Positions 1-49,569 of a stretch of DNA of 49,569 bases are shown here, piece by piece. Below the pieces are notes generated by a model that saw only the letters and a list, made by a program, of their open reading frames with translations, did not search any database and was not told the origin of the DNA. Source of the DNA: an uncultured Ignavibacteria bacterium (lineage in GTDB: Bacteria > Bacteroidota > Ignavibacteria > Kapaibacteriales > UBA2268); contig CAIOZA010000022.1 of NCBI GenBank assembly GCA_903862655.1, forward strand, positions 1 to 49,569. The letters run 5' to 3'. Made by a program: the position numbers and the translations under genes. Positions within the stretch are counted from its first letter, which is position 1. Every line of letters starts with the position of its first letter.

Positions 1-274
1 CTGAATCTTTACCATCATATAAGTCATAACCGCTGAGGAATCCATTTCTGTTGAAAGCTCCTCCATGCTCGCTGTTTGCCCACCAGTCTTCTTTATATTG
101 TGCATTTTTCTGCATCATATAAAAAAAGCTGTATGATCCATCTGTAAATGTTGTGTGCTGATGGAAATCTCCAACTACCCAACCAGGCTGAGCCTGTGAT
201 GATATTAATGTAGTGAATAAAGCAGCTATTATTACTGCTGCGGTTTTGATTGAAAATGTAGAAAGTGAAAACAT
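1..274 (-). CDS. Secreted PHP-domain phosphoesterase-like protein (5' part, runs off the left edge)
   Basis: An open frame reads leftward from an ATG at 274 to the window edge without a stop (91 codons visible). The start has AAAGGAC eight bases upstream. The N-terminus is a hydrophobic signal peptide (about residues 1-30, ending near SSQAQPG), so the protein is exported. Immediately after comes VVGDFHQHTTFTDGS, which matches the first metal-binding motif (HxH followed by TDG) of the PHP family, whose members hydrolyse phosphoesters using a cluster of metal ions. Secreted proteins that open with this motif are often annotated as PHP or CehA/McbA-type. The remaining metal ligands lie outside the window, so substrate and activity cannot be judged. 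It lies outside the integrated element. Confidence 0.72.
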   Translation of the reverse strand, partial: MFSLSTFSIKTAAVIIAALFTTLISSQAQPGWVVGDFHQHTTFTDGSYSFFYMMQKNAQYKEDWWANSEHGGAFNRNGFLSGYDLYDGKDS

Positions 275-979
275 AACAATACGTCCTTTAAAAATTGAAA
301 AAATACAGGAACATTTGCTGCAAAAATATCCTAATAGTGTAAAGGAGGTAAGTAGAAATGGTGAAGAAAATGTTAACTTGTGTATATGTGCCAGTGATTT
401 CCCTGTTTTTTGGGTTCTATATTGAAATTTCAATAACTTAATGTCATATAATTACATCTTCTTTGTTAAAAAATAGGTACAAAAAGCAAAATTTAAGGTG
501 AGATTTAATGATTTACAGGGTGAAAAAAGAATAATTCTGAAAAGAATCAGGATATTTTCCGCAAAAACAGGCTATTTGGGGCTCATTTTTATCGATTTGT
601 AATTAAATTTAAATCGAATGTAATCGAATGTAAACCAAGTGTAAATACTTTTTAAATAGATTTTGTATACTTTTGGTATCTTTCGAAATACTTTATGTAA
701 CATAATATCAATAAGTTAGTAGATTTTTCGTTAATTTTATTGGATACCCTGCGAAGTTGGATAAAATTTTGAATTTGTAAATTGGACAAGTTTTCAAATT
801 AAGGACTTTATTGTATTACCAATCAAGGCACTGCTTTAATCACAGCATTTTGTCAAATATTCAATTGCATTTAAATTAATACAATGTAAGGTTGTAGTAA
901 TAGCAATTGTCAAATGATGAATTTGCTGAAAAGAAAAAACAAAAAATACGTCATCATTTACGTCATCATTCAAAAAACA

Positions 980-1012
980 AACCCCTTGTAAGTATTAATT
1001 TTACAAGGGGTT
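980..1012. terminator. Hairpin, probable Rho-independent terminator
   Basis: A perfect 12-bp stem (aaccccttgtaa / ttacaaggggtt) closes a 9-base loop. It ends 13 bp before the left attachment site, on the chromosomal side. The T-run is weak on both strands, so the function as a terminator is an inference. It may be the original terminator downstream of the tRNA-Lys gene before the element inserted. Confidence 0.5.
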
Positions 1013-1025
1013 AAATGTGTTTTTA

Positions 1026-1044
1026 TCTGTGCTCCCTGAGGGAC
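1026..1044. repeat. Left attachment site (attL core), copy of the tRNA-Lys 3' end
   Basis: This is an exact 19-bp match to 32201-32219. Outside these bases the two sites diverge at once (a versus g on the left, g versus t on the right). Its centre, tccctgaggga, is a 5+1+5 inverted repeat, a common feature of tyrosine recombinase crossover sites. No tRNA body accompanies it here. Confidence 0.82.
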
Positions 1045-1126
1045 GACTATATTATTTATTTATGTTTTGTGGTTTATTTGCTGATATTTATTAAGTCCCA
1101 TATAAATAAGACTTATTAGTCGTCCC
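1040..1126. repeat. 10-bp inverted repeat beside attL
   Basis: gggacgacta (1040-1049) is repeated inverted as tagtcgtccc (1117-1126), 67 bp apart. The left arm overlaps the end of the attachment core. The heptamer gtcccat also occurs twice (1095-1101, 1122-1128). Arms of this kind between the core and int are typical places for integrase or Xis binding, but that role here is inferred only from position. Confidence 0.45.
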
Positions 1127-1239
1127 ATCTTAAACCCAATAAATGAAATTTTACTGTTTTTTATATCATATTTGTTTTGTATTTCGTTTTGTGGTATTTT
1201 TGTTTTGTTGATCTTTTCAATACTTAAAGGTATCATAAA

Positions 1240-2715
1240 ATGAGCAAAAGAGTATCCATAAAATTTTATCTTATTCCTCAGGTACGTTCATCACGTCAGA
1301 CTTCAGATGCTTTATATTCCATTATTACAGGCTCAGTTTCTTATCGTGGCATCAGATTAATGTTCTCTACCGGATTTGGATGTTCATCATACTCTATAGA
1401 TGGTGTTACTACATCTGACTTTTGGAATAAGGATAAACAAAGATTCTACATTGCAGATGATTTTCTAAAAATGGGAATCACTAAATCAAAATTTGAAAAA
1501 GGTATGGCTCTTAAACAAAAGGGAGCTCATATTTATACTTGGAATGATATTGTGGAAGAAATGCCAAAGATCAATTCAGCCTTGGATACTCTTCATTCTA
1601 CATTGATGAATAATTTAAATAAGTTTATTGATTACTCTGAAACAATAACACGAGAAGGGCTGAGATCAGAGTTAAATGAAATTGTTTTTTCCATACTAGG
1701 TAAGAATGTTGTAAAAGAAGATGAAAAGAAGACTGACATTTCTGTAATTAGTGCCTTAGAACGATTTGTTGAAGAAACAAAATCCGGTCAGCGTTTGCAC
1801 AACGGGCGACGTTTGACTCATTCAACGTATAAAACATATGTGACTTTACAGAATCACCTTATTTTATTAAATAAGTCCTATAAGCTGACGTTTAGTTCTC
1901 TTACTAATGATAGCTTTCTACCAGCTTTGCAAAAATATGCTGAAAAGATCTTTCTGTCGGATGTATATCTGAAAACACTGATCAAAATTACTAAGACTTT
2001 TCTTGTGTGGTGCCAAGAACAAAAGATAATTGATGAAGTTAATTATAAAAACTTCAGAATGCATGTCCGCACGAATGATCAGGACAAGATCGCATTAACA
2101 GAAACCCAGCTAGCAATGATCGAAAATGCTGATCTAGACATAGTTTTTCCTGACAAAAAGAAGTCAGAAATCACAAAAGAAGTACAATCATACAGAGCTA
2201 ATCTAAAGAGAACCAGAGATCTATTCTTACTGCAATGCTATACCGGACTTAGATTTTCCGATGCATGCAGGATAAAAGCCGGGAATATATATTTGAATAA
2301 TCCAATTCCTATTATCAAAATTCAGACACAGAAAACAGGTCACGAGCTGATCCTCCCTATCGGTAAAAAGCTATTAGAAATACTGAAGAGGCATGATAAA
2401 CCTGAAGGATTCTGTAATCGTTCCGGGCAAAAATATAATGAAGCATTACATGAACTAGCCAGAGTGTGTGAACTAACCGAGCAAATCGAGGTTGTATCCT
2501 TCGTTGGCGGTAAAGAACAACGAAGTCAAAAATCACTTGATAAGTTGATTTCCAGTCACACAGGAAGAAGAACATTCATAACTATAGCACTGATGCGGGG
2601 AAAGAGCCCCAGCGTAATTATGCAATTTAGCGGACACAAGACTTTGAGCAGTTTCCAGAAGTATATTCGCATTGCAGAACAGCAGGCTTTGCAAGAAATG
2701 AGCGATATTTTCTAA
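1240..2715 (+). CDS. Tyrosine recombinase / site-specific integrase
   Basis: This 491-residue protein has the layout of Bacteroidetes-type phage integrases: an N-terminal arm-binding region (about 1-120), a SAM-like core-binding region (about 185-285) and a C-terminal catalytic domain (about 300-491). The catalytic residues are all visible: R338 in TGLRFSD, K365 in TQKTGH, H440 and R443 in HTGRR, H466 in SGHKT and the nucleophile Y475 in FQKYI. It should catalyse integration at, and with Xis excision from, the tRNA-Lys site, and it lies just inside the left attachment site. No other recombinase is present in the element. Start chosen: the ATG after aaaggtatcata; the Shine-Dalgarno is weak. 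Target specificity is inferred from the att repeats. Confidence 0.93.
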   Translation: MSKRVSIKFYLIPQVRSSRQTSDALYSIITGSVSYRGIRLMFSTGFGCSSYSIDGVTTSDFWNKDKQRFYIADDFLKMGITKSKFEKGMALKQKGAHIYTWNDIVEEMPKINSALDTLHSTLMNNLNKFIDYSETITREGLRSELNEIVFSILGKNVVKEDEKKTDISVISALERFVEETKSGQRLHNGRRLTHSTYKTYVTLQNHLILLNKSYKLTFSSLTNDSFLPALQKYAEKIFLSDVYLKTLIKITKTFLVWCQEQKIIDEVNYKNFRMHVRTNDQDKIALTETQLAMIENADLDIVFPDKKKSEITKEVQSYRANLKRTRDLFLLQCYTGLRFSDACRIKAGNIYLNNPIPIIKIQTQKTGHELILPIGKKLLEILKRHDKPEGFCNRSGQKYNEALHELARVCELTEQIEVVSFVGGKEQRSQKSLDKLISSHTGRRTFITIALMRGKSPSVIMQFSGHKTLSSFQKYIRIAEQQALQEMSDIF

Positions 2716-2870
2716 AAAAATCAACAATGTGGAAAACTTTTTTAATATCTTATTATGATTTTTATCCAATCACTCTAGCCTATTCTATTATAAGCATTTA
2801 TCCATCTTAGATATTAATTATTATTACAGACATTGCATCTTCATTGCTTATTTTTGATTATTCAAATTTG

Positions 2871-2970
2871 TAAAGATTATCAATAAATATCAATAAATAT
2901 CATTTAATATCATTTAATATCATTTAATATCAATAGCCATCAATAGATATGTGAAGATATGAGAAGATCT
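2871..2970. repeat. 10-bp period iteron-like direct repeats
   Basis: Successive 10-base units are taaagattat, caataaatat twice, catttaatat three times, caatagccat, caatagatat, gtgaagatat and gagaagatct. All but the last keep an AT ending, and most start with CA. A 10-bp period puts every unit on the same face of the helix, as in iteron arrays of plasmid origins or in curved AT-rich DNA-unwinding regions. The primase-helicase gene 1 kb downstream supports an origin role, but no initiator binding is shown. Random AT-rich slippage is the alternative. Confidence 0.6.
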
Positions 2971-3311
2971 GCCACATTTCATTGGTCACAATCGCCATTT
3001 AGCAATTTAAGTATTAATGATAGCATGTCTAGTCCTTGTTTTATAGAATTATTCATAAATATTTCAATAAATATGTGATTTTAAATGCAGGTGTATTAAA
3101 TAACATTCCTTAGCAGGCATTTGCTAGATTGGATATTTTTATTTAGTTTGCGATTAGTTCTTTTGATGCTGACTGATAATCATTTTACAAGGAATGATAA
3201 CGCTTTCAGAATGGTTGAAGAATTCAAAAATTTCGTTAGAAAACTTTTTTACTTTCTGCGATTTTATATTAATAGGAATGTTCTTTTTAATTAATTATAT
3301 ATAAAAACAAA

Positions 3312-3344
3312 CATAGCAGATTTGCTGGTAACAAATCTGCTATG
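3312..3344. repeat. Perfect 13-bp hairpin
   Basis: catagcagatttg and caaatctgctatg form a mismatch-free stem around the 7-base loop ctggtaa. On the minus strand it is followed by tttgtttttat, so it has the shape of a minus-strand terminator, yet no minus-strand gene is nearby. It could instead be a replication or mobilisation structure or a control element for the downstream HTH genes. Confidence 0.5.
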
Positions 3345-3482
3345 ATAAAATTAGAGCTCTTTGATGCTCCTTGTCCCTAGAAAGACAAACAAAATTACAA
3401 AATGTGTTACAAAAATGCAAACATTTGGTTAACAAATTTTTAAAAACTTTTTCGCATCAAAGTGCTCCGAAAGGAGACTACT

Positions 3483-3671
3483 TTGGAAAATCATCTAACT
3501 ACCACTCAAACTGCCCGTATCCTTGATGTAACACCATCTTGTGTACGCCAATGGATTGCAAAAGGTAAACTTCCTGCATTACGTATCGGTTCCAGATGGA
3601 ACATCAAACCTTTAGATGTAAAGGCTGTGATTAGTTATTCACCATTAGTTAAGGAGACTGCTAATGGATGA
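3483..3671 (+). CDS. Xis-like helix-turn-helix protein (excisionase family DNA-binding)
   Basis: A 62-residue protein made almost entirely of one HTH_17/MerR-like winged helix: TTTQTARILDVTPSCVRQW, then the wing KGKLPALRIGSRWNIK. This is the usual fold of phage and island excisionases and of small copy-control regulators. The start is taken as TTG at 3483 because AAAGGAG lies 6 bases before it; an in-frame GTG at 3462 would add 7 residues that encode this very Shine-Dalgarno. The stop overlaps the next gene by 8 bases, so the two are probably translated together. Likely role: excision directionality or control of the replication operon. Which of the two cannot be told from sequence. Confidence 0.78.
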   Translation: MENHLTTTQTARILDVTPSCVRQWIAKGKLPALRIGSRWNIKPLDVKAVISYSPLVKETANG

Positions 3672-3945
3672 TGCATTTAAAGCATTGATCGATGAGATTT
3701 GTGACAGAATCTCAGAAAATATACTTACTAATATGGAGAATAAGTCCCGAAAAGAAAAAGAGAACAGACCCTCCCCCATTCCTGAAAAAATGTATGAGGC
3801 AGCAAAGGTTTTATGCAAGGAACAGCATCTCATTAGTCATCCCACATTATTAAAACGACTGAAAGACGGATCAATAAGAGGTGCAAAAATCGGCAGCAAA
3901 TGGTTTATTGCCGAGAGTGAGTTACGCCGTTTACAATTACTATAG
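3664..3945 (+). CDS. Second small HTH protein (Xis-like)
   Basis: A 93-residue protein with a charged, probably helical N-terminal half (about 1-40, rich in K and E) and a C-terminal excisionase-type HTH: KVLCKEQHLISHPTLLKRL followed by the wing SIRGAKIGSKWFIAESEL. The wing resembles that of the preceding gene (RIGSRWNIK versus KIGSKWFIA), so they are probably distant paralogues. Its ATG overlaps the upstream stop and is served by aaggag 7 bases before. The N-terminal extension could be a dimerisation region. Excisionase or transcriptional control of the island are both possible. Confidence 0.72.
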   Translation: MDDAFKALIDEICDRISENILTNMENKSRKEKENRPSPIPEKMYEAAKVLCKEQHLISHPTLLKRLKDGSIRGAKIGSKWFIAESELRRLQLL

Positions 3946-3957
3946 GAGTAAAAGTAA

Positions 3958-4035
3958 ATGGAAAATAGTTCAATGCTGATAATTGCAAAAGTATCATCAA
4001 TCTCAGGAGGCAATGATAATGCAATTATCAATTAA
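3958..4035 (+). CDS. Short ORF (25 aa) overlapping the primase-helicase start
   Basis: ATG at 3958 is preceded by ataggag at a usable distance and opens a 25-codon frame (starts MENSSMLIIAKV, ends at TAA 4033-4035). The frame runs through the AGGAGG and start of the primase-helicase in a different frame and stops 17 bases inside it. This is the arrangement of a translationally coupled leader ORF, in which translation of the short peptide opens or blocks the downstream start. The peptide itself has no recognisable motif. It could also be a chance frame. Confidence 0.4.
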   Translation: MENSSMLIIAKVSSISGGNDNAIIN

Positions 4036-6541
4036 CGAAAACATCGTCAATAAAGGCGACCCAAGAACACCGGGCTGGAAGAATTCTGAGTTTACAATTG
4101 AACAGTTGATAAGCCATATTATTAAAGACGGACTTGCCTGGGGTCCCGGTATTTTGAAAGAATCTGCCGGAGGGAAAAAGCCGGCAATTTCAGATATACA
4201 AGGGGCAGTTTTACTTGGTATAGATATCGATAACTCTGTCAAAGAGAAGAATAAGGAAACAAGTAAATATGCAGAAAGATCAAAAACACTATCTGAAGGA
4301 TATTTTCCCTACCAAAGTGCTCAATCTGACTCATGGCTAAAAGCTAATGCTGCTTTTATGTATAGAACACCATCTTATACAGATGAATGGAATCGTTTTA
4401 GAATTGTCTTTCTGTTACCAAATCAAATAAGCTCTCCGGAGGAGTATTCATTAACCGCTGATAGTTTTATAAAGAAATTTGGTGGTGATCCTGCATGTAA
4501 GGATATTTCCCGTTTCTTCTATGGATGCAGGGATGCCGATTATGTTCACTTCTCTTCGGAGCCATTAAGCCAGACAATTCTTGACTCAATAATTAATTCC
4601 GGCAAAGAAGAGAATGAAGTAATAAAAGAGTACGGTTCTGATAATACTAATTTAACAATCACAGATGAGCAAGTAAGTGAAATTCTTGATTATATCCCTG
4701 GTGATTCTCTGTCTTATAATGATTGGTTTAAATGTATGTCAGCTGTTGGCAATACCTTCGACGAAGAAACAGCCATACGGCTGATTGAAAACTGGTCACC
4801 CGACAAAGATAATGGCACAGCCTATAAGATAAAGCACAGAGCTTTAAAACCGCAAATTGGTTCTTTAATTTATTATGCAAAACAGTATGGCTTTAATGCT
4901 AAGAAATTCTATAAAAAGAATTTTAAAATATCAGCGAATACAAAACTATCGCGAGCAATAAAATCACATGGAGATTTAGTTCAAAATGATGCTTTCACTG
5001 ATCTGCCTGAAGATTGCATTTTTTGGGAAGAGGTAATAGTAAATCAGAAAACAGGAACGACCACATTAAAAATCATCAAGAGCAAGTTTATAAATTATAT
5101 AAACTATCATGGTTTTTATAAATATTGGCTTGATAATAACTCCTTTACATTTGTATATTCAAAAAACAATATTGTTGTAGAAGTTGTTCCTGATAAAATT
5201 TGGGAATATCTTCAAAAGTCATTCGATAATCTACCGGAAGACATTTCTGATAATTATACCAACAAGGATCTTTGGGAAACAATCTTCCAAAAGATATATA
5301 TTTATTCAAGTAAAGACTTCTTCTCAAAATTGAAAGTTCTGGAGAATCAATTTTTAAAAGATATTGTTGGCCACGGTTTCTTCCCTTTTAAGAATGGTTA
5401 TGTTGAATCATCAGCTGATGGACCACAATTTCACAATTATGGTAATATTGATATGTGCATCTGGAAAGAACAAATGATTGACCATGATTTCAAAATTCTT
5501 TCAAGAAAAGAAGGTTCAGATACAAATAATTCTCATTTTGGCCAATTCCTGGAAAAACTTTGCTCATCAGCTGATCCTGAATATCCTCATGATCGTTCTA
5601 AACGACATTTAGATGTTGATAGATTTAAATCATTAATCACAGGTATTGGTTATCTGCTTCATTCATACAAAGATCCTACTGTGCCTAAAGCTATCATTTT
5701 TTGCGAGGAAAAAATTGCAAATGATGATGAAGCTAACGGTAGGAGTGGGAAAGGTTTAACCTCAGAGGCAATAAGCTATTTACGCCGTCGCGCTATATTG
5801 GACGGTAAAAGGGTTGATCTGCATGATCGGTTTTACTTCCAGACAATATCAATCGATACTCAGTTCATGTTTTGGGATGATACACGTAAAGGTTTTGACT
5901 TTGAAGGGTTGTTTTCGATAATGACCGAAGGACTGACTATTGAAAGGAAAGGGCAAAAGGCATTCAGATTACCCTTTTCCGAAAGTCCAAAAATATTAAT
6001 AGCCACCAATTCTGTTCTGACTAACGATTCTGATTCACACAGAGCACGTAAACATGAGATAGAATTCTCTGATTATTTTACTGCTGACTACACACCCTTT
6101 GATGAATTTGAAACAAAGTTTTTCAATCAGGGCTGGAAATTGGGAGACGATAATTGGAACAAATTTTATAATCTGATGATCTATTTCAATTGCTTTTATC
6201 TCAAAAATGGATTACTTAATTATGAACAAAAGAATCTTTCTGAGAGAAAATTGTTGGCAAAATTACCAGAAGACTTCCTTGATTTTATCGAAAAATACAA
6301 AGATATATTCACTAATGGCGGTATGATTTACCATGATCAACTGCATACTGAATTTACGACAATGCATAAAATTTACGGTCCGAATGGTAAATTAGCGAAG
6401 TCAATAAAAACCACAACTAAGTGGTTTAATGAGTATATAAAATTTAAAAAGCTGGTATTTATCGACGAACAAACTGGTGCAAATAATGAAAGAAGACGCA
6501 GATGGGTTTTTGCTGATAACCGCCCTGTATCTGTCTTTTAA
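4019..6541 (+). CDS. Primase-helicase replication protein (PriCT-2 plus SF3/D5-type helicase)
   Basis: An 840-residue protein. The N-terminal third resembles archaeo-eukaryotic-type primases: GIDID (D69 and D71, a plausible metal-binding DxD), then RFRIVFLL and a DISRFFYG segment seen in plasmid primases. Residues about 213-285 match the PriCT-2 linker (LSYNDWFKCMSAVG ... ENWSPD ... IGSLIYYAKQYGF). The C-terminal part is a D5/SF3-like ATPase with Walker A GRSGKG (574-579, K578) and Walker B FWDD (to D621). Such fusions prime and unwind DNA at the origin of phages, plasmids and satellites, so the element may replicate when excised. Start chosen: ATG 4019 with AGGAGG 8 bases upstream; an in-frame TTG at 3983 is less likely. 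The iterons upstream are the candidate origin. Confidence 0.83.
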   Translation: MQLSINENIVNKGDPRTPGWKNSEFTIEQLISHIIKDGLAWGPGILKESAGGKKPAISDIQGAVLLGIDIDNSVKEKNKETSKYAERSKTLSEGYFPYQSAQSDSWLKANAAFMYRTPSYTDEWNRFRIVFLLPNQISSPEEYSLTADSFIKKFGGDPACKDISRFFYGCRDADYVHFSSEPLSQTILDSIINSGKEENEVIKEYGSDNTNLTITDEQVSEILDYIPGDSLSYNDWFKCMSAVGNTFDEETAIRLIENWSPDKDNGTAYKIKHRALKPQIGSLIYYAKQYGFNAKKFYKKNFKISANTKLSRAIKSHGDLVQNDAFTDLPEDCIFWEEVIVNQKTGTTTLKIIKSKFINYINYHGFYKYWLDNNSFTFVYSKNNIVVEVVPDKIWEYLQKSFDNLPEDISDNYTNKDLWETIFQKIYIYSSKDFFSKLKVLENQFLKDIVGHGFFPFKNGYVESSADGPQFHNYGNIDMCIWKEQMIDHDFKILSRKEGSDTNNSHFGQFLEKLCSSADPEYPHDRSKRHLDVDRFKSLITGIGYLLHSYKDPTVPKAIIFCEEKIANDDEANGRSGKGLTSEAISYLRRRAILDGKRVDLHDRFYFQTISIDTQFMFWDDTRKGFDFEGLFSIMTEGLTIERKGQKAFRLPFSESPKILIATNSVLTNDSDSHRARKHEIEFSDYFTADYTPFDEFETKFFNQGWKLGDDNWNKFYNLMIYFNCFYLKNGLLNYEQKNLSERKLLAKLPEDFLDFIEKYKDIFTNGGMIYHDQLHTEFTTMHKIYGPNGKLAKSIKTTTKWFNEYIKFKKLVFIDEQTGANNERRRRWVFADNRPVSVF

Positions 6542-6897
6542 TATTTGCATACTCAATCAGTGATTGTGTTTAAATATGTGATTGAGTATTGATTGTTCGT
6601 CGTACATCTGCAATAGTACAAGCGTTAGACACTATTTACTCAATGAACAATCAATATTTACTATAATTGAAAATAATGAAGGATAAATACCATATTACAT
6701 ATTAAAGTATATTGCTATGACAGTAATATAGTTTTAGTGTTTTTCTTAATTATATAAACCAGAATAGGGTTTTCGATTGTGCGGGAACCATAAAAACCTC
6801 GTAACATCGCATCTATTGCTAATATTACTCACTCAATCATGAATTTTCTGTGATTGTGCACAGATTGTTCTGATTGTGTCAAAAAATTGGAGATTTT
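6542..6897. other. Non-coding stretch with GATTGTG repeats and hairpins
   Basis: No gene is seen. An 11-bp inverted repeat, atactcaatca / tgattgagtat (6549-6559 and 6579-6589), directly follows the primase-helicase stop. A second, gtattgattgttc / gaacaatcaatat (6586-6598 and 6645-6657), overlaps its right arm and matches at 12 of 13 positions. The heptamer GATTGTG occurs at 6562, 6775, 6852 and 6872, with GATTGTT at 6863, clustering just before the next start. These may be protein-binding sites or alternative folding arms acting as a terminator. The function is unknown. Confidence 0.5.
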
Positions 6898-7380
6898 ATG
6901 ATATTATTTGATGACGAATTACCAGCTATAAATACAAATGACAGTAATAATTTGCTAGAAGTGTCACATTCTGATGCAACTATAAACACAATACCAAAAG
7001 ATGATATTGTTGAAATAAAAACTTCAAATATTAAACTTGAATCTGATATCATTACAAATGATAATCTTACTTCTTGTGAAAAGATTGAAAATGCAGAAAT
7101 CATAAGTTCGGAAGTAAAGCAAACCTCAATGGATAGATTCGATTTAGAAATTCTTAAATTTATAAATGAAATATCGGATTCAGAATATCAATACTTCCGG
7201 TTGAATGATACAATACTCAAAGTTAATCGAAACATGGAATTGGATTTAGGAATATTGCAAGATAAAGCCGCGAATGAGATAAATAATGCCTTCTTTGAGA
7301 CTCATATTGACCAAATAAAGGCGAAAATTAAACTTGTCCAGGATAATTATCAGTTAAAAGAACCTGAACCTGATGATTAA
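6898..7380 (+). CDS. Acidic protein of unknown function
   Basis: A 160-residue protein with no recognised family. The start is the ATG at 6898 behind ttggag; an in-frame TTG at 6874 would add 8 residues. The first half is low-complexity and rich in D, N, E, S, T and I, probably disordered. The second half (from about residue 75) alternates charged and hydrophobic residues in a way that suggests helices (FDLEILKFINEISDSEYQYF, and a helix ending KIKLVQDNYQL). There is no signal peptide, membrane segment or Cys motif. It follows the replication gene on the same strand, so an accessory role in replication or mobility is possible but only positional. Confidence 0.6.
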   Translation: MILFDDELPAINTNDSNNLLEVSHSDATINTIPKDDIVEIKTSNIKLESDIITNDNLTSCEKIENAEIISSEVKQTSMDRFDLEILKFINEISDSEYQYFRLNDTILKVNRNMELDLGILQDKAANEINNAFFETHIDQIKAKIKLVQDNYQLKEPEPDD

Positions 7381-7520
7381 GAAACTCTAACTTGTTGATC
7401 TATATAAGGAAAATAGACTAACTCTTGATAATTTGTTTAATTCTATCGAAAAATTGGATAATGTGTAACATATATGAGCCTATTTGAGCTAATATGCGTC
7501 ATTTCACGTATCTGCTTGTT

Positions 7521-7612
7521 ATATAACGGCTTATCTCCATCTTGTTGCTCGCATCTCAACTTGTGTTGCCCGTATCTCATTGCTATATCACGGCTTATCC
7601 CATCTCATTGCT
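7521..7612 (+). repeat. Degenerate direct repeat, 64-bp spacing
   Basis: A segment of about 28 bp, atatMacggcttatc followed by ccatct and ttgct, occurs at 7521-7549 and again at 7585-7612 with a few mismatches. Short words such as atctca and ttgct recur between them. The origin and role are unknown. Confidence 0.45.
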
Positions 7613-7789
7613 AATCTGCTTGTGTTATTCCTGTTTCCCGAGCTTATGTTATGCTTGCAGTTTGCCAGTTACATAAAGGATACTCTGTTTTACCGTACCC
7701 TTTGCCGATTACATATCTTCTCCCCGAATCCAAATCAATCAATCCTCTCCTCACTAATCGCTCCTCACTAATCACTAGAGAACATGGTG

Positions 7790-7960
7790 CTCGCTTCGCT
7801 CGCTCGTCGGCTCCCGTCCGTCCGAGGCGGGGGCGAAGACGCCCCGCCGTCCGGTCGCCTTCTCTTTTTATTTAACCCGAAACCGCATTGGTCGTAAGCC
7901 TCGCTTCGCTCGTCTCCTCCGTCGAGGCTCCGTCGGTCTCCCAATTGCGGTTCGGGAGGA
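7790..7960. other. GC-rich, highly structured block (possible ncRNA or DNA site)
   Basis: This is by eye the most GC-rich stretch of the window. A 9-bp stem with one bulge occupies 7826-7848 (ggcgggggcg, loop aaga, cgccccgcc). An outer imperfect 16-bp inverted repeat joins 7876-7891 (cccgaaaccgcattgg) to 7941-7956 (ccaattgcggttcggg), and within it agcctcg (7897-7903) pairs with cgaggct (7923-7929). Words built on cgcttcgctcg recur at about 7792 and 7902. The nested pairing suggests a folded RNA or a recombination or transfer site. No Rfam family was recognised by eye. Confidence 0.45.
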
Positions 7961-8607
7961 AATCAGTTCCGTTTGCCTGCCTGCGGTCGCAAGCTCCCTT
8001 GTTCGGCTCACGTGAGAAAAGCAGTTTCGGAAGTAAGATCGAGGTAAGATGAGTAAGATGGAATATGGTGTTCGCAAGCTCACTTCGATATTGTGCCGGC
8101 AAATCAATGCAATCAGGAAAGTGGAGTGAAGCACAGATATTATAACCCACCCTTCATTCTTTCAAAAATACAAATACAGCTCGCTAAGCAAATACACGAC
8201 GTCGAAGCAAATACAAAACAAGCATTTCGGTGTGTAGTCGTGGCGTGGCTTCCTGTGCAGAGATACTGAATACAAAAATGTGCGCACAGGTGAATACACA
8301 CGCCCCGACTTCACGAACTTATTTAGCCCCACCCACAAACCGCCCTCAGTAAAACCTAAAACCAAATACAGAATGTGGCTCGCTCTGCCGATGAATCGTC
8401 AGCCGTCCTACGTCCTGCGTCCGGTAATCTCTATGTTCTTTATTCAGAATCGGGTGAATATTAGTTATACGTAATAATAAAAATAAATGTGATTAGAATA
8501 ATAAAATATTTTGTTAATTTTGTATATATTAATTGAGAGTAAGTAAAGAAATGAGTTAAAGACAAGCTTAAAAAAGTGTTTCGATTCAATTTTTATCTTG
8601 ACAGGGT

Positions 8608-9672
8608 ATGCAAACTAGAAAACAATTAGTTGAATTGATTCTTGAGAATCAGGAACTGGCTGCAAAAATATTGGTTGCTCACCAAGAACTGACTGACGAA
8701 TTAATCAATGCAAAAAAAGAAATCTTATTTCTAAACAAGGAGAAAGAAGAACAAGTTACAAACTTAATCCTCGCTAATAAAATAATGTCAGAGGAGTTAG
8801 TTTTAGCACACCAAGAGCTTGACTTTCAAAACATAGAGAAAGAAAAACGGGCAGCTGAGCTGGTGATTGCCAATAATGAACTTGTATTTCAGAACGAAGA
8901 GAAAGCTAAACGTGCTGCAGAGTTAATCACTGCCAATCAAGAACTTGCCTTTCAGAATGGTGAAAAAGTAAAGCGAGCTAAAGAATTAGAAAATGTGAAT
9001 AGAGATCTTGAACAATTTGCTTATGTTGCCTCACACGACCTTCAGGAACCGTTGCGCATGATTTCGAGCTACACCCAATTGCTCGAACGTAAATACAAAG
9101 ATAAATTAGACCAGGATGCAAACGATTATATCCATTTTGCGGTAGATGGTGCAATTCGCATGCAAAAACTCCTTATCAATTTACTTGATTTTTCGCGGGT
9201 AAGTACTCGCTCTAAGAGTTTTGAACAAGTTGACACTAAAACAATTGCCGGGCAGGCTATTTCAAATCTTCAGCAATTGATACTTGAGAATACTGCCTTG
9301 ATAACCAACTATGACTTGCCGGTTATTCAAGCCGATGAAATGCAGATTTTACAGGTATTTCAAAATCTTATTGAAAATGCCATTAAGTTTAAAAAGAAAG
9401 CAGAATTGCCCAAAATACATATCACTTGTTCAAGGCAGCACAATATGTATCAGTTTTCGATAGCAGATAACGGAATAGGAATCGAAATGCAATATCACGA
9501 CAGGGTTTTTATTGTCTTTCAGCGTTTACATTCAACAAAAGATTACCCCGGAACCGGCATCGGGCTGTCTATTTGCAAACGCATAATAGAACGGCATGGA
9601 GGAACTATCTGGTTTGAATCAGAAGTAAACGAAGGGACTACTTTTTATTTTACAATACCAGTATCAACCTAA
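8608..9672 (+). CDS. Cytosolic histidine kinase, phytochrome-type transmitter with coiled-coil repeats
   Basis: A 354-residue protein with no signal peptide or membrane segment. Residues 1-130 are a long coiled coil built from about 22-residue repeats (variants of EKAKRAAELITANQELAFQN). The HisKA box follows with H143 in SHDLQEPLRM, then the ATPase domain: N box FQNLIENAIKF (N253, N257), G1 DNGIGIE and G2 GTGIGLS. It has no PAS or GAF sensor, so input must come through the coiled coil or a partner. The next gene, 15 bases on, is an Rcp1-like receiver, the usual partner of this transmitter class. Its kinase half is very close to that of the kinase at 14864-16315, also in DNA, which points to recent duplication. 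It is the first gene of the signalling operon. Confidence 0.9.
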   Translation: MQTRKQLVELILENQELAAKILVAHQELTDELINAKKEILFLNKEKEEQVTNLILANKIMSEELVLAHQELDFQNIEKEKRAAELVIANNELVFQNEEKAKRAAELITANQELAFQNGEKVKRAKELENVNRDLEQFAYVASHDLQEPLRMISSYTQLLERKYKDKLDQDANDYIHFAVDGAIRMQKLLINLLDFSRVSTRSKSFEQVDTKTIAGQAISNLQQLILENTALITNYDLPVIQADEMQILQVFQNLIENAIKFKKKAELPKIHITCSRQHNMYQFSIADNGIGIEMQYHDRVFIVFQRLHSTKDYPGTGIGLSICKRIIERHGGTIWFESEVNEGTTFYFTIPVST

Positions 9673-9687
9673 ATAAAGGAATCAGTC

Positions 9688-10134
9688 ATGGAAAACCTGA
9701 AATCAGTTGAAATTCTTTTAATAGAAGACAATCCGGGCGATGCACGGCTCACCCAGGAAGCATTAAAAGACGGAAAGGTGAGAAACATCCTACATATTGT
9801 GTATGACGGAGAAGAGGCAACCGATTTTCTTTTCAAAAGAAATCAATACAAAAATGCCTCCCGACCCGACCTTATCATTCTCGACCTTAATTTGCCAAAA
9901 AAGAACGGACAGGAAGTGCTCGCCGAAATTAAAGCAGATGATAACCTGAGAAGCATTCCTGTAATTATTCTTACCATATCCAAACAGGAAGAGGATATTA
10001 TAAGGTCGTATAATTTGCATGCAAATTGCTTTTTAATCAAGCCAATTGACTTGAATCAATTCTTTGAAGTGATAAAATCAATTGAGGATTTTTGGCTCAC
10101 ATTAGTTAAACTTCCAAATCATGAACAAATTTAA
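9688..10134 (+). CDS. Rcp1-like single-domain response regulator
   Basis: A 148-residue stand-alone receiver: acidic pair E13-D14 (LLIEDNPGD), phospho-acceptor D66 in LIILDLNLPKKNG, and K118 in LIKPID. The NPGD and LPKKNG segments and the C-terminal FWLTLVKLP are characteristic of the Rcp1 group, which receives phosphate from phytochrome-type kinases. There is no output domain, so it acts as a phosphate shuttle or by protein contact. It follows the kinase by 15 bases and overlaps the next gene by 14 bases, indicating translational coupling. Confidence 0.9.
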   Translation: MENLKSVEILLIEDNPGDARLTQEALKDGKVRNILHIVYDGEEATDFLFKRNQYKNASRPDLIILDLNLPKKNGQEVLAEIKADDNLRSIPVIILTISKQEEDIIRSYNLHANCFLIKPIDLNQFFEVIKSIEDFWLTLVKLPNHEQI

Positions 10135-12349
10135 TATTAAGGTTAAGATCCGTTTATCCCTTTTACTCGTGTTTGTAGTCATGATGTTGGTTACAATATA
10201 TTTATTCCTGCAAATGAAAGTCATTGGAGAAAAAACACGTCTCTTATACGAACATCCTTATCAAGTGAGCAATACCGTAAAAGAAATTACATCCGATATT
10301 ATACTGAATCAAAACTATGTCAGAAATATCAGATTATGTGATAACTATCGCCAACTCGACAGCATTAAAGGTGAAATTGATCAAAGAGATAAAGTCATAC
10401 GGGAGAATTTCAAAATTGTTTTGCAGAAATTCCTGGGCCCCAATGCCTTGGCTAACAGCACATTTTTCGCCTACTCTGAATTGAAAAACATGGGTGACAA
10501 ATTCTATCAGCTCAAAAAGGAAAACAAAACAGACAGCATTCAAATACTTTTAAATTCTGATGCCCGGGTCAAATTTGATAAAACAATATTACTCTTAACT
10601 AAAATCTCTGATTTTGCAGACAACAAAGCTAACACCATGTTTAAAAATGTTATTGAAACTGAAAACAATGCAACACGGTTAACAATGATCCTCATCATAA
10701 TTGCGGGACTGCTTATTCTATTCTTTAACTGGTTCCTTACGCGAAGCATTATAAACCCTATAAAAAACTTTGTAAGCGAAGCAAACATTTTGTTGAAAAA
10801 AGATGAAAAAGTACTGATTACTGCTGACGAACATGTAATGACTCAAACCCTTGCTGAATTAAAAAATGCCTACCTGAGAATCGAAAGGCAAAGCAGTGAA
10901 ATTGAGCTCCAGAAAATTCACCTTGCCGGAATAAACCTTGAACTTGAAGACAAAGTGAAGCAGCGAACATCCGAATTATTCAGTGCCAATCAAGAACTTG
11001 CAATTCAGTATGAATTTTCGCGGTATTTGGCTTTCATCGTGGAATCGTCAGATGATGCAATTATCAGCAAATCGCTGGATGGAAATATCAGGAGTTGGAA
11101 CCTGGCTGCCGAAAAAATGTTTGGATACACCGCAGAAGAGGCAATTGGAGAAAACATTTCCCTGATAATTCCCGCGGATTACATCAATGATGAAAAAGCT
11201 ATTCTTGACAAGTTACAGAAAGGCGAAATCATTGAAAATTACGAAACAACACGCATTAGAAAAAACAGCGAACAGTTTCATGTTTCGCTTACTGTTTCTC
11301 CAATTAGAAATTCTGAAGGAAAAATTACAGGAGTTTCTAAAATAATACGCGACATTACCAGGAAAAATGAAATGGTGGAAGAACTCAATAAGCAAAACAG
11401 CATGATTAATACTCTTCTCGCAAACCTGCAGATAGGGGTTTACATGATTGAAGTGCCCTCTGGGATACCACTTCTGGCAAATGAGTCATCTTTCAACTTA
11501 CTTGGGAGGGGTATTCTTCCCGAAGCAAACTCCGGCACCATTGCAAAAGTGTATGATTTATACAAGACTGGCACAGACATCCCATATCCTAATGAGGAGT
11601 TGCCTCTGATAGTAGCAATGAGCGGCGTGTCGAAACATGTAGATGACATGGAAGTTAAGAAACCTGATGGAACAAGAACAGCATTGGAAGTATTCGGTTC
11701 ACCCATCCGGGACAATAGTGGTAATATTTGGGCAAGTCTTGTTAGTTTTCAGGACATCACCGATCGTAAGCAGGCTGAACAGGCATTGAAAAAGAGCGAG
11801 GATTTCCTTTTCCGTACCGGCGAAATAGCAAGAGTTGGCGGCTGGGAAATGGATCTTGATCAAAATAAAGCAATTTGGACCCGAACGGCTGCTGAGATAC
11901 ACGAGTTGCCAGGCACTTCTGAGATAGACCTTGATAAGGCTTTCAACTATTTTCATCCTGATGATAAACAAGCTGTAAGAAATTATGTTGATGCTGCGAT
12001 TAAAGCTGGCGAATCGTTCGAATACGAAGCCAGATTAGTAACAGCTAAAGGTAACGAGCGCTGGATCCGGTCTATTGGTGTCCCTGTCCTTGTTTCAGGA
12101 AAGTGTCATTTTGTTTCCGGCATTGTGCATGATATCACCGAGCGTAAGCAGGTCGAAGAGGAAATTAAAACCAAAGTTACGGAACTCGAACGATTTAACC
12201 GCTTGTCGGTTGGAAGAGAATTGCGGGTTATAGAACTCAAGCAAAAAATCAACGATCTCTCTTCTCAGCTTAAACTGCCACAACCTTATGCAATGGATTA
12301 TTTAAAATCACCAGAGGATATTCCTGATATTGGGAAAAAAGACAATTAA
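10121..12349 (+). CDS. Membrane PAS sensor without a kinase domain, upstream of kaiC
   Basis: A 742-residue protein. TM1 is at about 12-31, an extracytoplasmic helical domain with a 4-helix-bundle chemoreceptor look at 32-185, and TM2 at about 188-207, followed by a HAMP-like TRSIINPIKNF segment and a coiled coil. Three PAS domains follow at about 300-416, 430-550 and 560-676, each ending in the DITxRK linker seen in PAS-kinase chains. No HisKA or ATPase domain follows; the protein ends with a short helix, VGRELRVIELKQKINDL. kaiC starts 30 bases downstream, so the likely role is to pass a membrane signal to KaiC or to a kinase in trans. The gene overlaps the receiver gene before it by 14 bases. 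Confidence 0.82.
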   Translation: MNKFNIKVKIRLSLLLVFVVMMLVTIYLFLQMKVIGEKTRLLYEHPYQVSNTVKEITSDIILNQNYVRNIRLCDNYRQLDSIKGEIDQRDKVIRENFKIVLQKFLGPNALANSTFFAYSELKNMGDKFYQLKKENKTDSIQILLNSDARVKFDKTILLLTKISDFADNKANTMFKNVIETENNATRLTMILIIIAGLLILFFNWFLTRSIINPIKNFVSEANILLKKDEKVLITADEHVMTQTLAELKNAYLRIERQSSEIELQKIHLAGINLELEDKVKQRTSELFSANQELAIQYEFSRYLAFIVESSDDAIISKSLDGNIRSWNLAAEKMFGYTAEEAIGENISLIIPADYINDEKAILDKLQKGEIIENYETTRIRKNSEQFHVSLTVSPIRNSEGKITGVSKIIRDITRKNEMVEELNKQNSMINTLLANLQIGVYMIEVPSGIPLLANESSFNLLGRGILPEANSGTIAKVYDLYKTGTDIPYPNEELPLIVAMSGVSKHVDDMEVKKPDGTRTALEVFGSPIRDNSGNIWASLVSFQDITDRKQAEQALKKSEDFLFRTGEIARVGGWEMDLDQNKAIWTRTAAEIHELPGTSEIDLDKAFNYFHPDDKQAVRNYVDAAIKAGESFEYEARLVTAKGNERWIRSIGVPVLVSGKCHFVSGIVHDITERKQVEEEIKTKVTELERFNRLSVGRELRVIELKQKINDLSSQLKLPQPYAMDYLKSPEDIPDIGKKDN

Positions 12350-12379
12350 CTTTTTGTGAAAAAAACAGGAGGACACAAC

Positions 12380-14107
12380 ATGAGTAAAAATAAAATGCAG
12401 GTACAAACCCAAAGCCTTCCTAAATCACCAACGGGTATCAAGGGTCTTGACGAAATCACAGGTGGAGGATTACCAAAAGGCAGACCTACTCTTGTTTGTG
12501 GTAATGCGGGATGCGGAAAAACGCTGTTAGCAATGGAGTTTCTTGTCAGGGGTGCAATTGAGTTCAACGAACCTGGCGTTTTCATGGCATTCGAGGAAAC
12601 GGAAAATGAATTGACTACAAATGTCGCATCGCTGGGTTTCAATCTGGAAGATCTTACAGAGAAAAAAATGATCCTGATTGAACATGTCCATATAGAAAGA
12701 AGCGAAATAGAGGAGGCAGGTGAATATGATTTGGAAGGATTGCTAATCCGGATAAACTTTGCCATCGACAGCATAGGTGCAAAGCGCGTTGTTCTGGATA
12801 CAATAGAATCACTTTTCGGAGGGCTTCCCAATGTTCTTATACTTCGTGCTGAGCTCCGCCGTCTGTTCCGTTTCCTGAAAGAGAAAGGCGTCACAGTAAT
12901 AATTACAGGAGAACGCGGTGATGAAATGCTCACACGTCAGGGATTGGAAGAGTATGTATCCGATTGCGTCATTGTGCTCGACCATAGGGTTACGGAACAG
13001 GCATCAACACGGCGGTTACGTATTGTCAAGTATCGCGGTTCATCCCACGGCACCAATGAGTATCCTTTCCTGATTGATGAAACCGGTTTTTCGGTACTCC
13101 CAATCACATCAGTAGGACTTACGCATACTGTTTCTACAGAAAGGATATCGAGTGGCATTCCGCGACTCGATACCATGCTGAGCGGTAAGGGATACTTCCG
13201 GGGCAGCAGCATACTCGCTTCCGGAACAGCCGGTACAGGTAAAAGCAGTCTCGCAGCACATTTAACCTTCGCTGCCTGTAAGCGGAAAGAGCGTGTGCTC
13301 TATTTTGCACTTGAAGAATCGCCATCGCAGATTATCCGTAATATGCGTTCCATAGGGATTAACCAGGAACAATGGGTAAAAAGTGGATTGCTGAGATTTC
13401 ATTCGAACCGTCCTACGTTTATTGGTCTGGAATCGTATCTGACTATGATACATAAAGCCATACTTGATTTTAAACCTGAGGTGGTAATTGTTGATCCGAT
13501 CAGTAGTTTTATTGTCGGCGCTAACGAATTTGAAGCCAAATCAATGATAATGAGGCTGGTTGACTTTCTTAAAATGAATAATATCACCGGTTTCTTTACT
13601 GCTTTGACCGGAGTTGGTTCCGAGATGGAGGGCTTAAAAGTAAATGTTTCATCGCTGATTGATACCTGGTTGCTATTGCGAGATATTGAAATCGGAGGCG
13701 AACGCAACCGGGGATTGTACATTCTTAAGTCGCGCGGTATGGCACACTCAAATCAGATACGCGAGTTTATACTGACCGATCATGGGGTTGAACTGCGCGA
13801 TGTTTATGTCGGTCCCGACGGAGTCCTTACAGGTTCAGCAAGAACAGCAAAGGAAGCTGTTGAAGATTCAGAAAAATTATTAAGGAAGCAGGAAATAGAA
13901 CGTAAACAGCTTGCACTTGAACGTAAACGGAAAGCGTTGGATTACAAAATCAAGGAATTACAGGATGAATTTGAAGCAGAATCACTGGAAGCCCTCAAAG
14001 CTATCAGCATTGATACAGAGCTAAGTAAGAATTTTTTACAGCTGCAAAGGGATCAGGCAGTTAGCAGAAAAGCTGATACTGATCAAAAACACACCAGCTT
14101 AAAATAA
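12380..14107 (+). CDS. kaiC: KaiC-family double-RecA ATPase
   Basis: A 575-residue KaiC with tandem CI and CII domains. Walker A motifs are GNAGCGKT (41-48) and GTAGTGKS (282-289); the paired glutamates expected at the ATPase/kinase centres are E72-E73 and E312-E313. The CII segment NVSSLIDTW places S424-S425 where cyanobacterial KaiC has its phosphorylated S431 and T432, so autophosphorylation is possible, though a Leu seems to replace T426. Instead of the cyanobacterial A-loop tail it ends in a highly charged coiled coil (about 490-565). Start: ATG 12380 with AGGAGG 7 bases upstream; an in-frame GTG at 12356 would encode that Shine-Dalgarno. Two kaiB genes follow. No kaiA is seen, as in non-cyanobacterial Kai systems. 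Confidence 0.92.
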
Positions 14108-14132
14108 TTTTTATAAAAAAGAAGGAGCAAAA

Positions 14133-14471
14133 ATGAAAACAACAAAGGGAAAAGCCGCAATAAGTAATCACCGGGATAATCCTGCAATACCCAATGAAGA
14201 ATGGATATTGAGATTGTATGTTGCTGGTCAGTCGCCTAAATCAATAACTGCTTTTCAAAATCTCAAAACTATTTGCGAGGGACAATTGAATGGCCGGTAT
14301 ACGATTGAGGTAATTGACCTTTTAATAAATCCGCAATTGGGTAAGGATGACCAGATTCTCGCCATCCCTACTTTAATCCGAAAATTCCCCGAACCGGTAA
14401 AGAAGATCATTGGCGATCTATCAAATACCGACAGGGTACTTATTGGATTAGATCTGTTACCAAGATTTTAA
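14133..14471 (+). CDS. kaiB: KaiB-family protein, copy 1
   Basis: A 112-residue protein with a complete KaiB domain: [37 protein letters not shown] and [18 protein letters not shown]. KaiB is a fold-switching thioredoxin-like protein that binds the CI ring of KaiC. Of the prolines important in the switch region, the first and those flanking the central position are kept (PTL and PEP, where cyanobacteria have PPP). An extra polar N-terminal segment of about 24 residues precedes the domain. It lies 25 bases after kaiC with aaggagc before its ATG, and shares an operon with the second copy. Confidence 0.93.
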
Positions 14472-14492
14472 TAATTAATAATATGTTGTGTG

Positions 14493-14840
14493 ATGAAAAA
14501 GAAAATTCCGGAAATAGTAAACTCCACCGATCAATTTGAATTAACAGTAGAGGGTTCGGGCAGTGAGAAATACGTCCTGAGATTATATATTGCAGGTATG
14601 ACACCAAAATCTGTCCATGCAATTTCAAATATAAAAAAAATCTGTGAGGAATATCTTAATGGACGATATGATCTTGAAGTGATAGACCTTTATCAAACAC
14701 CACAGTTAGCCAAAGGAGAACAGATAATTGCTGCACCAACACTAATTAAAAAACTTCCCTTTCCCTTACGTCGGATAATAGGCGACATGTCGAGCACCGA
14801 ACGCGTACTTGTTGGGCTTGATTTACGGGAAAGAAAGTAA
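14493..14840 (+). CDS. kaiB: KaiB-family protein, copy 2
   Basis: A 115-residue paralogue of the preceding Kai[63 protein letters not shown]. The switch region reads PFP in place of PPP or PEP. The two copies are clearly diverged (QTPQL versus INPQL; GDMSS versus GDLSN), so this is an old duplication or two acquisitions, and the proteins may bind different partners or the two KaiC rings. Start: ATG 14493, although GTG 14490 directly before it is possible. It ends 23 bases before the next histidine kinase. Confidence 0.93.
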
Positions 14841-14863
14841 ACGATTTAATCATCTTTTAGTAA

Positions 14864-16315
14864 ATGATCAATTCAATGGAAAAGAAAAATATACCGCTTA
14901 CTGAAAATCAGCTGCTTCTTGAAAACGAAGAGTTGCGTCAGCGCGTGTATGAATATGAAGAAACTTTAAATTCAATACGCAACGGAGAAATAGATGCAAT
15001 TGTTGTATCGGGAGTTGATGGAGAAAAAATTTATTCCCTTACTTCCGCTGAAACCATGTACCGTATCATTATTGAAGAAATGAATGAAGGTGCCATCACT
15101 ACCTCCAGCGATGGATTGATTACGTATTGCAATGCCAGGTTTGCCGAACTTATTTCTGAACCCACAGAAACATTGGTGGGCTCCTATTTTATAAATTATC
15201 TTCAGAAAAGTGAACAACCGGTATTCTTGGATTTACTTCAATCGGGTTTGAAAGGAAAGATTATAGGCCAGATAATATATAAATTAAATAGCGGACATTC
15301 TTTAGAACTTAAACTTTCTATAAGTCCTATTCCTGCTGATATACAAAATGGAGTATGCATTTTGTTTTCTGATATTACGCAGTTGAAACAACAAGAAAAA
15401 GAGTTACTGCTTTTCAATAGCAGGTTAGATCATGAAATATTAGAAAAAACTAAAGATTTAGCAAGAACCAATCAGGAGTTAAAAACCCTGCATATTGTCT
15501 CCATGAGCATGATGGAGGATGCAGTGGAAGCAAGAACTGCCCTTGAAATTACAAATGCAAATCTGCAAAAGGAAATTATTGAGCGCAAGCAAGTGGAAGA
15601 AAATTTAATTATCACATTGCACAACCTCGAACTCTCCAACAAAGACCTGGAACAATTTGCATATGTGGCTAACCACGACCTTCAGGAACCTTTGCGCATG
15701 ATTTCGAGCTATACCCAATTGCTCGAGCGTAAATACAAAGATAAATTAGACCAGGATGCAACCGATTATATTCATTTTGCGGTGAATGGAGCAATACGCA
15801 TGCAAAAACTGCTCAATGATTTATTGGAATTCTCGAAAATTAATAGCCATGCAAAAATGAATGTGCAGGTCGACATGTCAACTCCTTTGGGGCAGGCTAT
15901 TTCCAATCTTCAGCAATTGATAGCTGAGAACAATGCCTTGATAACCAACGATGATTTACCGGTTATAACAGCCGATGAAGCTCAGATTATGCGGTTCTTT
16001 CAAAACCTTATTGAAAATGCGATCAAATTTAAAAAGAAAACGGAATTGCCGAAAATACATATATCTTGTATAAGGCAGCAAGACATGTATCAGTTTTCAG
16101 TAGCAGATAATGGAATAGGAATGGAAATGCAATATCACGACAGGGTTTTTATCGTTTTTCAACGTCTGCATTCAGTAAAGGATTACCCCGGAACCGGTAT
16201 AGGATTATCAATATGCAAACGCATAGTAGAGCGGCATGGAGGAACTATTTGGTTTGAATCAGTCGTAAACCAAGGTACTACTTTTTATTTTACAATACCA
16301 GTAAAAACTTCCTAA
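14864..16315 (+). CDS. PAS histidine kinase, phytochrome-type transmitter
   Basis: A 483-residue soluble kinase. An N-terminal coiled coil (about 10-35) and the segment SIRNGEIDAIVV precede a PAS domain (about 65-180), then a long coiled coil (180-255). The HisKA box has H271 in NHDLQEPLRM and the ATPase domain runs to the end (FQNLIENAIKF, DNGIGME, GTGIGLS). Its last 220 residues are nearly identical to those of the kinase at 8608-9672, while the N-terminal halves are unrelated. So the two share a transmitter and presumably receiver partners but sense different inputs. The gene follows kaiB copy 2 by 23 bases and precedes a hybrid kinase by 2 bases. An in-frame ATG at 14876 is an alternative start. 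Confidence 0.9.
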   Translation: MINSMEKKNIPLTENQLLLENEELRQRVYEYEETLNSIRNGEIDAIVVSGVDGEKIYSLTSAETMYRIIIEEMNEGAITTSSDGLITYCNARFAELISEPTETLVGSYFINYLQKSEQPVFLDLLQSGLKGKIIGQIIYKLNSGHSLELKLSISPIPADIQNGVCILFSDITQLKQQEKELLLFNSRLDHEILEKTKDLARTNQELKTLHIVSMSMMEDAVEARTALEITNANLQKEIIERKQVEENLIITLHNLELSNKDLEQFAYVANHDLQEPLRMISSYTQLLERKYKDKLDQDATDYIHFAVNGAIRMQKLLNDLLEFSKINSHAKMNVQVDMSTPLGQAISNLQQLIAENNALITNDDLPVITADEAQIMRFFQNLIENAIKFKKKTELPKIHISCIRQQDMYQFSVADNGIGMEMQYHDRVFIVFQRLHSVKDYPGTGIGLSICKRIVERHGGTIWFESVVNQGTTFYFTIPVKTS

Positions 16316-16317
16316 TT

Positions 16318-19300
16318 ATGAAAAATACCGAAGAAAAAACAATCCTGCTGATTGAGGATAATCCAGGTGATAGTAGGTTAATTAAAGAGATGCTGAAAGA
16401 AATTACTTCCAGTAATTATCAGCTGGTTGTTGCTGAAACCCTGAAAGAAGGATGCGGGCAAATCAGGAAGCATAAATTTATGCTGATTCTCCTCGACCTC
16501 AATTTGCCCGACAGCACAGGAAAATCAACTTTCGATACCGTAATGAAATTTGCCGGGAATATTCCTGTTGTTTTAGTTAGTGGGTTGGAACATAAGGAAT
16601 TATCATTATTGCTTATTAAAGAAGGGGCTCAGGATTATATATTAAAACAGGATTGTAACAGCAGTCTTCTTGGTAAAACCATTCAATATGCGCTAATACG
16701 CAAGAATACGGAAGTTGAATTGCAAGAAAGCAAACAGAAATATCAAAACCTGTTCCACAAAGCAAACGAAGGGCTCATCCTTATGACAATGGATGGAAAA
16801 TTTGCCGAAGTAAATCAGTCATTTGCACAGATGCACGGTTATTCAGTTAAGGAGATCAATAACATGGACATTAAAGAGCTGGATGTGCTCAGGGAAGATA
16901 CATTTGATAGTCGTGCTGAAATTATGAATCGCATACTTGCCGGCGAAATAGTACGCTTTGAGGTAGAGCATTACCATAAGGATGGACACAGCTTTTTTTT
17001 GAGCACCTCAGCAAGTCTAATTACTATTGAAAACCAGCAGTATTTCCTTGCATTTCATCAGGATATTACAGAACGCAAGCAGGCAGAAGAGGCGTTAAGG
17101 ATTAAGAACCAGGTGTTTGAAGACTCGATAGCTGCTATGAGCATCTCAGACATTACGGGAACGATTACCCATGTCAATCAGGCTTTCTTGCGCTTGTGGG
17201 GATATAACAGTAAGGAGCAGGTAATCGGCAACAGTATCGGCTTATTCTTCAACGATCATGCCGATTCGGTTCTGGTGCTCGAAGCTCTAACCTCTAATGA
17301 TGAATGGGAAGGCGAATTTCTTGCAAAACGGGCTGATGGTACAACCTTTATCTCGCATGGAATTGCGACAAGTCTGCGCAACACCCGGGGCGAGCATATT
17401 GGATACCAGTCCACCAACCTGGACATAACCAAGGAGGCGGAGGCGGTGCAGGCGCTGAAAGAGAGCGAGCGCGACCTCGAGAAAAGGAACATTTTCATAA
17501 ACACAATCCTGGAGAACCTGACATTCGGTATCGCTGTCAACTTTATGGATTCAGGTTTGACCGAATACGTCAACCCCGCCTACAGCAGGGTATATGGATG
17601 GCCAGCGGAGGACATGAAGGACATAGAGAGTTTCTTCAAGCATATCTATCCCGACCCGGTTTACAGTGCGCAACAGATGAAGATGGTGATGGAGGATATA
17701 AATAGCGGGTATCCCGAACGCATGCACTGGGAGGGTTTCATGATAACGACCAAAACCGGCGAGAAACGTTTCTTAGAAGCCAGAAACATACCGCTGCCCG
17801 ACCAGAATCTCATGATATCCATTGCATGGGACATCACTGAACGCAAGCAGGCAGAAGAAGCAAAAAGGGCAAGCGAAGAGCTTTTCAAGCATGTTTTTGA
17901 AGATGCCAATGTGGGTAAATCGATCATTACGCCAGGCGGAGAGATTAAAGTAAACAAAGCTTTCTGCAATTTATTGGGCTACCAATACGAAGAACTTCAA
18001 AATAAAAACCAAAAAGACATAACGCATCCCGACGATATTGAACTTACGCAAAACGAAATGAACAAGCTCATCAATGACGAAGCTCAACAGGTGCGATTCA
18101 ACAAAAGATATCTTCATAAAAATGGCTCCATCATATGGGCAGATGTTAGTTCATCATCCATGCGAGACAAGACGGGCGAGCTTAAAAACTTAATAACAAC
18201 CATTATTGACATCACCGAACGAAAAAAGGCGGAAAAAGCGCTGCAAGCATCTAAGGATTTTCTGGATAAGATTATTAACTCCGTAGCTTCACCTATTTTC
18301 GTCAAAGACGATCTTCATAGATTTTGTTTGGTAAACGATGCGTTATATTCGCTTCTTAACCTTCCGGTTGAAAAACTTATTGGCACTACAGGATATGAAT
18401 ATTTCCCTGAAGAACAAATGAAGATATTCATTGCAAAAGATCAGAAAGTATTTTTATCGGGCATAGAAAATATTAATGAGGAACAACTTACCGATGGAAC
18501 CGGTAAAGTCAGGTATATTATTACCCGGAAAACCTTATATACCGATACGGCAGGCAAAAAATTTCTTGTTGGGGTTATAAGTGATATTACCGAACGCAAA
18601 CATGCGGAAGAAGCATTAAATGAACTTAATTTGAGTCTGGAACATATTATAGCCGAACGTACAGAACAATTAGAAATCACTAACAAAGAACTCGAATCAT
18701 TTGCCTATTCAGTTTCTCATGATCTAAGAGCACCATTAAGAGGTATTGACGGGTTTTCAAAAATTTTACTCGAGGACTATTCAGATGTCCTTGATCATGA
18801 AGGTCATAGGCTATTGAACGTTATTATCACAAATATTCAAAAGATGAGTCAGCTAATTGAAGATTTACTTAATTTTTCCAGAATTAGCCGTCAAGATATT
18901 AAACGATATAAAATTGATATGAAAAATCTTTTCAGCAGTTGTTATTTCGAACTTACTACCGATGAGCAAAGAGATAAAATTATATTTGATCTGGATGTTG
19001 TTCCTGAATCATTTGGAGATCCAGCTTTGATAAAGCAATTGATTACTAATCTACTTTCAAATGCCATAAAGTTTTCATCAAAAACAGCAAATCCGTCTAT
19101 TATCATAGGATATAATGTTGACAACAAGAAAGTTATCTTTTTTATCAGGGATAATGGAGTAGGTTTTGATATGAAATACTATGATAAGCTTTTTGGAGTA
19201 TTTCAAAGGCTTCATAGCAATGTTGAATATGAAGGTACAGGTGTTGGACTAGCAATCGCTCAAAGAATTATCAACAGGCATGGAGGTAATATTTGGGCTG

Positions 19301-19344
19301 AATCTGTTTTAAATGAAGGTGCAACATTTTATTTTTCTTTATAA
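16318..19344 (+). CDS. REC-(PAS)5-histidine kinase
   Basis: A 1008-residue soluble protein. The N-terminal receiver has E13-D14 and phospho-acceptor D60 (LLDLNLPDSTG). Five PAS domains follow at about 141-252, 263-374, 388-514, 521-637 and 643-764, most ending in DITERK. HisKA has H801 in SHDLRAPLRG, then the ATPase domain with FQRLHSNVEYEGTGVGL, again of the phytochrome type. A receiver at the N-terminus means the kinase is itself a phosphorelay target. By eye, base composition is uneven: the third PAS (about 17390-17850) is GC-rich and the kinase part (from about 18640) is AT-rich, as if modules of different origin were joined. It directly follows the PAS kinase with a 2-base gap. Confidence 0.9.
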   Translation: MKNTEEKTILLIEDNPGDSRLIKEMLKEITSSNYQLVVAETLKEGCGQIRKHKFMLILLDLNLPDSTGKSTFDTVMKFAGNIPVVLVSGLEHKELSLLLIKEGAQDYILKQDCNSSLLGKTIQYALIRKNTEVELQESKQKYQNLFHKANEGLILMTMDGKFAEVNQSFAQMHGYSVKEINNMDIKELDVLREDTFDSRAEIMNRILAGEIVRFEVEHYHKDGHSFFLSTSASLITIENQQYFLAFHQDITERKQAEEALRIKNQVFEDSIAAMSISDITGTITHVNQAFLRLWGYNSKEQVIGNSIGLFFNDHADSVLVLEALTSNDEWEGEFLAKRADGTTFISHGIATSLRNTRGEHIGYQSTNLDITKEAEAVQALKESERDLEKRNIFINTILENLTFGIAVNFMDSGLTEYVNPAYSRVYGWPAEDMKDIESFFKHIYPDPVYSAQQMKMVMEDINSGYPERMHWEGFMITTKTGEKRFLEARNIPLPDQNLMISIAWDITERKQAEEAKRASEELFKHVFEDANVGKSIITPGGEIKVNKAFCNLLGYQYEELQNKNQKDITHPDDIELTQNEMNKLINDEAQQVRFNKRYLHKNGSIIWADVSSSSMRDKTGELKNLITTIIDITERKKAEKALQASKDFLDKIINSVASPIFVKDDLHRFCLVNDALYSLLNLPVEKLIGTTGYEYFPEEQMKIFIAKDQKVFLSGIENINEEQLTDGTGKVRYIITRKTLYTDTAGKKFLVGVISDITERKHAEEALNELNLSLEHIIAERTEQLEITNKELESFAYSVSHDLRAPLRGIDGFSKILLEDYSDVLDHEGHRLLNVIITNIQKMSQLIEDLLNFSRISRQDIKRYKIDMKNLFSSCYFELTTDEQRDKIIFDLDVVPESFGDPALIKQLITNLLSNAIKFSSKTANPSIIIGYNVDNKKVIFFIRDNGVGFDMKYYDKLFGVFQRLHSNVEYEGTGVGLAIAQRIINRHGGNIWAESVLNEGATFYFSL

Positions 19345-19377
19345 ATCTTTTCTTATAATTTAAACTCAGGTGTAGAA

Positions 19378-19815
19378 ATGAACGGTAATACATTAGATAT
19401 TCTTCTTGTAGAAGATAACCCAAATGATGCTGAATTAGCATTGAGAGCTTTGAAAAAAAGCGGGGTTGCAAACAACATATACGTTGCTATCGATGGCGAA
19501 CAGGCTTTGGATTTTTTGTATTGCAGGAACCAATATTCTAATAATGATCCTAATAATCCCCCAAAACTAATACTATTGGATTTGAAACTACCCAAAATTG
19601 ACGGGCTGGAAGTTTTAAAAACAATTAAGGAAGACCCTAATAAAAAGACAATACCGGTCATTATTTTGACGTCCTCCATTCTAGAAAAGGATATGGTGGC
19701 AAGTTATCAATATGGAGTTAATAGTTACATTCAAAAGCCGGTTGATTTCAATCAATTTGTTGAAGCCGTAAATCAAATTGGATTATATTGGTTATTATTG
19801 AATAAATTACCCTAA
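19378..19815 (+). CDS. Rcp1-like single-domain response regulator, second copy
   Basis: A 145-residue stand-alone receiver: E12-D13 in LLVEDNPND, phospho-acceptor D68 in LILLDLKLPKIDG, and the KP pair in YIQKPVDF. The tail GLYWLLLNKLP is the Rcp1 signature. It follows the REC-PAS-kinase by 33 bases, repeating the kinase-then-Rcp1 order seen at 8608-10134, so it is the likely acceptor of that kinase. There is no output domain. It is only moderately similar to the first copy at 9688-10134. Confidence 0.9.
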   Translation: MNGNTLDILLVEDNPNDAELALRALKKSGVANNIYVAIDGEQALDFLYCRNQYSNNDPNNPPKLILLDLKLPKIDGLEVLKTIKEDPNKKTIPVIILTSSILEKDMVASYQYGVNSYIQKPVDFNQFVEAVNQIGLYWLLLNKLP

Positions 19816-19882
19816 AGAACATTCTATGAATTGCCGATTATATTTCTATTATTAGTTCCTAAATTAAATACTGGTGAATATT

Positions 19883-22800
19883 ATGAGTGATTCACTGAAA
19901 ATATTATTCCTCGAAGACCTTTTAACTGATCTGGAGCTTGCTGTAAGGGAATTGCAAAAAGCCGGGCTAACCTTTGATTATATATGTGTTGACACAAAAT
20001 ACTCTTTCATCGAATCATTAAACGAATTCTCACCAGACATAATCATTTCCGACTACTCCATGCCGATTTTTAATGGGTTGGAAGCATTGAAATGTGCAAT
20101 TGAGTTCAATAAAACTTTGCCGTTTATACTTCTAACCGGGTCAATCAATGAATCTGTAGCGGTCGAATGTATGAAAGCCGGTGCATGGGATTATGTTTTA
20201 AAGGATAGTTTATTAAGACTGCCTTTTGCTGTTAAAGAAGCATTAGTGAAAAAAAGAATACTCATTGCACGTGATGAAGCCGAGAAATCATTGACATTGA
20301 GTCACGATAGATTGAATAAAGCTATGGATGTTGGCAATCTGGCATGGTGGGAGATGACATTGCCTTCAGGAGCTGTCACATTTAGTCATCGTAAAACTGA
20401 TATGCTTGGTTATCCTAAGGAAAATTTTAATCATTATGAAGATTTCACTAAGCTTGTCCATCCCGATGATCTTGATCTAATAATGAAAGGTATGATGGAT
20501 CATTTATCCGGTGAGAAACCCAGCTATGATGTTGATTATAGAATAATGAGAGCCGATGGTGAATATATTTGGTTTCATGATGTTGGGGCTATTACCAAAA
20601 GAGATGATGATGGAAAGCCTATTCAAATCACAGGCATTGTGTTGGATATCAATGAAAGAAAAATTGCTGATGAAAGACAAAAGTTATTTGCTAAAGTATT
20701 AGAAATCCTGAATAGTGACAATGAATGGATGTTGCTTATCCGTGATATATTATCAGAAATTAAGAAATTCTCAGCTATTGAAGCCATAGGTGTAAGACTT
20801 AAAGATGGCGATGATTACCCATATTTTTTGCAGATGGGTTTCCCTGAAGAGTTCATTGAAAGTGAAAATTTAATTTGCGCTAAGAACGAAGACGGTTCAT
20901 GCCAATTTAATGATCAGGGCAGTCCGATAAATGAATGTACCTGTGGCCTTATATTAAGCAATAAGATTCATAGTAAGGAAACATATTTCACCAATGATGG
21001 CAGTTTCTGGACGAATGATTCAATCAATTTTCTCGAGACGGTCACAAATGATAACAGAGTGAATCCCCGAAATACCTGCATGATTTATAAGTACTGTTCG
21101 ATTGCTTTAATCCCTTTAATGTCTGGAGATGAGATTATTGGACTGCTTCAGCTGAATGACAATAAAAAAAATAGATTTACAATTGAATTAGTTCAATTTT
21201 ATGAACAAATAGGGAAAGCCATTGGCATAGCATTAAAGAGGATGTTTACCGAAAAAACAATACTCGATAATGAAAAGGAACTACTTTCAATTCTTGAAAA
21301 TTCTCTCGATGCAAATTATAAATATAACTATTATTCTGATAAATTGGAATACATAAGTCCAATAATTGAAAAACTGACAGGTTATTCTGTTGAAGAAGTT
21401 CTTGCTTTTACTTTCAAAGAATATTTAACCTTAATACATCCAGACGATAGGGAAAGTTATTCAAAAGAGTTTAAAGATTCTCTGCTTTCGGGAAAAATTA
21501 ATATTGAATATAGAAATCGAAAGAAGAATGGAGAATACGTATGGGTTGTTAATTCTGCAGCAATAATTTTAAATGAAAACAATGAACCACAATATAGAAT
21601 CGGGAATTTAAGGGATATTACTTCAAGAAAAGAAGCTGAAGAAGCACTTAAGAAAAGTGAAGAAAGATTCCGTTCGTATATTGAAGATTCTCCGATTGGT
21701 ATTTTTATTGTCGATGAAAACGGCAAATATCTAGATTGCAACAGCTCTGCCCAGGAACTGGTCGGTTATACTCGTAATGAACTATTAACAATGAGAATTC
21801 CTGATATCTTACCTACTGAAGAAATTGAAGAAGCATTGCAAAATTTTAATATTTTATTAAAAGAAGGTGCTTCAGATTTAGAAATTAACCTTTTGCGAAA
21901 AGATACCAGTAAAGTTCCAGTTATATTAAATTCGAGACGATTACCAAACTATAACTTATTTATAGCATATTGTACTGATATTACCGAGCGAAAAATTGCT
22001 GAATGGGAATTAATAAAGGCTAAAGAAAAAGCCGAAGAAATGAACAGACTCAAATCAAGCTTCCTTGCTAATATGAGCCATGAGATTCGAACTCCTATGA
22101 ATGGTATCATCGGTTTTGCAAATATATTGCAAACTGAGGATGATATTGAAGAACTTCATATGATAGGTGAGGTGATTCTTAAGTCTGGAAAAAGATTAAT
22201 GCAAACACTGAATTCCATACTGAACCTTTCAAGAATTGAAGCCGGCGAAATGAAGCTTGAGTTCAATTCTGTTAATATAATTGAATTGATAGTTGAAGCG
22301 ATTAGTTGCTATAAATTTGAAGCTGAAAGAAAATCTCTCTATATTAATCTTAATATTGATTTTGAAACATTAGTGATTAAATCCGAACAAAGGATTTTGA
22401 GAGATATAGTTAATAACCTTTTAGACAATGCTACTAAATTTACAAATTCTGGGGGGATAACCGTTTCGGTTGAGCTTGCAATTGAAGACAATCAACAGCT
22501 TCTGATCATCAGGGTTAAGGACACTGGATTAGGGATTCTGGAAAGTGATTTTGAGACCATTTTCAGTGAATTCAGACAGGTTAGTGAAGGTATAAGCAGA
22601 AGTTTTGAAGGTAGTGGACTTGGCTTGACATTATGCAGAAAATACCTTAAAACATTAAATGGCATTATAGGTGTAGAAAGTAAAATAAATGAAGGCACTA
22701 CATTTATAGTTAAGGTTCCTGTAATTATTTTGAATGAAAAGCTTTCAAGTTATCAACCCGAAAATGAAATACACTCTCCAAATTTATCAATATCTCTTTC

Positions 22801-23185
22801 GGGCACCAATGAAGACCTGCCTCGTATTTTGTACGTTGAAGATGATGATGTAGCTGTTATGATAGTAAAAAGATATCTGATCGGGTTATTTGAGATTACC
22901 AATGTGAATAACGCTAAAGATGCTGTAAAAAGTGCGAGTAATGATGCTTTTGATATAATAATGATGGATATTAATCTTGGAAAGGGTGAAAGCGGCGTTT
23001 GGGCGACTAAGGAAATAAGAAAAATTGAAAATTGTAAGGATATCACAATTATTGCCTTGACGGCATTTGCCATGAGTGGTGATAAAAAAGAGTTTTTGGA
23101 CGCTGGTTGTACTGATTATCTTTCTAAACCTTTCGAGCAAACAGAGCTTATATCAATGTTGACAAGATATATTAAACAAAAATAA
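19883..23185 (+). CDS. Hybrid histidine kinase: REC-PAS-GAF(Cys-rich)-PAS-PAS-HisKA-ATPase-REC
   Basis: An 1100-residue soluble protein. The first receiver has D57 (IISDYSMPIFNG); PAS at about 140-255; a GAF domain at about 266-452 with six cysteines, C332, C340, C352, C354, C399 and C405; two more PAS domains (about 466-590 and 592-710); HisKA with H733 in MSHEIRTPMNG; the ATPase domain (LLDNATKF, GSGLGLT); and a C-terminal receiver with D1029 (IIMMDINLGKG). The MSHEIRTPMNG box is the classical hybrid type, unlike the phytochrome-type kinases upstream. The GAF cysteines may bind a metal or cofactor, a suggestion from spacing only. Start: ATG 19883; GTG 19874 is in frame. Confidence 0.9.
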   Translation: MSDSLKILFLEDLLTDLELAVRELQKAGLTFDYICVDTKYSFIESLNEFSPDIIISDYSMPIFNGLEALKCAIEFNKTLPFILLTGSINESVAVECMKAGAWDYVLKDSLLRLPFAVKEALVKKRILIARDEAEKSLTLSHDRLNKAMDVGNLAWWEMTLPSGAVTFSHRKTDMLGYPKENFNHYEDFTKLVHPDDLDLIMKGMMDHLSGEKPSYDVDYRIMRADGEYIWFHDVGAITKRDDDGKPIQITGIVLDINERKIADERQKLFAKVLEILNSDNEWMLLIRDILSEIKKFSAIEAIGVRLKDGDDYPYFLQMGFPEEFIESENLICAKNEDGSCQFNDQGSPINECTCGLILSNKIHSKETYFTNDGSFWTNDSINFLETVTNDNRVNPRNTCMIYKYCSIALIPLMSGDEIIGLLQLNDNKKNRFTIELVQFYEQIGKAIGIALKRMFTEKTILDNEKELLSILENSLDANYKYNYYSDKLEYISPIIEKLTGYSVEEVLAFTFKEYLTLIHPDDRESYSKEFKDSLLSGKINIEYRNRKKNGEYVWVVNSAAIILNENNEPQYRIGNLRDITSRKEAEEALKKSEERFRSYIEDSPIGIFIVDENGKYLDCNSSAQELVGYTRNELLTMRIPDILPTEEIEEALQNFNILLKEGASDLEINLLRKDTSKVPVILNSRRLPNYNLFIAYCTDITERKIAEWELIKAKEKAEEMNRLKSSFLANMSHEIRTPMNGIIGFANILQTEDDIEELHMIGEVILKSGKRLMQTLNSILNLSRIEAGEMKLEFNSVNIIELIVEAISCYKFEAERKSLYINLNIDFETLVIKSEQRILRDIVNNLLDNATKFTNSGGITVSVELAIEDNQQLLIIRVKDTGLGILESDFETIFSEFRQVSEGISRSFEGSGLGLTLCRKYLKTLNGIIGVESKINEGTTFIVKVPVIILNEKLSSYQPENEIHSPNLSISLSGTNEDLPRILYVEDDDVAVMIVKRYLIGLFEITNVNNAKDAVKSASNDAFDIIMMDINLGKGESGVWATKEIRKIENCKDITIIALTAFAMSGDKKEFLDAGCTDYLSKPFEQTELISMLTRYIKQK

Positions 23186-23255
23186 TAAAGTACCGATAAT
23201 TATCATATAATGTTGTTAAATTGATTCTGGCAACAAATGTCAGGAGATGCAGATA

Positions 23256-25382
23256 ATGGATAAAATTCTAATTTGTGATGATAATAAGGTAAATTTATTG
23301 CTTTTATCTACCCTCCTAAAACAACCTGGAAGAGAAATCATTCAGGTTGAATCAGGACAAGAAGCTTTGAATAAAATCAGCTCAATAGCTGATATTAGCC
23401 TGATTATTATGGATATTCAGATGCCAGGTATAGATGGCTATGAAACAGTAAAGAGAATAAAGGAAAATAAGGAACATGAGGATGTTCCTGTTATATTTGT
23501 GACAGGGTTTAATAAGTCCGAGAGTAATGTAAATTTTGGTTATGAGATTGGAGCTTATGACTATTTATTTAAGCCCATCGAACCACATGAGATAAAGAAT
23601 AAGGTTAATATTTTTCTATCATTATTCAAACAGAAAAAACAACTGCAGCAGGAGACAACCGAAGCCACATTGCTAAGTCTATGCAGTCAGGCAATAATTA
23701 TGGCTACTGCCGAAAATGAACTGTTGAATTATATCTCCGATAATATTGTTAAGGTTACAGGCTATTCTCTAAGTTGGGTAGGTCGATGTGTTTACGATTC
23801 CACTTCTAATTTGATAGATATCGATCCTATCGTATTATCAGTAAATTCAGCAGAAAAATTTGAGCTAAATCCTGCCAAAATAAATGAAAATTTCAAACCG
23901 GACATATTGAATTCGATTTCAATAAATTCAGATCCAACAAAATTTACAATGAAAGTTCTAAATACTTCAGATATAGGCCTCAAATGCTGTATATCTGTTC
24001 CTCTTATAATAAATCATAATATTTGGGGATATTTAAATTTGTATAAGACACAATCCGATAATTTTAAAGATTGGGAGCAAGCACTTATATCAAATGTTAC
24101 CAATATTATTGTTCTTGGCTTGATTTCAATCCGTTCCCAAAAAGATAAATTGAAAGCTGAAGAAGCCTTAGTGATAGAGAAAGAAGAGCTCAGCATAGCA
24201 TTAAAAAATATTGCCGATGGTGTTATATCGATATCAAAAGAGGGTAGAATTATTTATGCAAATAAAGCAGCAGAAGAAATTTTTGAATTAACTATCGGGC
24301 AAATGACAGGTAAATATATTTTTGATACTCTAAAAATTCTTGAACACGATAATAACATTACACTCTTTAATCCTATTGATTGGTTAGAATATTCCGCAAT
24401 AGCAACAAGCAATAAGCGACAGCTAACAGTAATTACACTAAATGACATTAAAAAGATCATTACAGCTGATGCCACAATGGTTCTTGATTCAACAGGTACT
24501 TTTAAAGGTTCAATAATTACTTTGAACGATGTTTCAGAAAAAATCCGAACTGAAAACCAAAAGGCTTTATCACAGAAAATGGAATCTGTAGGCCAGCTAG
24601 CCGCTGGAATCGCACACGAAATCAACACTCCAATGCAATTTTTGGGTGATAATACCTACTTCATTCAGGATTCTTTCAAGTCATTTATAGAATATATAGA
24701 TTTAGTAAGCCAGACTTTAAATATTTCGAATGTCAATGACATAGGTTTCGATAACATTAGAAAAAGAATTAAATCTAAAGAAGATGAAATAGACATCTCA
24801 TATTTAAGAGATGAAATTCCAATTGCAATTGATAGGATACAAATTGGTATAGCAAGGGTAAGCAAAATTGTGTTAGCTATGAAAAATTTCTCTCACTCTT
24901 CTCAGAAACAAAAATCGCAGTCAAATATCAATCAGGGTGTTGATGTTACAACAACTATATCAAAAAATGAATGGAAGTATGTTGCCGAGTTAGAAACAAT
25001 TCTCGATCCAAATCTACCTTTAGTGGAATGCTGTATTGATGAAATCAATCAGGTGCTACTTAATATGGTTGTTAACGCTGCACATGCAATTGCTGATAAC
25101 ATTCCTAAAGGATCTTCAGATTTAGGGAAAATTACTATTGAAACAAAACAAAATGGCAATTTCGTTGAAATTAAAATTTCAGACACTGGTTGTGGCATAC
25201 CTACAGACAAAATACCAAGAATATGGGAACCTTTTTATACGACAAAAGAGGTGGGCAAAGGAACAGGCCAAGGGCTGGCAATTGCTCACGATATAGTTGT
25301 GAATAAGCACAATGGTGAAATTCTTGTTGATTCAGAATTAGGTAAAGGTACATCATTTACGATTAGATTACCAATAAGGTAA
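23256..25382 (+). CDS. REC-GAF-PAS-histidine kinase (NtrB-like transmitter)
   Basis: A 708-residue soluble protein. The N-terminal receiver has D53 in IIMDIQMPGIDG; a GAF-like region spans about 140-295; a PAS domain spans about 310-430 (ALKNIADGVISISKEGRIIYANKAA). The transmitter has H454 in GIAHEINTPMQFLGDN, a GIAHEINTP box of the type found in kinases with a long helical insert between HisKA and the ATPase domain, here present. The ATPase domain has VVNAAHAIAD, DTGCGIP and GTGQGLA. Start: ATG 23256, because AGGAG at 23242-23246 sits 9 bases before it; the in-frame ATG 23247 touches that site. Seventy bases separate it from the hybrid kinase upstream. Confidence 0.9.
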   Translation: MDKILICDDNKVNLLLLSTLLKQPGREIIQVESGQEALNKISSIADISLIIMDIQMPGIDGYETVKRIKENKEHEDVPVIFVTGFNKSESNVNFGYEIGAYDYLFKPIEPHEIKNKVNIFLSLFKQKKQLQQETTEATLLSLCSQAIIMATAENELLNYISDNIVKVTGYSLSWVGRCVYDSTSNLIDIDPIVLSVNSAEKFELNPAKINENFKPDILNSISINSDPTKFTMKVLNTSDIGLKCCISVPLIINHNIWGYLNLYKTQSDNFKDWEQALISNVTNIIVLGLISIRSQKDKLKAEEALVIEKEELSIALKNIADGVISISKEGRIIYANKAAEEIFELTIGQMTGKYIFDTLKILEHDNNITLFNPIDWLEYSAIATSNKRQLTVITLNDIKKIITADATMVLDSTGTFKGSIITLNDVSEKIRTENQKALSQKMESVGQLAAGIAHEINTPMQFLGDNTYFIQDSFKSFIEYIDLVSQTLNISNVNDIGFDNIRKRIKSKEDEIDISYLRDEIPIAIDRIQIGIARVSKIVLAMKNFSHSSQKQKSQSNINQGVDVTTTISKNEWKYVAELETILDPNLPLVECCIDEINQVLLNMVVNAAHAIADNIPKGSSDLGKITIETKQNGNFVEIKISDTGCGIPTDKIPRIWEPFYTTKEVGKGTGQGLAIAHDIVVNKHNGEILVDSELGKGTSFTIRLPIR

Positions 25383-25426
25383 ATCCAAAAGCATTTGACA
25401 TTTATTTAATAAACTTTTTTTCTTTT

Positions 25427-26695
25427 ATGATAACAAATATTCTATTTGTAGATGATGACGAAGATATAATTTCCGGGTATCGCAGAATGCTGCACTCTAT
25501 GCGCAATCAGTGGGGACTGTATTTTGCTTCGAGTGGTCTGGAAGCACTGGAAGTTCTGGGAAATAATCCAATGGATGTTATTATATCAGACATGAGAATG
25601 CCGGGAATGGATGGAGCAGATCTGCTCGCTCAGGTTAAAAAGGAATTTCCTCAAATCTTAAGAATTGTTCTGTCCGGCCATCAGGATGAGATGCGGGCTA
25701 TCAGAGCTACCGGTGTTGCTCATCAATTTAATGCAAAACCCACAACAACAGAAATCATAAAAAATACAATCGAGAGAGCATTTTTTCTGAGAAATTATGT
25801 GCAAAATGAGAAAATTCTCAAATTGATAACAGGGATTGGCGAATTGCCCGGATTACCTGAAATCTATATAAAGGTTGAAGAAGAATTAAGGAAAGACGAT
25901 GTTTCATTGAGTCAGGTAGCAAGATTGATATCAAATGACATATCAATAACTGTTAAGATAATGCAAATCGTAAACTCAAGTTTTTTTGGATTGAGAATGA
26001 GGATTACTGACCTTCTTCAAGCAGTAACTTTTTTGGGTATCAATACAATCAAAGCTGTAATTCTGCATGCAAGTTTATTTTCATCAAAAAGATTTTCCGC
26101 TGCTTCAAGACGATATTGTGAGATAATAGCCAATCATAGTATGATAGTCGGAAATATAGCTAAAAGCATAGCTATCCAGGCTACTCCACAGCAGGAAGTC
26201 CACGAAGACGCTTTCATGGCAGGAATTCTGCACGATATAGGCAAAATTATTTTGCTTTCTCTGCCAGATTATGAAGAAAAAGTAAACTCTGAATCAAATC
26301 TTAAGAATCTTTCGATGAGCTCAGTTGAATGGGATATGTATGGGTTTACTCATGGGGAAGCAGGAGCATATCTTATCGGTATTTGGGGATTACCCGGTCC
26401 GATTGTTGAAGCTACAGCCTTCCATCATATACCGACAAAATTGGAAGATAATCAGTTCACCCCATTAACCGCTGTACATGTGGCAAATGGTTTTGTTAAT
26501 ACACCTATAAAGAATTTCGATAAAATTAAAAATATTCGTGAATCGGGCATAGTATTGGATTTCAGCGATTATATTGATATATTTCCCAGCATAGATTTTA
26601 ATTATCTTAAAATCACAAATTCATTCAGCAAATTCAACGATTGGCTTGAAATATACTTCAAATTTCTGAAACAGATCGAGGATTCAAATGAATAA
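25427..26695 (+). CDS. REC-HDOD response regulator
   Basis: A 422-residue protein. The receiver has D55 in IISDMRMPGMDG. An HDOD domain follows at about 140-340 (GELPGLPEIYIKVEEEL, ARLISNDISITVKIMQIVNS). HDOD is an HD-related helical domain that usually lacks catalytic residues and works in protein signalling; here LHDIGK with H269-D270 is kept, so at least part of the metal site remains. It is the first of three genes whose proteins open with closely similar receivers (25427, 26688, 27793), which suggests serial duplication. The stop overlaps the next gene by 8 bases. Confidence 0.88.
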   Translation: MITNILFVDDDEDIISGYRRMLHSMRNQWGLYFASSGLEALEVLGNNPMDVIISDMRMPGMDGADLLAQVKKEFPQILRIVLSGHQDEMRAIRATGVAHQFNAKPTTTEIIKNTIERAFFLRNYVQNEKILKLITGIGELPGLPEIYIKVEEELRKDDVSLSQVARLISNDISITVKIMQIVNSSFFGLRMRITDLLQAVTFLGINTIKAVILHASLFSSKRFSAASRRYCEIIANHSMIVGNIAKSIAIQATPQQEVHEDAFMAGILHDIGKIILLSLPDYEEKVNSESNLKNLSMSSVEWDMYGFTHGEAGAYLIGIWGLPGPIVEATAFHHIPTKLEDNQFTPLTAVHVANGFVNTPIKNFDKIKNIRESGIVLDFSDYIDIFPSIDFNYLKITNSFSKFNDWLEIYFKFLKQIEDSNE

Positions 26696-27779
26696 CCGAG
26701 TTTTATTAGTAGATGATGAAGATGATATCTTGATCTCATTAAAAAGGAACTTGGTTAAACATTTCCAAATTGAAACTGCTAATTCAGGAATTGAAGCTAT
26801 TAGATTATTAAATACCTCTCCGCAATTTGCTTGTATAGTGTCAGATTTTAATATGCCCAAAATGAATGGTATAGAATTTTTCGCAGAAGCAAAAAAAATC
26901 ATTCCAAATACTCTTAGAATTATGCTAACTGGTCATGCCGATCTTAATGTTGCAATGGAGGCAATCAATCAGGATTTTATATATAAATTTCTAGTTAAAC
27001 CTACTTTTCCTGATATTCTAATAAAACATCTTAAGGATGCTGTTGAATATTATAGGCTGCAAACAATGGAAAAAGAGATGATTGATATGAAAGTAAACTT
27101 TATATCAATTGTAGCAAATGAATTTAAAACGCCTGTTAACTCTTTACTCACTGCTGCTTATCTGCTACCAGAATTTTTTAAGATTAATGATCAAAAAAAA
27201 GTCGATAATTTTATGTCCAAGATGCAGATCACTTTAGAAGGAATGAATAAACTTTTAGAAAAGATATTGACTATTGGAAAATTGGATGCGAATATAAATT
27301 TGAAATTTTTTGATCTTGATATTGTTTCGATAATAAATGAATTGATAAAAGAATTTAAATCAGCCGATTCCATTGGGCATGATTTTTTATTCGACCATTT
27401 ACAAACCCAATTGTATATTTCAACAGATTTAGTAGTGATTAAGTTAATTATTAGTAATTTGATATCAAATGCAATTAAATATTCACCCAAAAACTCAATC
27501 ATTAAAGTCAAACTTACTAATGAAATCGATCAAATAATATTATCAGTTGAAGATTGTGGAATTGGAATTCCAGAAAATCAAATAGTACACTTGTTTGATG
27601 CATTTTACAGATGTCAGAATGTAGGTTTTCAAAAGGGGACAGGCCTTGGGCTAACTATTGTCAACAAAGGTGTGGAGTTGTTAAAAGGTCAAATAAAAGT
27701 AAATAGTATTATAGGCAAAGGCTCAACTTTCACTGTAATTCTGAATAAAGATCAGAGAATATATAAATTTAATCAATAA
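26688..27779 (+). CDS. REC-histidine kinase with Asn in place of the phospho-acceptor His
   Basis: A 363-residue soluble protein. The receiver is intact (D53 in IVSDFNMPKMNG, KP in FLVKPTF). The HisKA-like helix reads IVANEFKTPVNSLL where active kinases have SHEFRTPL: position 144 is Asn, not His, while the following E145 and the TP pair are kept. The ATPase domain looks complete (ISNLISNAIKYSP, DCGIGIP, GTGLGLT). It therefore probably cannot autophosphorylate in the usual way and may be an ATP-binding regulator, a phosphatase or a partner in a heterodimer. The frame is otherwise intact, and the overlaps with neighbours suggest selection rather than decay. Confidence 0.87.
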   Translation: MNNRVLLVDDEDDILISLKRNLVKHFQIETANSGIEAIRLLNTSPQFACIVSDFNMPKMNGIEFFAEAKKIIPNTLRIMLTGHADLNVAMEAINQDFIYKFLVKPTFPDILIKHLKDAVEYYRLQTMEKEMIDMKVNFISIVANEFKTPVNSLLTAAYLLPEFFKINDQKKVDNFMSKMQITLEGMNKLLEKILTIGKLDANINLKFFDLDIVSIINELIKEFKSADSIGHDFLFDHLQTQLYISTDLVVIKLIISNLISNAIKYSPKNSIIKVKLTNEIDQIILSVEDCGIGIPENQIVHLFDAFYRCQNVGFQKGTGLGLTIVNKGVELLKGQIKVNSIIGKGSTFTVILNKDQRIYKFNQ

Positions 27780-27792
27780 AAAAGATAGCTTT

Positions 27793-28950
27793 ATGAACCA
27801 AAATGTATTGTTTGTAGATGATGATTATGACATAATTTCTGCCTATCAAAGAAATATGCGCACATTGTATAAAATAAAAACTGCTGCCAGTGGATTCGAA
27901 GCGTTAGAGATTATTAAGGAATCACCTCCTTTTGCTGTTATTGTGTCTGATTATAATATGCCCAAAATGAATGGGATAGAATTCCTAACAACAGTCAGAA
28001 AAACATATCCCGATACGATCAGAATTATGCTGACTGGTTTTGCAAATGTGGAGACGTCAATTGAAGCAGTGAATGAGGGCAATGTATTCAGGTTTCTTAC
28101 TAAGCCTCTCAATACACAGGCATTAATTAAGGCGATTAATGACGGTGTTGAGCAGCATAGGTTAGTCACTCAGGAAAAAGAGCTATTAGAGAAAACCCTT
28201 AAAGGTAGTGTAAAAATTCTTATTGAAATTCTATCAGCTGTTAATCCAATTGCATTTGCTCAAGCAAATGATTTAAGATATACAGCTAAGAGCATAGCTG
28301 AAAGACTGTCAATTACAAATACCTGGGAAGTAGAGATAGCAGCTCTCCTGTCTCAGATAGGTTGTGTTACTGTTCCTAACGATATTCTTGAAAAAAAATA
28401 CCAAGGTTTGGAACTAAATTTACACGAGAGAATTTTATTCAATTCTCATCCAGAGTTTGGGAAGAAGCTATTAGCAAACATCCCAAGGCTAGAATCTATC
28501 GCTGAATCTATTGCATGTCAATATTTTAATTTCGACGGATCTCACTCTACAACTGATTTAATCAAAGGGCCATCTATTCCTATGATCGCAAGAATACTCA
28601 GAGTTGCTGCCGATTTTGAGCAATTAATGAAAAATGGAGAAACAAGTGATAGTTCAATAAAAATAATGCAGAAGAATTCAAATGTTTATGATCCAAAGGT
28701 TTTTGAAGCATTATGCGATGAGCAGGGCAATAAACCAGCTTATCTCATTAAAAGAAGCGTGCCGCTAAAATCATTAAGAATCGGGATGATACTAGCTGAA
28801 GACCTGAAAGATGAGAAACAGTTTGTATTAATTCCAAAAGGACATGAGATTACCGATGTTCTTCTGATGCGCTTAATTCAAATTTCAAAATTTAAAAAAA
28901 TAATTGAACCGGTTAAAATCTTAGAGCGAAATGCTGGAACCGATGGATAA
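27793..28950 (+). CDS. REC-HD domain response regulator with a degenerate HD-GYP-like domain
   Basis: A 385-residue protein. The receiver has D53 (IVSDYNMPKMNG, FLTKPLN). The C-terminal part follows the RpfG/HD-GYP pattern but without the catalytic residues: the usual HDIGK is SQIGC (ALLSQIGCVTVPNDIL), and the HHE and GYP segments are replaced around ACQYFNFDGSHSTTDL. The downstream pattern LHERILFNSHPEFGKKLL and IARILRVAADFEQL is preserved. It is unlikely to hydrolyse cyclic di-GMP and may act by binding. The pairing with the HDOD and REC-kinase genes before it is tight (13-base gap), and the next gene overlaps it by 20 bases. Confidence 0.85.
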   Translation: MNQNVLFVDDDYDIISAYQRNMRTLYKIKTAASGFEALEIIKESPPFAVIVSDYNMPKMNGIEFLTTVRKTYPDTIRIMLTGFANVETSIEAVNEGNVFRFLTKPLNTQALIKAINDGVEQHRLVTQEKELLEKTLKGSVKILIEILSAVNPIAFAQANDLRYTAKSIAERLSITNTWEVEIAALLSQIGCVTVPNDILEKKYQGLELNLHERILFNSHPEFGKKLLANIPRLESIAESIACQYFNFDGSHSTTDLIKGPSIPMIARILRVAADFEQLMKNGETSDSSIKIMQKNSNVYDPKVFEALCDEQGNKPAYLIKRSVPLKSLRIGMILAEDLKDEKQFVLIPKGHEITDVLLMRLIQISKFKKIIEPVKILERNAGTDG

Positions 28951-31714
28951 TGTACTAAATATAAAAAAGTTTTTATTTTCTCTAATTAGTAAATTTATTA
29001 TTTATTTATGGCTCTTCATTATCTTGACGGGCATTTCGTTTGCGCAGGAAACTAAACCCATTATCAAGATTGGAATATTAGCCAATAATGGAATTGAAAA
29101 TTGTAAGAAAACTTGGCAACCAACTATTAATTATTTAAATATTTCCATGCCAGATCATAATTTTCAATTGGTACCTGTTTTGTATTTCGATATGGCCAAA
29201 TATGTCCAAAATCAAAAAATCGATCTTGTTTTATGTAATTCCGGTCAATATATTGAACTAGCTTATCACTCGGATTTAAGAATTCTGGCCACACTTAAAG
29301 AATACAGAGGGATTTATTCAAGTGAATACAATGGTTCTGTTATATTTACTCGGTCAGACAATTATTTAATTAATAAGCTTGAAGACTTACAAGGTAAATC
29401 ATTCGCAGCTCCTGATAAGAAAACTTTTGCGGGCTGGATTATGGCTTGGAGAGAATTGTCTCATAAGAAAGTTGATCCGTTTAAAGATTTTAGAACTATA
29501 GATTTTGTTGGTTCTCATGATTCTGTAGTTAATTCTGTATTAATTGGAAAAACGCATGCAGGATCTGTAAGAACAGGGATACTCGAAAAATTGGTTAATT
29601 CAGGTAAAATTAAATTGGAAGATGTCAAAGTTCTTAATGAAGATGTTTCATTCAGAAAGCCAAATAATTTCAGACTTTTGCTATCTACTCCATTGTATCC
29701 GAGTTGGCCTCTATCGAAAGTCTCAGATCTTCCCAATGAAACTACTCAGAAGATAGCAATAGCATTGTTAAGTATGGAAGAATCGGATTCAGCCTGCATA
29801 GTTGGTAATTACAGTGGGTGGGTTGTTCCCATGAATTATTCAAAAGTAGAAGATTGTTTAAAGGAATTGAAACTGGATCCATTTAAGCACTTTGGGGAAG
29901 TAACTGTCGAGGAGGCTATTCTTCAGCATTTTTTTGCATCAATTACCATTTTCTTGTTAATTGTGATTTGTATAACTTTGATTATTATTCAATTTTTTGC
30001 GCAAAAAAAACAAAAAAATTCAAACCGCATAATTGAGCAGAATTTAATTCTGCAAACAAAATTAATAGAGGAAAAAAATGATGAGATTGAAATTCGAAAA
30101 GAAATTGAACAATCACTGAGAGATTCAGAAGAAATTTTGAAAGTTACTACAAACTCTGCTTTAAGCGTTATTATTATCATTGATAATCTAGGGAAAATAA
30201 TACTCTGGAATGAAGCTGCCGAATCATTATTTAATTTTACTAAAGAAGAAGCTATCGGTCAACTTGTGTCTGATCTAATAATCCCGGAAAAATATCGTAA
30301 TGGACACATTAATGGTATTTCACATTTCTCTCAATCAGTTGGAGGCAATGCTATTGGTAAATTAATTGAGATATCCGCTATAAATAAGTATAAAAAGGAA
30401 TTTCCAATTGAGTTATCTCTATCTTCTTTCAAACATAAAAATACATGGTATGCTGTTGGAATAATAAATAATATTACTGAACGGAAACTGAGTGAAGAAG
30501 CATATAAAATATCTGAAATGAAATTTCATACTCTTTATGATTCGACAACTGATGCGGTTATGCTACTTGATGAAAATGGTTTTTTCGACTGCAATGTTGC
30601 AGCTTTGAATATTTTCGGTGTCGCTACAAAACAAGAATTTTGTTTGAAGCATCCTGACGATTTCTCTCCACAACTTCAACCAGATGGGAATGATTCTATG
30701 GCTCTGTCCAATCAATTGATTGGATTCGCTATGCAGAAAGGCAGTAATAGATTCGAATGGGTTCATAAACGAGCAGATAATGGTGAATTATTCCCTGCAG
30801 AGATCCTATTAAGTGCCATGGAGTTAGATGGCAAACAAGTTCTGCAAGCTGTTGTTCGAGATATTTCAGGTAGAAGGAAGGCTGAAGAGGAACAAAATCT
30901 TCTAAATCAGAATCTAAGAGAATCCAATGAGCTAATTGAAGCTAACTTATATCAAAAAAATGCTTTGATTGAAGAACTATCTGAAACACAAAAACATCTT
31001 GAAAAAAGTAATGCCGAAAAGACTAAGTTTTTCTCAATAATTGCACACGATTTGAAAAGCCCATTAGGTTCATTGAAGAATCTATCAAAACTTCTTTTCG
31101 ATATGCACGATACGCTTAGCAAGGAAGAACAGTATGAGTTTATCGAAGCCCTTAAGGATTCTTCAGCTAACGTATCCGATCTGGTTGAAAACCTTTTGTC
31201 ATGGTCCAGAATGAGCAGCAATAAAATTGACTTTAAACCCATTAGTCAATCTATTTCAATCTTGGTATCGGATGTAGTTTCCTTATTAAATCAATCCGCA
31301 ATTAATAAGAATATAGCAATACTAAATAATGTTCCAGATGATTTGTTCCTTACATTCGATGAAAATATGGTTTCACTTGTTTTTAGGAATCTCATTTCAA
31401 ACTCTATAAAGTTTACACCAAAAGGAGGTGAAATTATCATCAGAGCTGACGTTAAACAAAATCCAACTGCTGTTAATTCATTCAAGGAACAATGTATAGT
31501 TTTTTCAGTTAGTGATAATGGTGTTGGAATGAATCAGGAATCTGTTTCTAATTTATTCCGCATTGATATAAACCAATCATCAAGAGGTACAGAAAATGAA
31601 ACCGGTACAGGTTTAGGTTTAGTATTGTGTAAGGAGTTTATCGATAAGCACAATGGAAGGATTTGGGCTGAAAGTGAGATCGGGAAGGGCAGTACTTTTA
31701 GCTTTACTCTTTAG
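28931..31714 (+). CDS. TtrS-like sensor kinase: PhnD-type periplasmic domain-TM-PAS-PAS-HisKA-ATPase
   Basis: A 927-residue membrane kinase. An N-terminal membrane or signal segment (about 13-36) leads to a periplasmic domain (about 38-330) of the phosphonate-binding PhnD type: IGILANNGIENC, WQPTINYLN, VLCNSGQYIEL. This domain in front of a kinase is known from the tetrathionate sensor TtrS. A second TM lies at about 340-362; two PAS domains span about 400-515 and 525-645; HisKA has H706 in SIIAHDLKSPLGSL; the ATPase domain ends in GTGLGLVLCKEF. The ligand is unknown. It is the last cargo gene, ending 486 bases before the right attachment site. An in-frame ATG at 28943 is an alternative start. 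Confidence 0.87.
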   Translation: MLEPMDNVLNIKKFLFSLISKFIIYLWLFIILTGISFAQETKPIIKIGILANNGIENCKKTWQPTINYLNISMPDHNFQLVPVLYFDMAKYVQNQKIDLVLCNSGQYIELAYHSDLRILATLKEYRGIYSSEYNGSVIFTRSDNYLINKLEDLQGKSFAAPDKKTFAGWIMAWRELSHKKVDPFKDFRTIDFVGSHDSVVNSVLIGKTHAGSVRTGILEKLVNSGKIKLEDVKVLNEDVSFRKPNNFRLLLSTPLYPSWPLSKVSDLPNETTQKIAIALLSMEESDSACIVGNYSGWVVPMNYSKVEDCLKELKLDPFKHFGEVTVEEAILQHFFASITIFLLIVICITLIIIQFFAQKKQKNSNRIIEQNLILQTKLIEEKNDEIEIRKEIEQSLRDSEEILKVTTNSALSVIIIIDNLGKIILWNEAAESLFNFTKEEAIGQLVSDLIIPEKYRNGHINGISHFSQSVGGNAIGKLIEISAINKYKKEFPIELSLSSFKHKNTWYAVGIINNITERKLSEEAYKISEMKFHTLYDSTTDAVMLLDENGFFDCNVAALNIFGVATKQEFCLKHPDDFSPQLQPDGNDSMALSNQLIGFAMQKGSNRFEWVHKRADNGELFPAEILLSAMELDGKQVLQAVVRDISGRRKAEEEQNLLNQNLRESNELIEANLYQKNALIEELSETQKHLEKSNAEKTKFFSIIAHDLKSPLGSLKNLSKLLFDMHDTLSKEEQYEFIEALKDSSANVSDLVENLLSWSRMSSNKIDFKPISQSISILVSDVVSLLNQSAINKNIAILNNVPDDLFLTFDENMVSLVFRNLISNSIKFTPKGGEIIIRADVKQNPTAVNSFKEQCIVFSVSDNGVGMNQESVSNLFRIDINQSSRGTENETGTGLGLVLCKEFIDKHNGRIWAESEIGKGSTFSFTL

Positions 31715-32204
31715 GATTTATAACTTAAGATATTATGATGTTAAAATTATGATTGTTACATGAGGTTAATCACTTTCTTTAATTTTTTATTTTCCAATGT
31801 AACTAATCAATTGAAATTTCTCTCAGGCTCTTTATTATTCTATACATTGACTTCCAAAAGCTCACAAATTCTAAATCCCATTTCCAGCCTTATCAATGCC
31901 TCATGATTGAACTGCAAGTGGTCTTGCAGACATTTATCAGGCTTATTAGTGATAATGGGTTAGGATGACCTTCTATAGATCGATGCGAAAAAAATATTTA
32001 CGTAGACCTGGCTTTTCCATTGTTTTCCATTTGGCGAACAGCTGTTATAAAACCAAAAGACACTGAATATTTAAATCCAGTGTCTTTTAAATTTAATTTG
32101 TATGTAATTCAATAAATGCCCTAAATCTGTTTTGTTTTCTGTTAGCGACAATTTTTAAAAACTCGCAAGTCTTTGTTTTTATTGACATTACAAACATCTG
32201 TCTG
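31715..32204. other. Right end of the element, non-coding
   Basis: No complete gene. A hairpin at 32055-32088 is the only strong structure. A minus-strand run of about 39 codons at roughly 31865-31985 stays open without a start, perhaps a gene remnant, but shows no recognisable family. Nothing resembling a second recombinase or transfer gene is present before the attachment site. Confidence 0.5.
32055..32088. terminator. Hairpin terminator, possibly bidirectional
   Basis: aaaagacactg (32055-32065) pairs with cagtgtctttt (32078-32088) in an 11-bp perfect stem with a 12-base loop. Stem ends rich in A on one side and T on the other fit a terminator usable from both directions: for the cargo operon on the plus strand and for tRNA-Lys transcription on the minus strand. 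Confidence 0.65.
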
Positions 32205-32219
32205 TGCTCCCTGAGGGAC
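32201..32219. repeat. Right attachment site (attR core) within tRNA-Lys
   Basis: Exact copy of 1026-1044. It covers the discriminator base, the 3' strand of the acceptor stem and part of the T stem of the tRNA, plus 4 bases of flank. Because the tRNA is complete, integration has preserved its function. Confidence 0.82.
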
Positions 32220-32278
32220 TCGAACCCTCGACCCTCTGATTAAGAGTCAGATGCTCTAGCCAGCTGAGCTAAGGAAGC
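32205..32278 (-). tRNA. tRNA-Lys(CTT)
   Basis: A 74-base cloverleaf on the minus strand. The acceptor stem GCTTCCT pairs with AGGGAGC (one G-U), the D stem is GCTC/GAGC, the anticodon stem TCTGA/TCAGA holds the loop CTCTTAA with anticodon CTT (reads AAG), and the T arm is GAGGG TTCGAGT CCCTC. The discriminator is A, and CCA is not encoded. Its 3' end is the integration target of the element to its left. Confidence 0.95.
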
Positions 32279-32467
32279 GTTGCAAAATTACGAAAATTTC
32301 CTCAGTTGGCAAAAAAAATTCTTTCTTTCTTTGATTTGTAACTTATTTGCTTCTTTAAGTGTTATAAGATACATTAAGGTTGCAATCGTATTAATGTTTT
32401 TTCTAAAATATTTAAGTTATTTTGTAGTTTCTAATTAATTAGAATTCACAACAAAATTATTAATAAA

Positions 32468-35320
32468 ATGAAAACACTCAACTTAGTCGCTGTGTTGCTT
32501 TTTTGTGGGATCAGTGCTGCTTTTGGATTTCGAGATGGGCAAATTATAGTCAAGCTAAATGAAAAGACAGATATTCAGAGTTTTACCAGTCGCAGTGGTA
32601 TGATAAATGATCTTCTTAATAGTATGATTGGTGAATATTCTATTAAATCCTATGTCCCTAAGGAGCTACTTAATTTTATCAATAAGTCCCGAACAGACAA
32701 AATGCTGTCCTCATCACAGTATTCAGACCCGTTGTCGCGTATTTTCATTATTAAGTATGATAAAAAAATAAATCCTGTTCTTCTTAGTAGAAAAGTCTCA
32801 TCAATACCAGGTGTGGAGTATTCCGAACCAATGCCTGAGCATAAATTACTTGAAACACCTAATGATCCCAAGAAGAGCGGTCAGTGGTATCTTGACAGTG
32901 TTAATGCCTTCTCTGCCTGGGATTTGATTGATACGAACAAAGCAATAATAGTTGGGGTTGTAGATACAGGAATTGATTATGAGCATGAAGATTTGAAAGA
33001 AGCAATATTTATTAATCCTGGAGAACATGGTCTGGATAGTCTGGGTCGCGATAAACGAACAAATGAAGTTGACGATGACCATAACGGTTTTGTGGACGAC
33101 TGGCACGGATGGGATTTCATGAGTTCGTCGCAGTCAGGACAGGATAATGATCCAATGCCCGGACATATTCATGGAACTCATGTCGGTGGTACAATCGGAG
33201 CTATTGTTAACAATTCCACAGGAATTGCCGGTGTTGGGAGAAAGATAAAACTGATTCCTGTGAAATGTGCCGGAGATAATCCATTCGGTACTTCAGTTGA
33301 CAATGGCTACACTGGAATTCTTTATGCAGCTTCGCTCGGAGCAAAAGTTATTAATTGCTCATGGGGAAGCAACACCAGATCTGAATCTGAGCAGGAGCTT
33401 ATAAATAAGGTTGTTGAACTTGGGGCTGTTGTTGTAGCAGCGGCAGGTAACGACGGCCTCTACGAGAGTTTCTACCCAGCAGCCTATAATGGGGTGATGT
33501 CGGTTTCAGCAATTAATGTAAATAATCAAAAAGCGAGTTTTTCGAATTATAACGAAACAATTGATGTAGCCGCACCTGGTGTGGATATATTAGCAACAGT
33601 ACCAAATAACGACTACCAGATGATGGATGGAACCTCTATGGCTTCACCTGTTGCGGCTGGCGTTATGGCACTTGTTAGAAATAAATTTCCGGAATATAAT
33701 CCATTGCAGGCAATTGAACATCTGAAGGCGACTTGCGACGATATTACACTAATGAATTTGGGATACTTAGACCAACTCGGCAAGGGCAGAGTTAATGCAT
33801 TCAAGGCTGTTTCCACCAAATCACCCCGCTCAGTGATTTTACAGAGATATACAGTTAAAGATGCAAATGACGATGGTGTCCTCGATGTTGGTGAATCTGT
33901 CGAAATTGCTCTGACTTTTATTAATGTACTATCTCCTGTGGACAGTGTTAATATTTCCATAGAAACAAATTCACTTATACCGGTTACACTAGAAAATGAC
34001 ATTCAATATTTCGGTTCAATGCAGTCAATGGAAGTAAGAGATGCAACTAATTTGCTTAAATTCACTATCCCAAAGAGTGTACCTATTGATTATGCTTTCA
34101 AAATTATTATTACAATCAGCGACAATAAAGGTATAATCAATAGAGGATATATATCTCTATATATGAACCCCAGCTTCCGCAACTTTGATGCTAATAATAT
34201 TTCAACAACAATAAATTCACGCGGGAATATTGGTTATAATGATTATTCCGAGAATTTGCAGGGAATTGGATTTAAATATAAAAATGGCAGTAACCTTCTC
34301 TTTGAGGGTGGTATGATTGCAGGCACAGGCTATGATCGGGTTTCCGATGTTGTTCGGGGAATAGATCAGTCATTTGCTGACAAAGATTTCAAAACTTTAA
34401 AGATAATTAACCTGGACAGAACAAATGATTCCATAACTCTTCAGGGGACAACAATTTATGAAGATGATATTGACAGTACATCCGCTGGACTTCATATCAC
34501 ACAAAACACATATCAACTAAAGGGCAGTTTTTCCGATGATATAATCTTTATAACTTATGATGTCATCAATCGTTCAGGTAAATTCCGCGATTCTGTCTAT
34601 CTTGGGCTTTACTTCGACTGGGATATTGGACCTTCCGGTGCATACAATAAAGCTTCTTATAATGTAACAAAAAATCTCGGATATGTGCTCAATGTAAAGG
34701 ATACATCGTTACCCTATGTAGGTTCGAAACTGTTGACACCGCAAATTATAAATTACTATGCAATGAACAATGGCGGCTCAGCTGATAACGATATCGGTGT
34801 TTACAATGGTTTTTCAAAAGCAGAAAAATGGATTTCTCTAACAAATGGCATGAAACATTCCCAATCTGCTGAAACCGATATTTCGCAGGTTATTTCGGCA
34901 GGACCAATGAAGATGATGCCAGAAGACACAGCCCGTATAGCTTTTGCATTCATGGCTTCGAATAACTACTCCAATCTGCTGAAGACATCAGATCAGGCAC
35001 AAGTTATTGCTGATAAATTCGGATGGTCGAAGAGTGACTCTCCTCCGATGCCTCAGATTAATTCGATTACAGCACTTTATCCGAATCCGACATCTGGGAA
35101 TGTTTATGTAGATTATGCTCTGGTTACCAACGGAAATATTAGCATAGCTGCTTATGATATGAATGGCCGAAAAGTAACTACACTTATTGACAATGAGAAT
35201 AAATCCCAGGGCAGATATACATTAACATTTCAGACAACTGGGATGTCACAGGGAATATACTATCTGATGCTTAGGACAGATAATAACACTCAATATGCAG
35301 GTTTTTCGGTTAAGAGATAG
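32468..35320 (+). CDS. Secreted subtilisin-like serine protease with T9SS sorting domain
   Basis: A 950-residue protein. Signal peptide at about 1-20 (MKTLNLVAVLLFCGISAAFG), an inhibitor-like propeptide to about 135, then an S8 catalytic domain with the triad D166 (VVDTGIDYEHED), H238 (HGTHVGG) and S390 (GTSMASP). A long beta-rich middle region follows, and the last 80 residues form a type A C-terminal sorting domain (ALYPNPTSGNVYV ... GIYYLMLRTDN ... GFSVKR), which directs export through the type IX system and surface attachment or release. It is the first chromosomal gene right of the element and is divergent from tRNA-Lys. Probable role: extracellular protein degradation. Confidence 0.93.
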   Translation: MKTLNLVAVLLFCGISAAFGFRDGQIIVKLNEKTDIQSFTSRSGMINDLLNSMIGEYSIKSYVPKELLNFINKSRTDKMLSSSQYSDPLSRIFIIKYDKKINPVLLSRKVSSIPGVEYSEPMPEHKLLETPNDPKKSGQWYLDSVNAFSAWDLIDTNKAIIVGVVDTGIDYEHEDLKEAIFINPGEHGLDSLGRDKRTNEVDDDHNGFVDDWHGWDFMSSSQSGQDNDPMPGHIHGTHVGGTIGAIVNNSTGIAGVGRKIKLIPVKCAGDNPFGTSVDNGYTGILYAASLGAKVINCSWGSNTRSESEQELINKVVELGAVVVAAAGNDGLYESFYPAAYNGVMSVSAINVNNQKASFSNYNETIDVAAPGVDILATVPNNDYQMMDGTSMASPVAAGVMALVRNKFPEYNPLQAIEHLKATCDDITLMNLGYLDQLGKGRVNAFKAVSTKSPRSVILQRYTVKDANDDGVLDVGESVEIALTFINVLSPVDSVNISIETNSLIPVTLENDIQYFGSMQSMEVRDATNLLKFTIPKSVPIDYAFKIIITISDNKGIINRGYISLYMNPSFRNFDANNISTTINSRGNIGYNDYSENLQGIGFKYKNGSNLLFEGGMIAGTGYDRVSDVVRGIDQSFADKDFKTLKIINLDRTNDSITLQGTTIYEDDIDSTSAGLHITQNTYQLKGSFSDDIIFITYDVINRSGKFRDSVYLGLYFDWDIGPSGAYNKASYNVTKNLGYVLNVKDTSLPYVGSKLLTPQIINYYAMNNGGSADNDIGVYNGFSKAEKWISLTNGMKHSQSAETDISQVISAGPMKMMPEDTARIAFAFMASNNYSNLLKTSDQAQVIADKFGWSKSDSPPMPQINSITALYPNPTSGNVYVDYALVTNGNISIAAYDMNGRKVTTLIDNENKSQGRYTLTFQTTGMSQGIYYLMLRTDNNTQYAGFSVKR

Positions 35321-35377
35321 AATAGGTGATAATAAACTAAGAGTATGTGGATTGTCAGCCAGCAGCCATAAATGCAA

Positions 35378-35408
35378 TTCAACCATAGGGAAAAATCCTA
35401 TGGTTGAA
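35378..35408. terminator. Hairpin between convergent genes
   Basis: ttcaaccatagg (35378-35389) pairs perfectly with cctatggttgaa (35397-35408), 12 bp with a 7-base loop. It lies between the subtilase and the convergent small secreted protein gene, so a bidirectional terminator is likely, although the T-runs are short. Confidence 0.55.
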
Positions 35409-35496
35409 AAGGTGACATAAATTTCGTAAATTTTGCCTTAATTAATTAAAACTCTGAAGAGCTATTAACTTTGTTGGCAGTCGCAATGGTGCTTGT

Positions 35497-36003
35497 TCAA
35501 TCTTCCAGGAAAAATGCATCTTTGAGTGGTTCTTGAGCTTTCATTTCGTCATACATTTTAATAACCTTATCCGTTGCCTTCAGTGTTTCGAGAAGTTTGA
35601 TTGTTACATCAACTACTTCAACATCAGAAGTTGAGTAGTTCAATTCCCATTTCGAAACAATGGCTATTAAATTTTCGCTTTTAGCCAGAGACATCAGTTC
35701 GTCCTTCTTTTTCTCGATAATTTCAGCAACCGAACCTCTTCCAAATCCCTTATCGTGGAGTATTCTCTGAGTTAAAGGTCCTTTTTGTTCTAACATTTTA
35801 ATTGTTACTGTGTCATTGGTTTCCTTTGCTTTTTTAAATGACTCTCTCATATCGTTCATTTCTTTTTGGAATTCCGGGCTATTGAAGTACCAGATAGCAA
35901 TGATTCTGGAATCGTAAGTCCCTATTCGATTCTTACTGCTAGCGTTTGATGTTGCTCCGATTAGAAGCAATATTGCGAAAAGGCAAATAAATAACTTGTT
36001 CAT
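35497..36003 (-). CDS. Small secreted protein of unknown function
   Basis: A 168-residue protein with a signal peptide (about 1-22, MNKLFICLFAILLLIGATSN). The mature part starts IGTYDSRIIAIWYF, then has a charged helical stretch (about 50-75) and GPLTQRILHDKGFGRGSVAEI, and ends with VSKWELNYSTSDVEVVDVTIKLLETL. It has no catalytic motif, lipobox or Cys. It is likely a soluble periplasmic protein; a Skp-like helical chaperone was considered, but the sequence does not support it. AAGGAG lies 8 bases before the ATG. Confidence 0.72.
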   Translation of the reverse strand: MNKLFICLFAILLLIGATSNASSKNRIGTYDSRIIAIWYFNSPEFQKEMNDMRESFKKAKETNDTVTIKMLEQKGPLTQRILHDKGFGRGSVAEIIEKKKDELMSLAKSENLIAIVSKWELNYSTSDVEVVDVTIKLLETLKATDKVIKMYDEMKAQEPLKDAFFLED

Positions 36004-36145
36004 GGAAATACTCCTTGAATTAATAGTAAAAAACGTGAATTATAATAAATATAAAAAAATGATTTTCTGCTTGTAATGTAGGATACTTAACCTACCCGGT
36101 AGGACAATCAACGCTGACTGTCTACAAATAACTATTTCTTAAACT

Positions 36146-36346
36146 CTAATCTGTGTCTTCCAGATAGAATATATCCTCTACCCTTTTCTGGAATACTCTT
36201 GAAATCTTCAAAGCCAGAACAGTCGAGGGCACATATTTACCAAGTTCCATCGCATTTATTGTTTGTCTGCTGACATCAACCAGTTTTGCTAACTCTTCCT
36301 GAGTAATATTTTTAATTGCTCTTTCGACTCTGATATTATTTTTCAT
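36146..36346 (-). CDS. Xre-family transcriptional regulator (short HTH)
   Basis: A 66-residue protein that is a single Cro/C1-type HTH: TQEELAKLVDVSRQTINAME, then YVPSTVLALKISRVFQKRVEDIFYLE. Short regulators of this kind typically pair with a small membrane protein encoded just upstream, as here (11-base overlap with the gene at 36336-36794). It probably autoregulates that operon from the promoter at 36835-36863. It could be part of a sensing pair in which the membrane protein titrates the regulator. Confidence 0.88.
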   Translation of the reverse strand: MKNNIRVERAIKNITQEELAKLVDVSRQTINAMELGKYVPSTVLALKISRVFQKRVEDIFYLEDTD

Positions 36347-36794
36347 TATCTAACTGATGCTTGTTCTTGTAAAGTACTATATTAAAACGTATAATAAAAA
36401 AAATAAGAACAGTAAACTGATTGTAAATCATAATATTATAATAACCATCACGAAATATGAAAGTGATAGCAATAATTAATAATGTGAAATTTATATAAAT
36501 TGACCAAACTAATGAATCAAGTCTGAGCTTCATTATATATTCATCTTCATGCTTCTCTTTTGCGAATGTTACAATCATTAGGCTAATTAACAATGGAATC
36601 ATAACAATTTCATTATAAATGTTCTTATGAATGATGGTGAATACTTCTTGATTTGTACTCCACAATGCAAATACAGGTGCATTCACTACTGCCCGAACAC
36701 CAGCCATCCACAGAACTCCCATAATAAACGATGGAACCAGAAGTAACCATCCAATAAGTTTATAGCGATGAGGAAGTAGAAATTTAGATTCCAT
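36336..36794 (-). CDS. Small integral membrane protein, partner of the Xre regulator
   Basis: A 152-residue protein with four predicted membrane segments (about 12-32, 58-77, 92-112, 118-138). Between them lies a charged loop (FAKEKHEDEYIMKLRLDSL). It is not assigned to a named family, but this four-helix plus short-Xre gene pair is common in FCB bacteria. The 11-base overlap with the regulator gene implies coupled translation. Function unknown. Confidence 0.75.
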   Translation of the reverse strand: MESKFLLPHRYKLIGWLLLVPSFIMGVLWMAGVRAVVNAPVFALWSTNQEVFTIIHKNIYNEIVMIPLLISLMIVTFAKEKHEDEYIMKLRLDSLVWSIYINFTLLIIAITFIFRDGYYNIMIYNQFTVLIFFIIRFNIVLYKNKHQLDNEK

Positions 36795-37105
36795 GAATTA
36801 TCCCTTTTGAATATTTGTTCTTTTGTTCAAAACAAATATATGATATATTTTACATAATGTCAAGTAATTTTTACATTTTGTTAAAATATTATTACTAAAT
36901 ATTAGCTAGAATTTGATTTTAAAATGAGTTCAGTGGAATATTTAAGTCTGTTTTATTAATTAAATTGTTGAAAAATATAAAAATATCGTAAATAATTTTT
37001 TATAATTCACAAGAATTATTTATTTTTGTAGTCCTGTTGTTTTCCATAGCAGGAAATCTTTACTTTTAGAGAAATAAACAACTTATATAATATAGGGTAG
37101 ATAAA
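36795..37105. other. Divergent promoter region between the Xre operon and rpmI
   Basis: AT-rich and without a gene. On the minus side it holds a sigma-70-like promoter (36835-36863). On the plus side a Bacteroidota-type -7 motif TAttTTTG occurs at 37021-37028, about 80 bases before rpmI, without a clear upstream TTTG partner. No infC gene precedes rpmI here. Confidence 0.5.
36835..36863 (-). promoter_or_regulatory. Sigma-70-like promoter for the membrane protein/Xre operon
   Basis: Read on the minus strand: TTGACA, 17 bases, TATATT, then about 40 bases to the ATG at 36794. The -35 is a perfect consensus, the -10 matches 5 of 6 and the spacing is ideal. Just downstream an interrupted ttgtt/aacaa inverted repeat (36815-36835) could be a regulator-binding site. 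Confidence 0.55.
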
Positions 37106-37303
37106 ATGCCTAAGATGAAAGTAAAAGGAGCTGCCAAGAAGCGCTTCAAACTTACCGGCTCTGGTAAGATCAAAAGAGAAAAGGCTTACATGAGCCACAT
37201 ATTAACCAAGAAATCTCGCAAGACAAAGAGAAATCTACGTCAATCAACACTGGTTCATAAATCTGATATGAGCAGAGTTACTAAAATGCTAGCTATCGGT
37301 TAA
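37106..37303 (+). CDS. rpmI: Ribosomal protein bL35
   Basis: A 65-residue basic protein with the bL35 signature: [45 protein letters not shown]. Full length for the family. It lies in the large ribosomal subunit. rplT follows 75 bases later, the conserved order. The usual upstream infC is absent and must be elsewhere. Confidence 0.97.
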
Positions 37304-37378
37304 TACAATCAAACAACTGGCGCGCGGGGTGAGGCTCTCCCACGGCCGTTTTATTAAACATATAACAGGAGTTATAAA

Positions 37379-37726
37379 ATGCCACGTTCGGTAAACAAAG
37401 TAGCCGCTCATCGCAGACGTAAAGAGTTCATGAAGCACGCCAAGGGTTATTGGGGTAGAAGAAAAAACGTCTGGTCTTTAGCGAAAAATCACATTGAAAA
37501 AGGTATGCAATACGCATATCGCGACCGCAGACAAAAAAAGAGAAACTTCCGCTCACTCTGGATAATCAGAATAAATGCAGCGGCACGTCTCCATGGTACA
37601 ACCTATTCGAGATTAATTCATGCTTTGAAGTTGAAGAACATCGACATCAACCGTAAGGTTCTTGCTGATTTTGCTACAACAAAGCCAGAATTGTTTACAT
37701 TAATTGTAAATCAGGCAATCGGATAA
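37379..37726 (+). CDS. rplT: Ribosomal protein bL20
   Basis: A 115-residue protein of normal length with bL20 motifs: [54 protein letters not shown] and [14 protein letters not shown]. It binds 23S rRNA early in 50S assembly, and in other bacteria also represses its own operon. aggag precedes the ATG by 7 bases. A strong terminator follows before pheS. Confidence 0.97.
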
Positions 37727-37746
37727 TAGATAGGTGACATTTTATT

Positions 37747-37798
37747 CCCGCGCATTTGTCCTGTCAATATTCTGACAGCAAATTCGCGGGATTTTTTT
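37747..37798 (+). terminator. Rho-independent terminator or attenuator between rplT and pheS
   Basis: An interrupted long stem with cccgcg (37747-37752) and cgcggg (37785-37790) at its base, inner pairings atttg/caaat and ctgtca/tgacag, and a run of seven T after it. It closes the rpmI-rplT unit. Because pheS starts only 40 bases later on the same strand, it may also control read-through into pheS. Confidence 0.75.
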
Positions 37799-37838
37799 AT
37801 ATTTGTATTTCTTATTGAGTAATATTTTTGAACCTGAT

Positions 37839-38852
37839 ATGATTAACGAAATTAATTCTCTTAGAGCAGAAATCGCAGTAAAACTGCCAGGAATCAAGAC
37901 CAGCAACGATCTAGAGAACTTCAGACTCGAGTATCTCGTTAAAAAAGGCAAGCTCACAGGGCTTTTCGATCGGCTTAAAGATGTTTCGAAAGAAGACAAA
38001 CCTGTGGTTGGCAAAGAACTCAATCTGCTCAGACAGTTCACAGAGACTGAATTTAATTCCTTGAAAGATAAATTAGAGGATTCTGCTGAAAGCGTCCCTG
38101 ATATCGATCTGACATTACCCGGCAGAAGAAACTTCACCGGCAGCAAACATCCCGTTCTTCAGACAATACAGGGTATGGTTGATATATTCCAAAGTATGGG
38201 ATTCACCGTAGCTGAAGGGCCTGACATCGAGGATGGATATCATAATTTCGATGCTCTGAACTTTCCACCAGATCATCCGGCTAGAGATATGCAGGATACA
38301 TTTTTCATAAAATCAGATTCAGAACTTCTGCTTAGAACTCATACATCTCCTGTCCAGATAAGAGTTATGAAGTCACAGAAGCCGCCTATCAGATGTATCA
38401 TGCCTGGAAGAGTCTATCGTAATGAATCGATAAACGCACGTTCACTGGCTGAGTTCCATCAGATAGAAGGTCTTTATATCAATAAGAAAGTAACATTTGC
38501 CGAACTAAAGGGAACACTCATGACATTTGCAAAGAAGATGTATGGTGATGATTCCAAGTTCAGGTTCCGTCCGTCATTTTTCCCATTCACAGAACCAAGT
38601 GCCGAACTCGATATGTCCTGCTTCCTATGCAAGGGCAAGGGTTGCCGTATCTGCAAGCAGAGCGGATGGCTGGAAATACTTGGCTGCGGCATGGTTCATC
38701 CGAATGTACTCAGTGAATGCGGAATTGATCCCGATGAATACTCAGGCTATGCTTTCGGCTTTGGTATCGAAAGAGTTACGTTGCTCCGCACAGGTATGGA
38801 TGACATCAGGCTTCTCTATGAAAATGATATAAGGGTTTTAGAGCAGTTCTAA
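37839..38852 (+). CDS. pheS: Phenylalanyl-tRNA synthetase alpha subunit
   Basis: A 337-residue protein, the usual PheS length. An N-terminal coiled coil (about 1-85) leads to the class II catalytic core: [40 protein letters not shown] (motif 2 region), [21 protein letters not shown] and, near the end, [20 protein letters not shown] (motif 3). It charges tRNA-Phe together with PheT, whose gene is not next to it here. Start: ATG 37839; an in-frame TTG at 37803 lies inside the terminator tail region and is unlikely. Confidence 0.96.
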
Positions 38853-38935
38853 CCGAATCCTCTGCAATCATGGATAAGGGGTAATGTACAAGGTTTTCTA
38901 ATTATTTATTTCTCCAATATGAAAATCATTTTGCC

Positions 38936-39595
38936 GTGAAAGAAGAATACTTTACTACATCGAATATATATGATAAGGCTGAAGATATAATCAATCAGTC
39001 TTACAGAACCTCAGGCAGAACAAAGTCTGAAGAAATTAATGTAGAAAATTCAGCATTATTGGTATTGGATATGCAGGATTATTTTCTGAGAGAAGAATCA
39101 AAGGCATATATTCCTTCTACAACAGCTATTTTGCCAAATTTAGTTACACTCAGTGAGACATTCACTGATATGAACATACCGGTTATCTATACTCGTCATG
39201 TGAACGATAACGATGATGCAGGCATGATGGGCGTATGGTGGCAGAGAATGATCGAAATCGGCAATCCTTTGTCTAGTCTAAGCAAATTATTTGCTACCGA
39301 CGGAAAAACTGTGATCGACAAAACAAGGTATGATGCATTCTGGGGCACTGAACTGAACGAAATATTAAAACAAATGGGTGTGGAAAGACTAATAGTTACT
39401 GGTGTGATGACTAATCTTTGCGTGGAAACTACTATCAGATCCGCCTTTCAACACGGATATGAATGTACTTTACTCGTTGATGGGACTTCTGCTTATAATT
39501 ATGAAATGCACTTAGCCTCTTGTGTGAATTTATCTTTTGGTTTCTGTAAATTGAATCTTATTTCTGAAATATTAGGAGCTTTTGATGCCCGATAA
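38936..39595 (+). CDS. Isochorismatase-family cysteine hydrolase
   Basis: A 219-residue protein with the family triad D45 (LVLDMQDYF), K129 (DKTRYDAF) and C162 (TNLCVETT), plus the cis-peptide region GVMTN. Relatives hydrolyse isochorismate, nicotinamide, N-carbamoyl compounds or other amides. An N-terminal extension of about 35 residues precedes the domain. The start is GTG 38936, with no better ATG in frame. It heads a three-gene unit: the stop overlaps the FAD oxidoreductase gene by 11 bases, which is followed by an RlmN-like radical SAM gene. The substrate is unknown; the context suggests a step in an uncharacterised modification or cofactor pathway. Confidence 0.88.
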   Translation: MKEEYFTTSNIYDKAEDIINQSYRTSGRTKSEEINVENSALLVLDMQDYFLREESKAYIPSTTAILPNLVTLSETFTDMNIPVIYTRHVNDNDDAGMMGVWWQRMIEIGNPLSSLSKLFATDGKTVIDKTRYDAFWGTELNEILKQMGVERLIVTGVMTNLCVETTIRSAFQHGYECTLLVDGTSAYNYEMHLASCVNLSFGFCKLNLISEILGAFDAR

Positions 39596-40466
39596 ATACC
39601 AGGCAGTTATTATTGGTGGTGGACCTGCTGGATGTGCATGCGCGATCCAACTAAAACGCTACGGAATTGACTGTATAGTAATAGAAAAAAATAGAATTGG
39701 TGGCTTGCTTTGGAATGCAAATCTGATCGAGAATTTTCTTGGATTTCCTATTGGCGTTAGAGGTAGTCAGCTGATTCAGCTAATTAATGATCATTTGGAA
39801 TATACAAGTACTCCAATAATTTTCGATGAAGTCAAGCAATGCAGTTTTGACGACAAGGTATTCACACTACAACTGAAGGACAGGCAAATCCAGGCAGATT
39901 ACCTTGTTATTGCTAACGGAACAATACCCAAAAAGCCTTACGCAGAAATCAGCGAAGAAGTCAGCAAAAAAATATTTTACGAAGTTGCTGATGTTGACGA
40001 CAGAGTTTATAAACACTTTGCAATTATCGGCTCCGGCGATGCGGCATTTGATTATGCTATCAATTTGTCTCAATATGGTACAAAATCCGATATCTTCTGC
40101 CGAACATCTGAAATCAAAGCTATTCCACTTCTGGCAGAGAGATCAAAGACAATTCCGGGAATCAATGTTTTTTTAAATCATAGTTTAACCAAAGTTGTCA
40201 TTGATGGCGAGAAGCTTAGGCTAACATTCGAATCCGATGGCATGATGAAGGAAGTAGCAGTTGATTACATTATATTCGCAATTGGGCGTGAGCCTGATTT
40301 CTCGATATTTAGTGAATCAATTAACTCAAAAAGAGAAGAACTGATTAATGCGGAAAAGCTTGTTTTTATAGGCGACTGTGTTAATGGAATGAACAGGCAG
40401 TCGTCGATAGCTAGCGGTATGGGCATTAATTCCGCCATGAACATTTACAGAAAAATCAATAGTTAG
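39585..40466 (+). CDS. FAD-dependent NAD(P) oxidoreductase, thioredoxin-reductase-like
   Basis: A 293-residue protein. An FAD-binding Rossmann motif at the N-terminus (VIIGGGPAGCACA), a second dinucleotide motif IIGSGDAAFDYA near 145-160, and an FAD-contact GDCVN near 262-266. The fold resembles thioredoxin reductase and ferredoxin/flavodoxin-NADP reductases, but the redox CxxC of thioredoxin reductase is absent, so disulfide reduction is unlikely. It may supply electrons to the radical SAM protein encoded 1 base downstream, whose cluster must be reduced. ATG 39585 lies after attaggagc. Confidence 0.87.
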   Translation: MPDKYQAVIIGGGPAGCACAIQLKRYGIDCIVIEKNRIGGLLWNANLIENFLGFPIGVRGSQLIQLINDHLEYTSTPIIFDEVKQCSFDDKVFTLQLKDRQIQADYLVIANGTIPKKPYAEISEEVSKKIFYEVADVDDRVYKHFAIIGSGDAAFDYAINLSQYGTKSDIFCRTSEIKAIPLLAERSKTIPGINVFLNHSLTKVVIDGEKLRLTFESDGMMKEVAVDYIIFAIGREPDFSIFSESINSKREELINAEKLVFIGDCVNGMNRQSSIASGMGINSAMNIYRKINS

Positions 40467-40467
40467 A

Positions 40468-41403
40468 ATGAAAGTAATCAGCAAAACCTCCGATAGTGAA
40501 ATAGCCTCTGTATTTATAGCTGAAGACGAGAACCGAAGACTACTGGAATTCGTTGAATCAACACAACCTCCATACACTATCAATCAAAAATGGGTTCTGA
40601 TTATTTCAACTCTATTTGGTTGCCCGGTAAATTGTAAATTCTGCGATGCTGGCGGATCTTTCAATGGTATTGTTTCTTACGATCAGCTTAAATTTCAGAT
40701 AGATTATCTGATTAATAGAAGGTTCCCTGATGGTTACATTGACACCGATAAATTCAAGATACAATTTGCCAGAATGGGTGAACCAGCATTCAATCCTAAT
40801 GTTCTAAGCATACTTGAGGATTTCCCGAGCTTATATAATTATAGATATTTCCTGCCATCCCTTTCTTCAATTGCTCCGGCATCGACTGGAGGCTTTTTCG
40901 ATAAATTGCTGGAAATCAAACACAAACTTTATTCTGATACTTTCCAGCTCCAGTTCTCAATTCACTCCACAGACATTGAACAGAGAGATCAACTGATTCC
41001 CGTAAAAAAATGGAGCTTTGAGCAGATAGGGAAATATTCACAGGAATTCTATCAACATGGGGGAAAGAAGATTACGTTGAATTTTGCAGTATCACAGCAG
41101 AATATCATCGAACCCGAAAAGATAGTTGAATACTTCGATCCTGCGATTTTCCTTATTAAATTAACACCGTTAAATCCGACATTTAGAGCTTCAGCAAATG
41201 GGATGTTCAATGTTATCAAAACAGACGGACATAATTTTGAAATCTCCGATAGATTCAAATCTTGTGGCTATGATGTAATCATCAGCATAGGTGAACTAGA
41301 AGAAAACAAGATCGGCAGTAACTGCGGGCAGTACATCAGCAAACACCAGGGTTGTGAGGCAAAAACAGATGATTCCTACCTTTATCCATTGATAAGCGTT
41401 TAA
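40468..41403 (+). CDS. RlmN/Cfr-like radical SAM protein
   Basis: A 311-residue protein. The cluster motif is CxxxCxxC at C52, C56 and C59 (FGCPVNCKFCDAGG). Further RlmN-like features are ARMGEPAFNP, FSIHST, RDQLIPVKKW and a C-terminal GSNCGQY with C286, which aligns with the methyl-carrying Cys of RlmN (CGQL). The second RlmN catalytic Cys, 7 residues before the cluster, appears to be Ile. It is also shorter than RlmN (about 350-380). So it may be a radical SAM methyltransferase with an altered mechanism or another substrate. It is the third gene of the hydrolase-oxidoreductase unit. Confidence 0.83.
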   Translation: MKVISKTSDSEIASVFIAEDENRRLLEFVESTQPPYTINQKWVLIISTLFGCPVNCKFCDAGGSFNGIVSYDQLKFQIDYLINRRFPDGYIDTDKFKIQFARMGEPAFNPNVLSILEDFPSLYNYRYFLPSLSSIAPASTGGFFDKLLEIKHKLYSDTFQLQFSIHSTDIEQRDQLIPVKKWSFEQIGKYSQEFYQHGGKKITLNFAVSQQNIIEPEKIVEYFDPAIFLIKLTPLNPTFRASANGMFNVIKTDGHNFEISDRFKSCGYDVIISIGELEENKIGSNCGQYISKHQGCEAKTDDSYLYPLISV

Positions 41404-41481
41404 ATTTTATACAATCAACATTTAAGAAATCTAATAAATTGACGATAATTATAATTAATGATATGAAATTTGTGTAGATTG

Positions 41482-42807
41482 ATGGAAATTTCAAAAATGG
41501 CGAGTTGGTTCAAGAATCTTCTGTTTGGCACCGAAAGAACAATGATATTAGAAGAGAAGATGCTTATTGTCGCTCTGGCTATTGGATGCTTCATCAGCAT
41601 AGTGGGTGGCATAGCTAATATTATTTTGAATTACACTCCAATTGTCTTCCTTATTCCTTGGGTTTTAGCACTAGGGTTAGTCTTTCTTTTATATTTTGTA
41701 AGATATAAAAAGAAATATTCTCAGATGGTATTCCCTTTTGCAATAATTGCTTTTTTGGGCATTGGATTGGTCTGGATAAATAATGGTGGCTACAACGGGT
41801 CAAATACTTTAGTTTTATTTATGATTTTTGTATTAACACTGTGTATACTTCCAACTAACAGGCTTAATATCATCTTTATTTTCTTTGTTTTTCTGTTAGT
41901 TAGCCTCCATCTTTATCAATATTATTATCCTGATCGAATTACTAATTTTCCAAATGAAACCACAAGATTCGCCGATACTCTAATTACTGTGATCTACGGA
42001 TCAGCATTTGTATATTTGATAATTTCCTTCCTTGTAAGGAATTACAGAAAAGAACGACAAATAGCGAATGTCAGAGGCAATCAGCTTGAAGAGCTTTATG
42101 GAGAAGTAAAGCATCTGAATGATGCAAAAGATAAATACTTTTCAATTATTGCTCATGATCTTAAGAATCCCGTCGCGAATTTGTTTCAGATTTCGAATCT
42201 TCTGGATGATGAATTTGATTCATTAGATGAGACAGAAAGAAAAGAAATGATTGGGATGATAAAAGAATCATCTGAGGGATTGCTAGAGCTGCTCAACAAT
42301 TTGCTATTCTGGTCCAGAAGTCAGCAGGGGCAAATTGTATTTACTCCCGAAATAATCGATGTTAATGATATATTATATGTGAACTTAATCCTGTTTAAAT
42401 TAAGCGCAGCCAATAAAGATATAAAATTTGATTTAATTAAAAACAAAAATTGTGAGTGTTATTGCGACAAGCATCTGATCGATCTCGTTATTAGAAATCT
42501 TATATCAAATGCAATTAAGTTTTCGAATAATGGCGGAACAATTTCTATTTCCAGTGAAACTTCTAAAGAAGACAAGTTTAATTTAATCAAAATTATGGAT
42601 TGTGGCGTTGGTATCAGCAAAGAAAACATAAATAAACTGTTTCAGCTTGATTCACAGATAAAAACCAGAGGTACGAATAACGAGAAGGGAACAGGATTGG
42701 GTTTGATCCTATGCAAAGAATTCATCGAATTGCATGGCGGTAAGATCTGGGTTGAAAGTGAAGTTGGTAAGGGAAGCACTTTTTATTTCACGATACCAAA
42801 GAATTAA
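41482..42807 (+). CDS. Membrane histidine kinase with six N-terminal TM segments
   Basis: A 441-residue protein. Six membrane segments fall at about 27-50, 54-73, 82-99, 107-124, 128-148 and 168-190, with short loops, so the sensor is probably the membrane domain itself. A coiled coil leads to HisKA with H225 (SIIAHDLKNPVANLF) and an ATPase domain ending GTGLGLILCKEF, ESEVGKGSTFYFTIP. The transmitter resembles that of the TtrS-like kinase in the element. No receiver gene is adjacent. Start: ATG 41482; ATG 41497 and TTG 41470 are in frame, and there is no clear Shine-Dalgarno. Confidence 0.88.
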   Translation: MEISKMASWFKNLLFGTERTMILEEKMLIVALAIGCFISIVGGIANIILNYTPIVFLIPWVLALGLVFLLYFVRYKKKYSQMVFPFAIIAFLGIGLVWINNGGYNGSNTLVLFMIFVLTLCILPTNRLNIIFIFFVFLLVSLHLYQYYYPDRITNFPNETTRFADTLITVIYGSAFVYLIISFLVRNYRKERQIANVRGNQLEELYGEVKHLNDAKDKYFSIIAHDLKNPVANLFQISNLLDDEFDSLDETERKEMIGMIKESSEGLLELLNNLLFWSRSQQGQIVFTPEIIDVNDILYVNLILFKLSAANKDIKFDLIKNKNCECYCDKHLIDLVIRNLISNAIKFSNNGGTISISSETSKEDKFNLIKIMDCGVGISKENINKLFQLDSQIKTRGTNNEKGTGLGLILCKEFIELHGGKIWVESEVGKGSTFYFTIPKN

Positions 42808-42838
42808 GACTAAAAGCTTTAACTATTTCGTTGTATAA

Positions 42839-42869
42839 GGAGAAGATTAATTTCTTCTCTTTTTCTTTA
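42839..42869 (+). terminator. Rho-independent terminator after the histidine kinase
   Basis: ggagaag (42839-42845) pairs with cttctct (42854-42860), 7 bp with an 8-base loop, followed by a T-rich tail. Confidence 0.65.
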
Positions 42870-42884
42870 TTATTTTGATAAGTT

Positions 42885-43253
42885 ATGATAGACAAAAAGA
42901 AATTAAAACAAGAGTTTATGAATATGATCCCACCCAAAGGGGTGTTTGTTTTCCGGAATGAGAAAACAGGCAGAGTATTTCTGGGCAGCTCACTAAATCT
43001 GAAGAACAAGGATGTTAGAATTAAGTTGATGCTGACAACTGGTAATCACTTCAACAATGCACTTCAGGTGGATTGGAATAATTATGGAGAAGAAGCATTC
43101 ACTTACGAGGAAGCCGAAACTTTGGCTCTGAAGGATGATCCTAACTATGATTATAATGAAGATCTGGAGATACTCGAAATGCTTTGGATTGATAAGTTCA
43201 GACCACTGGCTGAGAAATGCTATAATCAGAATGAAAAGATAAGACTGGTGTGA
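42885..43253 (+). CDS. GIY-YIG-like nuclease domain protein
   Basis: A 122-residue protein. GVFVFRNEKTGRVFLGSSLNL matches the GIY-YIG core, with GVF and FLG as the two motif triplets, and EDLEILEMLWIDKFRPLAEKCYN fits the end of the domain with its conserved Glu. Small single-domain members are common in FCB bacteria and their substrates are mostly unknown; nicking endonuclease activity is possible. It stands alone; a short gccac-ttc-gtggc hairpin lies just downstream at 43294-43306. Confidence 0.7.
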   Translation: MIDKKKLKQEFMNMIPPKGVFVFRNEKTGRVFLGSSLNLKNKDVRIKLMLTTGNHFNNALQVDWNNYGEEAFTYEEAETLALKDDPNYDYNEDLEILEMLWIDKFRPLAEKCYNQNEKIRLV

Positions 43254-43362
43254 ACTATTTCAATGGGTTTATGCCTACAGTTTTTGCTTTACAGCCACTT
43301 CGTGGCAGAAAATCATTAAAATAAACTGGATTCTTCATTGTATTCAGTATTGTCAAAAAAAA

Positions 43363-43911
43363 ATGGGAACAGCACTACTAATAATAGATATTCAGAACGA
43401 CTACTTCGATGGTGGAGTTAACCCTCTGGTCGATTCTGAAAAAGCGTGCATCAATTCGCGTTTGATTCTCGATGCTTTCCGTGAAGATGGAATGCCTGTT
43501 ATATTTGTACAACATATATCAAATCGTCCTGATTCGACTTTTTTTCTGCCATGCACACCGGGAGCTGAGATACACCGAGTTTTAACACCAAAAGACAATG
43601 AGATGGTAATAACCAAACACTATCCCAATAGCTTCCGCGAAACTGAACTTCTTGAATATCTGAGAGCAAACGAAATTCATAACCTGATCATCTGCGGCAT
43701 GATGACACACATGTGTATCGATTCAACAGTCAGAGCGGCTAAGGATCTTGGATTCAATTGCACCCTGATCGGTGATGCCTGCGCTACAAAGAATCTGGAG
43801 ATCAATGGTCAGTTAGTCATAGCAGAAGTAATACAGAACAGCTTCCTGGCGGCATTAAACGGATTTTATGCAACAGTTATCAAAACTGAAGAATATTTAG
43901 GAGGAGAATAA
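43363..43911 (+). CDS. Isochorismatase-family cysteine hydrolase
   Basis: A 182-residue single-domain protein with triad D9 (LLIIDIQNDYF), K85 (ITKHYPNSF) and C118 (THMCIDST). The length and the motif GMMTHMCIDSTVRAA are typical of stand-alone hydrolases of the family. It is only distantly related to the one at 38936-39595. It ends one base before a pterin dehydratase gene, so the pair is co-transcribed. A direct metabolic link between the two is not established. Confidence 0.9.
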   Translation: MGTALLIIDIQNDYFDGGVNPLVDSEKACINSRLILDAFREDGMPVIFVQHISNRPDSTFFLPCTPGAEIHRVLTPKDNEMVITKHYPNSFRETELLEYLRANEIHNLIICGMMTHMCIDSTVRAAKDLGFNCTLIGDACATKNLEINGQLVIAEVIQNSFLAALNGFYATVIKTEEYLGGE

Positions 43912-43912
43912 T

Positions 43913-44206
43913 ATGAAAAATCTAGAAAAATCTGAAATAATTGAAAAGCTGACCACATTGAAAGATGGATGGATACAGAAAGGTAAGTTCATTCATCGGG
44001 AGTTTGTGTTCGTCAGCTTCCGCGATGCTTTCTCTTTTATGACTGCCGTAGCCATTGAAGCCGAGAAAGCCGACCATCATCCTAACTGGAAGAACGTATA
44101 TAACAAAGTAAATGTCTCGCTCACTACTCACGAAACCGACGGTCTCACCGAACGGGATTTCGCATTGGCAAAGAAGATGGACGAGGTATATAAAAAATAT
44201 GAATAG
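43913..44206 (+). CDS. phhB: Pterin-4a-carbinolamine dehydratase
   Basis: A 97-residue protein of normal length with the family motif ADHHPNWKNVYNKV and the C-terminal TTHETDGLTERDFALAK. It dehydrates 4a-hydroxytetrahydropterin, the step that regenerates the pterin cofactor of aromatic amino acid hydroxylases. No hydroxylase gene is next to it, and related proteins also occur in molybdopterin and other pterin contexts. ggaggag precedes the ATG. Confidence 0.93.
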   Translation: MKNLEKSEIIEKLTTLKDGWIQKGKFIHREFVFVSFRDAFSFMTAVAIEAEKADHHPNWKNVYNKVNVSLTTHETDGLTERDFALAKKMDEVYKKYE

Positions 44207-44215
44207 CCCTTTAAT

Positions 44216-44243
44216 GTAGGGCCGGGTTCGAACCCGCCCTTAC
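44216..44243. repeat. REP-like palindrome 1
   Basis: A 28-bp imperfect palindrome centred on gggttcgaaccc, lying 20 bp before the REP-associated transposase remnant. It shares its arms with the palindrome at 44534-44562. Confidence 0.65.
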
Positions 44244-44263
44244 TAAACAACAGAATGTATAGC

Positions 44264-44764
44264 ATGAAATCTGATAATAATTTTCCCAACCGAAAATCTC
44301 TTCGAATCAAAGATTACGATTATTCCCAACCGGGTTATTATTTTTGAACATTATTAGCAAAAGACAGACATCATTTATTTGGTTCGATCATGAATGCGAA
44401 AATGCAATTAAAAGATTTCGGGAGGATAGTAGAGCAGACATGGTTTGAATTACCAAATCATAATCCAAAAATTCGATTAGATTATGCTTGTATTATGCCT
44501 AATCATATTCATTGTATAATTATTCTCGAAGCCGTAAGTGCGGGTTCAGAACCCGCCCCTACAATACATCCTTTATCAGAGATTGTTCGTCAATTTAAAA
44601 CGTTTTCTGCAATGCGTATCAATCAAATCCGCAATACTCTAGGTGATTCGGTCTGGAATCGCAATTACTTCGAGCATATTATTCAAAATAATAGAGAATT
44701 GTTTGAAATTAGAACTTATATAGAGAACAACCCTATCAAATGGGATGAAGATGAATATAAATAG
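44264..44764 (+). pseudogene. REP-associated tyrosine transposase (RAYT, Y1/IS200-like), interrupted by an in-frame TGA
   Basis: From ATG 44264 the frame encodes the usual RAYT start (RKSLRIKDYDYSQPGYYF), then hits TGA at 44345-44347 (codon 28), and continues in the same frame without further stops to 44764. The rest has the HUH motif MPNHIHCIIIL and the C-terminal WNRNYFEHIIQNNRELFEIR ... YIENNPIKW. A restart at ATG 44390 would give 124 residues lacking the first strand of the nuclease fold. RAYTs are single-copy domesticated transposases that act on REP palindromes, and three such palindromes flank or lie inside this gene. One point mutation seems to have inactivated it; a sequencing error is the alternative. 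Confidence 0.8.
44534..44562. repeat. REP-like palindrome 2, inside the transposase gene
   Basis: A 29-bp palindrome (arms gtaagtgcgggttc / gaacccgcccctac around one base) in the coding frame, where it encodes the low-complexity VSAGSEPAPT. Embedded palindromes of this kind are known in RAYT genes. Confidence 0.65.
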
Positions 44765-44783
44765 AAAATACTTGATATTTTAA

Positions 44784-44803
44784 GGGTTCGGCATGCCGTA
44801 CCC
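44784..44803. repeat. REP-like palindrome 3
   Basis: gggttcggcatgccgtaccc, 18 of 20 bases palindromic and followed by cctac, as at the end of palindrome 2. It lies between the transposase remnant and the convergent secreted metallopeptidase gene, where it may also act as a terminator. Confidence 0.55.
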
Positions 44804-44834
44804 CTACAGTACAAAATTTCTTGGACATCAATCC

Positions 44835-47729
44835 CTATCTGATAATAACAAACTTACCCGTCCTGCTGGCCTGACCTGAGCTGATGGTACAGAAATAAAC
44901 ACCTACAGCCAAACCTGCTGTGCCGATGCGTGTAATCGGATTGCTTGCAACATACTCGCTTTCCAAAACATTCTCACCAAATTGATTATATATCTTAAGC
45001 TTTACATTCTGTCCGATTGGGAAAATATTAGAAAGTTCGAAATAGTTATTTACAGGATTAGGAATGATCTGTAGGTTCAGACCTTCATTCAGCCCATCGT
45101 TGACGGATGTAGCACCCTGTACTGTCGTGAATAATGAATACACTCCGGGAGAACTAATCTTGGCATTTACGTATTTATTTACAGTGTCAATTGTACCTCC
45201 GACTAATTCCCATGATCTGGCAATTTCATTAAACTTAAACATTTGCAAAGACTTTTCTTCGTCCCGTTGCACATATTGTGATATGTATTGAATTGTAAGG
45301 TAATTTGCCGAAGCTCCGTCAAAAGCTACTAAATTAGGATAGACAGCCAAAGAGTAAATGTCGCTTGCATTTTTCGAAAATGACTGCAATCCTTTTGTTA
45401 ATGGAGTAAATTGAGTTGAAAAGAAAGCAACTTTCTCAATTCCTTTTGTTAAAGTATCGAACAGAATCGATGCTGAACCATCGTTGGTATATATATTTTG
45501 CCAAAACTTTGAGATAGATGCATATTGTCCTGAAAAGAAAGTGGAATCTGGTTTATAGTAGCAATTTAAGAAATTATACCCTCTTGGATTTATTGTATCT
45601 TTAATCACAGCTTTCCAAACATTTTCATTGCTATTATAATTGAGATCTATGGTCTTCAGAGTGTTGCCATATTTACTTATTGTTAGATACGGATTGACCA
45701 GATAATTAGCCTCTGTATAATGTTTAAGTTCTAATTCTGCTGAAGAATTATAAGCCCAAGAATTAATATAGCTGAAATTTGAATCAACTGAACTTTGGGA
45801 TGTATTAGAATTATTAACTAATATATTTGGAAATTCATCTTTGTTTGCTTGAGATAATACATTTATATCGATTTTGCCTGATACATTCTTGTGTTCAGTT
45901 CGAAAATGGACTTGACGCAATAAGTTATATTCATACAATACTGTATCATGGATAGAAGCCCCTAATATAATTGCTTTTCTGTCATAGCCAGAAATAATTC
46001 CTTGTCTATCGATATGGGCAGCTCCTTCGATTAATATTTCAGTTTGTTTAAGAAGATTAACCCTTAAAGTGCTAGGTACCCATCCAGGTTCATTTTCAGG
46101 TGGAATAGTTAAGTTAAAATCTCCTATACTTGTATTTCCAGCATCTATAATATTAAATTCAAAAAGACGGCTAATATCCCAGTCTGATTCTTCAGGACCG
46201 GGTACATAGGTTAGTCCTGTGGTTCTTATTTGTGATTGAGGAGTTCTGATTAAACAGAAAATTTTATCAGGTGCCTGACCGTATTCTCTCTCATACTTAT
46301 TTTTGAAAAATGTCCAGCAATCTCTGCCATTATTAACTTTTTGAGATGTTGAACTGTATATAGCATCTAAAGCAATTCTTCCCGGATCAGACATTTCGCT
46401 GGAATATTCATCATTAAATGCAGCATCAGCATTGTTTGGCCTTTGATTGTCCATGAAACCGAAATTAATTGTTTTTGTTAATGTGTTTTTGTGCTGGTCA
46501 CAGTATTCGTCACGAAAACCAAATCCGTAATGCCCGAATTCGTGCATTATTGTTCTAAAATTATCAACTGGATCATATGATATCCATGTTGGTTTTGCAG
46601 TTTCAAGAAATCCTCCATTAATATCATCTCCAGACCAAGCTATTCTTGGATAATTTATGTTAGTTTCTTGTGCGAAATCAATACCGCTTGGGTTGGCGCA
46701 TGGCCAGTCCATATTGCTCGTTTTAATAATCATATCTGCATCATTTGAATTTACACTGTTGTCGTAAATTTCAATCTTATTTAGAGCACATTGTCCATTG
46801 GTTACATTGTAAATATATGAACTACCTTTTTTGAACCAGGACGCAACAGTATTTAGATATTCAGGCTTTGCGTTCCATTCTACACTAACCACCAAATTGT
46901 ACAGCAAAGTAGTATGAAGCATTTTTACTGTATCGTTTTTATTGAGTTCATTTGGGTTTTTGAAATTTACATATCCTTGTTCACCAATATCCATATTGTC
47001 TAATCTTACAATGTATTTAATTCCATCGACTCCTTGATGATTTGGCTTTGTTGTTCTGATTGTATCAACAGCGATTTCAAAAATCACTTTATCGGTTTTC
47101 TTCAGCTTAGATTCACCTATCGAAATTCGACTACTGTCATTTGTAATATAATCTCCAACTTTTTCATTATTCAGTGGATTGTTGCCACTAACTTTTGATA
47201 CAGATATTTTCTTATTCTTCATCATATTACTGTTGCCGTCAAGAATTGTAAACAACCAGTATTTACCCATTTTGAATTTTCCATTCGTAATATTAGCAGC
47301 ATAATCCTTGTTGTTTACATCATCATAACAAGTTGTGTTCAACTCGAAAGTTCCTTCGATGAATTTAGAGGCAGTATCCATTTGGGATATACTTATGAAT
47401 CCATTGTCAGAATTTTGCATACTACAAGTAGTTCCGGTTTCATTTACGTTGGCGGTTGCTATGCTATATGTTCCCGGACCTGTCACATTGCTTGCTATTG
47501 CCAAAATTCGAGTTATTGTCGGAGTTTCATTTTTGTGGGTATATAAGTATAGCGATCCCAACTTAGATGTTTGATTATACACAAACCGAACAGAGTCGGT
47601 TGATCTGGAATTTAAATTGTAACCATTCCACTTCAAATCCCAGGTTGCTTCACCTCCAGAGAATCTAATTTGAGAAAACATTGAGGCATTTAGAACTAGC
47701 AACGCTAAAAGGTATAGATATTTTTTCAT
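44835..47729 (-). CDS. Secreted zinc metallopeptidase-like protein with T9SS sorting domain
   Basis: A 964-residue protein with a signal peptide (about 1-19, MKKYLYLLALLVLNASMFS). A beta-rich N-terminal part precedes a putative metallopeptidase site at 396-409, MHEFGHYGFGFRDEY: H396, E397 and H400 form HExxH, with D407-E408-Y409 as the kind of DEY continuation seen in M64-like peptidases. The C-terminal 85 residues are a type A sorting domain (LQIIPNPVNNYFEL ... GVYFCTISSG ... GKFVIIR), so export via the type IX system is expected. The substrate is unknown; other possibilities are a non-catalytic surface protein. Confidence 0.87.
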   Translation of the reverse strand: MKKYLYLLALLVLNASMFSQIRFSGGEATWDLKWNGYNLNSRSTDSVRFVYNQTSKLGSLYLYTHKNETPTITRILAIASNVTGPGTYSIATANVNETGTTCSMQNSDNGFISISQMDTASKFIEGTFELNTTCYDDVNNKDYAANITNGKFKMGKYWLFTILDGNSNMMKNKKISVSKVSGNNPLNNEKVGDYITNDSSRISIGESKLKKTDKVIFEIAVDTIRTTKPNHQGVDGIKYIVRLDNMDIGEQGYVNFKNPNELNKNDTVKMLHTTLLYNLVVSVEWNAKPEYLNTVASWFKKGSSYIYNVTNGQCALNKIEIYDNSVNSNDADMIIKTSNMDWPCANPSGIDFAQETNINYPRIAWSGDDINGGFLETAKPTWISYDPVDNFRTIMHEFGHYGFGFRDEYCDQHKNTLTKTINFGFMDNQRPNNADAAFNDEYSSEMSDPGRIALDAIYSSTSQKVNNGRDCWTFFKNKYEREYGQAPDKIFCLIRTPQSQIRTTGLTYVPGPEESDWDISRLFEFNIIDAGNTSIGDFNLTIPPENEPGWVPSTLRVNLLKQTEILIEGAAHIDRQGIISGYDRKAIILGASIHDTVLYEYNLLRQVHFRTEHKNVSGKIDINVLSQANKDEFPNILVNNSNTSQSSVDSNFSYINSWAYNSSAELELKHYTEANYLVNPYLTISKYGNTLKTIDLNYNSNENVWKAVIKDTINPRGYNFLNCYYKPDSTFFSGQYASISKFWQNIYTNDGSASILFDTLTKGIEKVAFFSTQFTPLTKGLQSFSKNASDIYSLAVYPNLVAFDGASANYLTIQYISQYVQRDEEKSLQMFKFNEIARSWELVGGTIDTVNKYVNAKISSPGVYSLFTTVQGATSVNDGLNEGLNLQIIPNPVNNYFELSNIFPIGQNVKLKIYNQFGENVLESEYVASNPITRIGTAGLAVGVYFCTISSGQASRTGKFVIIR

Positions 47730-48027
47730 AAAATCCTATCAATTGTAGTTAAAAATTTCGCGAATTACTTTTTTATTTAGACTAAATATTTAAATTAGTT
47801 TCCCTTAAATTAACTAAAATATATTTAAAAACAAACTTGCTGCTTATAAATATTGCTCAAAAGACTTAGGAATATTAGTGCTTTGTACTTCTTTCTATTA
47901 TTTGATCAAGAACCTGACATGATAATCATATTTTCGTGCTCATCTTGCTTAATATTAAGAATAAAATTTACCAATTATGGTCTATACAAATCAAGTATAA
48001 CAATTTAGAAAATCGATTAAATTATAG
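47730..48027. other. Divergent intergenic region
   Basis: About 300 AT-rich bases between the secreted metallopeptidase (minus) and the SRPBCC gene (plus). It must hold both promoters. No repeat, RNA gene or clear promoter consensus was recognised. Confidence 0.5.
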
Positions 48028-48483
48028 ATGAAACTATACTCACTAGAGAAAAAGCTGTTCCTGCCCATTACCGTACAAAAAGCATGGGACTTCTTCTCAG
48101 ATCCGTCCAATCTGAAGGTTATAACGCCCGATTTTATGGGATTCGAGGTTAAGTCCGGCGATTCGGCGATGATGTTCTCGGGGCAGATCATCTCCTATAC
48201 AGTCCGTCCGGTGATGAACATCCCGATAAACTGGGTTACTGAAATAACTCACGTTGCCGAACCGTCATACTTTGTGGATGAGCAGAGATTCGGTCCGTAT
48301 AAGTTCTGGCATCACAAGCATTTCATCAACGAGGTAGCCGGAGGAGTCGAACTGATTGATATCGTGCATTATGCACTTCCGTTCGGATTTCTCGGCAGAA
48401 TCGCACACAGTCTGTTTGTCCGCCGAAAGCTGGAGCAGATTTTTGCATATAGAACTGAAAAAGTGAAAGAAATATTCAAATAA
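48028..48483 (+). CDS. SRPBCC-family ligand-binding protein
   Basis: A 151-residue protein with the START/polyketide-cyclase-like pattern: FLPITVQKAWDFFSDPSNLKVITPDFMGFEV, a beta-rich centre (WVTEITHVAEPSYFVDEQRFGPYKFW HHKHF) and a long C-terminal helix (IFAYRTEKVKEIF). Members bind small hydrophobic ligands, and most are uncharacterised. It lies 19 bases before the tRNA hydroxylase gene on the same strand, so the two are probably co-transcribed. Confidence 0.87.
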   Translation: MKLYSLEKKLFLPITVQKAWDFFSDPSNLKVITPDFMGFEVKSGDSAMMFSGQIISYTVRPVMNIPINWVTEITHVAEPSYFVDEQRFGPYKFWHHKHFINEVAGGVELIDIVHYALPFGFLGRIAHSLFVRRKLEQIFAYRTEKVKEIFK

Positions 48484-48502
48484 TAGATAACAAAGGAAAA
48501 AC

Positions 48503-49569
48503 ATGAATCTGAAAGAATCAAAATACACACTACTGACATTTTATAAGTTTGTCAATATTTCCGACCCTCACGAACAGGTTGCCGATCATCTGCGCTTCTG
48601 CGTGGATATCGGTCTGCTAGGCAGAATCTATATTGGTGAAGAAGGCATCAGTGCCACTCTAACGGGTAACGAAGGTCAGATCAAGGCGTACAGGCTCTAT
48701 CTGGATTCTATTCCTTATTTCAAGCAAATTGATGATATCGATGTCAAAGCTACTGAGGTAGAAGGTCACCAGTTCGTGAAGATGATTGTGCGCTACCGTA
48801 AGGAAATCGTCTCTTTGGGATTCGTCTGCAAGGCTGAAGATGTCGAGAAATCGAAAGTAAAGATGCCGATAGAGATATTCAAGGAAGTGATGGACAAAGA
48901 GGATGACAGCTACGTAATTCTCGATATGCGCAATAACTATGAGTATAAACTCGGGCACTTCAAGAATGCAATCCCCGCAGGAACTGTTTCATTCAAAGAT
49001 CTGGACAAAGTGCTGGATGATTACCGCAAACGCTTTTCAGATAAAAAGCTGATCATGTACTGCACGGGCGGCATCCGCTGCGAAAAAGCATCAATCATGC
49101 TCGAGCAGGCAGGACTATCGGGAGTCTATCAGGTTGACGGCGGTGTGGTTAAGTATGTAAACACCTACAACGACGGCAACTGGGAGGGCAATCTCTACAC
49201 TTTCGATGGAAGAATTTCCACACATGTAGGTGATGATACAACTCATAAGATTATCTCCAGATGCCATTTCACAGGAGAACCTGCAGAGACATTTTACAAT
49301 TGCCGCTATGGTCCCTGCAATTCCCAATTCATTGCTCTTGAGAAAGAATACGAGCGTCATTTCGGATTCTGTTCAGCTGAATGTGTCGAGAATGTGAAAA
49401 AGGATCTGTTTGTAAGAGTTGATAAGAGCATCGACAATATGCAGTACAAGGATCTGCGCGGAAAGATCAAAGCCGATCCATATATTAGACCTGAAATTAC
49501 TGCCATTATAGTTAAACATCTCGATAAGCATCTAGCAGGAGTTGAGTTCAATCATGCAGCGCCGGTCGA
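48503..49569 (+). CDS. trhO: Rhodanese-domain tRNA uridine(34) hydroxylase, TrhO-like (3' end outside the window)
   Basis: ATG 48503, with aaagga upstream, opens a frame that runs to the window edge (355 codons). An N-terminal acylphosphatase-like region (LLTFYKFVNI ... GRIYIGEEGISATLTG) is followed by a rhodanese domain with C187 in MYCTGGIRCEKAS, and a C-terminal Cys-rich part (NCRYGPCNSQF, HFGFCSAEC). This is the layout of TrhO/YceA, which makes 5-hydroxyuridine at the wobble position of some tRNAs with oxygen. The visible part is nearly full length for the family. Confidence 0.92.
   Translation, partial: MNLKESKYTLLTFYKFVNISDPHEQVADHLRFCVDIGLLGRIYIGEEGISATLTGNEGQIKAYRLYLDSIPYFKQIDDIDVKATEVEGHQFVKMIVRYRKEIVSLGFVCKAEDVEKSKVKMPIEIFKEVMDKEDDSYVILDMRNNYEYKLGHFKNAIPAGTVSFKDLDKVLDDYRKRFSDKKLIMYCTGGIRCEKASIMLEQAGLSGVYQVDGGVVKYVNTYNDGNWEGNLYTFDGRISTHVGDDTTHKIISRCHFTGEPAETFYNCRYGPCNSQFIALEKEYERHFGFCSAECVENVKKDLFVRVDKSIDNMQYKDLRGKIKADPYIRPEITAIIVKHLDKHLAGVEFNHAAPV

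Follow-up and report, generated by a model that had tools for sequence, protein, structure and literature searches.

A KaiBC signaling cassette with two KaiB types and a downstream partner signature on a putative tRNA-Lys integrative element from an uncultured Ignavibacteria bacterium

The window is the whole 49,569-nucleotide stretch of contig CAIOZA010000022.1 that we analyzed. Judged from the DNA, positions 1026 to 32219 appear to be an integrative element of about 31 kb that sits in a tRNA-Lys gene and carries a KaiBC signaling cassette. The sequence shows an element with att repeats, intact KaiC and KaiB motifs, two KaiB types, and a partner domain that occurs only next to KaiC and has changeable outputs. 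The reading that we favor, with modest confidence, is a KaiA-less KaiBC timer on this element. One KaiB would serve the KaiC ring, and the other KaiB, or KaiBC, would signal to the partner.

An exact 19-bp direct repeat bounds the element, and the tRNA gene has its 3' end within this repeat. The left att copy is at 1026 to 1044. The identical right copy, at 32201 to 32219, overlaps the 3' end of a tRNA-Lys (CTT) that ARAGORN placed at 32204 to 32278 on the minus strand and that would be the integration site. With up to 2 mismatches permitted, the repeat matched twice in the window and not once in 100 shuffles. A tyrosine integrase of 491 aa (1240 to 2715, plus strand; PF00589, E 5.8e-14) adjoins the left copy. 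Integrase and tRNA 3'-end repeat together place the region among tRNA-integrated elements. The first-pass annotation had proposed a movable island. The island is real, and it is larger than was claimed. KaiC (E<=1e-60) was found in 0 of 59 other genomes of the family and order. This result and the repeats at the tRNA run counter to the refuting case set in the first-pass annotation, a cluster that all relatives share as a fixed part of the chromosome and that lacks att repeats.

Two further element genes lie on the plus strand. The first (3664 to 3945) encodes a small HTH protein (PF12728, E 7e-4, below the curated cutoff), which may be excisionase-like, judged from its position. The second (3983 to 6541) encodes a protein that we name primase/helicase-like, also provisionally (PF19263, E 1.9e-6, just above the cutoff). 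Near full-length relatives in genome G032 share 39 to 42% identity with it, and a sibling element in the window's own genome has a partial match of 31%. By eye, this sibling reads as carrying a type I restriction system. Pfam scans of 18 element proteins, a set without RR2 and without the hybrid kinase that starts at 19874, recognized no relaxase, type IV secretion, or transfer genes. On these 18 proteins, the element does not classify as conjugative (ICE).

Among 59 other relatives, the left-flank gene, named PHP-type by eye, was matched in 2 and the right-flank peptidase in 58. ARAGORN gave no tRNA in two longer stretches around the left-flank-gene matches or in 19 short loci of the peptidase. 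No neighborhood in the relatives compared was conserved enough to reveal an empty site.

The cassette contains 15 signaling genes, with KaiC and the two KaiBs among them. All are on the plus strand and tightly spaced; the distance between neighbors ranges from -20 to 61 bases. It begins with HK1 (8608 to 9672; HisKA and HATPase_c), a histidine kinase without a recognized sensor domain. The single-domain response regulator RR1 (9688 to 10134; PF00072) follows. Next is a membrane PAS protein of 742 aa without a kinase (10121 to 12349). It matches several PAS models and has two hydrophobic stretches, with peaks near residues 6 to 36 and 183 to 211. It has a 4HB_MCP match barely above the cutoff and no kinase match. 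KaiC (12356 to 14107), the first KaiB (14133 to 14471), and the second KaiB (14490 to 14840) come next. They are followed by the PAS histidine kinase that we regard as the KaiBC partner (14864 to 16315). HK1 and this kinase have DNA stretches of 198 and 300 nt that are 86% and 85% identical.

The remaining genes encode further signaling proteins. A REC-PAS-histidine kinase (16318 to 19344) precedes the single-domain response regulator RR2 (19378 to 19815), which has a REC match to a model built in this analysis, not Pfam. RR2 is 50% identical to RR1 and 56% identical to the response regulator at the equivalent place in locus L074. A hybrid kinase with REC-PAS-HATPase-REC architecture (19874 to 23185) was likewise assigned with our own models. 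It is followed by a REC-PAS-HATPase protein that also matches GAF weakly (23247 to 25382), a REC-HDOD response regulator (25427 to 26695), a REC-histidine kinase (26688 to 27779), and a REC-HD response regulator (27793 to 28950; PF13487, E 6.5e-32). The last gene encodes a phosphonate-binding-type sensor-PAS-histidine kinase (28931 to 31714; PF12974, E 1e-38, with HATPase_c). KaiC, two KaiBs, and an upstream membrane PAS protein, as read earlier from the open reading frames, are all where they were said to be. Histidine kinases do flank KaiBC on both sides, and the integrative element packages KaiBC together with a series of kinases and response regulators.

KaiC contains 583 aa with a C-terminal coiled-coil tail, and it matches PF06745 in two stretches (whole protein, E 1.1e-102). 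Walker A motifs are at residues 49 and 290, and EE pairs are at 80-81 and 320-321. On motif inspection only, the motifs for KaiC ATPase activity and those of KaiB are intact. An SS pair is at 432-433; in the alignment, S432/S433 fall on the two serines that are changed to EE in the phosphomimetic structure 8FWI. Residues 21 to 556 align to Rhodobacter (Cereibacter) sphaeroides KaiC (8DBA), to chain position 537 of 568 and including the tail. The protein scored 731.7 bits against NCBIfam NF006799 (cutoff 408) and 360.6 bits against TIGR02655 (cutoff 546.25, not reached). It has the two ATPase domains, Ser-Ser sites, and C-terminal coiled-coil extension of the KaiC2/R. sphaeroides type. One passage of PMC5520375 gives Ser-Ser phosphorylation sites as a trait of cyanobacterial KaiC2. 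The nearest named relative is from a Bacteroidales MAG (82%). In a quick tree, the window KaiC grouped with L074 and L075 (support 98) and with L038 (support 97). The KaiCs of the 12 other KaiC genomes of the same class, genome G313 aside, formed a separate clade (support 100).

KaiA (PF07688) was not found in the genome, whose assembly is 98% complete; in the same search, Synechococcus elongatus alone was positive among 14. By KaiA, the genome does not encode a KaiABC circadian clock. The missing KaiA suits an alternative that we hold to be possible and give limited credence. KaiBC would be an ATP/ADP-gated switch for stress or metabolic state that feeds kinases, with elapsed time unused. Parts of the literature agree with it: a section of PMC10076222 describes the R. 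sphaeroides system as an hourglass and links it to the ATP-to-ADP ratio, and Legionella pneumophila KaiC2 is connected with the stress response in a section of PMC5520375. Nothing speaks directly against the switch. It parts from the timer only in use, and our confidences in the two therefore overlap.

The two KaiBs match PF07689 with E values of 9.9e-26 (89.7 bits) and 2.1e-26 (91.9 bits), above the curated cutoff of 27, yet both miss the equivalog cutoffs for circadian clock KaiB. They scored 106.9 and 104.1 against NF006798 (cutoff 110) and 99.3 and 99.7 against TIGR02654 (cutoff 145.3). AlphaFold models of each, built with alignments of their own position class (44 rows each) for a comparison of folds, had low confidence, with mean pLDDT of 58.9 and 56.0, and were set aside. 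In the KaiB tree, 57 of 57 first copies and 57 of 57 second copies fell on opposite sides of one branch, and the window copies fell on the sides of their positions. One alignment column has W in 49 of 57 first copies and Y in 52 of 57 second copies; another has L in 49 of 57 and Y in 49 of 57. The two KaiBs are thus old paralogues sorted by position. For several single KaiBs the type call is weak, and their scores differ by 0 to 14 bits.

The partner encodes an N-terminal coiled-coil/GEVDALVV signature, PAS, and a HisKA histidine kinase. The signature covers 57 residues (14903 to 15073, plus strand). It matches alignment A4 with an E value of 3.0e-27, which includes the window's own row in A4, and at E<=1e-4 the genome contains no other match. 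It is present in 1 of 60 relatives, namely, this genome. Among 390 Bacteroidota genomes, 28 have it, each in a single copy, and all 28 places are within 0.9 kb of KaiC. We surveyed 58 loci with two or three KaiBs, and 55 yielded a downstream gene by rule. All 55 genes aligned with the signature, including L140 and L146 over part only. The model found it in two further loci, L131 and L136, and the remaining locus, L105, stops at a contig edge. L136 is a natural fusion of a second-type KaiB with the signature, the one such case. The 55 downstream genes encode HATPase (33), REC (12), GGDEF (3), EAL (3), sigma-54 (1), and HD (1) outputs. In the genomes searched, the partner region is thus confined to the surroundings of KaiC and joined to changeable outputs.

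The partner was present in 64 of 65 loci with a second-type KaiB and in 6 of 36 without one. By number this link is strong, yet few evolutionary changes underlie it, and an independent-pairs test was not significant. Some loci do not follow the link. L067 lacks the partner although its KaiB is closer to the second type. The partner occurs beside a KaiB assigned to the first type in L065, L069, L070, L133, and L145, and in L086 no KaiB was called beside it. In four alphaproteobacterial plasmid loci, including that of R. sphaeroides, the signature accompanies a single KaiB whose score is closer to the first type. The partner thus does not require the second KaiB.

The single KaiB and signature-bearing downstream gene of R. 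sphaeroides and the three other plasmid loci would also fit a different explanation, one that we think unlikely. In it, the element is real, the KaiBs are redundant, the signature is a mere coiled-coil spacer that dimerizes the PAS kinase, and KaiC itself signals to the kinase. The window KaiBs are 59% identical to each other, which agrees with redundancy. However, the position-sorted sides of the tree span several phyla and have near-fixed differences. The invariant residues G28, D31, and Y53 of A4 lie beyond the coiled coil, and in the genomes searched the signature keeps to the vicinity of KaiC; both argue against a spacer.

A PAS-kaiC-kaiB-kaiB-kinase order had been proposed, with the upstream membrane PAS protein as sensor. 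The comparison of loci does not support this protein as a conserved input. A model of the first 295 residues of the PAS protein, built from one sequence, had 0 matches in the other 36 neighborhoods and 0 in the listed surroundings of 80 loci. Of the 58 two- or three-KaiB loci, 20, the window included, have a same-strand gene of at least 100 aa directly upstream of KaiC. The PAS partner that is conserved follows the second KaiB and is not the sensor upstream of KaiC.

A circadian clock that sustains itself and takes light as its input is very improbable. KaiB and KaiC motifs and numerous PAS domains would fit it, and the upstream PAS protein weakly matches blue-light receptor families (32.7 bits against cutoffs of 450 and 250). 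Against it, KaiA is missing, the closest studied KaiC is an hourglass according to part of PMC10076222, and no photoreceptor family was above the cutoff among the matches listed for the scanned proteins. An anti-phage or other element-borne defense module, for which the restriction system of the sibling element would speak, is the least credible reading, since PADLOC matched 2 of 9 scanned window proteins, all partially (mad8 on a short P-loop stretch of KaiC, E 4e-12; Cas3-type or PDC-M60B on the HDOD regulator), phage records gave no KaiC match at E<=1e-30, and viral contigs gave no confirmed KaiC. We rejected defense, as the PADLOC matches were all partial and fell on P-loop, HD, and REC regions.

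In the favored timer, KaiC would autophosphorylate on Ser432/Ser433. It may drift between states over hours, as does R. sphaeroides KaiC, and sense the ATP/ADP balance. One KaiB paralogue would act on the KaiC ring and accelerate its reset. The other KaiB, or a KaiBC complex that holds it, may contact the N-terminal coiled-coil/GEVDALVV region of the partner. This contact would change how active the PAS kinase is. Phosphate may then pass from this kinase, and perhaps also from its near-copy HK1, to RR1, RR2, and the hybrid kinases of the element. Timing behavior, the KaiB division of labor, contact with the partner, the route of phosphate, and the target in the cell are inferred.

Both KaiC-KaiB-kinase clusters and mobile KaiBC have been published before. 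The R. sphaeroides system (8DBA, 8FWI, and 8FWJ; described in part of PMC10076222) is alike in KaiC Ser-Ser sites and coiled-coil tail. It also has the order kaiC-kaiB-kinase, and its kinase has the signature (E 5.3e-18). It differs in having one KaiB, an HWE-type kinase, and a location on plasmid pB, whereas the window carries two types of KaiB, a kinase of the HisKA type, and an element integrated at a tRNA gene. By its description in part of PMC4794148, Rhodopseudomonas palustris has a similar kaiC-kaiB-PAS histidine kinase order with one kaiB rather than two. 'Thiodictyon syntrophicum' has kaiCBB, a KaiC then two KaiBs by a signaling gene; a section of PMC5944118 names the genes and does not analyze the two KaiBs. 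According to part of the Ramlibacter genome paper (PMC3164672), nearly all noncyanobacterial kaiC-kaiB clusters have a kinase or a GGDEF/EAL protein encoded directly after kaiC or kaiB. The N-terminal consensus given there belongs to a different kinase group, with KaiC and without KaiB, and its section on kaiC context does not contain the two-type KaiB split. IMEMsp.CA2 of Mesorhizobium, as described in part of PMC9973854, also has KaiBC on an integrative element, in another phylum and with a traACD mobilization locus and heat-shock genes.

Other KaiBC loci were searched for integrases. A model from the window integrase alone, a weak query, gave none nearby. PF00589 matches in 20 genomes, compared with 22 KaiC places, had one shared contig among the matches listed, in Methanoperedens. 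There, integrase match and KaiC are 16 kb apart, and the tRNA-Pro had no repeat of at least 12 bp within 39.8 kb. In G313, 0 of 7 integrase matches were on the 262-kb KaiC contig. In the two end pieces of the 37.7-kb contig of L074, reading by eye identified an IS110-like transposase but not an integrase. Among the KaiBC loci examined, the integrative element is thus shown for the window alone.

The position-sorted split of the KaiB paralogues and the downstream partner signature, both read from sequence, go beyond the first-pass annotation. Tentatively, KaiBC outside cyanobacteria may be a portable cassette of KaiC, a ring KaiB, an output KaiB, and a partner domain that replaces SasA/CikA. 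Its exchangeable outputs would be kinases, cyclic-di-GMP enzymes, sigma-54 activators, and bare PAS proteins. Such a cassette may move from one phylum to another and also, as in this window, on integrative elements. For the question of how KaiBC signals outside cyanobacteria, the signature is a concrete target, testable by binding and kinase assays, because it is linked to KaiC, attached to several outputs, and in one case joined to KaiB. That two types of KaiB are conserved suggests that a single KaiB need not perform both jobs. A timer and phosphorelay within one tRNA-integrated element suggest that timing may be gained in one step.

The window is an entire contig (C22, 49,569 bases) of a 4.07-Mb assembly that is 98% complete. 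It encodes, on the plus strand throughout, a 742-amino-acid membrane PAS protein (10121-12349), KaiC (12356-14107), two KaiBs (14133-14471 and 14490-14840), and a PAS histidine kinase (14864-16315), here called the partner. All parts of the PAS-KaiC-KaiB-KaiB-kinase order reported in the first-pass annotation are present. Two stretches of the 742-amino-acid protein are strongly hydrophobic, and no match to a kinase was found in it. These genes lie in a run of 15 consecutive genes (8608-31714) with intergenic gaps of -20 to 61 bases, all assignable to signal transduction. Besides KaiC and the KaiBs, the run encodes kinases, some of them hybrid, a phosphonate-binding-type sensor kinase, and response regulators whose output is REC, HDOD, or HD. 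For the response regulator at 19378-19815 (RR2) and a hybrid kinase that starts at 19874, the assignment comes only from models built in this analysis.

KaiC has Walker A motifs at residues 49 and 290 and paired glutamates at 80-81 and 320-321. Its top PDB match is Rhodobacter sphaeroides KaiC (8DBA; E value of 5.1e-195), and the alignment covers residues 21-556 and takes in the coiled-coil tail. The phosphorylation pair, by alignment, is Ser432-Ser433; Ser-Ser is given as the KaiC2 pattern in the part of PMC5520375 consulted. A search of the genome for KaiA found none, and the control search was positive in Synechococcus elongatus alone of 14. The R. sphaeroides Kai system is described, in the section of PMC10076222 consulted, as an hourglass whose cue is the ATP-to-ADP ratio.

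The two KaiBs belong to different types. We compared 112 distinct KaiC loci (117 minus five duplicates). Two KaiBs lie downstream of KaiC in 57, three in 1, one in 28, and none in 26, of which two have a KaiB upstream; in several one-KaiB and no-KaiB loci, the sequence ends near KaiC. A quick tree of 145 KaiBs was built from 105 columns, few for that number of rows. One branch (SH-aLRT of 100, length 0.69) separates 57/57 first copies from 57/57 second copies. The pairs come from Bacteroidota, Pseudomonadota, Chloroflexota, Nitrospirota, Planctomycetota, Methanoperedens archaea, and others. Single KaiBs fall on both sides (16 first, 12 second). In S. elongatus numbering, the first and second types differ at, among others, position 7 (W in 49/57 versus Y in 52/57), position 41 (I in 54/57 versus L in 57/57), position 47 (L in 49/57 versus Y in 49/57), and position 66 (R in 55/57 versus K in 52/57). 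The common KaiB core is mostly retained in both. AlphaFold modeling of the two KaiBs yielded no usable structure (mean pLDDT of 58.9 and 56.0). At one archaeal locus (L146), three consecutive KaiBs, two first-type and one second-type, separate KaiC (10001-11680) from the partner (13012).

Among the 58 loci that have more than one KaiB, 55 have a same-strand gene of at least 100 amino acids directly downstream; one locus (L105) stops at a contig edge, and two were missed by this rule. All 55 proteins match PAS. Aligned, they share an N-terminal motif after a coiled coil, roughly AIRxGEVDALVVxGxxGxQxxTLxxAExxYR, although the proteins called at L140 and L146 begin within it. When the open frames of the retrieved loci were searched with a model of the motif, it turned up in both missed loci as well. 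At one of these two, L136 (2597-5332), a single 911-amino-acid frame runs from a second-type KaiB directly into the partner motif and then PAS. Beyond the motif and PAS, the 55 proteins differ: HATPase is present in 33, REC in 12, GGDEF in 3, EAL in 3, a sigma-54 activator in 1, and HD in 1. Fifteen of the 55 are short proteins of 232 to 242 amino acids.

The motif was then searched with an alignment of 57 residues from 32 of the 55 rows. It was found in 28 of 390 Bacteroidota genomes (E value of ≤1e-6), in a single copy each; several of the 28 had contributed rows to the alignment. Every copy lies on the same strand as KaiC, 394 to 892 bases downstream. Among 60 relatives (E value of ≤1e-4), only the genome of the window has it. 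Over residues 14-64 of the window partner, there was no Pfam match. Among the NCBIfam matches listed (25 of 82), the one spanning these residues, NF038297, scores 87 bits, far under its cut-off of 725. No PDB match among the best 60 of 64 extends into the motif.

The partner was present at 64/65 loci with a second-type KaiB versus 6/36 without one. The comparison took in the 101 loci that have 1.5 kb or more of downstream sequence and excluded the other 11 of the 112; some single KaiBs are weakly typed. The counts rest on few evolutionary changes, and an independent-pairs test of KaiB type against partner was not significant. KaiC occurs in 13 plasmid records, of which five were examined. R. 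sphaeroides pB, Rhizobium sp. BG4, Sinorhizobium sp. B11, and Falsirhodobacter each have one KaiB, scoring nearer the first type, followed downstream by a gene that carries the motif. These four loci count against a strict link between second KaiB and partner. The motif gene is annotated as a kinase in all but Sinorhizobium sp. B11, where a PAS protein is followed by an overlapping kinase gene. Pararhizobium qamdonense plasmid p3, typed as conjugative by PLSDB, contains kaiC-kaiB-kaiB-partner (L201, 4977-9031).

The first-pass annotation had proposed the upstream membrane PAS protein as the sensor of a candidate pathway. That protein is not kept: among the neighborhoods shown, a model built from its N-terminal region matched the window alone. 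Because of this, we take it to be a probable local addition that may feed into the kinases; the likely conserved link of the cassette is the partner encoded downstream. L074 retains KaiC, KaiB, KaiB, partner, response regulator, and hybrid kinase, in this order, and its response regulator is 56% identical to RR2. L074 is the closest KaiCBB relative of the window. By eye, its contig ends encode giant PAS kinases, including one whose frame spans 2,445 amino acids or more, an IS110-like transposase, and a CheB/CheR-like PAS protein.

The kinase at 8608-9672 (HK1), which has no recognized sensor, is 66% identical to the partner over 307 residues. The genes share DNA stretches of 198 nucleotides (86% identical) and 300 nucleotides (85%). 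These identities suggest a fairly recent copying event across the PAS-KaiC-KaiB-KaiB block. The adjacent response regulator (RR1, 9688-10134) is 50% identical to RR2. The start of HK1 (8698-8959) contains four copies of a coiled-coil-like repeat spaced 63 to 96 bases apart, with one further copy at 10973 in the PAS protein.

A KaiC match (E value of ≤1e-60) is present in the genome of the window and in 0/59 other genomes of its family and order. In a phylum sample including this genome, 42/395 genomes have a match (E value of ≤1e-80). The closest named relatives among the best 80 listed, which may omit the genome itself, are a Bacteroidales MAG (82%) and a Bacteroidetes MAG (76%), followed by Chloroflexota, Pseudomonadota, and Thermodesulfobacteriota (70 to 72%). 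A quick tree of 112 KaiCs, with SH-aLRT support only, groups the window with L074 and L075 (98) and then with one of two copies in genome G313 (L038; 97). The second G313 copy and the KaiCs from the other 12 genomes of this class in the phylum sample fall in a separate clade of 33 rows (100), 24 without KaiB and 9 with one. Together, presence and placement point to a foreign origin of the window KaiC. A KaiB-less KaiC clade includes L039, L043, L046 to L048, L093, L101, and L104, many in Ignavibacteria-named genomes. Several members adjoin a response regulator of about 230 amino acids, and neither KaiB nor the partner motif was found near these loci. Two genomes of one family (f27) have distant KaiCs (L072, 38%; L073, 37%) whose branch is very long; at both loci, KaiB precedes KaiC.

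The cassette lies on an integrated element. ARAGORN found one tRNA in the window, tRNA-Lys (32204-32278, minus strand). An exact 19-bp repeat that includes its 3' end has a second copy at 1026-1044, and a 491-amino-acid integrase begins 195 bases past that copy. With up to two mismatches, the pattern matched twice in the window and 0 times in 100 shuffles. The two copies bound an element of about 31.2 kb (1026-32219). In it, genes for a small HTH protein and then a primase-like protein separate the integrase from the signaling genes. No relaxase or secretion genes were found among 18 element proteins scanned with Pfam, and no empty site was demonstrated in the related genomes examined. The genome also has a sibling element on contig C21 (45421-71818), where 18 bp of a tRNA-Arg 3' end are repeated at 45421 and 71801, 26.4 kb apart. 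One end carries an integrase, and the element also encodes HTH-like proteins (named by eye) and a primase whose second half matches the primase-like protein of the window element at 31%. Its cargo, by eye, is a type I restriction-modification system and further nuclease-like genes.

Several parts of this arrangement are already published, in the portions of the sources consulted: kaiC-kaiB followed by a gene for a kinase or a GGDEF/EAL protein (PMC3164672), kaiC-kaiB-PAS kinase in Rhodopseudomonas palustris (PMC4794148), a kaiCBB cluster (PMC5944118), a Bacteroidetes group with only KaiB2/KaiC2-like proteins (PMC5520375), and a mobile element carrying KaiBC (PMC9973854). In the mostly open-access literature searched, no description was found of the partner motif or of a division of KaiB into two types. 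The main value of the system is a candidate output domain that is open to testing.
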